From Methylophaga sp. (GTDB taxonomy: Bacteria; Pseudomonadota; Gammaproteobacteria; Nitrosococcales; Methylophagaceae), in NCBI GenBank assembly GCA_002706095.1, contig PAJP01000012.1:1-47390 (forward strand): a stretch of 47,390 nt of DNA, read 5' to 3'. Under the pieces are notes generated by a model. That model worked only from the letters and a program-made list of their open reading frames with translations, did not search any database and was not told the origin of the DNA. Positions 1 through 47,390 of the stretch are shown here, piece after piece (within the stretch, counting starts at the first letter, position 1; every line of letters begins with the position of its first letter). The translations under genes were made by a program, and so were the position numbers.

Positions 1-98
1 CAGCAGTAGGTGAAGCATCAACCAGATAATCCGATGAGATGCCGGTCTGTCTCACTCTCATGCAAAGGTAAGATCAACCATTTAATCCGCTTACCCAT

Positions 99-653
99 TT
101 ATCGTGCTTGTCTCATCACAGCAAGTTTCAGTAAAGCTGCTACTGACATGGCATCTACGATGTCGCCGTTCATGGCCATTTCAATGGCTGTGTCTACTGA
201 GACCTTTATTAATTCGATATCTTCAGTCTCTTCGAGTTCTTGCTCACCGGCTGTCAGTCCTGTCGCCAGGAAAATATAAGCTTTTTCGTCGGTCACTGAG
301 TTGGAGGTGCGTAACTCCATCAGTGGCTGCCAGTCTGTTGCCGTAAACCCTGTTTCTTCTTTGAGTTCTCTTTTTGCCGCTTCCAGAGGGTGTTCATCCA
401 GTGGGCCACCACCTTCTGGAATTTCGATGGTGGTTTCATTATTTGGATAACGACTTTGTTTGACTAACCAAGTATGATCATTGTCATCAATGGCGATGAC
501 GCCAATGGCATGAGACTTGAAGTGGACGACACCATAAATTCCTTCACTGCCATTCGGTCTGATCACTTCTTCATGGCGAATTTGAATCCATGGGTTGTCA
601 TAAGGGATTTGCTGGGATGTCTGAACCCAGCCGCCAATTTTAGTTTTTGTCAT
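99..653 (-). CDS. Nudix hydrolase, ADP-ribose pyrophosphatase-like
   Basis: 184 residues. The Nudix box is clear at about residues 101-123 (GGGPLDEHPLEAAKRELKEETGF), matching Gx5Ex7REUxEExGU, so this should be a metal-dependent nucleoside diphosphate-X hydrolase in the cytoplasm. The preceding strand with VIAIDD and KQSRYPNNETTIEIPEGG is typical of the ADP-ribose/ADP-sugar pyrophosphatase group, which recycles or detoxifies ADP-ribose. The substrate itself cannot be read from the sequence. It is transcribed away from the secreted-protein gene at 751, with about 100 bases between them. Length is usual for the family. The family call is firm; the substrate is inferred. Confidence 0.9.
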   Translation of the reverse strand: MTKTKIGGWVQTSQQIPYDNPWIQIRHEEVIRPNGSEGIYGVVHFKSHAIGVIAIDDNDHTWLVKQSRYPNNETTIEIPEGGGPLDEHPLEAAKRELKEETGFTATDWQPLMELRTSNSVTDEKAYIFLATGLTAGEQELEETEDIELIKVSVDTAIEMAMNGDIVDAMSVAALLKLAVMRQAR

Positions 654-750
654 AAATATTTTTTTCTTTAATTAAAGAAAGAGAAAAAATAGTACTTTAG
701 TACAATACTTATTTAGTTGTGGTGGTTATATAATTTAAGTAATCACATAA

Positions 751-1887
751 ATGAAGATTCAAATGCGTTTATCAAAACTTGCCATGGTTGGAGTAGTGAC
801 TCTTAGTATTAATCAGTTAGCTTATGCTGATGCTGTTGAAATAGACGCCATGTCTCTTCTTAATCAATACAACCTTATTACCAGTGGCAATGTCATTAGT
901 ACCTCTGAAATAGATGGTAACGCATTAATCGGTGGCAATGTTAACGGTGGTATGTACAACATGCATTCCACGTCAAATGTTGCTGTTCCATCGTTAACTG
1001 TCGGTGGTGACCTCAAGGGTAGCGTACAGACCAAAGGCAAAGGCCTTAATATCGGTGGTGATGTGTCTGGCTCACTCACCATTAATGATGGTGGCGATGC
1101 TTATATAGGCTCTGTCTCTTCCACTGGCAGGGTTGAAAACAATGCTAACCGTGATGGTTCAACCTCTGTAGTTGGCGATATCTCTGGTAGAGTCAATACA
1201 AATGGTGGAAATACAACTTTCGGTGGCACCAATACTGGTTTTGCTGGTGCTAACGGTGGTTATAACGTTTCTAACCAACCTGTCTCAGTCCCTTTTGACC
1301 CAGCTACTGCGGCGGCAAATGCGGTGAATACATTAGGTCAGTTTTCAAACCAGTTAGCAGGTACTGATTTTAATAGTAACTACACAATTACCGGTGGCAA
1401 AGTCACGTTTAATGCGACACCGAATACCGATGGATTAGCGGTGTTCAATATTAATGATGGTGAAAGCTTTTTTACTAGTGTGAATGAGTTTGCATTCAAC
1501 ATCGGTAGTGCAACCAGCATTTTGTTTAATGTCTTTGATGACGCACTTTCTGGGTACGATATCAGCGTGAATTTCCTGGCCAACTCAGCAGTGGATTTAG
1601 CTGACATACTGTTATGGAATTTTACCGATGCAGACAGTCTTCACATCACCTCACAATTCGGCGGTAGCATTTTAGCATTGGGTACAGATGTTGTTACTCA
1701 CGGGAATATTGAAGGTACCTTAGCTGCAAAAACCTTAAACCAGAACGCTGAAATTCACTCACAACCTTCTGGTTTTGTGCCGCCTTCAGCTGTACCAGTT
1801 CCTGCGGCTGCCTTTTTATTCGCTCCCGCTTTACTAGGCTTCTTAGGCCTACGTCGCAAAGCGAATACTGTAAAAGCCGCTGCTTAA
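751..1887 (+). CDS. Choice-of-anchor A family secreted protein with PEP-CTERM-like tail
   Basis: 378 residues. An N-terminal signal peptide (MKIQMRLSKLAMVGVV..., cleavage probably near LAYADA) is followed by a glycine/asparagine/serine-rich beta region with repeated GGNV/GGDV units, as in choice-of-anchor A proteins. The C-terminus has a short proline motif (SAVPVPAAA), a hydrophobic helix and a basic cluster (GLRRK), the three-part layout of PEP-CTERM/VPxP sorting signals cut by an exosortase-type enzyme. The motif is VPVP rather than PEP. No exosortase gene is in the window. Likely an exported surface or matrix protein; its function is unknown. Translation could begin at 751 or at the second Met (763). 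A strong terminator follows directly. Confidence 0.8.
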   Translation: MKIQMRLSKLAMVGVVTLSINQLAYADAVEIDAMSLLNQYNLITSGNVISTSEIDGNALIGGNVNGGMYNMHSTSNVAVPSLTVGGDLKGSVQTKGKGLNIGGDVSGSLTINDGGDAYIGSVSSTGRVENNANRDGSTSVVGDISGRVNTNGGNTTFGGTNTGFAGANGGYNVSNQPVSVPFDPATAAANAVNTLGQFSNQLAGTDFNSNYTITGGKVTFNATPNTDGLAVFNINDGESFFTSVNEFAFNIGSATSILFNVFDDALSGYDISVNFLANSAVDLADILLWNFTDADSLHITSQFGGSILALGTDVVTHGNIEGTLAAKTLNQNAEIHSQPSGFVPPSAVPVPAAAFLFAPALLGFLGLRRKANTVKAAA

Positions 1888-1906
1888 ATCACACTTTCAG
1901 CGATAC

Positions 1907-1936
1907 AAAAAAGCCACCTGAACAGGTGGCTTTTTT
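1907..1936 (+). terminator. Rho-independent terminator
   Basis: Stem AGCCACCTG (1912-1920) and CAGGTGGCT (1923-1931) with a two-base loop, followed by a T run. It ends the anchor-A gene, and the A-rich left side could also serve the convergent gene at 1958-2392. Confidence 0.9.
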
Positions 1937-1957
1937 ATGTTTGGTATATCGGTTTTT

Positions 1958-2392
1958 TTATTGTCTTTCTAATGTTGCACAGCCGGCTGTGGCATGTTTC
2001 CAGGTTTCAACATAGCAGGTACCGATAGTGTCATCACCGAGAATTCGACCATGAACATAACCCTGGCTTGGAGTTGATACCCAGGTAAAGGCAGTATTAT
2101 CAGGATAAATCACACCAAAAAAGTTTTTGGTACCGTCAGCATAGGTAAAAGTGCCACGAAAACGTCGGTCCTGTTGTTCTGTAATGGTGACGGTTTTATC
2201 ATTCCAGGTTTTATAGCCTTTTTCATCTGAGACGGTAAGATTGACACCACTCCATGTTCCAACCAGGTTTGGAATGTCTTTAGTTTTCACTTCAGCGGTG
2301 TAATAGTAATAAGCGACACCAGCGGTATTCACTAATACTAGCAACCATAATAGAAATTGTGTTGCTGTACTGCCAGATTGTTTTCTTGTCAT
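1958..2392 (-). CDS. Hypothetical single-pass membrane or periplasmic protein
   Basis: 144 residues. One hydrophobic segment lies near the N-terminus (about residues 12-29, FLLWLLVLVNTAGVAYYYY). The rest looks like a small extracytoplasmic beta-rich domain (GTWSGVNLTV, RRFRGTFTYADGT) with a Cys pair near the C-terminus (GTCYVETW, AGCATL) that could form a disulfide. The GTWSG start and alternating pattern resemble lipocalin-like or avidin-like small barrels, but I do not recognise a specific family. It sits between the anchor-A gene and the AraC regulator on the minus strand. Confidence 0.65.
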   Translation of the reverse strand: MTRKQSGSTATQFLLWLLVLVNTAGVAYYYYTAEVKTKDIPNLVGTWSGVNLTVSDEKGYKTWNDKTVTITEQQDRRFRGTFTYADGTKNFFGVIYPDNTAFTWVSTPSQGYVHGRILGDDTIGTCYVETWKHATAGCATLERQ

Positions 2393-2459
2393 TGTTATTT
2401 CTCTCTCTAGTTGGACATTCGCGTATATTTAGGTGAATTAATTCATGTTGGTGCACGAA

Positions 2460-3443
2460 TCAAAAACGTTTTTTTACATGTTCTCGTAACTGCCGTGGCG
2501 ATAGACCGAATTGGGTTTTAAAGGCCCGGCTGAAGTGAGCCATATCATTAAATCCTGCTTCCAGTGCAAGTTCAGTAATCGTCTGATGCATAGATTGCTG
2601 ATGCTGTAATCGTCGATACACTCTGTTTAAGCGTTGTTGTGTGACATAACGCATTAATGAGGTTTGTTCGGTTTGAAACAGATGATTAATATGTCGCACT
2701 GAAAATCCGACAGCATTGGCAATGATGGCTGGAGATAAGTCAGGGTGATGACAATGATTATCTATATAGCGCTTAATATGAAACAGCGTCGTGTTTTGAG
2801 AGCGAGATAACTCAACTGACTGGGGGGAGAGTTGATTAAGCGATAGGGTAAGCATATCAATCAACGGATCAAACATAGACTGGAAAGATCGCGTGTCTAA
2901 TGTAGTTAATTGTGAAGCGAATGTTTGCAGCGTCTGTGAGGTTACCGCGCCAATACCAGATTTAACTGATATTTTCTTTGCTGTTAGCTCACTCACATGA
3001 CTAAGCCTTTGTTTGAGATAGTTTCGGGGAATAGAAATTATCACTTTTGACGCTGGTTCAGGCATGGTAATACGATGCCATTGGGTCGCATCGTATAAGG
3101 TCATTTCGCCTTTTTCCAGAAACACTTCGCGTCCATCTTGTTCAAGTTTATATCGCCCATCGATCAGCATAACGGCAAAATAGTTATCTTGACTGACTTC
3201 TGTTGGCTCTCTGGATAAACGTTCTATTTGCAACGGCTGAGTTTTGATAGGAGAAAATCGTGTGCCATATAACCACGGATAGATGACCATATCATTGAAC
3301 ACAGGCTCATCAGCAATTTGACTCACATCCACATTGGCATATTCGCGTCCAATGATTTCTTTCAACCAGTTCAGCCTCTGTGAGCTCGGTAAATCATCAG
3401 TACAGAAACGCTGACCTTGCAATGTGGAAAGCTGGCTATTCAT
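2460..3443 (-). CDS. AraC family transcriptional regulator
   Basis: 327 residues from the Met at 3443, which is preceded by a GAGAGA-type ribosome site; an upstream start would add 43 unconvincing residues. The N-terminal two-thirds is the cupin-like ligand domain of the AraC-binding-like group (YFAVMLIDGRYKLEQDGREVFLEKGEM). The C-terminal about 100 residues carry two helix-turn-helix motifs (IIANAVGFSVRHINHLF and ITELALEAGFNDMAHFSRAF) followed by the family signature GLSPRQLRE. It is divergent from the small membrane gene at 3567 and near the TonB-dependent receptor at 4808-6979; control of either is inferred from proximity only. The effector is unknown. Confidence 0.9.
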   Translation of the reverse strand: MNSQLSTLQGQRFCTDDLPSSQRLNWLKEIIGREYANVDVSQIADEPVFNDMVIYPWLYGTRFSPIKTQPLQIERLSREPTEVSQDNYFAVMLIDGRYKLEQDGREVFLEKGEMTLYDATQWHRITMPEPASKVIISIPRNYLKQRLSHVSELTAKKISVKSGIGAVTSQTLQTFASQLTTLDTRSFQSMFDPLIDMLTLSLNQLSPQSVELSRSQNTTLFHIKRYIDNHCHHPDLSPAIIANAVGFSVRHINHLFQTEQTSLMRYVTQQRLNRVYRRLQHQQSMHQTITELALEAGFNDMAHFSRAFKTQFGLSPRQLREHVKKRF

Positions 3444-3566
3444 CTTTATCTCTCTTTTATTGACCATCACCTTCTCGGTCAAGTTATTGCACCGTTTCAA
3501 ACAAGACGTCTTTTTGTATAACTGGATAATAACATAGGAAAAATACAATAAATGCAGGAGAGAGAT

Positions 3567-4034
3567 ATGCAAAATACGTCAGCGTCATCCACAAATATCG
3601 TTATGCTTCGGGGGGCATGTTTATGGATATTGATGGCTTTATTGTTAGCCTGGTGTCTGGTGGGTTTATATAACCAGCTGGGTTTTTTACAAACCTTGAT
3701 TCCCGGATCACCTAAGCGGGTGTTACAAGCACATCTTGATTTTCTGATTATGAGTGCCTTGATTTTAGGCTTTTATGCGGCCAAGGTAGCTTTACCATGG
3801 CATGTCCGCTGGTCCATGGTGGTGGGTGCGTTTACCAACTCCAGCTTATTTTTAATGTATGCACTGTTTCCGGTACTCGACCCTTTACATGATACCTTCA
3901 ATCCTGATGTGGCTGGAGGAGGGGTATTTACCTTTTATTTGTATGCCAGTCTGCTGATGACCAGCTACGGTTTTGGTAAAGGGGCTGTGATTATTCTGAA
4001 ATCCACGCTCACTGAAAAAAAAGAGTCACAATGA
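3567..4034 (+). CDS. Four-helix integral membrane protein
   Basis: 155 residues from the Met at 3567, which has AGGAG seven bases upstream; an ATG at 3552 lies ahead of that ribosome site and is less likely. Four hydrophobic segments are visible (LWILMALLLAWCLVGLY, LDFLIMSALILGFYAA, WSMVVGAFTNSSLFLMYAL, FTFYLYASLLMTSYGFG). The QAHLDF motif at the start of the second helix and the overall size resemble hydroxylaminobenzene mutase-like or styrene oxide isomerase-like small membrane proteins. That is a weak resemblance, so the function stays open. Divergent from the AraC regulator, which may control it. Confidence 0.7.
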   Translation: MQNTSASSTNIVMLRGACLWILMALLLAWCLVGLYNQLGFLQTLIPGSPKRVLQAHLDFLIMSALILGFYAAKVALPWHVRWSMVVGAFTNSSLFLMYALFPVLDPLHDTFNPDVAGGGVFTFYLYASLLMTSYGFGKGAVIILKSTLTEKKESQ

Positions 4035-4049
4035 GCTAGTAATTAAACA

Positions 4050-4090
4050 AGAAAAGTCACTGACTTTTTTTGAGAGTCAGTGACTTTTCT
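4050..4090. terminator. Bidirectional hairpin terminator
   Basis: A perfect 16-bp inverted repeat, AGAAAAGTCACTGACT at 4050-4065 and its complement at 4075-4090, separated by a loop rich in T. It lies between two convergent genes and overlaps the last codons of the small gene at 4077-4298. Confidence 0.85.
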
Positions 4091-4298
4091 TACCACCATT
4101 TCGACTGGCACTGTGGTTATCTTTTTTGCCTCGTCCCGAGCCAGATTTGTTACCACCACCGGATTCTTTATTGACGGTTGCCCAGGCTATACTTTCAGCT
4201 TCCTCTTCTGAGACTCCTTGCTCTTTATAACTTTCTTCTATGTGCTGAGCTTTACGTTTTTGCTTATCTGTATATTTTTCTTTACTACCTTGCGCCAT
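4077..4298 (-). CDS. Small basic, Gly/Lys-rich protein of the plasmid-stabilisation-like type
   Basis: 73 residues. The N-terminal half is highly charged and probably helical (EKYTDKQKRKAQHIEESYKEQGVSEEEAESIAWATVNKESGGG); the C-terminal half is a flexible Gly/Ser/Lys/Asn tail (GNKSGSGRGKKDNHSASRNGGKK). Short proteins with this SIAWATVNK core are common in proteobacteria and often labelled plasmid stabilisation protein; their real role is unknown to me, and DNA or RNA binding is plausible from the charge. The stop codon falls inside the terminator hairpin. Confidence 0.75.
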   Translation of the reverse strand: MAQGSKEKYTDKQKRKAQHIEESYKEQGVSEEEAESIAWATVNKESGGGNKSGSGRGKKDNHSASRNGGKKSH

Positions 4299-4371
4299 GA
4301 TTTCACTCCATTAAAAATAGAAACATGTTCACAAGAGGTGACAGTGGGGGTAAAAGATAGTTTCTGCTCGG

Positions 4372-4584
4372 TTATTTACCAGAGTCAGGATGGTCGTGTT
4401 TTGCCACTAAAAATTCAAGACCAGCACCAATATCTTCCTCGCCACAGGCTGCACTTTCATCAGGACTACCTGCCAGCGCTTCCTCATGCGTTAATATCAA
4501 GTCGCGTTGTTGGTGCAGTTGTTTACTGTCACTGTCTTCTTTGTGTTCAGGGGAATAAGTCGAGTGTTTTTGCTGCATGGTCAT
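4372..4584 (-). CDS. Small hypothetical acidic protein
   Basis: About 70 residues from the ATG at 4584 (a GTG at 4596 is an alternative). Composition is acidic and polar (EDSDSKQLHQQ, EEALAGSPDESAACGEEDIGAGLEF) with no membrane segment and no recognised domain. It follows the same strand as the small basic gene at 4077-4298. No clear ribosome site is visible. It may be a real small protein or a chance reading frame. Confidence 0.35.
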   Translation of the reverse strand: MTMQQKHSTYSPEHKEDSDSKQLHQQRDLILTHEEALAGSPDESAACGEEDIGAGLEFLVAKHDHPDSGK

Positions 4585-4733
4585 AGCCTGTGTCACCCAA
4601 AAAGTCTTGTATATAGGTTACGTTAACATTCATGCTGACAGATACAAATTTATCACGGATATCCATCATTTTTCCTCGATATAAATGGTTAACCAGGTGA
4701 AACCACTAGATGTGTATGAAGGCTGATATTCAG

Positions 4734-4770
4734 TCAAAAAAAAGCCCGCTTTAAAAAACGGGCTTTTACT
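4734..4770 (-). terminator. Terminator of the TonB-dependent receptor gene
   Basis: Stem AAAGCCCG (4741-4748) pairs with CGGGCTTT (4759-4766). On the minus strand a T run follows, just after the receptor gene stop at 4808. T-rich sequence on both sides suggests it works both ways. Confidence 0.85.
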
Positions 4771-4807
4771 AAATGAAAAAACAGTCCATTGTTTTCTTCC
4801 CATTTTA

Positions 4808-6979
4808 TTAGAAGTCGTAGGTGATACCACCAAAGAACAAGCGTTCACGACCAACTAATTTACCTTCATTTCGACTGACCAGATACTCTTTGTCGAATAA
4901 GTTTTCAACAATAGCAAAGACGGTAATACCTGAGTTCGGCACGGCGTAATTCACACCCGCATTCCAGATAGTGAATCCTGGGATAGTGCCTTGCAGTCCA
5001 CTGACATCTTCGTTACGAGTATTACCATCATCAACAAATTGTTTACTCACATGCTGGACACCAATTCTGGCATTCACACCACTTTGATGTTCATATCCCA
5101 GATCCATATTTAACATATGTTCGGGTGCATACTGCATTCTGTTACCGTTGATTGACGGATTAGGTCCATCTTTGTACTCAGCTGTCCATAAGTTAGTATA
5201 AGCACCTGATAGATAGATATTATTTGTCCAGTCGAAAATATCACCAAAGTTGATACGGCCTGAGAGTTCGATACCGGTTTGTTCACTATCACCACTATTA
5301 TCGAATGTATCACCAAAGTCCACTAAGGTATTTTGAATATCATTGTGGAACAATGTGGCTTCAACATTGATACCTTTGAAGTAACGGCTTCTGAAACCAA
5401 CTTCATATAAGGTGCTTTCTTCAGGTTCAGCACGACCGCCGTCTTCAGTAAACTCCCTATCAGCCCGAGCTGGTGCGATGCCTTTATGTACTCCAGCAAA
5501 GACTGTGGTACCTGTAATCCCATTCCATGCAACGCCAAAACTCGGTAAAAACTCAGTGTATGACAACGCTTCACGGTTATTCTGGACACCGCCTTCATAG
5601 AATTCTTCGCTGGTACGAACATCTTCTACGCGAAAACCTGGTGTGAATGACCAGTTCCCTACATACGTCGTATTTTGCAAATAATAGGATAAAGCGTGCG
5701 TTTTAATTTTTGCTTCTTCCACATCGCCCGGATTGTTTGCCAGTGCTAATTTATAACTCTCACGCTCAGCAACACTCTGCGACAGGATCTCTTGACGGTG
5801 TATGTTCTCTTCATGATAGCGAACACCAAATATGGTGTCGTGTTCTAAGTCAAATAAACTATAAGAGATGTCACCACGTGTTTCTACACCACGCGTGTAA
5901 TATTGACGAGGTGCATGTCGACCCGCACATAAGCTGGCATTGACATCAGTAGCTGAGACTCCTTCGCCACCTTGTCCTGGGCAGTTTCTGAATAACGACA
6001 CGATATTACCGTTACTATCCAGATCGCCTTCATTCTCTTCTGTACTGCGTAGACCATTACGGAATGTGTCGGTGTAGTAAGCCTGTGAGGTTAATTTGAA
6101 TTTATCGTTAACACGGAAAATATGTTGTAACTGTATGACGTCACGATCCTGTTCCCATTCATCATTTTGAATAGAGGGATGCGAGTAAGGATCACGATCA
6201 TATTCATAGGGTGTTAAATAGGCCTCTGTAGAATTACGTCTGTCACGCGTGTGAACTAATTTCAAGCCTAATGTCTGACGTTCGGTAATGTCGAGCTCAC
6301 CTTTGAATCGGTAATCTTTGACATCAAATTCACTGTGATCATAGACACCATCACCTTTGTTCTGGGTAAAGCCAAAAGTGAATCCGCCTAACTCGTTACC
6401 ATAGCCTATCGCACCATCCAGTAAACGATAATTCTGATTACCAAAAGCGGATGTGATGGTACCCTCGACCTTGCCACTTCGAGGAACAGGTTTAGTCACG
6501 AAGTTTACCGCGCCGCCTAATGTTTGTGGGCCATATAAAATCTGACCAGCGCCTTTGATGACCTCGATACGACTTAATGCCGTTGATGGTGGAGTGTAAT
6601 GCACAACAGGATCGCCATAAGGAGCCAGTTGTAGGTGAATACCGTCTTCCATAATCATGGCTTTTGCACTTCGACGTGGGTTTTGCCCCCTGATACCAAT
6701 ATTGGTATCAAAGCCCATGCTGCCATCGGGTACGATATTGATACCGGGTACTGTACGTAACCTTTCTATGTTAGAAATTGGACGACGCGTATCTAAGTAA
6801 TCCTCATCGATAATATCGAATGAACCGGGAACGGCTTCCAATTTATCCGGAAGAATTCCGGTGACGGTCATCTTGTCTACTTCAACAGCGTCTCTTTCTT
6901 CTTCAGCATGAGCACTCAATGAGGCCATGATGATCGATGATAACATCGCGCTTTTACTTAGTTTTTTTCTTAATTCCAT
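4808..6979 (-). CDS. TonB-dependent outer membrane receptor, FecA/siderophore type
   Basis: 723 residues. A signal peptide (KLSKSAMLSSIIMASLSAHA) leads to a TonB-box-like stretch (DKMTVTG), then a plug domain (about 45-165) with NIGIRGQNPRRSAKAMIMEDG and the conserved IEVIKGAGQILYGPQTLGG segment. A long 22-strand-type barrel follows, ending in YDF with the terminal aromatic residue used for outer-membrane assembly. The plug is most like FecA/iron-chelate receptors, so an iron complex is the likeliest substrate, but vitamins or other ligands are not excluded. No Fur box was seen upstream; palindromes at 7111-7126 and around 7218 may be control sites. A nearby AraC regulator fits ligand-dependent control. 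Confidence 0.9.
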   Translation of the reverse strand: MELRKKLSKSAMLSSIIMASLSAHAEEERDAVEVDKMTVTGILPDKLEAVPGSFDIIDEDYLDTRRPISNIERLRTVPGINIVPDGSMGFDTNIGIRGQNPRRSAKAMIMEDGIHLQLAPYGDPVVHYTPPSTALSRIEVIKGAGQILYGPQTLGGAVNFVTKPVPRSGKVEGTITSAFGNQNYRLLDGAIGYGNELGGFTFGFTQNKGDGVYDHSEFDVKDYRFKGELDITERQTLGLKLVHTRDRRNSTEAYLTPYEYDRDPYSHPSIQNDEWEQDRDVIQLQHIFRVNDKFKLTSQAYYTDTFRNGLRSTEENEGDLDSNGNIVSLFRNCPGQGGEGVSATDVNASLCAGRHAPRQYYTRGVETRGDISYSLFDLEHDTIFGVRYHEENIHRQEILSQSVAERESYKLALANNPGDVEEAKIKTHALSYYLQNTTYVGNWSFTPGFRVEDVRTSEEFYEGGVQNNREALSYTEFLPSFGVAWNGITGTTVFAGVHKGIAPARADREFTEDGGRAEPEESTLYEVGFRSRYFKGINVEATLFHNDIQNTLVDFGDTFDNSGDSEQTGIELSGRINFGDIFDWTNNIYLSGAYTNLWTAEYKDGPNPSINGNRMQYAPEHMLNMDLGYEHQSGVNARIGVQHVSKQFVDDGNTRNEDVSGLQGTIPGFTIWNAGVNYAVPNSGITVFAIVENLFDKEYLVSRNEGKLVGRERLFFGGITYDF

Positions 6980-7487
6980 CTCTCTCTCCTGCTTGTGGAA
7001 GCTGGACTATAGCGATGGAATTAACGTGATTGTTATAGGAGTTACTCCCTTCAGGGCTGGGATGGATATTCTTTAAGTTTAGCTGTTTTCATACTGAGTA
7101 AGTGAATGAGTGGTTAAAAATAACCACTGCAACATTTTTGTGATTGATAAACCGTGCGAGCACACTGATAGTATGAATTTACGAATAACTTAAGATGGTT
7201 ATACACATCCAGTCATGTGGTTAATTTCAACCGTTATGTTAACTAATGTAAAGATTTGATAAGTGTTGTTAATTCACAACAACGTAGTGAATGAATATAA
7301 GATAAAAAATAAAAGAGGGGCTAGCGACTGTATTCCGTATAGTGAATGCGTTCATTGCAGTGAATAAACAGGTGAAAAAGAACTTAAACACACTGCTTAT
7401 TGGATGCAAGATGAACGCATCATTATTCTCTGTGGGAACTCAACACTGGCCTATATAGAGAAAAATATTGGCTAAACCAAGTCATTA
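6980..7487. other. Intergenic region with palindromes upstream of the receptor
   Basis: About 500 bases without a convincing gene. It contains a perfect inverted repeat TGGTTA-AAAA-TAACCA (7111-7126), a degenerate relative near 7218-7233 (TGGTTAATTTCAACCG) and GTTGTTAATTCACAAC-type symmetry near 7247-7265. These lie 130-290 bases upstream of the receptor start and could be regulator sites. Short reading frames near 7350-7460 show no recognised domain. Confidence 0.5.
7111..7126. promoter_or_regulatory. Perfect palindrome TGGTTA-N4-TAACCA
   Basis: Six-base arms with an AAAA spacer, about 130 bases upstream of the TonB-dependent receptor. A longer palindrome with the same core occurs at 14221-14240. 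Operator function is an inference. Confidence 0.4.
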
Positions 7488-8897
7488 TTATGGCGACGCT
7501 TTATAGCCAAAAAGATGTTGTTTTTTTATTTTCTCAGCGACCACATCAGGCACTAATGTTTCCCAACCATCTTGATTGTCAGTAATCATTTTCAATACGT
7601 CTGGAGAAAATATGGGCAAATACGCCTCATTAAATTCTTCGAGTTGTTGAACGTGTTCACCTTGTTTCAAATATTCATAGAGATAGGATTGCTTGGGATC
7701 AATATTAAGATTATCAACCTTGTATAAGGTATTGGTCTTTGTATCTTTGTAAGGGTAGATATACAGTCTCACGTTATGTTTAAGTAAGCGGCCAAAGGCT
7801 TCCAGAATACCGCCTTGCAGGCTGCTGTAATATTCATCATTAAATAATTCGACCAGACTGGATGCGCCCATGGTTAAGCCAATACGACGATCCGTGTAAC
7901 GTGAGAGATAAGAAACAAGACGATAGTATTCTGGATAATCAGAAATCATCACGGTATGTCCGGTCGCTTCGAGCACGTCTGCGCGACTGATAAAGTCTTC
8001 CAGATCAATACTGTCATTGCCGCTACGCAGATTATGCATGGTGATCTCCATAATGGAGATGGTGTCTGCCGGAGAGGCTTGATTATCTGCATCAAACTGC
8101 TTTCTGGCAGCATTGAGCATATCAATGTTCACATGAGTCACTGGTCTGAAACGTCCACGTTCAACCAATACATTTTTCTTACGAAGATGTTCTGAGGGCT
8201 GTAATACTTTTCCATCGGCAGAAAACATAGCTGCATCACTTAAGCCTAGCTGCACCAACCGTAAGCTGATAACACGGTTATCAACATGTAAAAAGGCATC
8301 ACCGTGCAAATCGACCATGTCGACTTCTATTCGATCGGTTGTTAAATTATCGAGGAGTGACTTAACCAGTAAATCCGGGCTGTGACTGTAGTGGAAGGCG
8401 CCATAGACAAGGTTGACACCAATTATGCCCAAGGCTTCTTGCTGCAGCGAGTTTTCATTATCGAGCATACGAACATGAATAATGATTTCGCTTGGGGCGG
8501 CATGAGGTTCAGTCTGAAAACGAATTCCCAGCCAGCCATGACATTCATTTGTGCCGTGATAGTTACGTGCAGAGACCGTATCAGCAAAAGCAAAAAAGGC
8601 CGTTGTCTCGCCTCGCTGTTCGTTTAATCGTTCGATATTCAGGTCATATTCCAGTTTGAGCATATCTTCAAGGCGTTCACGGCAAACATAGCGTGGCGCT
8701 TTGCCGTAGATATCATCACTCACTTTCATATCATAGGCTGAGATACTTTTTGCGATGGTGCCGGCTGCACCACCGACTCGAAAGAACCAACGCACGACTT
8801 CCTGACCCGCACCAATTTCTGCAAAGGAACCGTAGCGAATGTTATCAAGATTGACTTCGAGTGCTTTGGCGCCGGGGGAGAGGATTTTGTTTTCCAT
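7488..8897 (-). CDS. Conserved protein of unknown function (often mislabelled TonB receptor or NMN adenylyltransferase)
   Basis: 469 residues, cytoplasmic: no signal peptide and no membrane helix. I recognise it as a widespread bacterial family starting LSPGAKALEVNLDN.RYGSFAEIGAGQEV, followed by GGAAGTIAKSISAYDM, with AFADTVSARNYHGTNECHGWLG and an ALGIIGVNLVYGAF stretch. The family is sometimes annotated as TonB-dependent receptor or nicotinate-nucleotide adenylyltransferase; I see neither a plug/barrel nor a nucleotidyltransferase HxGH motif, so these labels look wrong. Repeated invariant segments suggest an enzyme or large binding protein. It is divergent from the photolyase-like gene at 9034, which may hint at co-expression. 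Confidence 0.8.
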   Translation of the reverse strand: MENKILSPGAKALEVNLDNIRYGSFAEIGAGQEVVRWFFRVGGAAGTIAKSISAYDMKVSDDIYGKAPRYVCRERLEDMLKLEYDLNIERLNEQRGETTAFFAFADTVSARNYHGTNECHGWLGIRFQTEPHAAPSEIIIHVRMLDNENSLQQEALGIIGVNLVYGAFHYSHSPDLLVKSLLDNLTTDRIEVDMVDLHGDAFLHVDNRVISLRLVQLGLSDAAMFSADGKVLQPSEHLRKKNVLVERGRFRPVTHVNIDMLNAARKQFDADNQASPADTISIMEITMHNLRSGNDSIDLEDFISRADVLEATGHTVMISDYPEYYRLVSYLSRYTDRRIGLTMGASSLVELFNDEYYSSLQGGILEAFGRLLKHNVRLYIYPYKDTKTNTLYKVDNLNIDPKQSYLYEYLKQGEHVQQLEEFNEAYLPIFSPDVLKMITDNQDGWETLVPDVVAEKIKKQHLFGYKASP

Positions 8898-9033
8898 AAT
8901 TGACCTTTATGAGGTGACAAGTGGATGACGTATGTCGTGTTCAAAAAACGAGAAACAGCATGACTTAACTTATTTTTCACATATTTAATGAAAGTATTCA
9001 ACCTTAAACTGGTTATTAATAAGTCACTATTCG

Positions 9034-10533
9034 ATGAATATTGTTTGGTTTAAACGCGATTTACGTATTCAAGATCATGGAGCATTGACCCTGGCAGCGG
9101 AGCAAGGTCCTATTCTGCCTGTTTATGTGTTTGAACCAGAGCTTTGGCAACAAGGTGATATGTCGCGCAGACAATACCTGTTTCTTAAAGAATGTTTATA
9201 TGAACTCAATCAGGTATTAACAGCAAGAGGCTGCCCACTCATCGTTCGGGTCGGCGAAGCGTTAAACGTTTTTGAATCATTACGTCAGCAATATGCCGTC
9301 ACTGACGTCTGGTCTCACCAGGAAACCTGGAATGGCTGGACTTATCAACGAGACATTGCAGTTCAAACCTGGGCTGACCATCACCATGTTAATTGGCATC
9401 AACCTCGCCAGCATGGTGTGATTAGACGACTTAAAGGCCGCGATGGTTGGGCCAGACGCTGGTATCAGCATATGAATCAAGCATGTTATGTGTGCCCAGA
9501 TAAACTCACAGGACCTAGTGAAAAAAATGACTACCTACCTAGTCCGGATAAGCTTGGCTTGAGTGATGATGGATGTAGCCAAAGACAGAAAGGTGGTAGG
9601 GAACAAGGACTTCGTCATTTAGATACGTTTTTACATCAGCGTGGGCAGGGGTATACAAAGGAAATGTCCTCACCGCTGACAGCCGTGGATAGTTGCTCTC
9701 GACTCTCACCTTACCTGGCATTTGGCTGCTTATCGATGCGAGAGGTTTACCAAGCTACAGAGAATCGTATTGCCAGCATTAAACAGAGTCATATTCCGGC
9801 AAAAATTCAGTGGCGACAAGCAATGCGTTCATTCTCAGCGCGTCTTCGTTGGCATTGTCATTTTATGCAAAAACTGGAAGATGAGCCGCGTATAGAGTTT
9901 GAGAATATGCATACGATATATGATGGCTTGCGTACACCTGATCTCAACCAGGCTTATTTTGAGGCATGGCGAAATGGGCGGACTGGCTTTCCTATGATCG
10001 ATGCCTGCATGCGCGCATTAATTGCTACAGGCTGGATAAATTTTCGGATGCGAGCCATGTTAATGAGTTTTGCCAGTTATCATCTTTGGTTAGATTGGCG
10101 ACAACCTGCGTTATATCTGGCGAGATTATTTACGGATTACGAACCAGGTATACATTACCCTCAGGTACAGATGCAGTCAGGCACAACAGGTATTAACAGT
10201 ATCCGTATATATAACCCCATTAAACAAGGTATCGAACAAGATCCAGAAGGGGACTTTATCAGGCAATGGATACCTGAGTTGGCTGATATGCCTGCCCCTT
10301 TTATTCATCAACCCTGGACGCGTCCGTCATTGATGAATGGGTATCCAGAGCCTATCGTGGAGGAAAAAGCTGCCAGGCAATCTGCTGCTGCAAAGATTTA
10401 TGCCTTAAGAAAACAGTCCCAACACAGGCAACAGGCTGAGGTAATTGTAAAAAAACACGCCAGTCGTAAACGTACCTCTCATAAAAAGAAACAGAAAACA
10501 CCATCTTGGCAACAAGGCGAACTTCCGCTATAG
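9034..10533 (+). CDS. Cryptochrome/photolyase family flavoprotein
   Basis: 499 residues. The N-terminal Rossmann photolyase domain is clear ([28 protein letters not shown]). The C-terminal helical FAD-binding domain is seen in [35 protein letters not shown] and [30 protein letters not shown]. In place of the usual DGD...GGWQW stretch of CPD photolyases it has [19 protein letters not shown], so it belongs to a side branch of the family and its substrate (CPD repair or signalling) should not be assumed. The C-terminus is very basic ([16 protein letters not shown]), suiting DNA contact. Divergent from the conserved gene at 7488-8897. Confidence 0.85.
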
Positions 10534-10695
10534 ATAAAGCCAAGTTGGCGTCATACGCGCTTACAACATAGATGTCATCCATTTCTACTCGCGACATCAT
10601 GCGCTTATCAGAGCTTAAGTGCTCAGTCATCTTAATATTGGTTTAACCCGGTTTGTGTTACATTGCGCGCCTTTCCGGACAAGCTAATTGAGCAG

Positions 10696-11880
10696 ATGAC
10701 TTCTTCAGACACTTCAGCACGATCTTATTCACTACCATGGGTCATTTTCGCCCTGGCTATCGGTGGCTTTTGTATAGGTACCACCGAATTTGTGGCGATG
10801 GGGCTTATTCAGGAAATCGCTGCTGATCTGAAGGTATCTATTCCTTCTGCCGGACAATTCATCACGGCATACGCATTAGGCGTGACGATTGGCGCACCAG
10901 CATTAGCTATTTTAGGGGCGAAGTTACCGCGAAAAACATTGTTGCTAGGCTTGATGGTGTTTTATGGTTTGGCTAATGGATTAACGGCATTAGCTGATAC
11001 TCCAACATCAATGCTGCTTAGTCGTTTCATAGCAGGCTTACCGCATGGCGCTTATTTTGGTATTGCATCACTGGTGGCTGCCGATTTAGCGGGTCAGCAT
11101 CGCCGGGCGACAGCTATTGCACAAGTGATGATGGGGCTAACCATTGCCAATGTCATTGGTGTACCTTTCGCCACCTGGCTTGGCCAATCCTTTGGCTGGC
11201 GCGCGGGTTTTGAGTTTTCGGCGATGATTGCGTTGGCAACCATATTAGCTATCAGCTTTTTTGTACCACGTATTGATGCACACCCCACAGCGAGTTTTCG
11301 TGGTGAGCTCGCTGGGTTTAAGAACATCAATATGTGGCTGACCTTAGCGATAGGTGCAATTGGTTTTGGGGGAATGTTTTCTGTCTACAGCTATGCATCA
11401 CCCATACTGACCGAATATACGGGGGCTAGTATCAAAGTCGTGCCTATAGCGCTGGCTGTGTTTGGTACAGGTATGGTCATTGGTGGGTTAGTCGCTGGCT
11501 GGCTAGCGGATAAACATTTGAATAAAACGATTGTCGCCGTGCTGGTCAGTTCTTCTATTGCGTTTATTATTGCCGGCCTAAGTATGACGCAACTCTATTC
11601 AGCGATTGTCGCCTTGTTTTTGATTGGTTTCACGGTGACAGGCTTAGCAGGGGTATTACAGATTCGTTTAATTGACGTAGCAGGAGAGTCTCAAGCATTA
11701 GCTGCGTCATTGAATCATTCAGCATTTAATGTCGCCAATGCCTTAGGCGCTTTTTTAGGTGGATTTGTGATTAGTCAACAAATGGGCTGGGTCGCACCTG
11801 TTTGGGTTGGACTGTTTTTAAGTTTGTCAGGGCTTGCTGTATTTAAACTGGCTCTACATGTGGAAACACGCACAAACTAA
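10696..11880 (+). CDS. MFS transporter, AraJ/YdhP-type efflux
   Basis: 394 residues from the ATG at 10696; a TTG at 10663 is possible but less likely. Twelve hydrophobic segments fit the major facilitator superfamily. The start (IGGFCIGTTEFVAMGLIQEIAADL) and the motif-A-like loop (GAPALAILGAKLPRKTLL), with SRFIAGLPHGAYFGIASLVA, are typical of the drug:H+ antiporter-1 subgroup containing AraJ, YdhP and related exporters. The substrate is unknown. It lies convergent with the GGDEF-EAL gene with about 40 bases between stops. Confidence 0.85.
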   Translation: MTSSDTSARSYSLPWVIFALAIGGFCIGTTEFVAMGLIQEIAADLKVSIPSAGQFITAYALGVTIGAPALAILGAKLPRKTLLLGLMVFYGLANGLTALADTPTSMLLSRFIAGLPHGAYFGIASLVAADLAGQHRRATAIAQVMMGLTIANVIGVPFATWLGQSFGWRAGFEFSAMIALATILAISFFVPRIDAHPTASFRGELAGFKNINMWLTLAIGAIGFGGMFSVYSYASPILTEYTGASIKVVPIALAVFGTGMVIGGLVAGWLADKHLNKTIVAVLVSSSIAFIIAGLSMTQLYSAIVALFLIGFTVTGLAGVLQIRLIDVAGESQALAASLNHSAFNVANALGAFLGGFVISQQMGWVAPVWVGLFLSLSGLAVFKLALHVETRTN

Positions 11881-11918
11881 TTACTCCAGCAGTAATTAAG
11901 CCTCCTACTTTGATAACC

Positions 11919-14009
11919 TTAGTGAATAGAAGCGCCATCTTTCTCTAGTAACAGCTCGAAATCTTTGCTCGGTACGGGTTTAGAAAACCAATAGCCTTGC
12001 GCGTAATCGCAGCCAATCGATTTTAGGAAATTTAACTGTGCTTCGTTTTCAACACCTTCAGCAATGACTCTGATATTGAGTTTGTGTGCCATCACGACAA
12101 TGGCCTCACACATAGCCTGATCATCAAGGTTGAGGTGGATATTCTGAATAAACGTCCGATCAATTTTTAGGTAATCTACATTCAGCTTTTTTAAATAAGC
12201 TAGTGAAGAATATCCGGTCCCAAAATCATCCAGAGAAATTTCAATGCCTGCATGTTTTAGCATATTGAGGCGCTGTTCAGTCATCGGTCCTTCATTCATC
12301 ATCACGCCTTCCGTAATTTCCAGGGAAATGGCGGTATTGCTAAGTGCTTGTTGTGATAAGAAATCTGTCCACTCTTCTAGATCACAAGATTCATTTTGAA
12401 ATTGTTTTGGCGAAATATTGATGCTGACTTGAAAGCTATCGATATATTTTTCCTGCCAAGCTTTTACTTGAGAGGCACTTTGTCGAAATACCCAACTACC
12501 TAATTCGCATATCAGACCGATATCTTCGGCTATCGGGATAAATTCATCAGGCGTGATATTACCCAGTTCTGGGTGTGTCCAGCGTAATAAAGACTCAGCT
12601 TTATCTATAAAGCCGGTCTTAAGGTTAACAATCGGTTGATAATGTATAGAGAACTGCTCAGATCCTATTGAGTTTCGAAGATGTTTAACTATCTCTGTTT
12701 TTGTGAGCGCGTTTTGCTCCATGGAAAGATCAAAAAAGGAGAATTTATTACGACCAGAAAATTTTGCATGATACATGGCCTGGTCAGCATGCTTGAGTAA
12801 TTCTTGAGTTGATTCACCGTGCTCAGGAAATAAGGCAATACCAATACTAAACGAGAAATAGAGTCTTTCTTCTTCTAAGATGAAAGGGGATGTCATGGCA
12901 TCTAATAGTTTTTGAGCAACAGTGCTGGCGTCATCAGCCGTATTCAGGTTTGTCAGACAAACAGTAAACTCATCGCCACCTAAGCGAGCGATTAGATCAT
13001 CCTCACGAATACAGGTTTTCAAACGTAATGCTGTTTCTTTGATGACCGCATCACCAATATTATGTCCTAAGGTATCGTTGATATCTTTAAAGTTATCAAG
13101 ATCCAGAAACAAAATAGCGAATAATGACTGGTCAGCTTTGGAGTGTGATAGGTGTTCTTCAAGGCGTTCCATAAACGCACGACGATTGGGCAGCTCTGTT
13201 AGCGGATCGTTATATGTCAATCTACAAATGGCTTCTTCTGCCGCTTTGCGTTCGGTAATATCGGCGAAGATTGAGCAGTAATGTGTGATATCACCAGCGC
13301 TGTTAGTAATGGCATTGATAGTTATCCATTCCAGAAACAACTCACCATTTTTGCGTTTATTCCAAATCTCACCATTCCATTTCTTGTCGTGTGAAAGTGC
13401 AGCCCACATGTCTTCATAGAATTGTTTATCGTGTTTACCTGAACTGAGAATTCGTGGGTTTTTACCCAAAATTTCATGTTCCTGAAAGCCTGTAATTTGT
13501 GTGAAGGCATGATTCACAGCAATAATTTTATTGTCATGACTACTGATTGTCATAGCCACTGAGCTATGAAAAAAAGCGGATGAAGTAATATTAACGATAT
13601 TATTTTCATCAGACTGATTATGACCAGCCATGACTAAGTCTGAGAGCTTGTCAAAACTGACGGGTTTCAGTGGACATTGTTGCTGGGCTAAACAAGGTAA
13701 CTCGAATGGCGAAGATATGATGTCATGATTCTCATTCAGTAAAATGATATTGACGTTGTCATTGAGGTGTCGAAACTGATGTATTGCGCAGTTCGGCATA
13801 CCTCTGAGAAAAGCGGTATCGGCAACGATAGTGTCGATGGCATGCTGTTTATATAACGCTATGGCAGTTTCATAATCCTCTGCAGCCAGATAAAGGTTGA
13901 TACGAGAACCAAGATAACGACGAATTTTATGCTCCAAAGGCTTATCTTTGCCCAGATAAAGCACACTCAAATCTACCTTTGAAGAGGCGGTTGATATCGT
14001 TGAGGTCAT
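11919..14009 (-). CDS. PAS-GGDEF-EAL cyclic-di-GMP signalling protein
   Basis: 696 residues. Order: a receiver-like N-terminal domain (about 10-115, LSVLYLGKDKPLEHKI), a PAS domain (about 145-260, SSVAMTISSHDNKIIAVNHAFTQITG), GGDEF (about 265-430) and EAL (about 440-690). The diguanylate cyclase site is intact (ARLGGDEF) with an RxxD inhibitory site (REDD) five residues ahead. The phosphodiesterase domain has ESLLRW in place of EALLRW but keeps the catalytic Glu, plus DDFGTGYSSLAYL and KIDRTFI. Both activities are therefore possible. No membrane segment, so cytoplasmic, sensing through PAS. No partner gene adjoins. Confidence 0.92.
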   Translation of the reverse strand: MTSTISTASSKVDLSVLYLGKDKPLEHKIRRYLGSRINLYLAAEDYETAIALYKQHAIDTIVADTAFLRGMPNCAIHQFRHLNDNVNIILLNENHDIISSPFELPCLAQQQCPLKPVSFDKLSDLVMAGHNQSDENNIVNITSSAFFHSSVAMTISSHDNKIIAVNHAFTQITGFQEHEILGKNPRILSSGKHDKQFYEDMWAALSHDKKWNGEIWNKRKNGELFLEWITINAITNSAGDITHYCSIFADITERKAAEEAICRLTYNDPLTELPNRRAFMERLEEHLSHSKADQSLFAILFLDLDNFKDINDTLGHNIGDAVIKETALRLKTCIREDDLIARLGGDEFTVCLTNLNTADDASTVAQKLLDAMTSPFILEEERLYFSFSIGIALFPEHGESTQELLKHADQAMYHAKFSGRNKFSFFDLSMEQNALTKTEIVKHLRNSIGSEQFSIHYQPIVNLKTGFIDKAESLLRWTHPELGNITPDEFIPIAEDIGLICELGSWVFRQSASQVKAWQEKYIDSFQVSINISPKQFQNESCDLEEWTDFLSQQALSNTAISLEITEGVMMNEGPMTEQRLNMLKHAGIEISLDDFGTGYSSLAYLKKLNVDYLKIDRTFIQNIHLNLDDQAMCEAIVVMAHKLNIRVIAEGVENEAQLNFLKSIGCDYAQGYWFSKPVPSKDFELLLEKDGASIH

Positions 14010-14406
14010 TGACTAAAACTCGTTCAGGCTGCTAGAAAATGACCTCGATGCTTTCACTGGGAGAACGAAATAGGACGTGTTTTCTGATAAGAGGTATACG
14101 TGGACTTTTATTGATAACTTCTTTTTATCTTGTCCGGTTTGAACATTCGCTGGCACGGTTTTTAAACCTCAAAAAATCGTATTCGAAAATACGAGTATGT
14201 TATTAATACACATAATAAATATATGGTTAAATAACCATATGTTTATTGAGGTTGTCAACTAAAAAATCATGACCTTTTTGTAATATTTACAATCTTTACT
14301 GAAAGTGAAGAATCTAAATGTTTCTTAGTCTTTCACTTATTCAGATGGGTGGAGTTGTTGAGTCATGTCTGAGTATTAAACCACTTTATTAGAGAATTAT
14401 AAAACA
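14010..14406. other. Intergenic region with two hairpins
   Basis: About 400 AT-rich bases without a gene. It holds a CGTATT-CGAA-AATACG hairpin near 14177-14192 and a perfect 20-base palindrome at 14221-14240. It is the upstream region of the GGDEF-EAL gene. Confidence 0.6.
14221..14240. promoter_or_regulatory. Perfect 20-bp palindrome ATATGGTTA-AA-TAACCATAT
   Basis: Nine-base arms and a two-base centre, about 210 bases upstream of the GGDEF-EAL start. The core TGGTTA...TAACCA is shared with 7111-7126. Possible operator; the binding protein is unknown. Confidence 0.45.
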
Positions 14407-14910
14407 CTAATATAGATCGCCAAATATCTCTAAATGGGTAAGGTAGACCCGCACATCGAACTCAAGCTGATGATAGTCAGGTTGTATGTGGGTGCAAAGT
14501 TTATAAAAGGATTTGTTGTGATCTTTCTCTTTTAGATGTGCCAGCTCGTGCACCACAATCATATTTAAAAATGCCTCGGGAGCCGATTTAAATACCGTGC
14601 CAATTCGCATTTCATTTTTTGCTTTTAATTTACCGCCCTGAACCCTTGAGACATAACTGTGTAAACCCAGAGCATTGTGAAGTACATCCAACTTGTCATC
14701 GTAAATCACTTTGCTGAGCGTATTAGACTGACGTAGGTGTTGATTCTTCATATCCATAACATAATCATACAAAGCCTTATTGCTTTTGATGTTATGTGTA
14801 TCAGGATATTTGCTAAGCAGATAATGACCGAGTGTTTTCGATGAAATGGCAGCGCTGACTTGATCTTGAACAGGGACAGGGTAGCCTGCTAAATATTTTA
14901 ATGCCGACAT
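14407..14910 (-). CDS. ygjP: YgjP-like zinc metallopeptidase
   Basis: 167 residues from the Met at 14910 (MSALKYLAGYP), which matches the start of E. coli YgjP; an ATG at 15000 would add 30 odd residues. The zinc motif is IVVHELAHLKEKDHNKSFY (HExxH with downstream His), and NALGLHSYVSRVQGGKLKAKNE and YHQLEFDVRVYLTHL are family hallmarks. Catalytic Glu and His ligands are all present, so a functional WLM/SprT-like peptidase is expected in the cytoplasm; the substrate is unknown. The gene stands alone, divergent from the small membrane gene at 15116. Confidence 0.9.
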   Translation of the reverse strand: MSALKYLAGYPVPVQDQVSAAISSKTLGHYLLSKYPDTHNIKSNKALYDYVMDMKNQHLRQSNTLSKVIYDDKLDVLHNALGLHSYVSRVQGGKLKAKNEMRIGTVFKSAPEAFLNMIVVHELAHLKEKDHNKSFYKLCTHIQPDYHQLEFDVRVYLTHLEIFGDLY

Positions 14911-15115
14911 AATGATGCGATTTGTTTCAATTGGTTGATGTGGTGCTGAATTGTAAAACAAATAATAATGAGGAAGGGGACTGAACTCAAAGTATGCCAT
15001 GTTACAGGTCTTATTCCTTGACTATTGCACACTGAGAAGTCACAAAGGAACATCGTGTTTTATTAGATAACTTTACCGTCAGGTCGTTTATTTTTGGTGG
15101 AAAAAAGGAAGCAAA

Positions 15116-15310
15116 ATGCGGAAGGTGTTTGCAAAAGAATCCATGAAGTTTCTCAAGCTTGGTGTTGTCGGATTATTACTCATCATCGTGCTGATTCTGG
15201 CAGGTGAAAAACTAAGCGGCATAGAAGCGTTGATACTAGTGTTGCTTCCTTATGTGCTTTATCAGATTTACACGGCCATTCAGTCAGCTAAGAAGCGCAA
15301 AAAGAAATAA
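15116..15310 (+). CDS. Small membrane protein
   Basis: 64 residues, starting after a good AAGGAAG ribosome site. Two hydrophobic segments (LGVVGLLLIIVLILAG and ALILVLLPYVLYQIY) form a helical hairpin with basic termini (MRKVFAKESMK and SAKKRKKK). No family is recognised. Strong ribosome site and charge pattern support a real gene. Confidence 0.65.
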   Translation: MRKVFAKESMKFLKLGVVGLLLIIVLILAGEKLSGIEALILVLLPYVLYQIYTAIQSAKKRKKK

Positions 15311-15375
15311 AGGATAACTTTTCTATAGTGAGCAAGAGCTCGAACCTACAGGGTAATTGTCAAAACAAACTTATA

Positions 15376-16680
15376 TCAGGCAGGTTTACCTAGAGAGAAA
15401 TTATTTTTACCCTGACGTTTGACGTCATACATTGCACTGTCAGCCACTTTGACGAGACTATCCAGAGTGGTGCCATGCTCAGGGAAAAAAGCGATACCGA
15501 TACTGACACCTATATTGACTTGTTTAGTGTCGTTGTCTGAAAAAGTGAAATCAATGGGAAGCTTTAAGCCGTCAATTAGTTTTTGAGCCACGGTTTCCAC
15601 ATCGTTACGATCCTTGAGATCATCAATCATAATAACGAACTCATCACCACCAATACGTGCTAACTGATCCGTCTGGCGTAATAAACCACTAAAGCGTTGT
15701 GCCACTTGCCTCAGTACCTGGTCACCAGCATTGTGACCCCAAGTATCATTGACCGATTTAAAGCCATCCAAGTCCAAGAACATTACGGCAATTTGTTGCT
15801 GCTGACGCTTAGCTTTAGCTAAATAGTCCGTGGCATGTTGTTGTAAATAATGCAGTGAAGGCAGTCCTGTAATGGCATCGAAATGCGCCTGTTTTTTCAA
15901 TTCAATTTGAGCATGATTAGCAGCATCTAAGGCTTGATGTAGCTCACTGACATCATATTCCGTGACCAACATTAAAAACTCTGCCGTTAATGGGTGGCGT
16001 GTGATGCGTATATCCAGCGTATGCTGACGCAAGCCGGCACTGGTTTTCATCATATGTGTCCAGCGTCCAACTCGCTTTTCAGTGGCATCTTTTAGTCGTT
16101 CAATACCTTCTTCAAGGTGTTCAAAGCGGGCAGTGAACGCATTTTTATCAGGATCAAGTTGCTGTGGAATGATGTGTTTATAGGCTTCTGTGGCTGCTGG
16201 ATTTTCGATAACAATGTCACCTTAAAAGGTGAACGTGCTTACTAATACCGTGGTATATCGCATTGCTTCAACGAGGAGTAAGTTTTCAGGTGTTTCACCG
16301 AGCTCAACTTGTTCATTCACATAGGCAATAATGGCGCGATGCGCTTCAGGACCGATTAAAACAGATCTGTGCAACATATAGAGTGTTTTGGCCTTACCAT
16401 CAGGGTAGGTCGTCCACGGGTCAATACTCAGACCATTTTTTGCCGCTAACTCAAAGGTTTGCTGCATCCTATCTCGTGCGCCCTGGGTATCACCTGATAG
16501 ATCCTTATTGATTAGCTCATCGAGTGATTTCAACCCCCAAAATTTGAGTGCAGCGTCATTTCCCCACCACCAACCATGTCTATCCAAATCAAAAATCCAG
16601 ACCACAGTGGGAATTAGCTCGTAAAGAGCAAGCTCGTCTAAACTTTTAATATGGGTAAGGTGGCTGTAATCGGTGCTCAT
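15376..16680 (-). pseudogene. PAS-GGDEF diguanylate cyclase interrupted by an in-frame TAA
   Basis: Read from the Met at 16680 (MSTDYSHLTH), the frame covers a PAS-like domain (LIPTVVWIFDLDRHGWWWGNDAALKFW), reaches a single TAA at 16222-16224, and continues in the same frame through GDIVIENPAATEAYK, a second PAS-like part, to a full GGDEF domain with LARIGGDEF and an RxxD site (RQTD). Frame is kept exactly across the stop (56 codons to the next in-frame Met at 16053), so one base change (AAA to TAA) or a sequencing error explains it. The downstream part could still be made from 16053 as a 225-residue cyclase. The upstream 16222-16680 piece would be PAS only. Confidence 0.8.
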
Positions 16681-16740
16681 GAATAGCGTTAATTGTTTGA
16701 TTGATACCAAAATAGATAGATGATTATCGCATAAGTACAC

Positions 16741-17045
16741 GTTCAGATAATGAGATGCTTTTCGCTATCAGAGAGCTATGGACTTAGAAAATAGCTATGA
16801 CTATTCACCAGATTACATTGATGATTACAAACCTAAGTTTTTATTTTTAGTGGTATCCTATTTTAGGAGTGATTTGTTGGAGCAAACTCTTCAGCTCAAG
16901 CCAAAGGTTGGTCTCAGAATATAGTCAAATAAACACATAGCCATGTTTAACGACCTTAATCTGCTTCTCAATGAAGTGACTTTGACGTGATACATGCAAG
17001 CCAAACTGTCGGCTTATAGTTGGAATTTTATCGCTTAAAAAGAGT
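16741..17045. other. Intergenic region, nothing recognised
   Basis: About 300 bases between the broken GGDEF gene and the NSS transporter gene, both on the minus strand. A weak AAGCC-N8-GGCTT hairpin lies near 16998-17016. I see no gene, RNA or repeat. Confidence 0.5.
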
Positions 17046-18353
17046 TCAGAAGTATTTCATCATAAAACCGATAAGCACAAAGATTGGAAGAAAGCGGCCG
17101 ACCAAATAAATTCGCCACTCCCACCAATGTGAAGTTGTGCCAAGAACGGAATGTATTCGTGTTGGTGAAATAAACCAACAAAATAGAGTAGCGCCAATGA
17201 CTCCAGAGATAATAATGATATTGCCTCCGGCAATTCGGTCAATGACGTTGAGCACTGGGTCACCAGCTATTTGTAAGTTGACTGGGGTAAAACTCAAAGC
17301 AGATGCTGAACCTAATACCAACATCACTAATGCTACTAATATAACGGCTTTACAGTTAGTCAATTTAAACTCTTCAGAAAAAGTCGAGACCACAACTTTT
17401 AAGCCTGCCAGTGTCGAAGTAAACGCAACGGCAAAAAATAAGGTAAAAAAAGCAATACCAATGATTGAGCCGCCTGATAGCTCTGAAAACACCTTGGGCA
17501 TGGTTGCAAAGGCAAGTTGTGTCCCTTTATCGGGTGACAAGCCTTGACTAAATACAAAAGGAAAAATCATCCAAGCAGCCAGTAAGGCGATGGATGTCTG
17601 AAATACAGCGACGATAATACAAGCTCTTGGAAGGTGCGTTTTTCGAGGAATGTAACTACCATAGGTAATTAAATAACCTTGTCCTATCGCCAAGGTATAA
17701 AAAGCCTGGCCGAAAGCAAATAACCATAATTGACCGTTCTTTAACTCTGCCCAGTCAAACTCAAAGAAAAAGTCTATAGTTTGCTGCCAGCCAGATGTTT
17801 TGCTGGCAGCAATGACAAGAAAAATCATGACTACCAACAATATTGGCATCAAGATCTTTGACAAACTTTCAATCATGTTTAAGCCTCTAATCAGAACGAT
17901 AGAGGTTAATCCGATAACGATTAGAAAATACCAAAAGCTATTAAATCCTTTGGTAAATTCATCAAAAACTTTTAATTCGCCAAGGCTAGCGTCAACAGAA
18001 TAGCCGAGTGTCCAACCAGTAATCACCAAATAATAGCTGGTAATGGCACTTGTCAATATCACAACAAACCAACCGTAATATCGGCCCCATTGGTTGATTT
18101 GTTTGAAAGTCGCGACGGTATTGCCCTGTGTTAAACGGCCAGACGCTACTTCCAGCATCATAATGGGTAGTACGACTATAAATAATGCCAACAAGTAAGC
18201 AACGACAAATACGCCACCACCATTTTCGCCGACGATATAGGGAAATCGCCATAAGTTTCCAAGTCCAACTGCAGCGGCAGCCATGGAAACAATAAAGGCC
18301 GACTCAGAACTCCATTGTTTCCTCGATTTGTCGATGAAATTATGAGCTGACAT
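17046..18353 (-). CDS. Sodium-dependent transporter, NSS (SNF) family
   Basis: 435 residues with 11-12 hydrophobic segments, inner membrane. The N-terminal signature is complete: WSSESAFIVSMAAAAVGLGNLWRFPYIVGENGGGVFVVAY, as in LeuT/MhsT. This loop holds the unwound part of helix 1 that binds substrate and Na+. Substrates are usually amino acids; which one is not readable. Length is normal for prokaryotic NSS proteins. It stands alone, divergent from the nitroreductase at 18566. A Na+-coupled carrier fits a saline habitat. Confidence 0.92.
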   Translation of the reverse strand: MSAHNFIDKSRKQWSSESAFIVSMAAAAVGLGNLWRFPYIVGENGGGVFVVAYLLALFIVVLPIMMLEVASGRLTQGNTVATFKQINQWGRYYGWFVVILTSAITSYYLVITGWTLGYSVDASLGELKVFDEFTKGFNSFWYFLIVIGLTSIVLIRGLNMIESLSKILMPILLVVMIFLVIAASKTSGWQQTIDFFFEFDWAELKNGQLWLFAFGQAFYTLAIGQGYLITYGSYIPRKTHLPRACIIVAVFQTSIALLAAWMIFPFVFSQGLSPDKGTQLAFATMPKVFSELSGGSIIGIAFFTLFFAVAFTSTLAGLKVVVSTFSEEFKLTNCKAVILVALVMLVLGSASALSFTPVNLQIAGDPVLNVIDRIAGGNIIIISGVIGATLFCWFISPTRIHSVLGTTSHWWEWRIYLVGRFLPIFVLIGFMMKYF

Positions 18354-18565
18354 ATAAAACTTTTCAGATTATTGAGTTGGGGGTGCGCGTTAGCGTTGTG
18401 AATAAGAGACTATCTCTGCATGAGTGACTATATTACATCTTACTTACTCACTCAATTATTCATAGTGCATTAGACAAGTTAGGGTAGTAATCTGACCATG
18501 CTTCTTTATCCCATAGATATTTAATTTATTTTCTCCCTTAATTTATTCTTACTAATACAAACTAT

Positions 18566-19297
18566 ATGAATGACACAATTAAATTGTTAAAAAATCATCG
18601 CTCAATTCGGCAGTTCACATCGGACCCCATCAGTGATGAAATAGTACGTGAGATTATTGATGCCGCTGGCTGGTCAGCCACGTCTAACTTTGTTCAGGCA
18701 TACACCGTTATAAGAGTTAGAAATCTACAAACACGTCAGCAGATGGCAGAGCTTGCCGGCTCACAAACTTGGGTGGAAACCAGCCCGGTATTTTTAGTGT
18801 TTTGTGCTGATCTCAAACGCAACCAGGCTGCCTGTGCTTATGAGAATATGGAAATGGTCTCCGGTTATACCGAGCAGTTCATAATCGCTACGGTAGATGT
18901 CAGTCTAGCTGCACAAAATGCGATGATAGCGGCAGAATCGCTTGGCCTTGGCGGTGTTTTTATTGGCGGTATTCGTAATAACCCCGAAAAAGTCTCTGAG
19001 CTACTGAAGCTTCCTGAGCAAGTTTACCCTGTGTTTGGCATGTGTCTTGGTTATCCGGCAGCATCGCCTGAGCAAAAGCCAAGACTACCCGTAGATGTGG
19101 TATTGAAAGAAGAAACATATCAGCAAAATGAAACACAACTGGAAGAGTATAACGAAACGTGCAAATCGTATTATCAAAACCGATCCAGTGGCTCGCGTGA
19201 TGAAACCTGGACACATCAAATAGCTACGATGATGAGCAAGCCAATGCGTCCGCATATGAAAGCATTTCTTGAGAAAAAGGGCTTTAAGTTTAAGTAA
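18566..19297 (+). CDS. NfsA-like NADPH nitroreductase/flavin reductase
   Basis: 243 residues. Starts MNDTIKLLKNHRSIRQFTSDPIS with the FMN phosphate-binding HRSIRQF motif; DAAGWSATSNFVQAYTVIRV, DVSLAAQNAMIAAESLGLGGVFIGGIRNNP and PVFGMCLGYP are standard for the NfsA/FRP branch. Predicted homodimeric FMN enzyme in the cytoplasm reducing nitroaromatics, quinones or flavin with NADPH. The C-terminal extension (RSSGSRDETWTHQI...) matches NfsA-type enzymes. A separate gene of about 185 bases' distance, YdeP-like, follows. Confidence 0.9.
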   Translation: MNDTIKLLKNHRSIRQFTSDPISDEIVREIIDAAGWSATSNFVQAYTVIRVRNLQTRQQMAELAGSQTWVETSPVFLVFCADLKRNQAACAYENMEMVSGYTEQFIIATVDVSLAAQNAMIAAESLGLGGVFIGGIRNNPEKVSELLKLPEQVYPVFGMCLGYPAASPEQKPRLPVDVVLKEETYQQNETQLEEYNETCKSYYQNRSSGSRDETWTHQIATMMSKPMRPHMKAFLEKKGFKFK

Positions 19298-19483
19298 ATA
19301 TTTGGGCAACAGCCTACTCTAGATGCTTTACCATCTGTTGGAACTATCAGGCTCGCATACAGCCGAACAGATTATCTGATTATGTAAGCAATCCTTTTTG
19401 GTGGCAGCTGATTAGGCTTTCATCAGAAAACTGCTTTCGAGTTGTCGGAATCATTCTTATCGCTAATTAGCCTAGGAGGAGGC

Positions 19484-21787
19484 ATGACAAATTCGAATCA
19501 CAAAAACGACCATTCCCCCATAGAGCAAGATAGTAATACAACCTACGAAAAAGGGCCTGCAGGTGGTTGGGGATCGCTTCGCGGTGTGGCGAAAGTTTTT
19601 GGCAAGGTCCACGGTTCTTCCGTTGGGGCGAAAATTCTTTCCAGACTCAATAAGCCTGGTGGTGTGATGTGCAGTTCATGTGCCTGGGCCAAACCTGCCA
19701 ATCCCTCACGGTTCGAGTTTTGTGAAAATGGCGCTAAAGCAACCTTATGGGAGCTGGATGAGAAAAAGGCCGATGCTAACTTCTTTGAGCAATATAGTGT
19801 GTCTGAATTAAAAATCTGGCATGACCATGATCTGGAAAAATCGGGCAGGTTATCTGAGCCGCTTCGCTATGATGCGAAACGCGATCGTTATGTGCCGGTC
19901 AGTTGGGATGAGGCAATAAAGGACATTGGTGAAAAGCTTGCTGCCATGAACCCTAAGCAAGCCGTTTTTTATGCTAGTGGTCATGCCGGATTGGAAGCGT
20001 CCTATCTCTATGCCCTTTTTGCGCGGACAATGGGGCATCAGAATCTGCCACAGTCATCCAATATGTGCCACGAAACGACCAGTGTGAACTTGAAGACTTT
20101 TGTCGGTACACCGGTTGGCACCTGTACACTGGAAGACTTCGAACATTGTGATGCCATTTTCTTTTTCGGACAGAATACCGGCAGCAATTCTCCACGTTTT
20201 ATGCATATCCTCAAAGACGCTGTTGAACGTGGCTGCAAAATTGTGACCTTCAACCCTGTACGTGAAAGGGGGCTGATTGAGTTCGTTGAGCCACAGAACA
20301 TCATGCAGATGCTCACCAATAACCCCACCGAGATCTCCAACAAATATTATCAAGTGAAACCTGGCGGTGATATTGCCGTCATTGCAGGTATGATGAAATA
20401 TGTGCTGGAACGTGAAGAGGCTGCTCCTGGCACCATACTGGATCAGGATTTTATTGCTGCCGAGACAACAGGTTTTAAGGAAACAGTTGAAAAGGTAAAA
20501 GCCTTTGATTGGTCAGATATCGAAGCACAATCTGGCCTAACCCGCACCATGATTGAAGAAGCAGCCGAGATATATTGTCAGGCAAAAAATGTTATCGGTA
20601 TCTATGGTATGGGACTGACGCAGCATGTCGATGGCTGGCTCAATCTGGGGATGTTCTGCAACTTACTGCTGATGCGTGGCAATATAGGTCGTCTCGGTGC
20701 CGGTATCTCGCCCGTGCGTGGGCATTCTAATGTACAGGGGCAACGCACAGTCGGTATTGGCGAGAAATCCTCACATATGCCGGCTGACAAATTACATGAG
20801 TTATTCGGTATAGATGCACCGACGGATGATGGAAAGAATATTGTTGAAGCCAGTGAAGGCGTGTTGGATGGCACCATCAAGGCTATGGTCTCGTTGGGGG
20901 GAAATCTGTTACGGGCTTTGCCTGATCGTGAGCGCCTGGAAAAGGGCTGGTCAAACCTGGATTTGACGGTACACATCGCCACCAAGCCTAATCGATCTCA
21001 TCTTATACCGGGTAAAGTCAGTTATATTCTGCCTTGTCTTGGTCGTACTGATATTGACCAGCAGCAAAGTGGACCACAGGCTGTTTCTACGGAAGATACG
21101 TTCAGTCATATTTATGCTTCAATTGGCGCAGCAGAGCCACCCAGCGATCAAGTCCGCTCCGAGACAGCGATTGTGGCAGCTATTGCAAAAGCCACCTTAC
21201 CTCCCAACCCTAAACTCCACTGGGATGACTGGGTTGCCAACTACGATTTGATCCGCGATCTGATTGCCGAAACATTCCCTGATGATTTCAGTGACTTTAA
21301 TAAAAGAATGATGCAGTCCGGCGGCTTTTATCGTGGCAACCCAGCCCGTGAAAGAAAATGGAAAACCGAAAGTGGCAAAGCACAGTTCACACCACCAACA
21401 ACACTCTCCTCACTGGGGCAGCATCCCAACGGTGAGAATGGTTTTACCCTAATTACATTACGTTCCAACGATCAATTCAACACCACCATTTACGGATTTT
21501 CAGACCGGCTACGAGGCTTGGAAGGCAGTCGCGAAATCGTCTTGATCAATCGCGAAGAAATGGCACGACTTGGATTGCAGGAAGGGCAAATAGTCAGCCT
21601 GTATAGTCAGGTAGAAGATGGCAATCTGCGTCAGGTCGATGGGCTAAAAGTTACTGCCTATGATCTGCCCGACGGCACAGTAGCGGGCTATTATCCTGAA
21701 CTCAATCCACTTGTTCCATTGTCCTATCACGAAAAAAATTCTCTCACTCCAGCATACAAAGGCGTGCCTGTAGAAATCAGGCAATGA
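19484..21787 (+). CDS. ydeP: FdhF/YdeP family molybdopterin oxidoreductase
   Basis: 767 residues from the ATG at 19484, which has a strong AGGAGGAGG just upstream; the frame is open to 19442 but without such a site. The N-terminal block GGWGSLRGVAKVFG and GGVMCSSCAWAKPANPSRFEFCENGAKATLWELDEK is the YdeP signature, followed by the molybdopterin-binding domains (HAGLEASYLYALFARTMG, FFFGQNTGSNSPRFM, MRGNIGRLGAGISPVRGHSNVQG) and a C-terminal dinucleotide-binding domain (LITLRSNDQFNTTIYGFSDRLRG). Cytoplasmic, bis-MGD-dependent. E. coli YdeP is tied to acid resistance; a formate dehydrogenase-like reaction is often assumed but not proven. REP palindromes follow the stop. Confidence 0.9.
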   Translation: MTNSNHKNDHSPIEQDSNTTYEKGPAGGWGSLRGVAKVFGKVHGSSVGAKILSRLNKPGGVMCSSCAWAKPANPSRFEFCENGAKATLWELDEKKADANFFEQYSVSELKIWHDHDLEKSGRLSEPLRYDAKRDRYVPVSWDEAIKDIGEKLAAMNPKQAVFYASGHAGLEASYLYALFARTMGHQNLPQSSNMCHETTSVNLKTFVGTPVGTCTLEDFEHCDAIFFFGQNTGSNSPRFMHILKDAVERGCKIVTFNPVRERGLIEFVEPQNIMQMLTNNPTEISNKYYQVKPGGDIAVIAGMMKYVLEREEAAPGTILDQDFIAAETTGFKETVEKVKAFDWSDIEAQSGLTRTMIEEAAEIYCQAKNVIGIYGMGLTQHVDGWLNLGMFCNLLLMRGNIGRLGAGISPVRGHSNVQGQRTVGIGEKSSHMPADKLHELFGIDAPTDDGKNIVEASEGVLDGTIKAMVSLGGNLLRALPDRERLEKGWSNLDLTVHIATKPNRSHLIPGKVSYILPCLGRTDIDQQQSGPQAVSTEDTFSHIYASIGAAEPPSDQVRSETAIVAAIAKATLPPNPKLHWDDWVANYDLIRDLIAETFPDDFSDFNKRMMQSGGFYRGNPARERKWKTESGKAQFTPPTTLSSLGQHPNGENGFTLITLRSNDQFNTTIYGFSDRLRGLEGSREIVLINREEMARLGLQEGQIVSLYSQVEDGNLRQVDGLKVTAYDLPDGTVAGYYPELNPLVPLSYHEKNSLTPAYKGVPVEIRQ

Positions 21788-21798
21788 GTTTCGTAGTT

Positions 21799-21907
21799 CC
21801 GTAGGTTGGGGTGAGCAATAGCGAAACCCAACTTTTTGAAGTTTTAAGCGGTGTGTTGTTATTTGAGGTGACGTTTTGTTGGGTTTCATGCTTCAATCCA
21901 ACCTACA
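21799..21907. repeat. REP pair (BIME 1)
   Basis: Two REP units facing each other: CCGTAGGTTGGGG...CCCAAC (21799-21832) and GTTGGG...CCAACCTAC (21878-21906). Each can fold as a hairpin, and the pair forms a larger inverted repeat. The same sequence recurs at 22723-22878. Confidence 0.85.
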
Positions 21908-22020
21908 GACCGTAAATTGTGGATTGATAGATATGCAAAAAGCGTTGTGTTTATTATTCTTAGCTTTCTCTATGTTGATGTATAGATAAAGGCGAGTTGA
22001 GCTAAACAGGGACGTGTTGT

Positions 22021-22716
22021 ATGGAAAAGTTTGAGCGGTTATTAAAATTAGCAGCATCGGCTGTGGCACTCGTTGTGCCATGTATTTTGTTATCGGGCTT
22101 TAGTTACCATATTGGTCATATTTTTGCGTTTGGGTTAAGTCACGAGCTTATTGATAAAGATATGTCTGATGTCTTGGTAGAAAGCTGGTATATCGGCGTA
22201 TTAGCCATTGGTTGGTTACTTTCTAAATGGCCATATTTTCTTGGCTTCTTTATATTACTCATTGTTATTGGTTTAGCTGCTTTTTTTACTGCAAGATATG
22301 CAAAAGAAAATGGTAAAGATTGGTTTTTCGAAGAACTGAGCAAAGAAAATCAAGGTAGAAAAATATTAGGTATTACTCAATGGCATTGGTGTCAGTTAGG
22401 TGAAATGCATGTTGAACTTTCATCTTGGTTTTATTATCCACTGGTGATTCTTTGCTTTATTGGATTATTAACTGCCTTTCCTTATCAAAGAGGCCAGCAA
22501 GATGCCGAAAAACAAATGAAAATATTTGCAGAATCAGGCTGCCAGAGTGAAGAAAAAGTTGGCCGTTGTACGTATTTGATCGATACCACCAAGAATAATC
22601 AAATGATTGCCAAGGGAATTCTTATCTCTGCTAATGATAAGAAAGTTGCTCTGTACAACAACAAGGTAGAAGTCTGGCCGTTAGTAGATAACTATCTGAT
22701 TCAAAAAAGTAAATAA
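22021..22716 (+). CDS. Hypothetical membrane protein between REP pairs
   Basis: 231 residues. Three hydrophobic segments (LLKLAASAVALVVPCILLSGF, YFLGFFILLIVIGLAAFFTA, WFYYPLVILCFIGLLTAF) are followed by a soluble C-terminal part of about 75 residues (CQSEEKVGRCTYLIDTTKNNQMIAKGILISANDKKVALYNNKVEVWPL) that looks beta-rich and likely extracytoplasmic, with two Cys. No family recognised. REP pairs flank it on both sides and its base composition is more AT-rich than the preceding gene, which hints at acquisition. Confidence 0.65.
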   Translation: MEKFERLLKLAASAVALVVPCILLSGFSYHIGHIFAFGLSHELIDKDMSDVLVESWYIGVLAIGWLLSKWPYFLGFFILLIVIGLAAFFTARYAKENGKDWFFEELSKENQGRKILGITQWHWCQLGEMHVELSSWFYYPLVILCFIGLLTAFPYQRGQQDAEKQMKIFAESGCQSEEKVGRCTYLIDTTKNNQMIAKGILISANDKKVALYNNKVEVWPLVDNYLIQKSK

Positions 22717-22722
22717 CGCATT

Positions 22723-22878
22723 CCGTAGGTTGGGTAGAGCGATAGCTACACCCAACATTTTGATGATTTGATAGGTGTTTTGTAATTTGATGTTTGTTGG
22801 GTTTCATTCTTCAACCCAACCTACGAAGGATATGAGTGTTTATTTGTAGGTTGGGTAGAGTGATAACGAAACCCAACA
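22723..22878. repeat. REP pair plus single REP (BIME 2)
   Basis: A second inverted pair (CCGTAGGTTGGG...CCCAAC at 22723-22756, GTTGGG...CCCAACCTACG at 22796-22825) and a further single unit at 22846-22878 (GTAGGTTGGG...CCCAAC). They share unit sequence and spacing with the pair at 21799 and lie beside a RAYT remnant, the usual source of REPs. Confidence 0.85.
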
Positions 22879-22900
22879 TATGTCTAGGAGGGTATAAAAC

Positions 22901-23030
22901 TCAATTCCTCTCACCAAAAGCTTTCAAATCAACCTTCTCATCATATCCCCAGTTTTGATCAATTATTCCATCACGAACAAATTTATGAATACTGGAGTAG
23001 GGCCAATCGATGGCTTTATCGACATCATCT
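22901..23030 (-). pseudogene. REP-associated tyrosine transposase (RAYT), C-terminal remnant
   Basis: The last 42 codons and stop of a RAYT (IS200-related) transposase: DKAIDWPYSSIHKFVRDGI, then WGYDE and FGERN-stop. DWPYSS.H.+VR.G is the conserved C-terminal signature. Everything upstream, including the HUH and Tyr catalytic parts, is missing; the frame ends exactly where the TGTCGC transposon terminus begins. REP units at 21799-22878 are its probable substrates. The missing 5' part was not found on the other side of the Tn7-like element. Confidence 0.8.
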
Positions 23031-23200
23031 GTCGCGCAACTGATTTAGTGACCGTGGGAGACACTATAAATCAAGGGTTTAGGTTTCTACTACACCATCC
23101 AGTGACCGTGAGTTTATAACCATCATCTGACCGTGAACCCAATGAAATAACTCAACAAGTGACCATGAACGAGATCACACTAATCAACAGATGACCCTTA
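23031..23200. repeat. Tn7-like transposon end with five TGACCGTG-type sites
   Basis: Starts with TGTCGCGCAA at the truncated RAYT gene. Direct repeats follow at 23049 (TGACCGTG), 23103 (TGACCGTG), 23128 (TGACCGTG), 23160 (TGACCATG) and 23192 (TGACCCTT), with spacings of 54, 25, 32 and 32 bases. A TGT terminus plus several spaced direct repeats is the known architecture of the left end of Tn7-like elements, where TnsB binds. The sites are visible; TnsB binding is inferred. The terminal coordinate may be off by one base. Confidence 0.7.
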
Positions 23201-23226
23201 GCCTGGAGTAGTGTGTTAAGTCTGAA

Positions 23227-23616
23227 TTAGCAGGCCCCTGCTTGCTGTGCACCATACGTTGCCTGGCTTACTGTGTACTTGTCGCCATAGCTTGATGAAA
23301 GCTGTTCAATTAAGCCCTTGCAGGAAAAACCCTGGAAACCGAGATACTGTTTAGCTGATCTGACAGCTTGTTTGTTCCAGTCAACGCGCAGACTATCGAC
23401 AGCGATAGTGGCGTCATTAACGTTATAGCCATCCCCATAATCTGATGAGAGCTGGTCTATAAGTCCATTACGAGAAAATCCTGTAAAACTCAGATATTGT
23501 TCTGCTGATCTGACGGCATTCTTCTGAGGTCCGTTAAGATTGTCTGCCAATATTGGTGTTGCCCCAACAACAAGACTAATAAAAGGAATTCCCAACAAGT
23601 TTAATGTGTGCTTCAT
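23227..23616 (-). CDS. Ltp family (host cell surface-exposed) protein, two repeats
   Basis: 129 residues. A signal peptide (MKHTLNLLGIPFISLVVGATPILA) is followed by two copies of the Ltp repeat: NAVRSAEQYLSFTGFSRNGL and QAVRSAKQYLGFQGFSCKGL, each continuing with I(D/E)QLSS.YGD.Y.V..A. There is no lipobox Cys at the cleavage site, so it is probably periplasmic rather than a lipoprotein. Cys residues in the second repeat and at the C-terminus could pair. In phage TP-J34 of Streptococcus, Ltp blocks DNA injection; repeats of this kind also occur in proteins of unknown function. It is the cargo gene nearest the transposon end, which makes a phage-exclusion role worth testing but unproven. Confidence 0.8.
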   Translation of the reverse strand: MKHTLNLLGIPFISLVVGATPILADNLNGPQKNAVRSAEQYLSFTGFSRNGLIDQLSSDYGDGYNVNDATIAVDSLRVDWNKQAVRSAKQYLGFQGFSCKGLIEQLSSSYGDKYTVSQATYGAQQAGAC

Positions 23617-23648
23617 AGCGATGTCCTTTTGCTAATTGAACATAGTAA

Positions 23649-23918
23649 TTACTCAGCCAAGCTATGGTTACAGTAGCGACAAATCTTGGCGTTTTTCATG
23701 ATAAATTCCTGACAACTAGGGCATCGTTGTCGACCTGCTTTATTCTCCCGACTTTCTACAGCGTCTTCTGTTGGCGACATCAACAGAGCATGTGGTAGGG
23801 CGATAATAAATATCATGGCTCCATAAAACCACCACAGTCCAAAAGAACGACCCTTATGCTGCGCAATGAGTCCGACAATAATGCCGAAAATGATCCAAAG
23901 AATGATCAGCTCCATCAC
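23649..23918 (-). CDS. Small membrane protein with C-terminal zinc ribbon
   Basis: 89 residues. Two N-terminal hydrophobic segments (LIILWIIFGIIVGLIA and LWWFYGAMIFIIALPHALL) precede a cytoplasmic zinc ribbon with two CxxC pairs (RCPSCQEFIMKNAKICRYCNHSL). The layout is common in short proteins of unknown function found in variable regions. It lies 30 bases downstream of the 105-residue gene and upstream of the Ltp gene on the same strand, so they are probably co-transcribed. Confidence 0.7.
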   Translation of the reverse strand: MMELIILWIIFGIIVGLIAQHKGRSFGLWWFYGAMIFIIALPHALLMSPTEDAVESRENKAGRQRCPSCQEFIMKNAKICRYCNHSLAE

Positions 23919-23930
23919 TATTTTCCTAAG

Positions 23931-24248
23931 TTACGTGTCGTATTCTTTGCCGCCAGTCGAAATAAGATAAAGCGAATGACTATAGGGCAGGCGCAAAAGT
24001 ATTTTTGATTTATTGACTACTCCAGCCATCATCATGCCCCGGCATAAAAGTGAAACAGAGCCAGTCTCTCGCTCACACAAAGCATCGGCACTATCGATAA
24101 ACTTGGTCTTATTTAGCCTTAAAATAACAACGGTACGGCCATCAGGAACAGCGCCCATAGGCTGAACAACAAAAAGCGTTAATTGCGTATAAGCAATGAT
24201 ATGAATGATGAGAATAGCAGCAAGTGACAACCCAAATTTTTTATTCAT
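23931..24248 (-). CDS. Hypothetical protein with N-terminal membrane segment
   Basis: 105 residues. An N-terminal hydrophobic segment (FGLSLAAILIIHIIAYTQLTLFV) anchors or exports a soluble part of about 75 residues containing two Cys (DALCERETGSVSLLCRGMM), possibly disulfide-linked in the periplasm. I recognise no family. It is part of the transposon cargo and lies 12 bases upstream of the zinc-ribbon gene. Confidence 0.6.
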   Translation of the reverse strand: MNKKFGLSLAAILIIHIIAYTQLTLFVVQPMGAVPDGRTVVILRLNKTKFIDSADALCERETGSVSLLCRGMMMAGVVNKSKILLRLPYSHSLYLISTGGKEYDT

Positions 24249-24391
24249 GTTTCTTCCTTAAATCATATTAGGCACATGACACCTCTATCAGTGCCGGATG
24301 TCACAAAAGCAGTTTAGTCGAGACCACATCTTTAGCCTTATCCACACAAAACCATTGCATTTCAGTAGAAATTTTAACAATTAATAAAAAA

Positions 24392-25225
24392 CTATTTGTT
24401 TTTTAACAAGTCAGCTTTCATCTGATTAAATTCGTTTTCAGAGACAAGTCCTTTATCTTTAAGCTCAGCCCATTTGAGAAGTTCATCAGCAATTGAAAAC
24501 TGTTTCCTCTTGTGACATTTCCAGGGCTTAAAATGAGTTTTGGGATTTAAATTTCTTAATGAATCTGGCGACGTAGAGAAGATTGCATTGCGAGCAACCC
24601 ATGCTGAATGTCTGCTCAATGGCTTATAAAATAGCGTGCCCACCGCTATAAAATATGCCAAAGCTATTAGCAATCCTATTGATGAGAAGATAAAGCCCTC
24701 TTTGGGTTCACTCCATGAATCAACAGTATCAAGAACAGAGTTTCTGGCATCGATGCGGGCTTGAATAATTCTAAATGCGTCATTTGACCCATATTTAGTT
24801 TTGATCTCTTCAGGACTCATTGTGCGAAGATCGATTTCTAATTGGGGTGGTGACTCTGTTTCAAAACCATAGCTCTTCCAATACATAGCATTTGTCGCAG
24901 CCTGTTCAATATCAACTCGATTTCCTTCAATATGCGAGGGTTGGACATTGCTACGTATCTGGGTCATGGCTTGAGTGTATTCCGCTCCGAAGTACAGAGC
25001 AGAGATGAGGCTGCCTATTAAGACGACAAAGGTGAATATCTTAAAATTCTTTACGGCCGCATTGATGTATGCGAAGTTTTTATTCTTCTTCATCATGTAT
25101 ACGCCAAATCCTAGAAATAATGCAGGGACTATCCCGATAAGGAAAAATACTGCTGGTGCTAGAAGGATGATGAAAAATAATAACTTTCCTTGTTCGACTG
25201 GTGTCAAAGGTTGGTCTTGCAACAT
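24392..25225 (-). CDS. Membrane protein with C-terminal SHOCT domain
   Basis: 277 residues. Two hydrophobic segments lie near the N-terminus (LLFFIILLAPAVFFLIGIVPA and FTFVVLIGSLISALYFG), then a polar central region (RSNVQPSHIEGNRVDIEQAA) and a third segment (IGLLIALAYFIAVGTLFY). The last 34 residues, ADELLKWAELKDKGLVSENEFNQMKADLL, are a SHOCT oligomerisation/binding motif. SHOCT proteins are frequent in mobile DNA; the function is unknown. First cargo gene after the tns operon in gene order, about 320 bases from the tniQ stop. Confidence 0.75.
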   Translation of the reverse strand: MLQDQPLTPVEQGKLLFFIILLAPAVFFLIGIVPALFLGFGVYMMKKNKNFAYINAAVKNFKIFTFVVLIGSLISALYFGAEYTQAMTQIRSNVQPSHIEGNRVDIEQAATNAMYWKSYGFETESPPQLEIDLRTMSPEEIKTKYGSNDAFRIIQARIDARNSVLDTVDSWSEPKEGFIFSSIGLLIALAYFIAVGTLFYKPLSRHSAWVARNAIFSTSPDSLRNLNPKTHFKPWKCHKRKQFSIADELLKWAELKDKGLVSENEFNQMKADLLKNK

Positions 25226-25549
25226 ATTTCCCTTTCCGTAGGTTCAAATAATTTGTGACTTAATGTCGAGTCATGTAGGCCCAATGCTCAGGACTCGTGT
25301 AATTTCGGGATTAAAATACACAGCTGAAAGTAACTTACCATACTCGGTGTATGTATGGTTTCATATGTGTACGGCTTGAATTGTATTTTGACTAAATATC
25401 TGTAAAAAATCTAAATCAGTCAATTCAGATGAGATTAGAACTTTTACTCCAATCATTATGTATCATGGACGAATCTCTAAAGTGTCATGCGAGCAGTAGG
25501 AAAAACTTTGAGACTTTAGGCTGAAGAACTACAGGCTTCAGTGGGGCTC
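25226..25549. other. Gap between tniQ and the cargo genes, with nested inverted repeats
   Basis: No gene. It contains ACCATAC (25337-25343) and GTATGGT (25353-25359) around a nine-base spacer, nested inside AAAATACA (about 25313) and TGTATTTT (about 25384). An outer CGAGTC...GACTCG pair lies near 25267-25295. The inner arms match the CCATAC/GTATGG palindrome at 31151-31162. It may be a regulatory site or a boundary between the tns operon and cargo. Confidence 0.5.
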
Positions 25550-27379
25550 CTAATTATCGAACCATCCTTCAGGCAAACCAACTTTTGCTTCCATACGACT
25601 TACAGCTAGATCGCCAAAGCTTTTTTTCTCGCGAAGCATGAGTGATAAGGTGCCTTGGGATCCACCGAATTTTCTCGTGAAATTTGAAATCCCTCCGTGA
25701 TCATTCACAAGCCGAATTAAGTTTTTTACTCTCTTGGATGAAGCGTCTTTTTGGCTGAAAGAAGGCTTCCTTCCAGTTTTGGTCTGGTATGAAGAGATCG
25801 ATTTAAGCGTCTTGGCTTTGAGGCCGCTCAGTTTGTTTTTCTGGTAGATTTTGACCAGGGTATTGTGGGGCTCAGGCTCAATGCCAATACTGGCTAATTT
25901 TTCTGCCAGGTTGGTTGCATTAACATCATATTCATTTGCGATTTTACCCACGACGATATACTTGGCTTTGAATTGCTCTAGAGAGTCACTCATTAGCAAA
26001 AGTTTTCTCGTCCCGGAGGCTGGATGTTCCTTTAAAAAGCCATGTTTGATTAGATCAACAATGACGGCATGATAGGTGTCTAGCACCTTAGCAGCTTCTT
26101 TTGCAGTCAGCGTTTTTTCAGGGCTGGATTCTTTTCTTTTGGCTTTTGCGGTTTCGGCGTTAGCTACCCATAAATCCGAGATGGATTTGCTGTCGCCGTA
26201 GTAGATTGATAGCTTTCCTGCCAGAGCATCACGAGCAATTTCATCGATTGGATAATGCTGTATTTTTGTTAATCGGGGTTGCCCCTCAATCGGATCGGCA
26301 GTATCCAATAACTTGCCAATAAATTCGTTTAGTGAATCCAGATCCACCATTAAGAATTTATGACGCTTCTTGTCTGGGCCTTTCTCGTTGAAAGTTTTAG
26401 ATTTTATATAACGTTTGGCGATAAGCCTTTTAAGCACAAATGCCGTTAGGCCAGCACTTTGAGCTGTTTCATTGATCGGAGCCCACCAGTCTGACTCTGG
26501 CAGTACAAAACCCAAATCGGTGCTTCTCTTGGGGGATATAGGCAGCCTAGCCCCTGCAGTGCGGGCACGCTTCTTAAAGACGGTAGACAAATACGGTAAA
26601 TATTTCCATTTATCAGAAAGTTGGGTCCCGTAATTTGATAGTGCTTGGTAAAACGAACATTCATCTTCACAGGCTGGCCATAGTCGACAAACTACATCCC
26701 TCATTTCTGAGACAGTTTTAAGCTGGGGACTGACTCTATAATGCGGACGAAGGCAGTTTGGATTAGTTAAGAACCAGGCAAGCATTAATCGGTCCAGGAC
26801 TATCTTTAGTTTCTGCCTGTCGTCAATAAGGTTCGATAAAATCTCGGCGCATTTTAGTTCAGCTTCGGATGCGTCAACAATTTGAGCTGGTTTCTGACAA
26901 CATACACAATATCGAGTGAGCATATGGTTAGTCGAATATTCACTCCCACAGGCTTGGCAGTCATCCACTAATTGACATCGATGCTCTGGGCACGCTGTGA
27001 CGAATGAAATCATCCAGGCTCTCTGATGCGGACGTCCCTCTCGCACACAGAGTGGGCAGAACCGCCACCGTTGGAAACTGACATAGTCGTCAGAGATAGT
27101 GCCGGGAATTGGCTGACGAATATCAAGTGCAGCTTGACGAATCTCTTCTGTTTTTGACTCGGTGAAACTAGCTAAATTGCTTACGTTTAGGCTCCCCTTA
27201 GCTAAGAGTTTCATTTGGTTCTTGTCTAAGCCCTTGCCGTTGGTGTTGAGCCCAAAATAACTCGCAATCGAAAACATGCTTCCGTAAGAGTTAATGTGTG
27301 TTGCACGTGATAAGAAACCCGGGAGAGATTCACCTTCTTCCAGTGAGCATGGCACAGGCAGGCGAAAGTTATGTGACAA
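25550..27379 (-). CDS. tniQ: TniQ/TnsD family target-selection protein
   Basis: 609 residues, the long TnsD-like form. The N-terminal TniQ part has LPVPCSLEEGESLPGFLSRATHIN and zinc-ligand pairs (CPLCVREGRPHQRAWM, CPEHRCQLVDDCQACGSEY, CVCCQKPA). The C-terminal half contains several helix-turn-helix-like segments (LTAKEAAKVLDTYHAVIVDLIKHG; GGISNFTRKFGGSQGTLSLML). In Tn7, TnsD recognises the attachment site and recruits TnsC. It overlaps tnsC by 11 bases. Its own target site is unknown: no known Tn7-family attachment gene lies next to the element. Confidence 0.9.
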   Translation of the reverse strand: MSHNFRLPVPCSLEEGESLPGFLSRATHINSYGSMFSIASYFGLNTNGKGLDKNQMKLLAKGSLNVSNLASFTESKTEEIRQAALDIRQPIPGTISDDYVSFQRWRFCPLCVREGRPHQRAWMISFVTACPEHRCQLVDDCQACGSEYSTNHMLTRYCVCCQKPAQIVDASEAELKCAEILSNLIDDRQKLKIVLDRLMLAWFLTNPNCLRPHYRVSPQLKTVSEMRDVVCRLWPACEDECSFYQALSNYGTQLSDKWKYLPYLSTVFKKRARTAGARLPISPKRSTDLGFVLPESDWWAPINETAQSAGLTAFVLKRLIAKRYIKSKTFNEKGPDKKRHKFLMVDLDSLNEFIGKLLDTADPIEGQPRLTKIQHYPIDEIARDALAGKLSIYYGDSKSISDLWVANAETAKAKRKESSPEKTLTAKEAAKVLDTYHAVIVDLIKHGFLKEHPASGTRKLLLMSDSLEQFKAKYIVVGKIANEYDVNATNLAEKLASIGIEPEPHNTLVKIYQKNKLSGLKAKTLKSISSYQTKTGRKPSFSQKDASSKRVKNLIRLVNDHGGISNFTRKFGGSQGTLSLMLREKKSFGDLAVSRMEAKVGLPEGWFDN

Positions 27380-28328
27380 AGATTTCTCCCATCCCCCTCA
27401 CAATTGGGGCAAGTTCGCGACTTGTTTCGTTATAACGAGAGAATTGACGTACATTTTCCATGCTGACATTGAACGCGTCGGTCAAACCGTCATGACTGTC
27501 AATTTGTGTGCAAGCCGCCTTGTGAAGATGTTCCGCTGTGATAGTCTTACTGTTAGCTTTGAATGCTTGCACAACCGCAGTCGTCAGAATGAGTACTAAT
27601 TGGCGCATAGCGCCACCAGACGCTGCATGACACCTATCTTCGAATTCTTGACAGTCAATCTGCATCCCATGTTCTTCAATGGTATTGATATATCTACGTA
27701 CAACTTTACGCCATGAACTCTTATCCTTTGGATAGACAAAATGGCTCAAGTAGAAATGCGTTTGAAACCGACTTCTGATCTGTGGATCTGCATTCCATAA
27801 AAGCATCAGGCTATCCATTCCAGACAAGATGAAGGACACACCTGTCTCATCCAGAATTTTGAAAGCATTGAGAATATTGTCGATGGTTTTTTTTGATGGA
27901 TCCCCACCTGGGATTAAATGTTGCACTTCATCAATAATGATCAGACGGCATTGACGCTCCGAAATTGTCGATACTAACCTGCGTTCTAAATCTTTAGTGC
28001 TGGATTGTTTTGCAAGGGGATCACCAAATCCAACCAGTAGTTCTGCAAACATGCCTTTGACAGTAGATCCTGTGGTTAATTGTGTCCTGATGACGGAGTC
28101 TTCACCATAAAGTTTAGTACCCTGTTTCAGAACCGCTTTGGTTAGGGTCGTTTTACCAACACCACTTTTACCGTAGATAATGATTCCGCTTCCAGGCATG
28201 CCGAAATCACGCAGCTTCAGTAATTCCATTGATCGATCAAAAGCCTTCTCGAAATTACCATGAGGTATACATCGGCCAACTATTGCCTCGTTGAGTGTTT
28301 TAATTGGATTTTCGGATTGTTTTGCCAC
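27369..28328 (-). CDS. tnsC: TnsC-like AAA+ transposition regulator
   Basis: 319 residues from the GTG at 28328, preceded by GGGAGG at a good distance; an ATG at 28355 overlaps tnsB and lacks a ribosome site. Walker A is GKSGVGKTT, Walker B is LIIIDEVQHL, and a sensor-like stretch (FILSGMDSL) follows. In Tn7-like systems TnsC is the ATP-dependent link between TniQ/TnsD bound to the target and the TnsA/TnsB transposase. The gene sits ten bases after the tnsB stop and overlaps tniQ, so the operon is tightly packed. Confidence 0.92.
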   Translation of the reverse strand: MAKQSENPIKTLNEAIVGRCIPHGNFEKAFDRSMELLKLRDFGMPGSGIIIYGKSGVGKTTLTKAVLKQGTKLYGEDSVIRTQLTTGSTVKGMFAELLVGFGDPLAKQSSTKDLERRLVSTISERQCRLIIIDEVQHLIPGGDPSKKTIDNILNAFKILDETGVSFILSGMDSLMLLWNADPQIRSRFQTHFYLSHFVYPKDKSSWRKVVRRYINTIEEHGMQIDCQEFEDRCHAASGGAMRQLVLILTTAVVQAFKANSKTITAEHLHKAACTQIDSHDGLTDAFNVSMENVRQFSRYNETSRELAPIVRGMGEIFVT

Positions 28329-28338
28329 TTTTTCCTCC

Positions 28339-30360
28339 CTAAATTTCAAAGTCATCTGGCATGTCGTCTATCTCATCACCAAGGTCATCATCTGTAATAC
28401 GTTGTGAAGAGGGCTCAGGACTAACTTCTTTAATGGGCGCGTTTGGATGATGGCCGAATTTAGTTTCTTCATCTTCCATTAATTCCCCGTTGAGCGGAGC
28501 GCCATGGATGTAACGACTTGCTTTAGCTGGTAATTTCTTCACTCCTTTTTTTTCTACAAATTCATTAATTTTATTGTCCAAAGCCAAAATGGAGTCGTGG
28601 TATGAGCTATCTGTGAGATTGGCTTTCTTGCGGTTTCTTATCTCTCTAAGGACGACCTTATGATTGAATAGGGAACGTCCATGAGCTATCTCATCTTTGG
28701 ATTCAACAGGAAAGAAAGTATGGTTGAGTTCATCAAACACCCAGATGAGACCAACGTCAGCTGCAGACCATTTAAACTCAGCTTCAGGATTGCCTTTAGG
28801 GTAGTCTGAAGCAACTTGGTTTCTGTATCTGGATAACCACTCATTGTTGTACACGAGAGAGTTAAAATGGATCCCGTCAGGCTGAATAGCAAAGCGACGA
28901 GGACTTGATTTAGACAGGCATAGTTGGACGTAATCCTGACTCAAGCCAGAACCTGAGAAGCCGTTTTTCTGAATGGAGTTCTCCCAAAGTTGCTGAGGTG
29001 TTTGACCTGTGTCAGTAGGGGTTTTATGTGCAACAGTAACAATCCATTGGATGAGAAGCTCAGAAAACTCATCGAAAGTCAGATGTGGGTAATCAAGGCC
29101 GTGTTTCTCTGGTTCATACTTGAAGACCTGACCAGGTAGCTTCGCCAAGAGCCGTTTATTGATTACTCCGAACTCACGTTCAACTTGTGATTTATAGTAA
29201 GGTTGTCTAGGCGGCGAATAGGTTAGAGTGATACCAAGTTCCAGCGCGGCTTGTTCCAGATCGCGGCTGAGGAAATCTTTGCCATTATCGAGAATTAACT
29301 CTTCAGGGATCCCAAACATTGGCCATTGCCATTCTGGTTTTCCACCAAGCTCAGTGATGTTCTTGGGTAAGACAGCCGTTCTCAATGCGTTCATCACTGT
29401 TTGAGCTGATGGTGCATCAGGAGAGACCCACACCCCTAGAATTGCCTCACTATACCTGTCGACTAACAGCGTGACCCAAGGCCGGATGAGTACACCAATC
29501 CCTAGATCGACATAAGCGTCCGCTTGAGTATGATCTGCTTGTACTTGTTCTAAGTGTTTATGCACGATAGGTGAACTCCTCTGGTAACGGGTCATTTTGT
29601 AGGCGTATTCGTGGCTGTACCGAGCTTTGAGCACATCGTATTCATCAAGCTTTTTAATATGAAGACACAGTGTTTTATAGCTTGGAGGTTTGATAAGTTC
29701 TTGGCCCCGCCTATGCCGTTCCCGGTTTTCAACATCGATGTTCGCAGCCATGAGTTGATGTGCATCTGTCGCAGGGCGGCGGTCATTATTTAAATGTACG
29801 GTTTCGATTGCCCATTCGAGCCAATCTGCTTGCTGCTTGTTGAGCTTTGAATGTCTGTTACCTGAGGGATTTCGTACGAGAGAGAGAACATTTCCTCCGG
29901 ACTGTTGCCATTTGCGGTACCAGCGTCGAACTGCAGCTTCACTCATTGGCGTCTCTGGTGGGGTGTGGTCTCGTTCTTTACACTGTTTGATATATTTCTT
30001 GTGTGTTTGTAGGGCAAAACTAGTTACTGGCTTTTCTGACAGCTTTCCACCATTCTTTCTGTATTCATCCATCTCAGTCATGTAGAAATGACGCATCATA
30101 ACCTCAGGGTGCTGCTGGGCAGGGACACAAGATAGGTTTATCTGTGTATGTGGCAATTCCCGGTAATAGTCAGAAGTCTCATGCAGCTCAATTTTGCCGC
30201 GTTCAGACAAGTCGAATAACTCTTCCGCAGACAGGTATTTCTGTGCCCGTCCTTTGTGCGGGACTAATATGTAGCGTCCACCTGGGCCTTTACCTGCACA
30301 GGTATACTTATTACCTAGAATAGAAAGGCAATCGCCATTTGCCAGACTTAATCCAGCCAT
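28339..30360 (-). CDS. tnsB: TnsB-like DDE transposase
   Basis: 673 residues. N-terminal DNA-binding helix-turn-helix region (MSEAAVRRWYRKWQQSGG), then the RNase H-like catalytic core: first Asp in QADHTQADAYVD, second in ELILDNGKDF, and Glu in KSQVEREFG, with 35 residues between the second Asp and the Glu (DDX35E). A Mu-type beta-barrel and an acidic C-terminal tail (DDDLGDEIDDMPDDFEI) follow; in Tn7 this tail contacts TnsC. It joins 3' ends to the target. Overlaps tnsA by 13 bases. Confidence 0.93.
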   Translation of the reverse strand: MAGLSLANGDCLSILGNKYTCAGKGPGGRYILVPHKGRAQKYLSAEELFDLSERGKIELHETSDYYRELPHTQINLSCVPAQQHPEVMMRHFYMTEMDEYRKNGGKLSEKPVTSFALQTHKKYIKQCKERDHTPPETPMSEAAVRRWYRKWQQSGGNVLSLVRNPSGNRHSKLNKQQADWLEWAIETVHLNNDRRPATDAHQLMAANIDVENRERHRRGQELIKPPSYKTLCLHIKKLDEYDVLKARYSHEYAYKMTRYQRSSPIVHKHLEQVQADHTQADAYVDLGIGVLIRPWVTLLVDRYSEAILGVWVSPDAPSAQTVMNALRTAVLPKNITELGGKPEWQWPMFGIPEELILDNGKDFLSRDLEQAALELGITLTYSPPRQPYYKSQVEREFGVINKRLLAKLPGQVFKYEPEKHGLDYPHLTFDEFSELLIQWIVTVAHKTPTDTGQTPQQLWENSIQKNGFSGSGLSQDYVQLCLSKSSPRRFAIQPDGIHFNSLVYNNEWLSRYRNQVASDYPKGNPEAEFKWSAADVGLIWVFDELNHTFFPVESKDEIAHGRSLFNHKVVLREIRNRKKANLTDSSYHDSILALDNKINEFVEKKGVKKLPAKASRYIHGAPLNGELMEDEETKFGHHPNAPIKEVSPEPSSQRITDDDLGDEIDDMPDDFEI

Positions 30361-31142
30361 GAGCCTTTAGTCTTGTTATCGACGGGGACCAATGTCTGCA
30401 AATGAATTGCTTTATCCCAGTCAATGGACAATGCTCCGTCCAGAATGAGGCCAGCAATTACTGCACGCACTGAAGGATATGCAGTGGTTAGTGTTAATAG
30501 ATGATTAAAGTCCAATGGCATGACTTTATGCAGCCAAGCGCTAACTGTATTGATCAACCTTGGTTGAGGCGCTCCCTTGCATAAACTAAGTAAAAAGCGG
30601 GCATTCTTTCTTCGCTCAGTCATCAACTCCTCGTCTGTCAGGAGGGTATAACCGATGCCACGTTGCTGAGCGTATTCCTTCAGCGCCCAATATCTTGCCT
30701 TGAATTGTGGTGAATGGATATTGGTCTCGTAACGAATATCTACCAATGCCAGACCATCGTTTAATACCAATTCAAAATCAGGATAAACAGTCCTGAATTT
30801 GTCTAAAAAATAGAGGCTCACACCATAAGGTTGTGCTCTGTATGACTGTAGTTCCGGATAGGACTCAAATACGGTACAGGCATTTTTTTCGAGGGCGCTT
30901 TCAAATGTAATTAAAGCCTGATTGATGCGACTGGCGAAGTAACCCACGAAGTGGGTTCTGAAGCCAGGTTTAATGACTGTCCGAGATACGGTCTGTTTTA
31001 TCATCTTCACAGGTAGCAGTAATTCGCACCTGGGATCTTCACGAAACAGCGAGTCGAAGACTTCAATCTTTGGCCTATCTTTGGGTATTTCTGTAGAGCC
31101 TAAAAATGCCCGATGAGTATTTTGGTGTGTATTATCTGTCAT
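30348..31142 (-). CDS. tnsA: TnsA-like endonuclease with Lys-to-Arg change
   Basis: 264 residues from the ATG at 31142; ATG at 31154 and TTG at 31166 are alternatives. TnsA is the restriction-enzyme-like subunit that cuts the 5' strands. Aligning by eye with Tn7 TnsA: Glu63 corresponds to the Glu in TFESALEKNA, Asp114 to VYPDFELV, and Lys132 of QVKPA to Arg in VDIRYE. The usual E/Q-V-K is thus D-I-R. RAQPYGVSLYFLDK and GIGYTLLTDEEL match the family fold. Cleavage may be weak or lost, which would favour copy-type transposition; this is an inference. It lies 43 bases after the upstream gene stop. Confidence 0.85.
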   Translation of the reverse strand: MTDNTHQNTHRAFLGSTEIPKDRPKIEVFDSLFREDPRCELLLPVKMIKQTVSRTVIKPGFRTHFVGYFASRINQALITFESALEKNACTVFESYPELQSYRAQPYGVSLYFLDKFRTVYPDFELVLNDGLALVDIRYETNIHSPQFKARYWALKEYAQQRGIGYTLLTDEELMTERRKNARFLLSLCKGAPQPRLINTVSAWLHKVMPLDFNHLLTLTTAYPSVRAVIAGLILDGALSIDWDKAIHLQTLVPVDNKTKGSWLD

Positions 31143-31150
31143 TAAACAAT

Positions 31151-31162
31151 CCATACGTATGG
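31151..31162. promoter_or_regulatory. Palindrome CCATACGTATGG at the tnsA start
   Basis: Perfect 12-base palindrome just upstream of (or overlapping) the tnsA start. Its half-site CCATAC recurs with GTATGG around a nine-base spacer at 25338-25358. Possible operator for the element's own regulator. Confidence 0.4.
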
Positions 31163-31184
31163 ACAAATTTGTTCAAATAAAAGC

Positions 31185-32111
31185 TCAATTTCTCAATGCT
31201 AACTTCAAAAGTTCTCTCAGAAAAGGCTCACCCTCATTAGTGTCATGTTTGGCTCGAGCAGCCTGCCGGTAAACAGTAAGCTCTCCTCCATCGGCCAAAC
31301 CAATCACCCCGAATGAATTCTTTTCCGTTGAACGGTATGGCCGTGCTTCATCATCAGGCAGAACAAGCCAACAAAAGTCGACATAGTGTTCAGGTGATAC
31401 TAGTTGGCTAATACTGCCCAGCCCTGACTTGTAATGGAGTTCAAAAATATGAATGTCGACGGGGGATTCAAGGGATTCTTGAACCATTGCAAGTCCGTCA
31501 TATGACTCTCTGTTATGTTCATCTTTGACGTTATGTAAGACAACGCAGCGTGCTGGTTTTCGGCTGCCAGTCCAAGCGCGGTCTTGGGATAAAGCTAGAA
31601 TGCTCTCGGCTTCAAACCTAACCGCCGTGTGAACATGAGGCCGAAAGTATGCTGTTCCACGCCCCCGGTTTGTTGCACCATCAAGTGCCGGACGATAGGC
31701 GGCCCAGGTTTGTTTGAGTGTGCGAATAGAGATCTGTCCTTTAAGAACTTGCTCTTTGATATTCCCAGTTATTTCGGCAGGGGCGACTCTTTCCAACCGC
31801 TCGAGAATTTCCAGTGCTTCAGCAGAAACGTAATCGGGTAGATCGTATAATTCACAGAGAGAGTCATCCGTCGACCGCAGAGAGTTGTAATAGCTTCCAG
31901 CTTTTTTATATCGCCAGCATCTGGCTCTGGAAATGTCATAGGTTTCCGAGAGGTTTGCCATCCATTCAGAAAAATTGGCGAAATCCGGCCGCCATAGTTC
32001 ATTCTGATGAGTCTGCTCTATAAGATGAGCAATTGGTCCCCAGTGCCCACTTTCCAGCTGTTCAATTGCCTGCTCGGTGAGGCCGAATAATCTTTCAGAT
32101 TTATTGTTCAT
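31185..32111 (-). CDS. Unrecognised Tn7-like accessory protein, HTH plus nuclease-like C-terminus
   Basis: 309 residues from the ATG at 32111 (a TTG at 32147 would lie inside the -35 element). Residues about 1-130 are helical and basic, with segments suited to DNA binding (WMANLSETYDISRARCWRYKKA; ISIRTLKQTWAAYRP). Residues about 165-300 are alpha/beta (CVVLHNVKDE, YDGLAMV, VDIHIFELHYKSGLG, YVDFCWLVLPDDE, NSFGVIGLADGGELTVYRQA). This order resembles MmcB/PD-(D/E)xK-like domains, with FELHYKS in the place of ExK. I cannot name a family. Position ahead of tnsA suggests regulation or a strand-cleavage role; both are inference. Confidence 0.7.
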   Translation of the reverse strand: MNNKSERLFGLTEQAIEQLESGHWGPIAHLIEQTHQNELWRPDFANFSEWMANLSETYDISRARCWRYKKAGSYYNSLRSTDDSLCELYDLPDYVSAEALEILERLERVAPAEITGNIKEQVLKGQISIRTLKQTWAAYRPALDGATNRGRGTAYFRPHVHTAVRFEAESILALSQDRAWTGSRKPARCVVLHNVKDEHNRESYDGLAMVQESLESPVDIHIFELHYKSGLGSISQLVSPEHYVDFCWLVLPDDEARPYRSTEKNSFGVIGLADGGELTVYRQAARAKHDTNEGEPFLRELLKLALRN

Positions 32112-32153
32112 GAATCTTACAATATAACAATCTAGTCCATCCGTCAAGACTAG
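32112..32153 (-). promoter_or_regulatory. Promoter and palindromic operator of the transposon accessory gene
   Basis: On the minus strand TTGACG (32147-32142) and TATTGT (32124-32119) are 17 bases apart, with the ATG at 32111 about seven bases after -10, suggesting a leaderless mRNA. CTAGTC (32153-32148) and GACTAG (32137-32132) form an inverted repeat with a ten-base spacer that spans the -35 box. Self-repression would fit. Confidence 0.5.
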
Positions 32154-32267
32154 GCTGGTAATGCGTTCAAAACGGAAGAAATCTATCGTGCGTTACCACG
32201 ATTGGATTTATGTCAATTAATGCAAGAGAAACCAACATTAATAAGCTCTGCTACAGTCACGGATTAA
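32154..32267 (+). pseudogene. C-terminal scrap of an unknown gene
   Basis: An open stretch from just after a TAG at 32151 to TAA at 32265: AFKTEEIYRALPRLDLCQLM and a short tail ending SATVTD. It has no start and reads like the end of a real protein, but I do not recognise it. It begins right at the operator of the transposon accessory gene, which may mark the junction of mobile and flanking DNA. Confidence 0.4.
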
Positions 32268-32289
32268 GCATTTTGGTTGGGCTGTCAGG

Positions 32290-32400
32290 ATGACAAAACC
32301 GCAAACGATTCAAATGTTCCTCCCGTTTGGTAACCCACAAGGAACACGCGTGGCTGGGATAACGACTCGAACAGTCAGGGTCTTTGATACTCCTCTGTAG
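32290..32400 (+). pseudogene. N-terminal scrap of a GIY-YIG/DUF4357-type protein
   Basis: Thirty-six codons, MTKPQTIQMFLPFGNPQGTR then VAGITTRTVRVFDTPL and stop. Proteins of the GIY-YIG nuclease family that start (M)xxPxTIQIFLPDGxPRGxRIAEITxRxVQ are common in defence and mobile loci; this matches their first residues only. The remainder, including any nuclease domain, is absent. Confidence 0.55.
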
Positions 32401-32593
32401 GGCATGGCAATTAAAGTATGAATCTGCACTATAAAACAATACGTTAGTGTTTTTATGATGACATAAAGAAATGTGAATAAATGCATAAAAAGCTTTAAAC
32501 CTATTTAAAATACTGTAAATGCATCAAAAACCTATGAATCTCCTTAGCGGGCATGTTCTGGGTGCCAGTATGCAGGTCATAACTGTCTTTGGA

Positions 32594-32622
32594 TTGACTT
32601 ACAAGACGAACGGTCGTATTAT
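32594..32622 (+). promoter_or_regulatory. TetR promoter with operator between -35 and -10
   Basis: TTGACT (32594-32599), 17-base spacer, TATTAT (32617-32622). AAGACGAACGGTCGTATT (32603-32620) fills the spacer and matches the perfect palindrome at 33281-33294. The ATG lies seven bases after -10 with no Shine-Dalgarno, so transcription should start at or next to the start codon. Confidence 0.75.
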
Positions 32623-32628
32623 TCTCGT

Positions 32629-33225
32629 ATGAGTAAGATTCCACCTAAATTAAGTAAACGAGAGCAAATACTTGAAGCAGGCGTCAGCCTACTGATGCAG
32701 TATGGGTATCATGGCACCGGGCTAAAACGTATTTTAGATGAAGTACAGATTCCGAAGGGCTCGTTTTATGGTTACTTTAAAAGTAAAGAAGACTTTATTG
32801 CTGAAGCCATCACCTATTACACAGAAGGGTTTCTTGAAGATTTGAGAGGTTTCCTTAATAACCCATCAGATAATGGCTTCGTAGCTTTAAAGAAGTTTTA
32901 CAGATCACTGATAAATACAAAGTCCAATAACGACTTCAATAAAGGGTGTTTACATGGCGATCTGATGGGTGAGGTCGCCACAGTCAGTGAAAAATTTAGA
33001 GCCAACCTCTATAGGGCTGTTGAAGATTATGTGAAGCTACTTGAAGGTGGTCTTAAGTCTGGACAGGAACATGGGCAGGTCAGAAATGATATTAGTGCCA
33101 GAGCCATGGCAGATATGCTCTTTGATAGTTGGCAAGGAGCACTACTTCGCTCCAAACTAAACCAGAGTGTTGCTCCACTGGAGGAGTGTTATACGCATCT
33201 TTTTGAGGACTACTTTTTAGTCTGA
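32629..33225 (+). CDS. TetR family repressor of the molybdenum hydroxylase operon
   Basis: 198 residues. N-terminal helix-turn-helix (REQILEAGVSLLMQYGYHGTGLKRILDEVQIPKGSFYGYFKSKEDF) is canonical TetR. The C-terminal domain has NKGCLHGDLMGEVA, a motif of the AcuR/NemR-like branch that often senses small reactive or carbonyl-type molecules. It is predicted to bind the 18-base palindromes in its own promoter (32603-32620) and ahead of the downstream enzyme genes (33279-33296), giving autorepression and operon control. The inducer is unknown, likely a substrate of the molybdenum enzyme. A terminator follows. Confidence 0.9.
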   Translation: MSKIPPKLSKREQILEAGVSLLMQYGYHGTGLKRILDEVQIPKGSFYGYFKSKEDFIAEAITYYTEGFLEDLRGFLNNPSDNGFVALKKFYRSLINTKSNNDFNKGCLHGDLMGEVATVSEKFRANLYRAVEDYVKLLEGGLKSGQEHGQVRNDISARAMADMLFDSWQGALLRSKLNQSVAPLEECYTHLFEDYFLV

Positions 33226-33239
33226 ATTAACGAAAACTG

Positions 33240-33269
33240 AAAGCAACAAAACTGTTGCTTTTATTTTTC
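33240..33269 (+). terminator. Terminator of the tetR gene
   Basis: Stem AAAGCAAC (33240-33247) and GTTGCTTT (33254-33261) with a six-base loop and a T-rich tail. It separates tetR from the molybdenum operon, so the latter needs its own promoter. Confidence 0.85.
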
Positions 33270-33278
33270 ACTAACAAT

Positions 33279-33296
33279 AAGACGACCGGTCGTCGT
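33279..33296. promoter_or_regulatory. TetR operator, perfect palindrome GACGACC-GGTCGTC
   Basis: A 14-base perfect palindrome at 33281-33294 flanked by AA and GT, nearly identical to the site in the tetR promoter. It lies about 70 bases upstream of the MocA-like gene. A promoter for the operon must be close but no clean -35/-10 pair is evident. Confidence 0.75.
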
Positions 33297-33364
33297 ATGG
33301 TAGGTGATGAGCTAATTTACATCTGCCACATTAGATGGACCTTGAAAATGTTTAGTGAGGAGAT

Positions 33365-34018
33365 ATGAGTACACAGCAGGCATGTCGTAGTGATGAGATG
33401 ATCATTAGTAATGTTCAGGCTGTGCTTTTAGCAGCCGGAGCTTCATCACGATATGGTGATGACAAGTTGCTTGCCGAACTTATTATCAACGGCACCAAGC
33501 AGTCTGTTATTTGCCACACACTTACTAATTGGCTAGCAGTTTTTGACAACATCATTGTTATGGTTCGTCGTGGGCATATACAGCTGCAAAATCATCTTGA
33601 AGGAAGATTTGATAAGGGAAAGATTCAACTTGTGGTTGCAGACGATGCTGACCTAGGCATGGGACATTCAATTGCAGCTGGCGTGAACAAATCCAGTGAT
33701 TCAGAAGGCTGGATTATCGGACTGGCCGATATGCCTCTTATTCCGAGCAGTGTTATTCAATCGGTTTGTTCGGCCTTGATGAAAGGGGCGCTTATTGCCG
33801 TGCCAGTGAGAGAACAGCGTCGAGGTCACCCCGTCGGGTTTGCACGTAGGTATGAGGAACAGCTTCTTGCCCTGAAGGGGGACACGGGAGCAAAAGCCGT
33901 CATTACTGAAAACCGTGCTGATGTGACTCAAATACCATCCACAACAGACAGTATTTTTTACGACATTGATAAACCTAGTGATCTAGTTAATGCACCGCAA
34001 TTCATTGCGGCTAATTAA
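33365..34018 (+). CDS. MocA-like molybdenum cofactor nucleotidyltransferase
   Basis: 217 residues, with GAGGAGA ahead of the ATG. Hallmarks of the MocA/MobA fold: [16 protein letters not shown] (nucleotide-binding loop), [13 protein letters not shown] (metal-binding Asp) and [12 protein letters not shown]. MocA attaches CMP to molybdopterin to form the cytosine dinucleotide cofactor used by many xanthine-oxidase-family enzymes. First gene of the operon with the 2Fe-2S and Mo subunits; its presence argues that the partner enzyme uses MCD. The short gap to the next gene (about 50 bases) supports co-transcription. Confidence 0.88.
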
Positions 34019-34070
34019 GGCTTACCAGTCAAGGAAGCTTGCACTACTACAAATTCAACAGGAGAGCGTC

Positions 34071-34523
34071 ATGATTGAATTAAAAGTGAATGGAAAACCA
34101 TATCAACTGGATGTGGCTGAAGATATGCCTATTCTGTGGGCATTACGTGATGTAATCAAATTAACCGGCACTAAGTTTGGCTGTGGTGCCGCTTTATGTG
34201 GTGCTTGTACGATACACCTAGACGGCACACCTACACGCTCTTGTGTTACGCCAGTGTCTTATGCTCAAGGCAAAAACATTACTACCATCGAGTCAATCGG
34301 TGAAACTGAAGTTGGTCAAAAGCTCCAGAATGCATGGCATGAGTTAGATGTGGTTCAGTGTGGTTATTGCCAATCTGGACAGATCATGTCGGCAGCAGCA
34401 CTACTCTCCAACAACAAATCGCCATCAGATGAGGACATTGATAACGCGATGTCGGGCAATGTCTGTCGATGTGGAACCTACTCACGCATCCGTGAAGCCA
34501 TCAAACAAGCTGCAAAAGCTTAA
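34071..34523 (+). CDS. 2Fe-2S subunit of a molybdenum hydroxylase
   Basis: 150 residues from the ATG at 34071, preceded by AGGAGAG. The plant-type ferredoxin cluster is bound by [13 protein letters not shown] and a later Cys (TRSC); the second, helical cluster by [10 protein letters not shown] and [11 protein letters not shown]. This is the usual small subunit of two-subunit enzymes such as isoquinoline 1-oxidoreductase (IorA) and periplasmic aldehyde oxidoreductases. It passes electrons from the Mo centre to an acceptor. Gene order small-then-large subunit is standard. All eight Cys are present. Confidence 0.93.
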
Positions 34524-34544
34524 TTAACTGCCAGGGGAATAGTC

Positions 34545-36755
34545 ATGAACTTTAAACTGAATAACCCAGAAACTGATGGCGTTGAACTTCTTACTGATAA
34601 AGGTATATCGCGCCGTCGATTTTTAATTGGATCTGCTGGCGCTGGTGCAGGACTGTTGGTGGGCTTTGCTGTATCCCATAAGCTGCTCGCTGGCGTCATA
34701 AATGGTGATGAAGCTACTTTTATTCCAAATGCGTTCATTCGAATTTCTACCAGTGGAGACGTCACCCTCATCGTATCAAAAGCAGAGATGGGGCAAAGCG
34801 TATATACCTCCCTGCCTATGCTTATCGCTGAAGAACTCGAAGTAGAGCTGGATAAAGTCACGTTAGAGCACGCTCCGGCAGACGACTCAAAATATGCTGA
34901 CCCAATTTTGGGTGCTCAGGTTACTGGTGCGTCGACCTCTATTAGGGGGGCATGGGAGCCACTAAGACAGGCAGGTGCCGTTGCCAGAGAGGTCTTAATC
35001 GCTGCCGCCGCTAAAGAATGGAGCGTGAATGCCTCTGAATGCTATGCCGAAAATGGTGTGGTCAAACTAACAAACTCAGACAGACAGTTCACGTACGGCG
35101 AATTAGCAGAAAAAGCGGCCAGTATGCCTGTACCGGAGAAAGTCACGCTCAAGAAACCAGAAGATTTTAAGCTTATTGGTAAACCTATCAAGCGTTTGGA
35201 TGGTAAAGAGAAAGGTAATGGTACGGCGCATTATGGTATCGATGTCGATTTACCAGACATGAAGATTGCCACTATTGCCATGACACCGATCTTGGGTGGA
35301 AAGGTTAAGAAGCTCAATACTCCGAAAGCCAAAGCAATCAAAGGTGTTGTCGAAGTTATCGATATGGGTGACTCTGTCGCTGTTATTGCTACTGATATGT
35401 GGACGGCCAAACAGGGTATTGCCGCCCTTGAGATTGAGTGGACGCACGATAAGTTTAAACCACAAAACATGGAAGACATTATTGCTGAACTGGATAAGGC
35501 CAGCAAAACAGGTAGCGGCACGGCCAAAGCAGTTATCGCAAGAAACGATGGCGACTTTAGCAAAGCTTATAGTGAAGCATCGGATACCTTTGAAGCCGTG
35601 TATCAAATGCCGTTCTTGGCACATTCGCCAATTGAGCCTATGAATGCCACCGCGCTTGTTCAGAAAGATCGCTGTGATATTTGGGCCGGTACACAAGTGC
35701 CGACTATTGCTCAAGGTCATGCTGCAGAAATAACCGGTCTACCGGCAAGTCAAATCTTTGTTCATAACCACCAAATAGGCGGTGCATTTGGGCGACGCCT
35801 TGATGTCGACTTTATTGATCAAGCCGTGCGTATCGCCAAGCAGGTCAATTATCCAGTCAAACTGGTTTGGACGCGTGAAGAAGATATGCAGAACGATGTC
35901 TACAGACCGTATTACTACGACCACCTAAAAGCCGGCTTGAATGACAAAGGCGAACCTGTAGCTTGGCATCACCGTGTAACCGGTGCTTCCATCATGCTTC
36001 GTTGGATCCCATCACTGGTTAAAGATGGTCTTGATACGGATGCGGTAGAGTTGGCTCAGAATCCATTCTATGCCCCTGAAAATATTCTTGTTGACTATGT
36101 CAGACAGGAAACAAACGGCATGAGACCTGGATGGTGGCGTGGTGTAGGCGCGACGCATAATGCCTTCATGGTGGAGAGCTTTATTGATGAGTTGGCTCAT
36201 CGTGCCTCGGTTGATCCTGTCACATATCGTCGTAATTTATTGAAGCACCATCCTCGCGCCTTGGGTGTGCTGGAACTCTGTGCAAAGAAGGTCGACTGGG
36301 GTAAAAAACTCCCTGCTAATCACGGTCTGGGCATATCTGTGTTCGAAGGTTTTGGAACTTATCTTGCTCAAGTTGCAGAAGTGAAAGTGGAAGATGACGA
36401 AGTGAAAGTCATTCGTGTGGTCGCTGCAGTGGACTGTGGAATGGTTATCAACCCTAATCACGTTGTCGCTCAAATCGAAGGTGGCATTGTCTACGGATTA
36501 ACGGCTGCACTCTGGGGAGAAATTACCATCGAGAATGGTGTTATCAATCAGAAGAACTTTGACACTTACCAACTGCTGAGGATGAACCAATTACCTAACA
36601 TTGAGGTGCATTTGGTGAAAAGTGCTGAGGCTCCTGGAGGCATCGGTGAACCAGGTACAGCTGGTATCGCACCAGCTGTGACGAATGCCATCTATGCAGC
36701 ATCGAAGAAACGGATTCGTGAGCTACCTGTTTCCAAGCACTTAGATGCTTATTAA
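34545..36755 (+). CDS. Molybdopterin-binding subunit of xanthine-oxidase family (IorB-like)
   Basis: 736 residues. A twin-arginine signal (SRRRFLIGSAGAGAGLLVGF) near residue 25 indicates export of the folded enzyme with its small subunit to the periplasm. The catalytic domain follows: GQSVYTSLPMLIAEELEV, GAFGRRLDVDF, GVGATHNAFMVESFIDELAH and GGIGEPGTAGIAPAV, whose Glu is the catalytic base. This architecture is that of isoquinoline 1-oxidoreductase/aldehyde dehydrogenase beta subunits. Substrate is likely an aldehyde or N-heterocycle; it cannot be fixed from sequence. No cytochrome c subunit gene is nearby, so the electron acceptor is unknown. Confidence 0.9.
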   Translation: MNFKLNNPETDGVELLTDKGISRRRFLIGSAGAGAGLLVGFAVSHKLLAGVINGDEATFIPNAFIRISTSGDVTLIVSKAEMGQSVYTSLPMLIAEELEVELDKVTLEHAPADDSKYADPILGAQVTGASTSIRGAWEPLRQAGAVAREVLIAAAAKEWSVNASECYAENGVVKLTNSDRQFTYGELAEKAASMPVPEKVTLKKPEDFKLIGKPIKRLDGKEKGNGTAHYGIDVDLPDMKIATIAMTPILGGKVKKLNTPKAKAIKGVVEVIDMGDSVAVIATDMWTAKQGIAALEIEWTHDKFKPQNMEDIIAELDKASKTGSGTAKAVIARNDGDFSKAYSEASDTFEAVYQMPFLAHSPIEPMNATALVQKDRCDIWAGTQVPTIAQGHAAEITGLPASQIFVHNHQIGGAFGRRLDVDFIDQAVRIAKQVNYPVKLVWTREEDMQNDVYRPYYYDHLKAGLNDKGEPVAWHHRVTGASIMLRWIPSLVKDGLDTDAVELAQNPFYAPENILVDYVRQETNGMRPGWWRGVGATHNAFMVESFIDELAHRASVDPVTYRRNLLKHHPRALGVLELCAKKVDWGKKLPANHGLGISVFEGFGTYLAQVAEVKVEDDEVKVIRVVAAVDCGMVINPNHVVAQIEGGIVYGLTAALWGEITIENGVINQKNFDTYQLLRMNQLPNIEVHLVKSAEAPGGIGEPGTAGIAPAVTNAIYAASKKRIRELPVSKHLDAY

Positions 36756-36777
36756 GCAATGATGTTGAGTTACGGTT

Positions 36778-37776
36778 ATGAATTCACCTGACTTAGATGT
36801 ACTCAAGCGTGCTGAAGAGTGGCTAGCTGCCGGTCACGCAGCATACCTTTTCACTGTCATCAAAACCTGGGGCTCAGCGCCAAGAGTCCCAGGCTCTATT
36901 CTTGTCTTACGTGAAGACGGCCATTTAATCGGTTCGGTCTCTGGCGGGTGTATTGAGGATGATTTAGCGGACAAAGCAAAAGCTGGAGCTCTTCCACGTA
37001 CACCGGAAGTGCTTCGCTACGGCCTCACTCGCGATGAAGCGCAGCGCTTTGGTTTGCCCTGTGGTGGCGAGTTAGCGATATTTTGTGAACCATTATCTGA
37101 TAAAGCCAAGCTGACCAGTATCATCAGTGGTATTGAGTCCCATCAATTACTACGCCGTTCTGTTCATATGAAAACCGGTGAGGTGACGATAGAAAATGCC
37201 ATTCCAGGCAGTGAGCCGACACTGGAAGGTGACTTTTTTCACAGCTACTTTGGTCCGAAATTACGTTTGATCATCATTGGTGCTAATCAACTCGGCGCGG
37301 TGCTGGCCAATATCGCCACGACGTTGGATTATGAGGTCATCGTTTGTGATCCAAGAGAAGAGGTGGCGAGTGAATGGCAAGTATCAGGAAGCCAGTTACT
37401 TCAAATGATGCCCGATGATGCAATCGTCAAATTGAACCCGGATTCGCATACGGCTATCGTGGCCGTTACACATGATCCCAAGCTTGATGATATGGCCTTG
37501 TTAGAAGCTCTAACGAGTAATGCTTTCTATGTCGGTGCACTGGGCTCTAAAAAGAATCAGGTTAAACGTCGAGAAAGAATGAGAATGTTTGATCTAACTG
37601 AGGCAGAAATTTCTCGCCTCAGAGGACCTGTAGGCATAGCCATTGGTAGTCGGACTCCTGCCGAGATAGCTGTATCGATATTGGCAGAAATTATTCAAAC
37701 TCAAACTCAGCAGAGAGAAACCGCTAGTTCGCAGGAGGAAATAACACCCACTGCTAAAGCATCGGCGTGTGGCTAA
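36778..37776 (+). CDS. xdhC: XdhC/CoxF family maturation factor
   Basis: 332 residues. The N-terminal XdhC domain shows KTWGSAPRVPGSILVLREDG and GSVSGGCIEDDL; the C-terminal Rossmann-like domain shows LRLIIIGANQLGAVLANIATTLDYEVIVCDPR and FYVGALGSKKNQVKRRERM. In Rhodobacter capsulatus XdhC binds the molybdenum cofactor and, with a NifS-like desulfurase, adds the terminal sulfido ligand before insertion. The adjacent desulfurase gene supports the same job here. Starts about 20 bases after the Mo subunit stop. Confidence 0.9.
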   Translation: MNSPDLDVLKRAEEWLAAGHAAYLFTVIKTWGSAPRVPGSILVLREDGHLIGSVSGGCIEDDLADKAKAGALPRTPEVLRYGLTRDEAQRFGLPCGGELAIFCEPLSDKAKLTSIISGIESHQLLRRSVHMKTGEVTIENAIPGSEPTLEGDFFHSYFGPKLRLIIIGANQLGAVLANIATTLDYEVIVCDPREEVASEWQVSGSQLLQMMPDDAIVKLNPDSHTAIVAVTHDPKLDDMALLEALTSNAFYVGALGSKKNQVKRRERMRMFDLTEAEISRLRGPVGIAIGSRTPAEIAVSILAEIIQTQTQQRETASSQEEITPTAKASACG

Positions 37777-37788
37777 TCTGGAAAACTC

Positions 37789-38946
37789 ATGCAAATCGGC
37801 CAAACAATTTATTTTGATTATCAAGCATCCACACCTCTCGCTCCAGAAGTCTCTGCGGCCATGCAGCGGGTTCGACAGAATAGCTTTGCCAATCCGCATT
37901 CAACTCAGCACATTCTGGGGCGACGATCTGCAAGTGAAATCGACCAAGCTCGAAAAAGTATTGAAGATGTAATTGGTGCGGCACCAGAAGAAATTATCTT
38001 CACATCAGGCGCTACAGAGGCAAATAACCAGGCTATAGCCAGTGTTATGTTTGGTAACACCTCTGGACGTAAGAAAGTCCTGATCAGTGCTATCGAGCAC
38101 AAATGCATCAAGAATGCCGCCTACTTTTATGCTCAAAAATTAGGATATGTTGTAGAGGAAATTCCAGTACTAGCAACGGGTATCATCGATATGAAGGCCT
38201 ATAAAAGCATGCTCTCTGAGCAGGTTTTATTGGTTTGTATCATGGCGGTGAATAACGAAATCGGTACGATACAGCACATCAGTAAACTGGCATCGCTCGC
38301 CCATGATTGCGGTGCCTTATTTCACTGTGACGCAGCTCAGGCTCCAGAAGCTTTAGATATAGATGTAAAAGCATGGAATGTAGACATGTTGAGCCTGTCC
38401 GCTCATAAGGTCTATGGCCCGAAGGGGATTGGTGCACTGTTTATGAAAAACAGCTTGCAGGCTGAGTTGCCACCATTAATAAATGGTGGGGGGCAGCAAG
38501 CTGGAATGCGCTCAGGCACTTTACCAACGGAGTTATGCGTCGGTTTCGCGACAGCATTAACGCTGTCCAAGCAATGGGCAAATGATAGAAGACCAAGACT
38601 GAAAGAGCTCAGAGATTACTTTGTAACTGAACTCACAAACTCAGATATTGATTTTCGAATTAATGGGCACTCGCAATACCGTCATCCTGGTAACTTGAAT
38701 ATCCAGCTTCTTGGCTGTAATGCGTCAGAGCTGCTGACAATGATGGAACCTTATGTCTGTGCATCTACCGGGTCAGCATGCAACAGCGAAATGCTCCTTC
38801 CATCACATGTACTCAAATCAATAGGCTTGTCAGATGAAGAAGCGACTTCATCTATACGGTTTAGCTTGGGCAGATACACGTCATATGCCCAAATTGATGC
38901 GATAGTAGAAAAGCTGTCGGTGAGTATCAAATCACTCTGCGTATAA
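37789..38946 (+). CDS. Cysteine desulfurase, probably for Mo-cofactor sulfuration
   Basis: 385 residues. PLP enzyme of the NifS/IscS class: FTSGATEANNQAI, the Schiff-base Lys in SLSAHKVYGPKG, and the active Cys in STGSACNS. It begins 12 bases after xdhC with only a poor ribosome site, so coupling to xdhC is likely. Genomes have a housekeeping IscS in the isc cluster; this copy in a molybdenum operon is best explained as the sulfur donor for the cofactor, as shown for NifS4 with XdhC in R. capsulatus. The last gene of the operon. Confidence 0.9.
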   Translation: MQIGQTIYFDYQASTPLAPEVSAAMQRVRQNSFANPHSTQHILGRRSASEIDQARKSIEDVIGAAPEEIIFTSGATEANNQAIASVMFGNTSGRKKVLISAIEHKCIKNAAYFYAQKLGYVVEEIPVLATGIIDMKAYKSMLSEQVLLVCIMAVNNEIGTIQHISKLASLAHDCGALFHCDAAQAPEALDIDVKAWNVDMLSLSAHKVYGPKGIGALFMKNSLQAELPPLINGGGQQAGMRSGTLPTELCVGFATALTLSKQWANDRRPRLKELRDYFVTELTNSDIDFRINGHSQYRHPGNLNIQLLGCNASELLTMMEPYVCASTGSACNSEMLLPSHVLKSIGLSDEEATSSIRFSLGRYTSYAQIDAIVEKLSVSIKSLCV

Positions 38947-38964
38947 GCACTAAGGCAAAAAAAA

Positions 38965-38993
38965 GAGGAGCTCGGGGTACAAACGAGCTCCTC
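38965..38993 (-). terminator. Hairpin terminator for the SDR gene
   Basis: GAGGAGCTCG (38965-38974) pairs with CGAGCTCCTC (38984-38993). On the minus strand it runs into eight T residues, so it is the terminator of the SDR gene at 39096; plus-strand readthrough from the desulfurase lacks a T run. Confidence 0.8.
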
Positions 38994-39095
38994 AAAAACA
39001 CTACTAGAGAGAGGAAAAGTAATCCTTGGCAGAGGCCTCTCTTTGCTTCCTGAGGCGAGAAGCCTACAGCCAAGTAAGCTGAAACAAAAAGGGGC

Positions 39096-39905
39096 TTATG
39101 CTGTGGCTAAGCCATAACGAGGTGCTGGTTCAGGGTTCGCAAACTTGGGAGTCAGCTCGCGACGAGCAGCTTCCCAACGTGCCCAGTCTTCACCATCTTG
39201 CAGAGTAGGAATAGTCACTAACTCACCCTGGTCAAGCCCTGCCAGTGCAGCGTCAACCAAGTCTTCTGCAGTCATCATTTTTGGTGACTCTTTTTGCTTG
39301 GCATAACCTGCCACATCCCAGAATTCGGTAATTGTGCCGCCAGGTAAGACTGTCTGAACTCGAACACCTTTATCGGCGAGGTCACGCTGTAGAGTGTGGC
39401 CAAAGCTTAATACATACGATTTAGAGGCACTGTAAACACCGTTCAATAATTCAACGGCAATACCAACTACAGAGCTGATATTGATAATGGTGCCTGCGTT
39501 TCTTTCAACGAAAGCCGGTGCAGCTGCGTAGGTCAAACGTGTCAGGGCAGTGATATTGAGATTAATCATTGCTTCCATTTCATCAACATCGTTATCCAGC
39601 ACAGAGGAAACAGCGCCAACACCAGCATTATTAACAAGCATGGTTATGCTCTTGTCAGCTTTAAGCGTTTCTTCAACATCATGCAGTTCGTTTTTATTGT
39701 TCAAGTCGGCAGCAATTGTTTTCACTGAGCGACCGGTCTCTGAAGTTAGCTTACTGGCGAGCGTATTTAGACGATCTTTATTGCGGGCTACCAAAATAAG
39801 GTCATAACCACGCTTTGCAAGACGATCAGCATAGATGGCACCAATACCTGTTGATGCGCCGGTGATTAATGCTGTTCCTTTAGTTGAGTGTGTTGTAGCA
39901 GTCAT
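39096..39905 (-). CDS. Short-chain dehydrogenase/reductase
   Basis: 269 residues, with AAGGAGAA upstream. Classical SDR motifs: TGASTGIGAIYADRLAKRG (cofactor), MLVNNAGVG, catalytic Ser in INISSVVG and YxxxK in YSASKSYV. VARN after strand 2 with no acidic residue suggests NADP(H). The substrate is unknown. Divergent from the GlxA-type regulator at 40172, which may control it; the 266-base gap between them holds AT-rich sequence with no clear operator. Confidence 0.92.
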   Translation of the reverse strand: MTATTHSTKGTALITGASTGIGAIYADRLAKRGYDLILVARNKDRLNTLASKLTSETGRSVKTIAADLNNKNELHDVEETLKADKSITMLVNNAGVGAVSSVLDNDVDEMEAMINLNITALTRLTYAAAPAFVERNAGTIINISSVVGIAVELLNGVYSASKSYVLSFGHTLQRDLADKGVRVQTVLPGGTITEFWDVAGYAKQKESPKMMTAEDLVDAALAGLDQGELVTIPTLQDGEDWARWEAARRELTPKFANPEPAPRYGLATA

Positions 39906-40171
39906 AAAAGTTCTCCTTTAAGGAAATTGCTCGACGAAAAATGTCTGAGTGAGTGTTATTCTGAACCTCACGCGAAATGACTGCAATGACATATATACAA
40001 GCATTTAGGACAATCTTTTGTTTTCTGCTTGTAATGGGGGTTTAGAGAGGTTTATGTAAGTTATGTGGTTGTAAATTCTATATTTGTAGTGATTTCTATG
40101 CAAGCTTTGTTATAATTAATAAGTGTCTTTATATGTATGTATACAATAAATAATGTCTACAGGGGTTTGTC

Positions 40172-41119
40172 ATGCATAAAATTGGCTTGGTCGTATTTCC
40201 TAACTTTCAAACACTCGGTCTTGCGGTGGCAACCGTGTTTGAATACGCGAATCTTTTACACACCGAAGCTGTATATGAGTTTCACCTCGTATCAGAGCAT
40301 GGTGGCCCTGTAATGACGTCTCAATCATTCTCGGTAAACACTGAACGATTAACGAATAACTCCTATGACACCTTAATAGTCGGAGGAGATAATGACTGCA
40401 ACATTCCATCTGAAAGGTTGATCGATTACCTAAGAAATGCCCCAGAACAGATAAGACGAATCGCGTCGATCTGTACTGGGGCTTATTTACTTGCAGAAGC
40501 GGGGTTGCTTGATGGGAAACGTGCCACAACGCATTGGTATCATGCCAATGACTTTCGCAAACGCTACCCTAAGATTGAACTTGATGAAGACCGTATCTTC
40601 GTCGTCGATGGACAAATATGGACATCAGCAGGATTAAGTGCGGGCGTTGATCTCGCACTTGCGATTGTTGAAAAAGACTTAGGCGCTGAGCTTGCTCGGC
40701 AGGTAGCCAGAAAGTTAGTCGTCTACCAACGCCGTGGTGGTGGACAATCGCAGTTTTCAGCACTGCTAGAAATGGATGCCAAGACTGATCGCGTGCAAAG
40801 TGTATTGGCTTATGCCAAGGAGAATCTGCGAGAGGAGTTATCAGTGGAGGCACTCGCGGAAGTCGCTAGACTCAGTCCACGTCAGTTTAGCCGTGTGTTC
40901 AGAGAGGAGACGGGGCAGTCACCTGCGAAAGCCGTGGAGCTTATTCGTGTTGAAGCCGCACAATTAATGATTGAGACAAGCCAGCACCCACTTGATGTGA
41001 TTGCCCGTGAGACCGGCTTTGGCGACCGAGAGCGAATGAGGCAATCCTTCATTCGCGTGATTGGTGAATCACCACAGGCTATCAGGCGGGTATCATCAAA
41101 AGCCAGGGTATCAATTTGA
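40172..41119 (+). CDS. GlxA/FtrA-type AraC regulator with DJ-1/PfpI domain
   Basis: 315 residues. Residues about 1-190 are the DJ-1/PfpI fold (KIGLVVFPNFQTLGLAVATVFEYANLL; RIASICTGAYLLAEAGLLDGKRATTHW with the nucleophile-elbow Cys). Residues about 215-315 are the AraC double helix-turn-helix (LSVEALAEVARLSPRQFSRVFREETGQSP; DVIARETGFGDRERMRQSF). The domain combination is typical of regulators of catabolic or stress genes that sense a small molecule via the PfpI pocket. Target probably the divergent SDR gene. Confidence 0.92.
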   Translation: MHKIGLVVFPNFQTLGLAVATVFEYANLLHTEAVYEFHLVSEHGGPVMTSQSFSVNTERLTNNSYDTLIVGGDNDCNIPSERLIDYLRNAPEQIRRIASICTGAYLLAEAGLLDGKRATTHWYHANDFRKRYPKIELDEDRIFVVDGQIWTSAGLSAGVDLALAIVEKDLGAELARQVARKLVVYQRRGGGQSQFSALLEMDAKTDRVQSVLAYAKENLREELSVEALAEVARLSPRQFSRVFREETGQSPAKAVELIRVEAAQLMIETSQHPLDVIARETGFGDRERMRQSFIRVIGESPQAIRRVSSKARVSI

Positions 41120-41131
41120 GTCTTCGATCAA

Positions 41132-42010
41132 TTAAAAGTTAAGGTGGCCATCAACACAAGTAATAGCATTTCCGCCAACTCTAATCGCTTCAGTCGTTAT
41201 GGAAAGTTTGAGTTGTCCAGCCCGGCCAAGCACTGAACCTTGCGAAGCGAGTAGCTCATTACCGAACTCAGATGTTTGCCGCGTATGTTGAATATAAGCA
41301 GCAACACTTCCATTGCCACTTCCGCAAACGGGATCTTCATTGACACCATGTGCAGGTGCAAATGCTCTTACTTCAATTGATGAGGGTTTTCCTTCGGGCT
41401 GTTTACCGAAGATCACAACGCCCGTGCGATTATCGATTTGATCATTTATTTTCATTCGTTGCAGGTCGGGCTCACACTGAAGAACATGGTAGGAACTAGG
41501 TAGTTGTGCGACTAGCCAACGTGGACCTACATCTACGATATAGGGCGGCATATCTTGTTGCAGATTTGTGCCTAAAGTAGATTCCAATTCTGCAGTTTCA
41601 TCACTATCCAATGCTGAGAATTTAGGTGTAGGCAGATCGAAGAATATCCACTGTGCACCGTCAGTTGTCTGCTCGATATTTAACGTGACTAGGCCCGCAC
41701 CACATTGCTGAACCAGCTTACCTTCTCTAGCCTTGACCAAACTGGCTTCCAATAAAGCATGCGCAGTACCGATAGTCGGGTGACCGGCAAAGGGCAGCTC
41801 GGCATTGGGCGTAAAAATACGCACATGATAGTCGGCGCCTTCTTCCGTCACCGGTACGATAAACGTCGTTTCCGACAAATTTGTCCAGTTAGCAATCTGC
41901 TGCATCTGCTCGGTCGACAGTCCCTTCGCGTCGAGGATGACTGCAACCGGGTTACCCTTGAAGGGTACGGTCGTAAAGACATCGACTGTTTTATACGCTA
42001 GCTGATTCAT
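41132..42010 (-). CDS. PhzF family isomerase-like protein
   Basis: 292 residues. The two-lobed PhzF/DAP-epimerase fold is marked by VDVFTTVPFKGNPVAVILDA, NLSETTFIVPV with the catalytic Glu, RIFTPNAELPFAGHPTIGTAHAL, and GVNEDPVCGSGNGSVAAYI. In phenazine biosynthesis PhzF isomerises DHHA, but most homologues outside such clusters have unknown substrates and there are no other phz genes here. The stop faces the end of the GlxA-type regulator 12 bases away. It lies 22 bases after the MFS gene on the same strand, so the two form a likely operon. Confidence 0.9.
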   Translation of the reverse strand: MNQLAYKTVDVFTTVPFKGNPVAVILDAKGLSTEQMQQIANWTNLSETTFIVPVTEEGADYHVRIFTPNAELPFAGHPTIGTAHALLEASLVKAREGKLVQQCGAGLVTLNIEQTTDGAQWIFFDLPTPKFSALDSDETAELESTLGTNLQQDMPPYIVDVGPRWLVAQLPSSYHVLQCEPDLQRMKINDQIDNRTGVVIFGKQPEGKPSSIEVRAFAPAHGVNEDPVCGSGNGSVAAYIQHTRQTSEFGNELLASQGSVLGRAGQLKLSITTEAIRVGGNAITCVDGHLNF

Positions 42011-42032
42011 AGTGTGACCTTAGTATTTATTT

Positions 42033-43247
42033 TTAGGCTGTGGCGAAAACCTGTTTCGGGTGCTGCTCACGAATAGGCAGGTTAACCACTGCCGCAATAG
42101 CAGCCAATACAATATCGGCATACCACATCCATTCGTAACTACCGCTTTGTGCCAGGGTAATGCCACCTAACCAGGCTCCAAAGAAACCGCCAATCTGGTG
42201 GCTAAATAAGGCAAAGCCAAACAGCGTCGCCAAGTAACGTGCGCCGAATAATTTACCAATCAAACCGGCGGTCGGAGGAACAGTAGCAAGCCAGGTCACA
42301 CCAAGCACGGCAGCAAAGAGATAAAAGGTAAATTCTGTTTTCGGCGCCATTAAATAGATAATGATGGCGATGGCACGCGATGCATACATCCAGAATAAGA
42401 TCATTTTCATCCGCCGTGTTTGGCCAAGCCAGCCTGCCCAGATACTGCCCACCACATTGGCAAGACCAATAATCGCGAGCGATGTTGAACTCACGGTGGC
42501 AGGCAGGTGGCAAAGGCCAATCTCACCCGGTAAATGGGTAACCAGAAACGCGATATGGAAGCCGCAAGTAAAAAAGCCAACATTCAGGCAAAAGTAGCTT
42601 TTGTCTCTAAAAGCAATCTTAAGCTGCTCACGTAAGCCTATTGATGGCGTGTCATCAACAACCTGCACCTGCTTTTTATGGTGTTTATCACGTAGTGGCA
42701 AGGCCAGAAGAATGGTCGAAAGAGACGTTACTGCCAGGGTAATAATGGCAACCACCCAGTTAAAGGAGTTAATCAAGGCCTGAGTGATGGGGGCAAAAAT
42801 AAACTGCCCCATAGAGCCGCCCGCATTGATATAACCTGACGCCATCGAGCGATGCTCTGCCGGTAAGCGTCTTGCCGCCGCACCGATTAGGATTGAAAAA
42901 CTGCCCGCGCCAGCCCCGGCAGCGGTGAGAATTCCTATCGCAAAGACCAATCCAAAACCCGAACTCATATAGGGTGTCATAGCTAAGCCAAGGGCTAATA
43001 TCAATGTTCCAAGTACGATGACGCTGAATGATCCGACACGATCAGCCAACATGCCGAACAATGGTTGGGCTGCTCCCCAGGTGAACTGTGCAACAGCCAT
43101 GGCAAAACTGATGGTAACGATACCCAATCCAGTGAAGTCATTTATCGGCGAGACGAACAGTCCCATGGACTGGCGTATTCCCATGGTGATGGCGAGAATC
43201 GCTGCGGCAGAAAGGACTAATGTCCAGAAGGCTGTGCGTTGGTTCAT
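42033..43247 (-). CDS. MFS transporter (OFA/CynX-like)
   Basis: 404 residues from the second Met (MNQRTAFWT). Twelve membrane segments; the N-terminal LAITMGIRQSMGLFVSPIND and the motif GAAQPLFGMLADRVGSFSV fit the oxalate/formate antiporter-like and CynX-like group of monocarboxylate or amino-acid exporters. The substrate is unknown. Shares an operon with the PhzF-like gene and is divergent from the second TetR gene, with about 97 bases between, where a likely TetR operator half lies; TetR may also control this transporter. Confidence 0.85.
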   Translation of the reverse strand: MNQRTAFWTLVLSAAAILAITMGIRQSMGLFVSPINDFTGLGIVTISFAMAVAQFTWGAAQPLFGMLADRVGSFSVIVLGTLILALGLAMTPYMSSGFGLVFAIGILTAAGAGAGSFSILIGAAARRLPAEHRSMASGYINAGGSMGQFIFAPITQALINSFNWVVAIITLAVTSLSTILLALPLRDKHHKKQVQVVDDTPSIGLREQLKIAFRDKSYFCLNVGFFTCGFHIAFLVTHLPGEIGLCHLPATVSSTSLAIIGLANVVGSIWAGWLGQTRRMKMILFWMYASRAIAIIIYLMAPKTEFTFYLFAAVLGVTWLATVPPTAGLIGKLFGARYLATLFGFALFSHQIGGFFGAWLGGITLAQSGSYEWMWYADIVLAAIAAVVNLPIREQHPKQVFATA

Positions 43248-43292
43248 GAAGTTCACTTAAAGTAATAAGATTTAATTCAATCAAGTATTGCA

Positions 43293-43316
43293 ATTATGTA
43301 GCCGTGACTATATATT
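43293..43316. promoter_or_regulatory. Imperfect TetR operator upstream of the NemR-like gene
   Basis: ATTATGTAGCC followed by GACTATATATT, an imperfect version of the perfect 24-base palindrome at 43967-43990. It lies between the divergent MFS and TetR genes. Confidence 0.5.
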
Positions 43317-43344
43317 TATTTTTCAGAATCTACAAGAGGTAGGT

Positions 43345-43929
43345 ATGGCTGGTCGCCCAAGACAATTCGACATTGATAAAGCAGTAGAAAGCGCGCTGTT
43401 CCTGTTCATAGAAAAAGGCTATGAAGGAGCTACTTTTGCTGAATTAATCAGTGCAATGAAGATTAGTCCTCCTAGCTTTTATGCCGCTTTTGGCAGTAAA
43501 GAACAGCTATTCCATAGGGCTTTAGAGTTGTATGTTGCCAGGATCAGGGCGATCAGAGACGAAGCAATAGCAAAGCCTAACGCCCGTGCAGTTGTTGATC
43601 ATTTGCTTCATGAACTGAGCAAAGAAGTCAGTCGGGACTCTTCTGCTAAAGGTTGTCTCCTCGTACAAGGTGCACTGGTGTGTAGCGATAATGCAGTACG
43701 AGTGAGAGATGAACTTCAACGTGAGAGAGAGGCAATGACTTCAGCGTTGACTAAACGTTTTAGACATGCAGAAAACACTGGTGATAGTAGTCTGCCAGGT
43801 TCGGCAGATGATATTGCTCGACTTACAACGATGGTTATTGCGGGCCTTGCTACCCAGGCTGCGAGTAAGGTTCCGATGGACTTGATCGACGCGGCTATTA
43901 AGTCTTACATAGCTTTATTTAAAGAGTAA
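43345..43929 (+). CDS. TetR family repressor, NemR-like
   Basis: 194 residues from the ATG at 43345, preceded by a GAGGTAGGT ribosome site. N-terminal TetR domain: GRPRQFDIDKAVESALFLFIEKGYEGATFAELISAMKISPPSFYAAFGSKEQLF. The C-terminal domain contains SAKGCLLVQGALVCSDN, the GCL.. motif of NemR/AcuR-type sensors. It is followed by an Old Yellow Enzyme gene, the same pairing as E. coli nemR-nemA, where NemR senses electrophiles through Cys residues. A palindrome in front of each gene supports shared repression. Confidence 0.9.
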   Translation: MAGRPRQFDIDKAVESALFLFIEKGYEGATFAELISAMKISPPSFYAAFGSKEQLFHRALELYVARIRAIRDEAIAKPNARAVVDHLLHELSKEVSRDSSAKGCLLVQGALVCSDNAVRVRDELQREREAMTSALTKRFRHAENTGDSSLPGSADDIARLTTMVIAGLATQAASKVPMDLIDAAIKSYIALFKE

Positions 43930-43935
43930 ACGAGA

Positions 43936-43960
43936 GGGAATCTGGTGTTCCCTATTTTTT
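43936..43960 (+). terminator. Terminator of the NemR-like gene
   Basis: GGGAA (43936-43940) and TTCCC (43948-43952) with a seven-base loop, then a T run to 43960. Separates the repressor from the enzyme gene. Confidence 0.7.
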
Positions 43961-43966
43961 CGCCTA

Positions 43967-43990
43967 ATTATGTAGCTACAGCTACATAAT
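43967..43990. promoter_or_regulatory. Perfect 24-bp palindrome upstream of the OYE gene
   Basis: Arms ATTATGTAGCT and AGCTACATAAT around a two-base centre, 20 bases before the OYE start. Best candidate operator for the NemR-like repressor. Confidence 0.75.
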
Positions 43991-44009
43991 ATTTATTGAG
44001 GTATCTGAT

Positions 44010-45161
44010 ATGAGAAAAAATCTATTCCAACCATTGAAATTAGGACGCTATGAACTAACCAACCGCATAGCATTGCCACCATTAACCCGTTGCCGAAGCA
44101 CACAGCCCGGCAATATTGCTAATGAGCTCATGGCTAGCTATTACCGACAAAGAAGTAGTGCTGGTTTTATGGTGACAGAAGGTACAGTCATTGAGCCGCG
44201 AGGACGCGGCTATGCGTGGACACCAGGAATCTATACACCAGAGCAAGTTGAAGGTTGGAAAAAAGTTACAAAAGCAGTGCATGAGGAAGGCGGTATTATT
44301 TTCGCCCAGCTATGGCATGTGGGACGTGTTTCGCACACTGCACTGCAGCCAAATGGAGATGCACCGGTGGGCCCATCAGCAATTACTGCTAACCAAGTGA
44401 AGGTATTTATCCCTACCGGTCCGGGCGAGGGGGCACTGGCGGAACCAACAGCACCAAGAGCTCTGAGTAACAGTGAAGTTAAGGATGTGGTTAAGCTCTA
44501 TGCGGATGCGGCTCGAAATGCACTGGACGCAGGATTTGATGGTGTTGAGATCCATGGTGCAAATGGTTATCTACCAAACCAGTTCCTTTCGATTCATACG
44601 AATCACCGTGATGACGAGTATGGCGGCTCATTAGAAAATCGTTTGCGCTTTTTAAGTGAAGTGGTGGAAGCCGTTGCGGCGGTAGTAGGACCTGATCGAA
44701 TGGGGGTGCGATTTGCACCACTCTTTACAAGCACGGACGACAACACTCGTACCTATCTTGGTCTTGTCGAGGATGATCCTCACACGACTTATATTGAGGC
44801 AATAAAGGTTCTCGAAAAAGTAGGCATAGCTTATGTCTCATTGGCTGAAGCAGATTGGGAGAACGCGCCAGAGATGCCTGAAGACTTCCGACGAGCCGTA
44901 AGACAAACATTCAGTGGAAGCATCATGTATGCAGGTAAATATACGGCAGAAAAGGCAGCTCAAATCATTGAGAATGAGTTAGCCGATTTGGTCGGTTTTG
45001 GTCGGCCATTTATTGCTAATCCTGACCTGCCTGAGCGTATTGCCAACAGATGGCCATGGAACGAACTTAATCCCGCGACGTTGTATGGCGGCGCTGAAGA
45101 AGGCTATACCGACTATCCCACGTATACCAGTCAACAAGACATTAGTTTGGCCGTAGGCTGA
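44010..45161 (+). CDS. Old Yellow Enzyme family ene-reductase (NemA-like)
   Basis: 383 residues. FMN-dependent (beta/alpha)8 barrel: LPPLTRCRSTQPGNIANE with the flavin-contacting Thr, FAQLWHVGRVSH, FDGVEIHGANGYLPNQFLS with the substrate His/Asn pair, DEYGGSLENRLRF, and C-terminal GFGRPFIANPDL. Reduces activated C=C bonds of enals, enones, maleimides and nitro compounds with NAD(P)H; a role in electrophile detoxification follows from the adjacent NemR-like gene. A strong terminator lies 130 bases downstream. Confidence 0.92.
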   Translation: MRKNLFQPLKLGRYELTNRIALPPLTRCRSTQPGNIANELMASYYRQRSSAGFMVTEGTVIEPRGRGYAWTPGIYTPEQVEGWKKVTKAVHEEGGIIFAQLWHVGRVSHTALQPNGDAPVGPSAITANQVKVFIPTGPGEGALAEPTAPRALSNSEVKDVVKLYADAARNALDAGFDGVEIHGANGYLPNQFLSIHTNHRDDEYGGSLENRLRFLSEVVEAVAAVVGPDRMGVRFAPLFTSTDDNTRTYLGLVEDDPHTTYIEAIKVLEKVGIAYVSLAEADWENAPEMPEDFRRAVRQTFSGSIMYAGKYTAEKAAQIIENELADLVGFGRPFIANPDLPERIANRWPWNELNPATLYGGAEEGYTDYPTYTSQQDISLAVG

Positions 45162-45291
45162 AATATGTTAAACATTGGGTCATTGGGCTAGAGCGAGCAA
45201 GAACTTGTATTGTTTCTCGAATTTTTATTGAATTGAACTGATGAAGTTTTCTTGATCAATATATAAATGTTCTCTATATTTTCTCATTATG

Positions 45292-45321
45292 GAAAGCCTC
45301 TTTTATGAGGCTTTCTGTTTT
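45292..45321 (+). terminator. Strong terminator
   Basis: GAAAGCCTC (45292-45300) and GAGGCTTTC (45307-45315), six-base loop, then T-rich tail. It ends the OYE unit and isolates the polymerase gene. Confidence 0.88.
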
Positions 45322-45384
45322 CAGAAATTTGGGAGCAATTATTGATTTATGCGTGCTGGCACTGGCGAGCAATCATGGCAAAAA

Positions 45385-46590
45385 ATGATCGCCCTAGTGG
45401 ATATGAACTGTTTCTTTGCTCAAATCGAGCAGCAGGATTATCCATATTGGCGAAACCGGCCCGTAGGTGTGACCAATGGGAAGTTAGGTAGCACCATCAT
45501 CACGGCTTCATACGAAGCTCGCAGCTATGGTGTTAAAACGGGGATGAGACTAAAAGAAGCCCGACAGCTATGCCCTGACATCATCCAAGCACCTAGTAGG
45601 CCCAACCGTTATGCCGATGTTTCCTCGGCCATCATGGAATCATTATTGGCTATATCACCAACTGTAGAGGTGTATTCAGTTGATGAGGCTTTTCTGGATT
45701 TAACAGACTGCCAGTCAATTTATAAGGGCGCTGAACATATCGGACGCCTGATTAAAGACACCATAAGCGAAGTATCAGGGCTCACCTGCAGCGTAGGCAT
45801 CAGCGGTGATAAAACGACGGCTAAATTTGCAGCCAAGCTAAATAAACCGGATGGCTTAACCATAATAGAACCTTGGAATGCTGAAGCTCGCTTAGCCAAT
45901 GAAGCGGTCACTGAATTGAGTGGCATCAATACAGGAATAGCGAGCTTCCTAGCTCAGTACGGCATCTATAAATGTGGTGATATGAAAAAGGTGCCTATGA
46001 GCCTTATCGCCAAACGGTTTGGTAACCCGGGACGGCGAATCTGGCTAATGGCCCAGGGAAAAGATCCAGAACCTGTGATGACAGAAGTGAAAGATCACAA
46101 ATCGATAGGTCACGGGAAAGTTATGCCACCAGGCACAAGAGACAAGACCATCTTGTTGACCTATTTTCAACATATGTCTGAAAAAGTAGGCATCAGGCTA
46201 AGGATGCATCAGTTCCAGTCAGATACCTTCTTTATTGGCGTTAAGACACAACTGGGCTGGCTCTCAACAAAGATTAAGTTGCAAAACACTACTGATGACG
46301 GTGGCACTATCTATAAAGTTTGCCTGGACTTTGTAGATGAGCAATACCGTGGTCAGGAGTGTCGCCAAGTACAAGTCACAGCGCTTTCACCTGAACAAGG
46401 TAAACAGCAGGATCTATTTATCGATAACAACGCTAAGCAGAGGCGTGAATCGTTAAATCAGGCTATGGATGATATAAATCAACGCTATGGTGAGTTCACT
46501 GTGGCACCGATGCGTGTCATTGGCAGGAGCGAAATGCCAAATGTGATCGCGCCGGCATGGAAGCCTACAGGGCACAGGAAGACTATCTGA
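45385..46590 (+). CDS. Y-family DNA polymerase (DinB/UmuC-like)
   Basis: 401 residues from the ATG at 45385 (an upstream ATG at 45349 adds 12 doubtful residues). Catalytic sites are intact: VDMNCFFAQIEQQ (first metal Asp), ASYEARSYGVKTGM and YSVDEAFLDLT (Asp-Glu pair). The fingers/thumb region has GLTCSVGISGDKTTAKFAAKLNKPDG. A beta-clamp-binding motif, QQDLF, lies near residue 350. It lacks the DUF4113 tail of UmuC and is not exactly chromosomal DinB. Translesion synthesis is expected. Its stop overlaps the next start by one base. No LexA box was seen upstream. Confidence 0.9.
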   Translation: MIALVDMNCFFAQIEQQDYPYWRNRPVGVTNGKLGSTIITASYEARSYGVKTGMRLKEARQLCPDIIQAPSRPNRYADVSSAIMESLLAISPTVEVYSVDEAFLDLTDCQSIYKGAEHIGRLIKDTISEVSGLTCSVGISGDKTTAKFAAKLNKPDGLTIIEPWNAEARLANEAVTELSGINTGIASFLAQYGIYKCGDMKKVPMSLIAKRFGNPGRRIWLMAQGKDPEPVMTEVKDHKSIGHGKVMPPGTRDKTILLTYFQHMSEKVGIRLRMHQFQSDTFFIGVKTQLGWLSTKIKLQNTTDDGGTIYKVCLDFVDEQYRGQECRQVQVTALSPEQGKQQDLFIDNNAKQRRESLNQAMDDINQRYGEFTVAPMRVIGRSEMPNVIAPAWKPTGHRKTI

Positions 46591-47036
46591 TGTGCGGTGG
46601 TGTGTACTTCCAGCATGGTGATGATGTCCTAAGGATTTTTTATCCCAACCCTAAGGCTGTGCTACCCATTCTCATGACCGACGGTGAAGTACAGTTGATT
46701 GCATGGGGACGAAGGCAGAAACAGACAGGTAACCTACCAATGACAGGTTGGGCGAGGCTAGATTCTATCTATGCTGGCAGGTGGGACAAGTACTTTCCTA
46801 AGCCTGTGAAGATACCTGTTCTTAGTTTCATGGAAAAAGACTTGGAAGGCATGAGCCACTGGTATGACTTACAGAAAGGACAATTTATCCAAGGGCTGCT
46901 AGCAAAGGATGGCAATGAAAGGCGAGTCTATGTCGTGACTATTGAGCCAGAACTTGAGGATGCTCAAATTCACAGTCGTTGGCCACGAATCGTTCAAAAA
47001 GGTGAACGTTCGAGAATTAATCAATTTGATATGTAG
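46590..47036 (+). CDS. Compact SRAP-like (YedK/HMCES-type) protein
   Basis: 148 residues from the ATG in TGATG (46588-46592), where the polymerase stop and this start share one base. It begins MCGG; in SRAP proteins Cys2, exposed after Met removal, forms a covalent bond with abasic sites in single-stranded DNA. QLIAWGRRQ corresponds to the WGLIP stretch, and DAQIHSRWPRIV to the HxRMP active-site His. The canonical NARSET and GFYEW motifs are only loosely matched (GWARLDSI; GMSHWYDL), and it is about 75 residues shorter than YedK. Family assignment is therefore moderate. Fused expression with a translesion polymerase points to shared work at abasic sites. Confidence 0.65.
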   Translation: MCGGVYFQHGDDVLRIFYPNPKAVLPILMTDGEVQLIAWGRRQKQTGNLPMTGWARLDSIYAGRWDKYFPKPVKIPVLSFMEKDLEGMSHWYDLQKGQFIQGLLAKDGNERRVYVVTIEPELEDAQIHSRWPRIVQKGERSRINQFDM

Positions 47037-47048
47037 TTAGGAATGTAG

Positions 47049-47300
47049 GTGAAAGGACTTAAAGCAGATTTATTTTTGGCGGCATTATTGCTGCCATTTA
47101 CAGTAACCGCAGAACCAACAGAATCATTCAGCAAGGCCAAAAAGCTGATGATGGAGAAGGTCTACTTTGACCATAAGGAAACGCTGTATTGTGGTGCAGC
47201 CTTTGATGAGAAGAAGCGGGTCACCTTGCCCTCCGGCTTCTATACAGAAAAGCATAAAAAACGAGCGAATAGAGTTGAGTGGGAGCATATTTTATGTTGA
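47049..47300 (+). pseudogene. endA: Endonuclease I (EndA/Vvn family), truncated
   Basis: 83 codons from a GTG. A signal peptide (GLKADLFLAALLLPFTVTAEP) leads into the conserved start SFSKAKKLMMEKVYFDHKETLYCGA. The match runs to RVEWEH, which holds the catalytic Glu and His, then breaks off after ILC and a stop, where the intact family continues VVPAENFG for another 100-150 residues. Periplasmic non-specific DNase remnant; probably inactive because the metal-binding Asn and the C-terminal part are missing. The sequence after 47293 is AT-rich and unrelated, so the gene was probably cut by an insertion or recombination. Confidence 0.8.
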
Positions 47301-47390
47301 CTTAGCAACATGTTATATATGATTAACTGACTGCTTTATATACATATATGCTCATATAACTATTTCTAATTCAAGTTAAGCTTGTCGATA

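Follow-up and report, generated by a model that had tools for sequence, protein, structure and literature searches.

The window, as we call the whole stretch of 47,390 nucleotides of Methylophaga sp. DNA that was analyzed, carries the operon X-tnsA-tnsB-tnsC-tniQ of a Tn7-like element, and this operon is led by a gene that we call X (Table 1). The Tn7-like set of TnsA, TnsB, TnsC, and TniQ is complete; TnsC and TniQ exceed their Pfam cut-offs, while TnsA and TnsB, which fall below theirs, were assigned from weaker matches (for TnsA, PF08722 at 0.0018 and NF033179 at 1.3e-11) together with gene order. Within TniQ, residues 549 to 608 match the phage regulator family phrog_5736 (2e-7), and residues 421 to 458 weakly match the excisionase family phrog_2907 (0.0028). 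The element has the TGT ends, transposase-site repeats, and 5-bp target duplication of a Tn7-like transposon.

Table 1. Features of the X-tns operon and of the adjoining end of the element, in window coordinates
Feature	Positions	Strand	Description
gene X	31185..32111	-	helical N-half (predicted; residues 1-150) and MmcB-like PD-(D/E)xK C-half (about 155-308), with E-L-H replacing E-x-K
promoter-like hexamers	32119..32147	-	TTGACG-17-TATTGT; 9/12 match, as a pattern not above chance
inverted repeat	32132..32153		CTAGTC-N10-GACTAG spanning the -35; possible operator, with its block retained in the sister
tnsA	30348..31166	-	Glu and PD retained, D-I-R where the others examined show (E/D)-x-K
tnsB	28339..30360	-	DDE transposase
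tnsC	27369..28355	-	TniB/AAA
tniQ/tnsD	25550..27379	-	609 aa, C-terminal match to phage regulator family
right end	23030..23168	+	TGTCG terminus and four TGACCGTGA-like repeats
target-site duplication	23025..23029	+	TCATC; present in reverse complement (GATGA) ahead of the left end at G000:C3:38361

The search for a left end within the window gave none. A left terminus matching the right end is located at G000:C3:38361 (L087:2362), 3 bases past the stop codon of a gene identified as nrdB (Ribonuc_red_sm, 4.7e-63), and the element thus spans at least two contigs, with a length of about 41 kb if nothing intervenes. Since the left end lies on contig C3 behind nrdB, the genes from 32629 to 47390 are cargo. 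A candidate left end near X, at 32290-32400, was rejected because this segment is a gene start, the 36-codon beginning of a broken gene that is divergent from X; a longer copy of that gene in another genome of the same species, G805 (L060:906-1769), bears DUF4357 and looks GIY-YIG-like by eye only. The cargo just inside the left end (L087:2589-5362) includes genes for a SMODS-domain protein and a patatin, a pair that we take to be CBASS-like. We also found a related element behind nrdB in G805, with the duplication ATTAG at both ends; it shares 98.6% identity over 10 kb with an element in another species (G007). The word nrdB is absent from the main text of the Tn7 papers that were checked for it.

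The original prediction, which stands for the most part, placed an unknown gene ahead of tnsA, and the open frame found there is a real coding gene. It has 308 codons on the minus strand, starts with ATG at 32111, and ends 18 bp upstream of tnsA in its longest frame, which has a TTG start at 31166. A sister element of the same genus (L003) has the identical gene order, with X first and a gap of about 50 bp between X and the tnsA frame, so that X is present in the same place in the one sister lineage found. Identity between the two elements is 52% for X, 61% for tnsA, 68% for tnsB, 73% for tnsC, and 61% for tniQ. All five genes are stop-free in the sister, and their third codon positions are far less conserved than the first two (identities for X of 0.66, 0.75, and 0.37 by codon position), a sequence pattern of purifying selection on X in both elements. 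The N-half of X, predicted at low confidence to be helical, is better conserved between the two copies (94 of 151 residues identical) than the C-half (66 of 155). X was not found described in the literature searched, including passages of PMC10293859, PMC8649781, and PMC12458937, and no X-like Tn7 component was noticed in the open-licence literature searched.

By sequence profiles, the C-half of X is related to MmcB-like PD-(D/E)xK domains, in agreement with the original prediction. The window X itself has no match at E ≤ 1 in Pfam, NCBIfam, PHROGs, PADLOC, or PDB sequences, and it therefore falls below both the Pfam MmcB-like family (PF06319, cut-off of 22 bits) and the NCBIfam sce7726 family (NF033832, threshold of 70 bits). 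The cyanobacterial plasmid homologues L080 and L081 pass PF06319, at 31.4 and 33.5 bits, and the homologues L073 and L082 stay below it, at 21.6 and 14.3 bits; L081 also matches, at 3.8e-4, the solved protein 3dnx, which we take to be MmcB-like. When compared with hhalign, the nine C-halves that lack the catalytic Lys matched the four that bear it at 97.4% over 155 columns (score of 76.8), and the window and sister sequences alone matched the same four at 90.7% over 132 columns (score of 45.9). Against sce7726, the nine reached 94.2% (score of 53.4) and the window-sister pair only 18.5% (score of 28.2), where the top control scores, from 30 column-shuffled sce7726 profiles, were 13.5 for the nine and 19.2 for the pair. 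Our first X-family profile had caught an sce7726 protein at 5.9e-5, in the C-half only, and hhalign placed the family profile at 93.9%. The X C-halves had no hhalign match to the profile of TnsA, itself a PD-(D/E)xK protein (1.6% and 0.2%). These profiles, together with an alignment of 13 members, agree with the two-part protein that had been proposed. A check by structure prediction and fold search had also been proposed; the AlphaFold models built from two sequences were of unusably low confidence (mean pLDDT of 44.4 and 50.7), and fold searches with them gave no credible match and no prominent PD-(D/E)xK family, which says nothing either way, so that it is the profiles that speak against a fold unrelated to nucleases.

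The active site of X is incomplete. Among the 13 aligned members, four have the catalytic Lys (E-I-K in L080, L081, and L082 and E-N-K in L073), and it is missing in the window, sister, and DISARM-associated proteins, in four from Ghiorsea-type genomes, and in two from Enterococcus. Where D...E-x-K would be expected, the window has D...E-L-H and the sister D...E-I-H. Activity in the absence of the usual Lys is occasionally seen among nucleases, so the word "dead" can be applied to X only provisionally; the guess that X is a nuclease was right on ancestry and probably wrong on activity.

TnsA, too, lacks the catalytic Lys, here that of an (E/D/Q)xK motif. When 16 TnsA proteins were aligned, D-I-R appeared only in the window and its sister, and the other 14 have Lys, as does the Azospirillum TnsA (L058), which was examined separately; the predicted absence of the catalytic residue is thus borne out, with Arg in its position and kept in the sister. 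Mutations of TnsA catalytic residues stop cut-and-paste but not copying transposition, according to PMC8649781. A natural Arg-for-Lys TnsA bears on which of these modes of movement the element uses. X accompanies the Arg-type TnsA in both elements compared and, in searches with a family HMM, was absent from the DNA examined around all 15 Lys-type loci, which came from a genus search (six), a class sample of 303 genomes (five), and the four plasmid records opened out of 19 that matched TnsA. The linkage proposed earlier between X and an Arg-type TnsA is therefore seen in two of two cases, as a correlation within a single lineage: both elements that carry X descend from a common ancestor, the association is probably one evolutionary event, and two linked cases with a single ancestor cannot establish a functional tie between X and TnsA. 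These counts and the position of X next to tnsA would fit an accessory subunit of the transpososome, located with TnsA and TnsB at the ends, that assists in cleaving strands or recognizing ends where TnsA has lost its Lys. We consider this unlikely, since X itself has no Lys, the association reduces to a single event, the DNA around the Lys-type loci is short (3.2 to 8.6 kb each) with some of these loci near relatives, and X homologues occur with no TnsA seen nearby. The original proposal that X helps TnsA with nuclease activity is not supported and was rejected as the main reading; having His for Lys in both Tn7-linked copies, X is a poor candidate to supply a nuclease to TnsA.

Homologues of X are sparse and are found in varied mobile-element and defense contexts. 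X was present in 2 of 95 relatives sampled (the window genome and G007) and, by single-sequence search, in 2 of 369 genomes of the class (the window genome and G308). The first profile identified 7 of 398 genomes of the phylum, namely the window genome, five of one family (the Ghiorsea-type genomes), and one with an sce7726 protein; among genomes sampled from that family's class, 5 of 78 have it. Two of the five are Ghiorsea, and the class is presumably Zetaproteobacteria if the assignment of Ghiorsea extends to the rest of family f208. A first scan of genome contigs gave none, a second gave two Ghiorsea loci that carry one and the same gene, identical to that of L024, and no relatives were found in the viral contigs or the phage records scanned. 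In G308, the homologue is directly downstream of drmA-drmB-drmC, where PADLOC calls DISARM; the homologue of a DISARM locus at L006:13701-14591 has drmC on one side and a metallophosphatase (PADLOC PDC-S10) on the other. In two Ghiorsea-type loci (L022:8397-15038 and L024:8136-14440), the homologue is followed by three genes, the last encoding a tyrosine recombinase of 726 to 822 aa and the middle ones having no match at any curated cut-off; in two others it is flanked by IS genes (L023) or followed by a truncated second copy (L026). Among plasmid records with matches at 1e-3, 131 of 133 are from Enterococcus, and PemK and Fic genes adjoin the homologue in the three annotated Enterococcus plasmids of this type that were opened. 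Homologues are also present on plasmids of E. wangshanyuanii (next to a divergent integrase), Lactobacillus, Geminocystis (annotated as MmcB family, next to a tyrosine recombinase), Cyanobacterium (also annotated as MmcB family), and Flammeovirga, where one with an intact ExK (L082:6992-8062) is directly upstream of a type I-B CRISPR-cas operon.

The neighborhoods bear on two further explanations for X. Tn7-like elements often acquire foreign DNA-binding proteins for target choice, according to PMC10293859, and X relatives also occur in tyrosine-recombinase loci, so X could be a factor for choosing or licensing targets, a second route besides TniQ comparable to TnsE or TnsF of other elements. 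This seems improbable to us: the window and G805 elements both sit at nrdB, an X-less Lys-type tnsA also adjoins nrdB (L018 and L045), TniQ itself matches a regulator family, and at DISARM and CRISPR loci the homologues have no transposition to direct. Relatives next to DISARM, type I-B CRISPR, a PemK/MazF toxin gene, and a Fic gene, some of them with a complete D/ExK motif, would instead suit a cargo gene for defense, exclusion, or DNA repair that is co-transcribed with tnsABC by chance. We give this little credence as well, because X is first in the transposition operon of both elements, outside any separate cargo block, and because its active site is incomplete. The idea that X is a new Tn7-like component stands insofar as X is an operon member in one small branch, but its relatives serve unrelated mobile and defense loci, which makes X look like a borrowed accessory.

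The N-half of X is probably DNA binding, as judged from its homologues. With no match at E ≤ 1, the window X has no recognized DNA-binding domain, and no helix-turn-helix Pfam model matched it. The DNA-binding-like character claimed for this half is partly backed by the weak matches of one homologue (L024) to DUF3102 (0.013) and borfam_49 (0.005) and by palindromes before some homologues; another homologue, L081, matches ParB 6s6h weakly (0.99). Of the 17 loci tested, 8 have a strong palindrome, with arms of 12 to 16 bp, at the start of X or immediately upstream of it; they comprise six from Enterococcus (five of them close relatives), one from Lactobacillus, and one from Flammeovirga, and 0.3 to 5.7% of random windows from the same locus score as high. 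Two cyanobacterial loci have in common a smaller, weaker conserved palindrome before X, and the other seven loci (window, sister, DISARM, and four Ghiorsea-type) have nothing above chance. The most economical reading makes X a control protein that binds DNA and, in some lineages at least, regulates itself, its nuclease domain having been retained for binding. Two of the palindromes just upstream of X homologues on Enterococcus plasmids are 34 bp long (L005:6489-6522 and L041:7955-7988), and the motif CTAGAC was seen by eye upstream of five X genes.

In the window, the promoter hexamers and inverted repeat that had been predicted upstream of X do exist, but neither is above chance by itself. 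Three promoter-like sites were found in 800 bases, compared to a mean of 2.4 in shuffled sequence; a 6-bp repeat occurs in 62% of shuffles of the upstream stretch, and CTAGTC-10-GACTAG with up to two mismatches is expected 0.82 times per window. Nor would the promoter be private to X, as had been suggested; it would be that of the whole operon, with a predicted transcription start at about the X ATG. The block TAGTCTTGACGRATGGAC over the -35 is conserved at 17 of 18 positions in the sister element, which is above chance (matched in 0 of 60 shuffles), and conservation of the promoter alone could account for it.

We favor, at about an even chance, the explanation that X acts as a control factor that binds DNA, probably regulates its own operon, and carries a nuclease domain that has degenerated. 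The N-half would bind DNA, with the repeat that covers the -35 of the operon as its most likely site, and this binding would repress or tune X-tnsABC-tniQ. The C-half would descend from an MmcB-like PD-(D/E)xK nuclease whose catalytic Lys has been lost, and it would most likely bind DNA or a partner with no cutting. We infer DNA binding, autoregulation, and loss of cutting from relatives that adjoin varied mobile and defense loci and from an active site that lacks its key residue, features that make a controller likelier than a cutter. A wider hypothesis, which we regard as doubtful, is that the members of the X family make up a class of control proteins not described before, formed from a plasmid MmcB-like nuclease and a DNA-binding half, that lost the Lys in several lineages and was repeatedly recruited to govern Tn7-like transposition, tyrosine-recombinase elements, DISARM, and CRISPR, with a dead domain that might sense the state of DNA and release repression. 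To our knowledge, the control of Tn7-like transposition outside CRISPR-associated elements has been little studied, and X, a leading operon gene whose relatives neighbor recombinase, DISARM, and CRISPR loci, offers a candidate common switch that can be put to the test.

Such a controller would differ from the known systems that it most resembles. Xre-type regulators exist in CRISPR-associated Tn7-like elements, and X is proposed for the same role, DNA-binding control of a transposition module, but has no Pfam match at E ≤ 1. The X C-half is homologous by profile to MmcB-like PF06319 proteins, and the two cyanobacterial homologues annotated as MmcB pass its cut-off, but X adds a conserved N-half, has His for the catalytic Lys, and in the window is below Pfam detection. 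In the sce7726 family, the Y-E-I-K-S motif and the strands that follow align with the X family; sce7726, in contrast, retains the Lys and lacks the X N-half, and its neighbor sce7725 was found in three of six plasmid records opened. Like X, TnsE, TnsF, and the HTH protein of Tsy elements are extra proteins in Tn7-like or tyrosine-recombinase elements, but as described in PMC10293859 they comprise target selectors, recombinases, and one small HTH protein, whereas X is degenerate-nuclease-like.

Other observations concern the DNA surrounding these elements. Structured RNA within 20000-34000 was rejected, as all Rfam matches were below threshold. On G805:C1, the stretch from 31061 seems to be repeated at the end of the record (3084222-3106976), with the terminus and last 1.8 kb matching at the same offset and 99.9% identical, which may be assembly redundancy. 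In the window, the segment at 21797-22879 contains short repeats that recur at many places across genomes of the genus.
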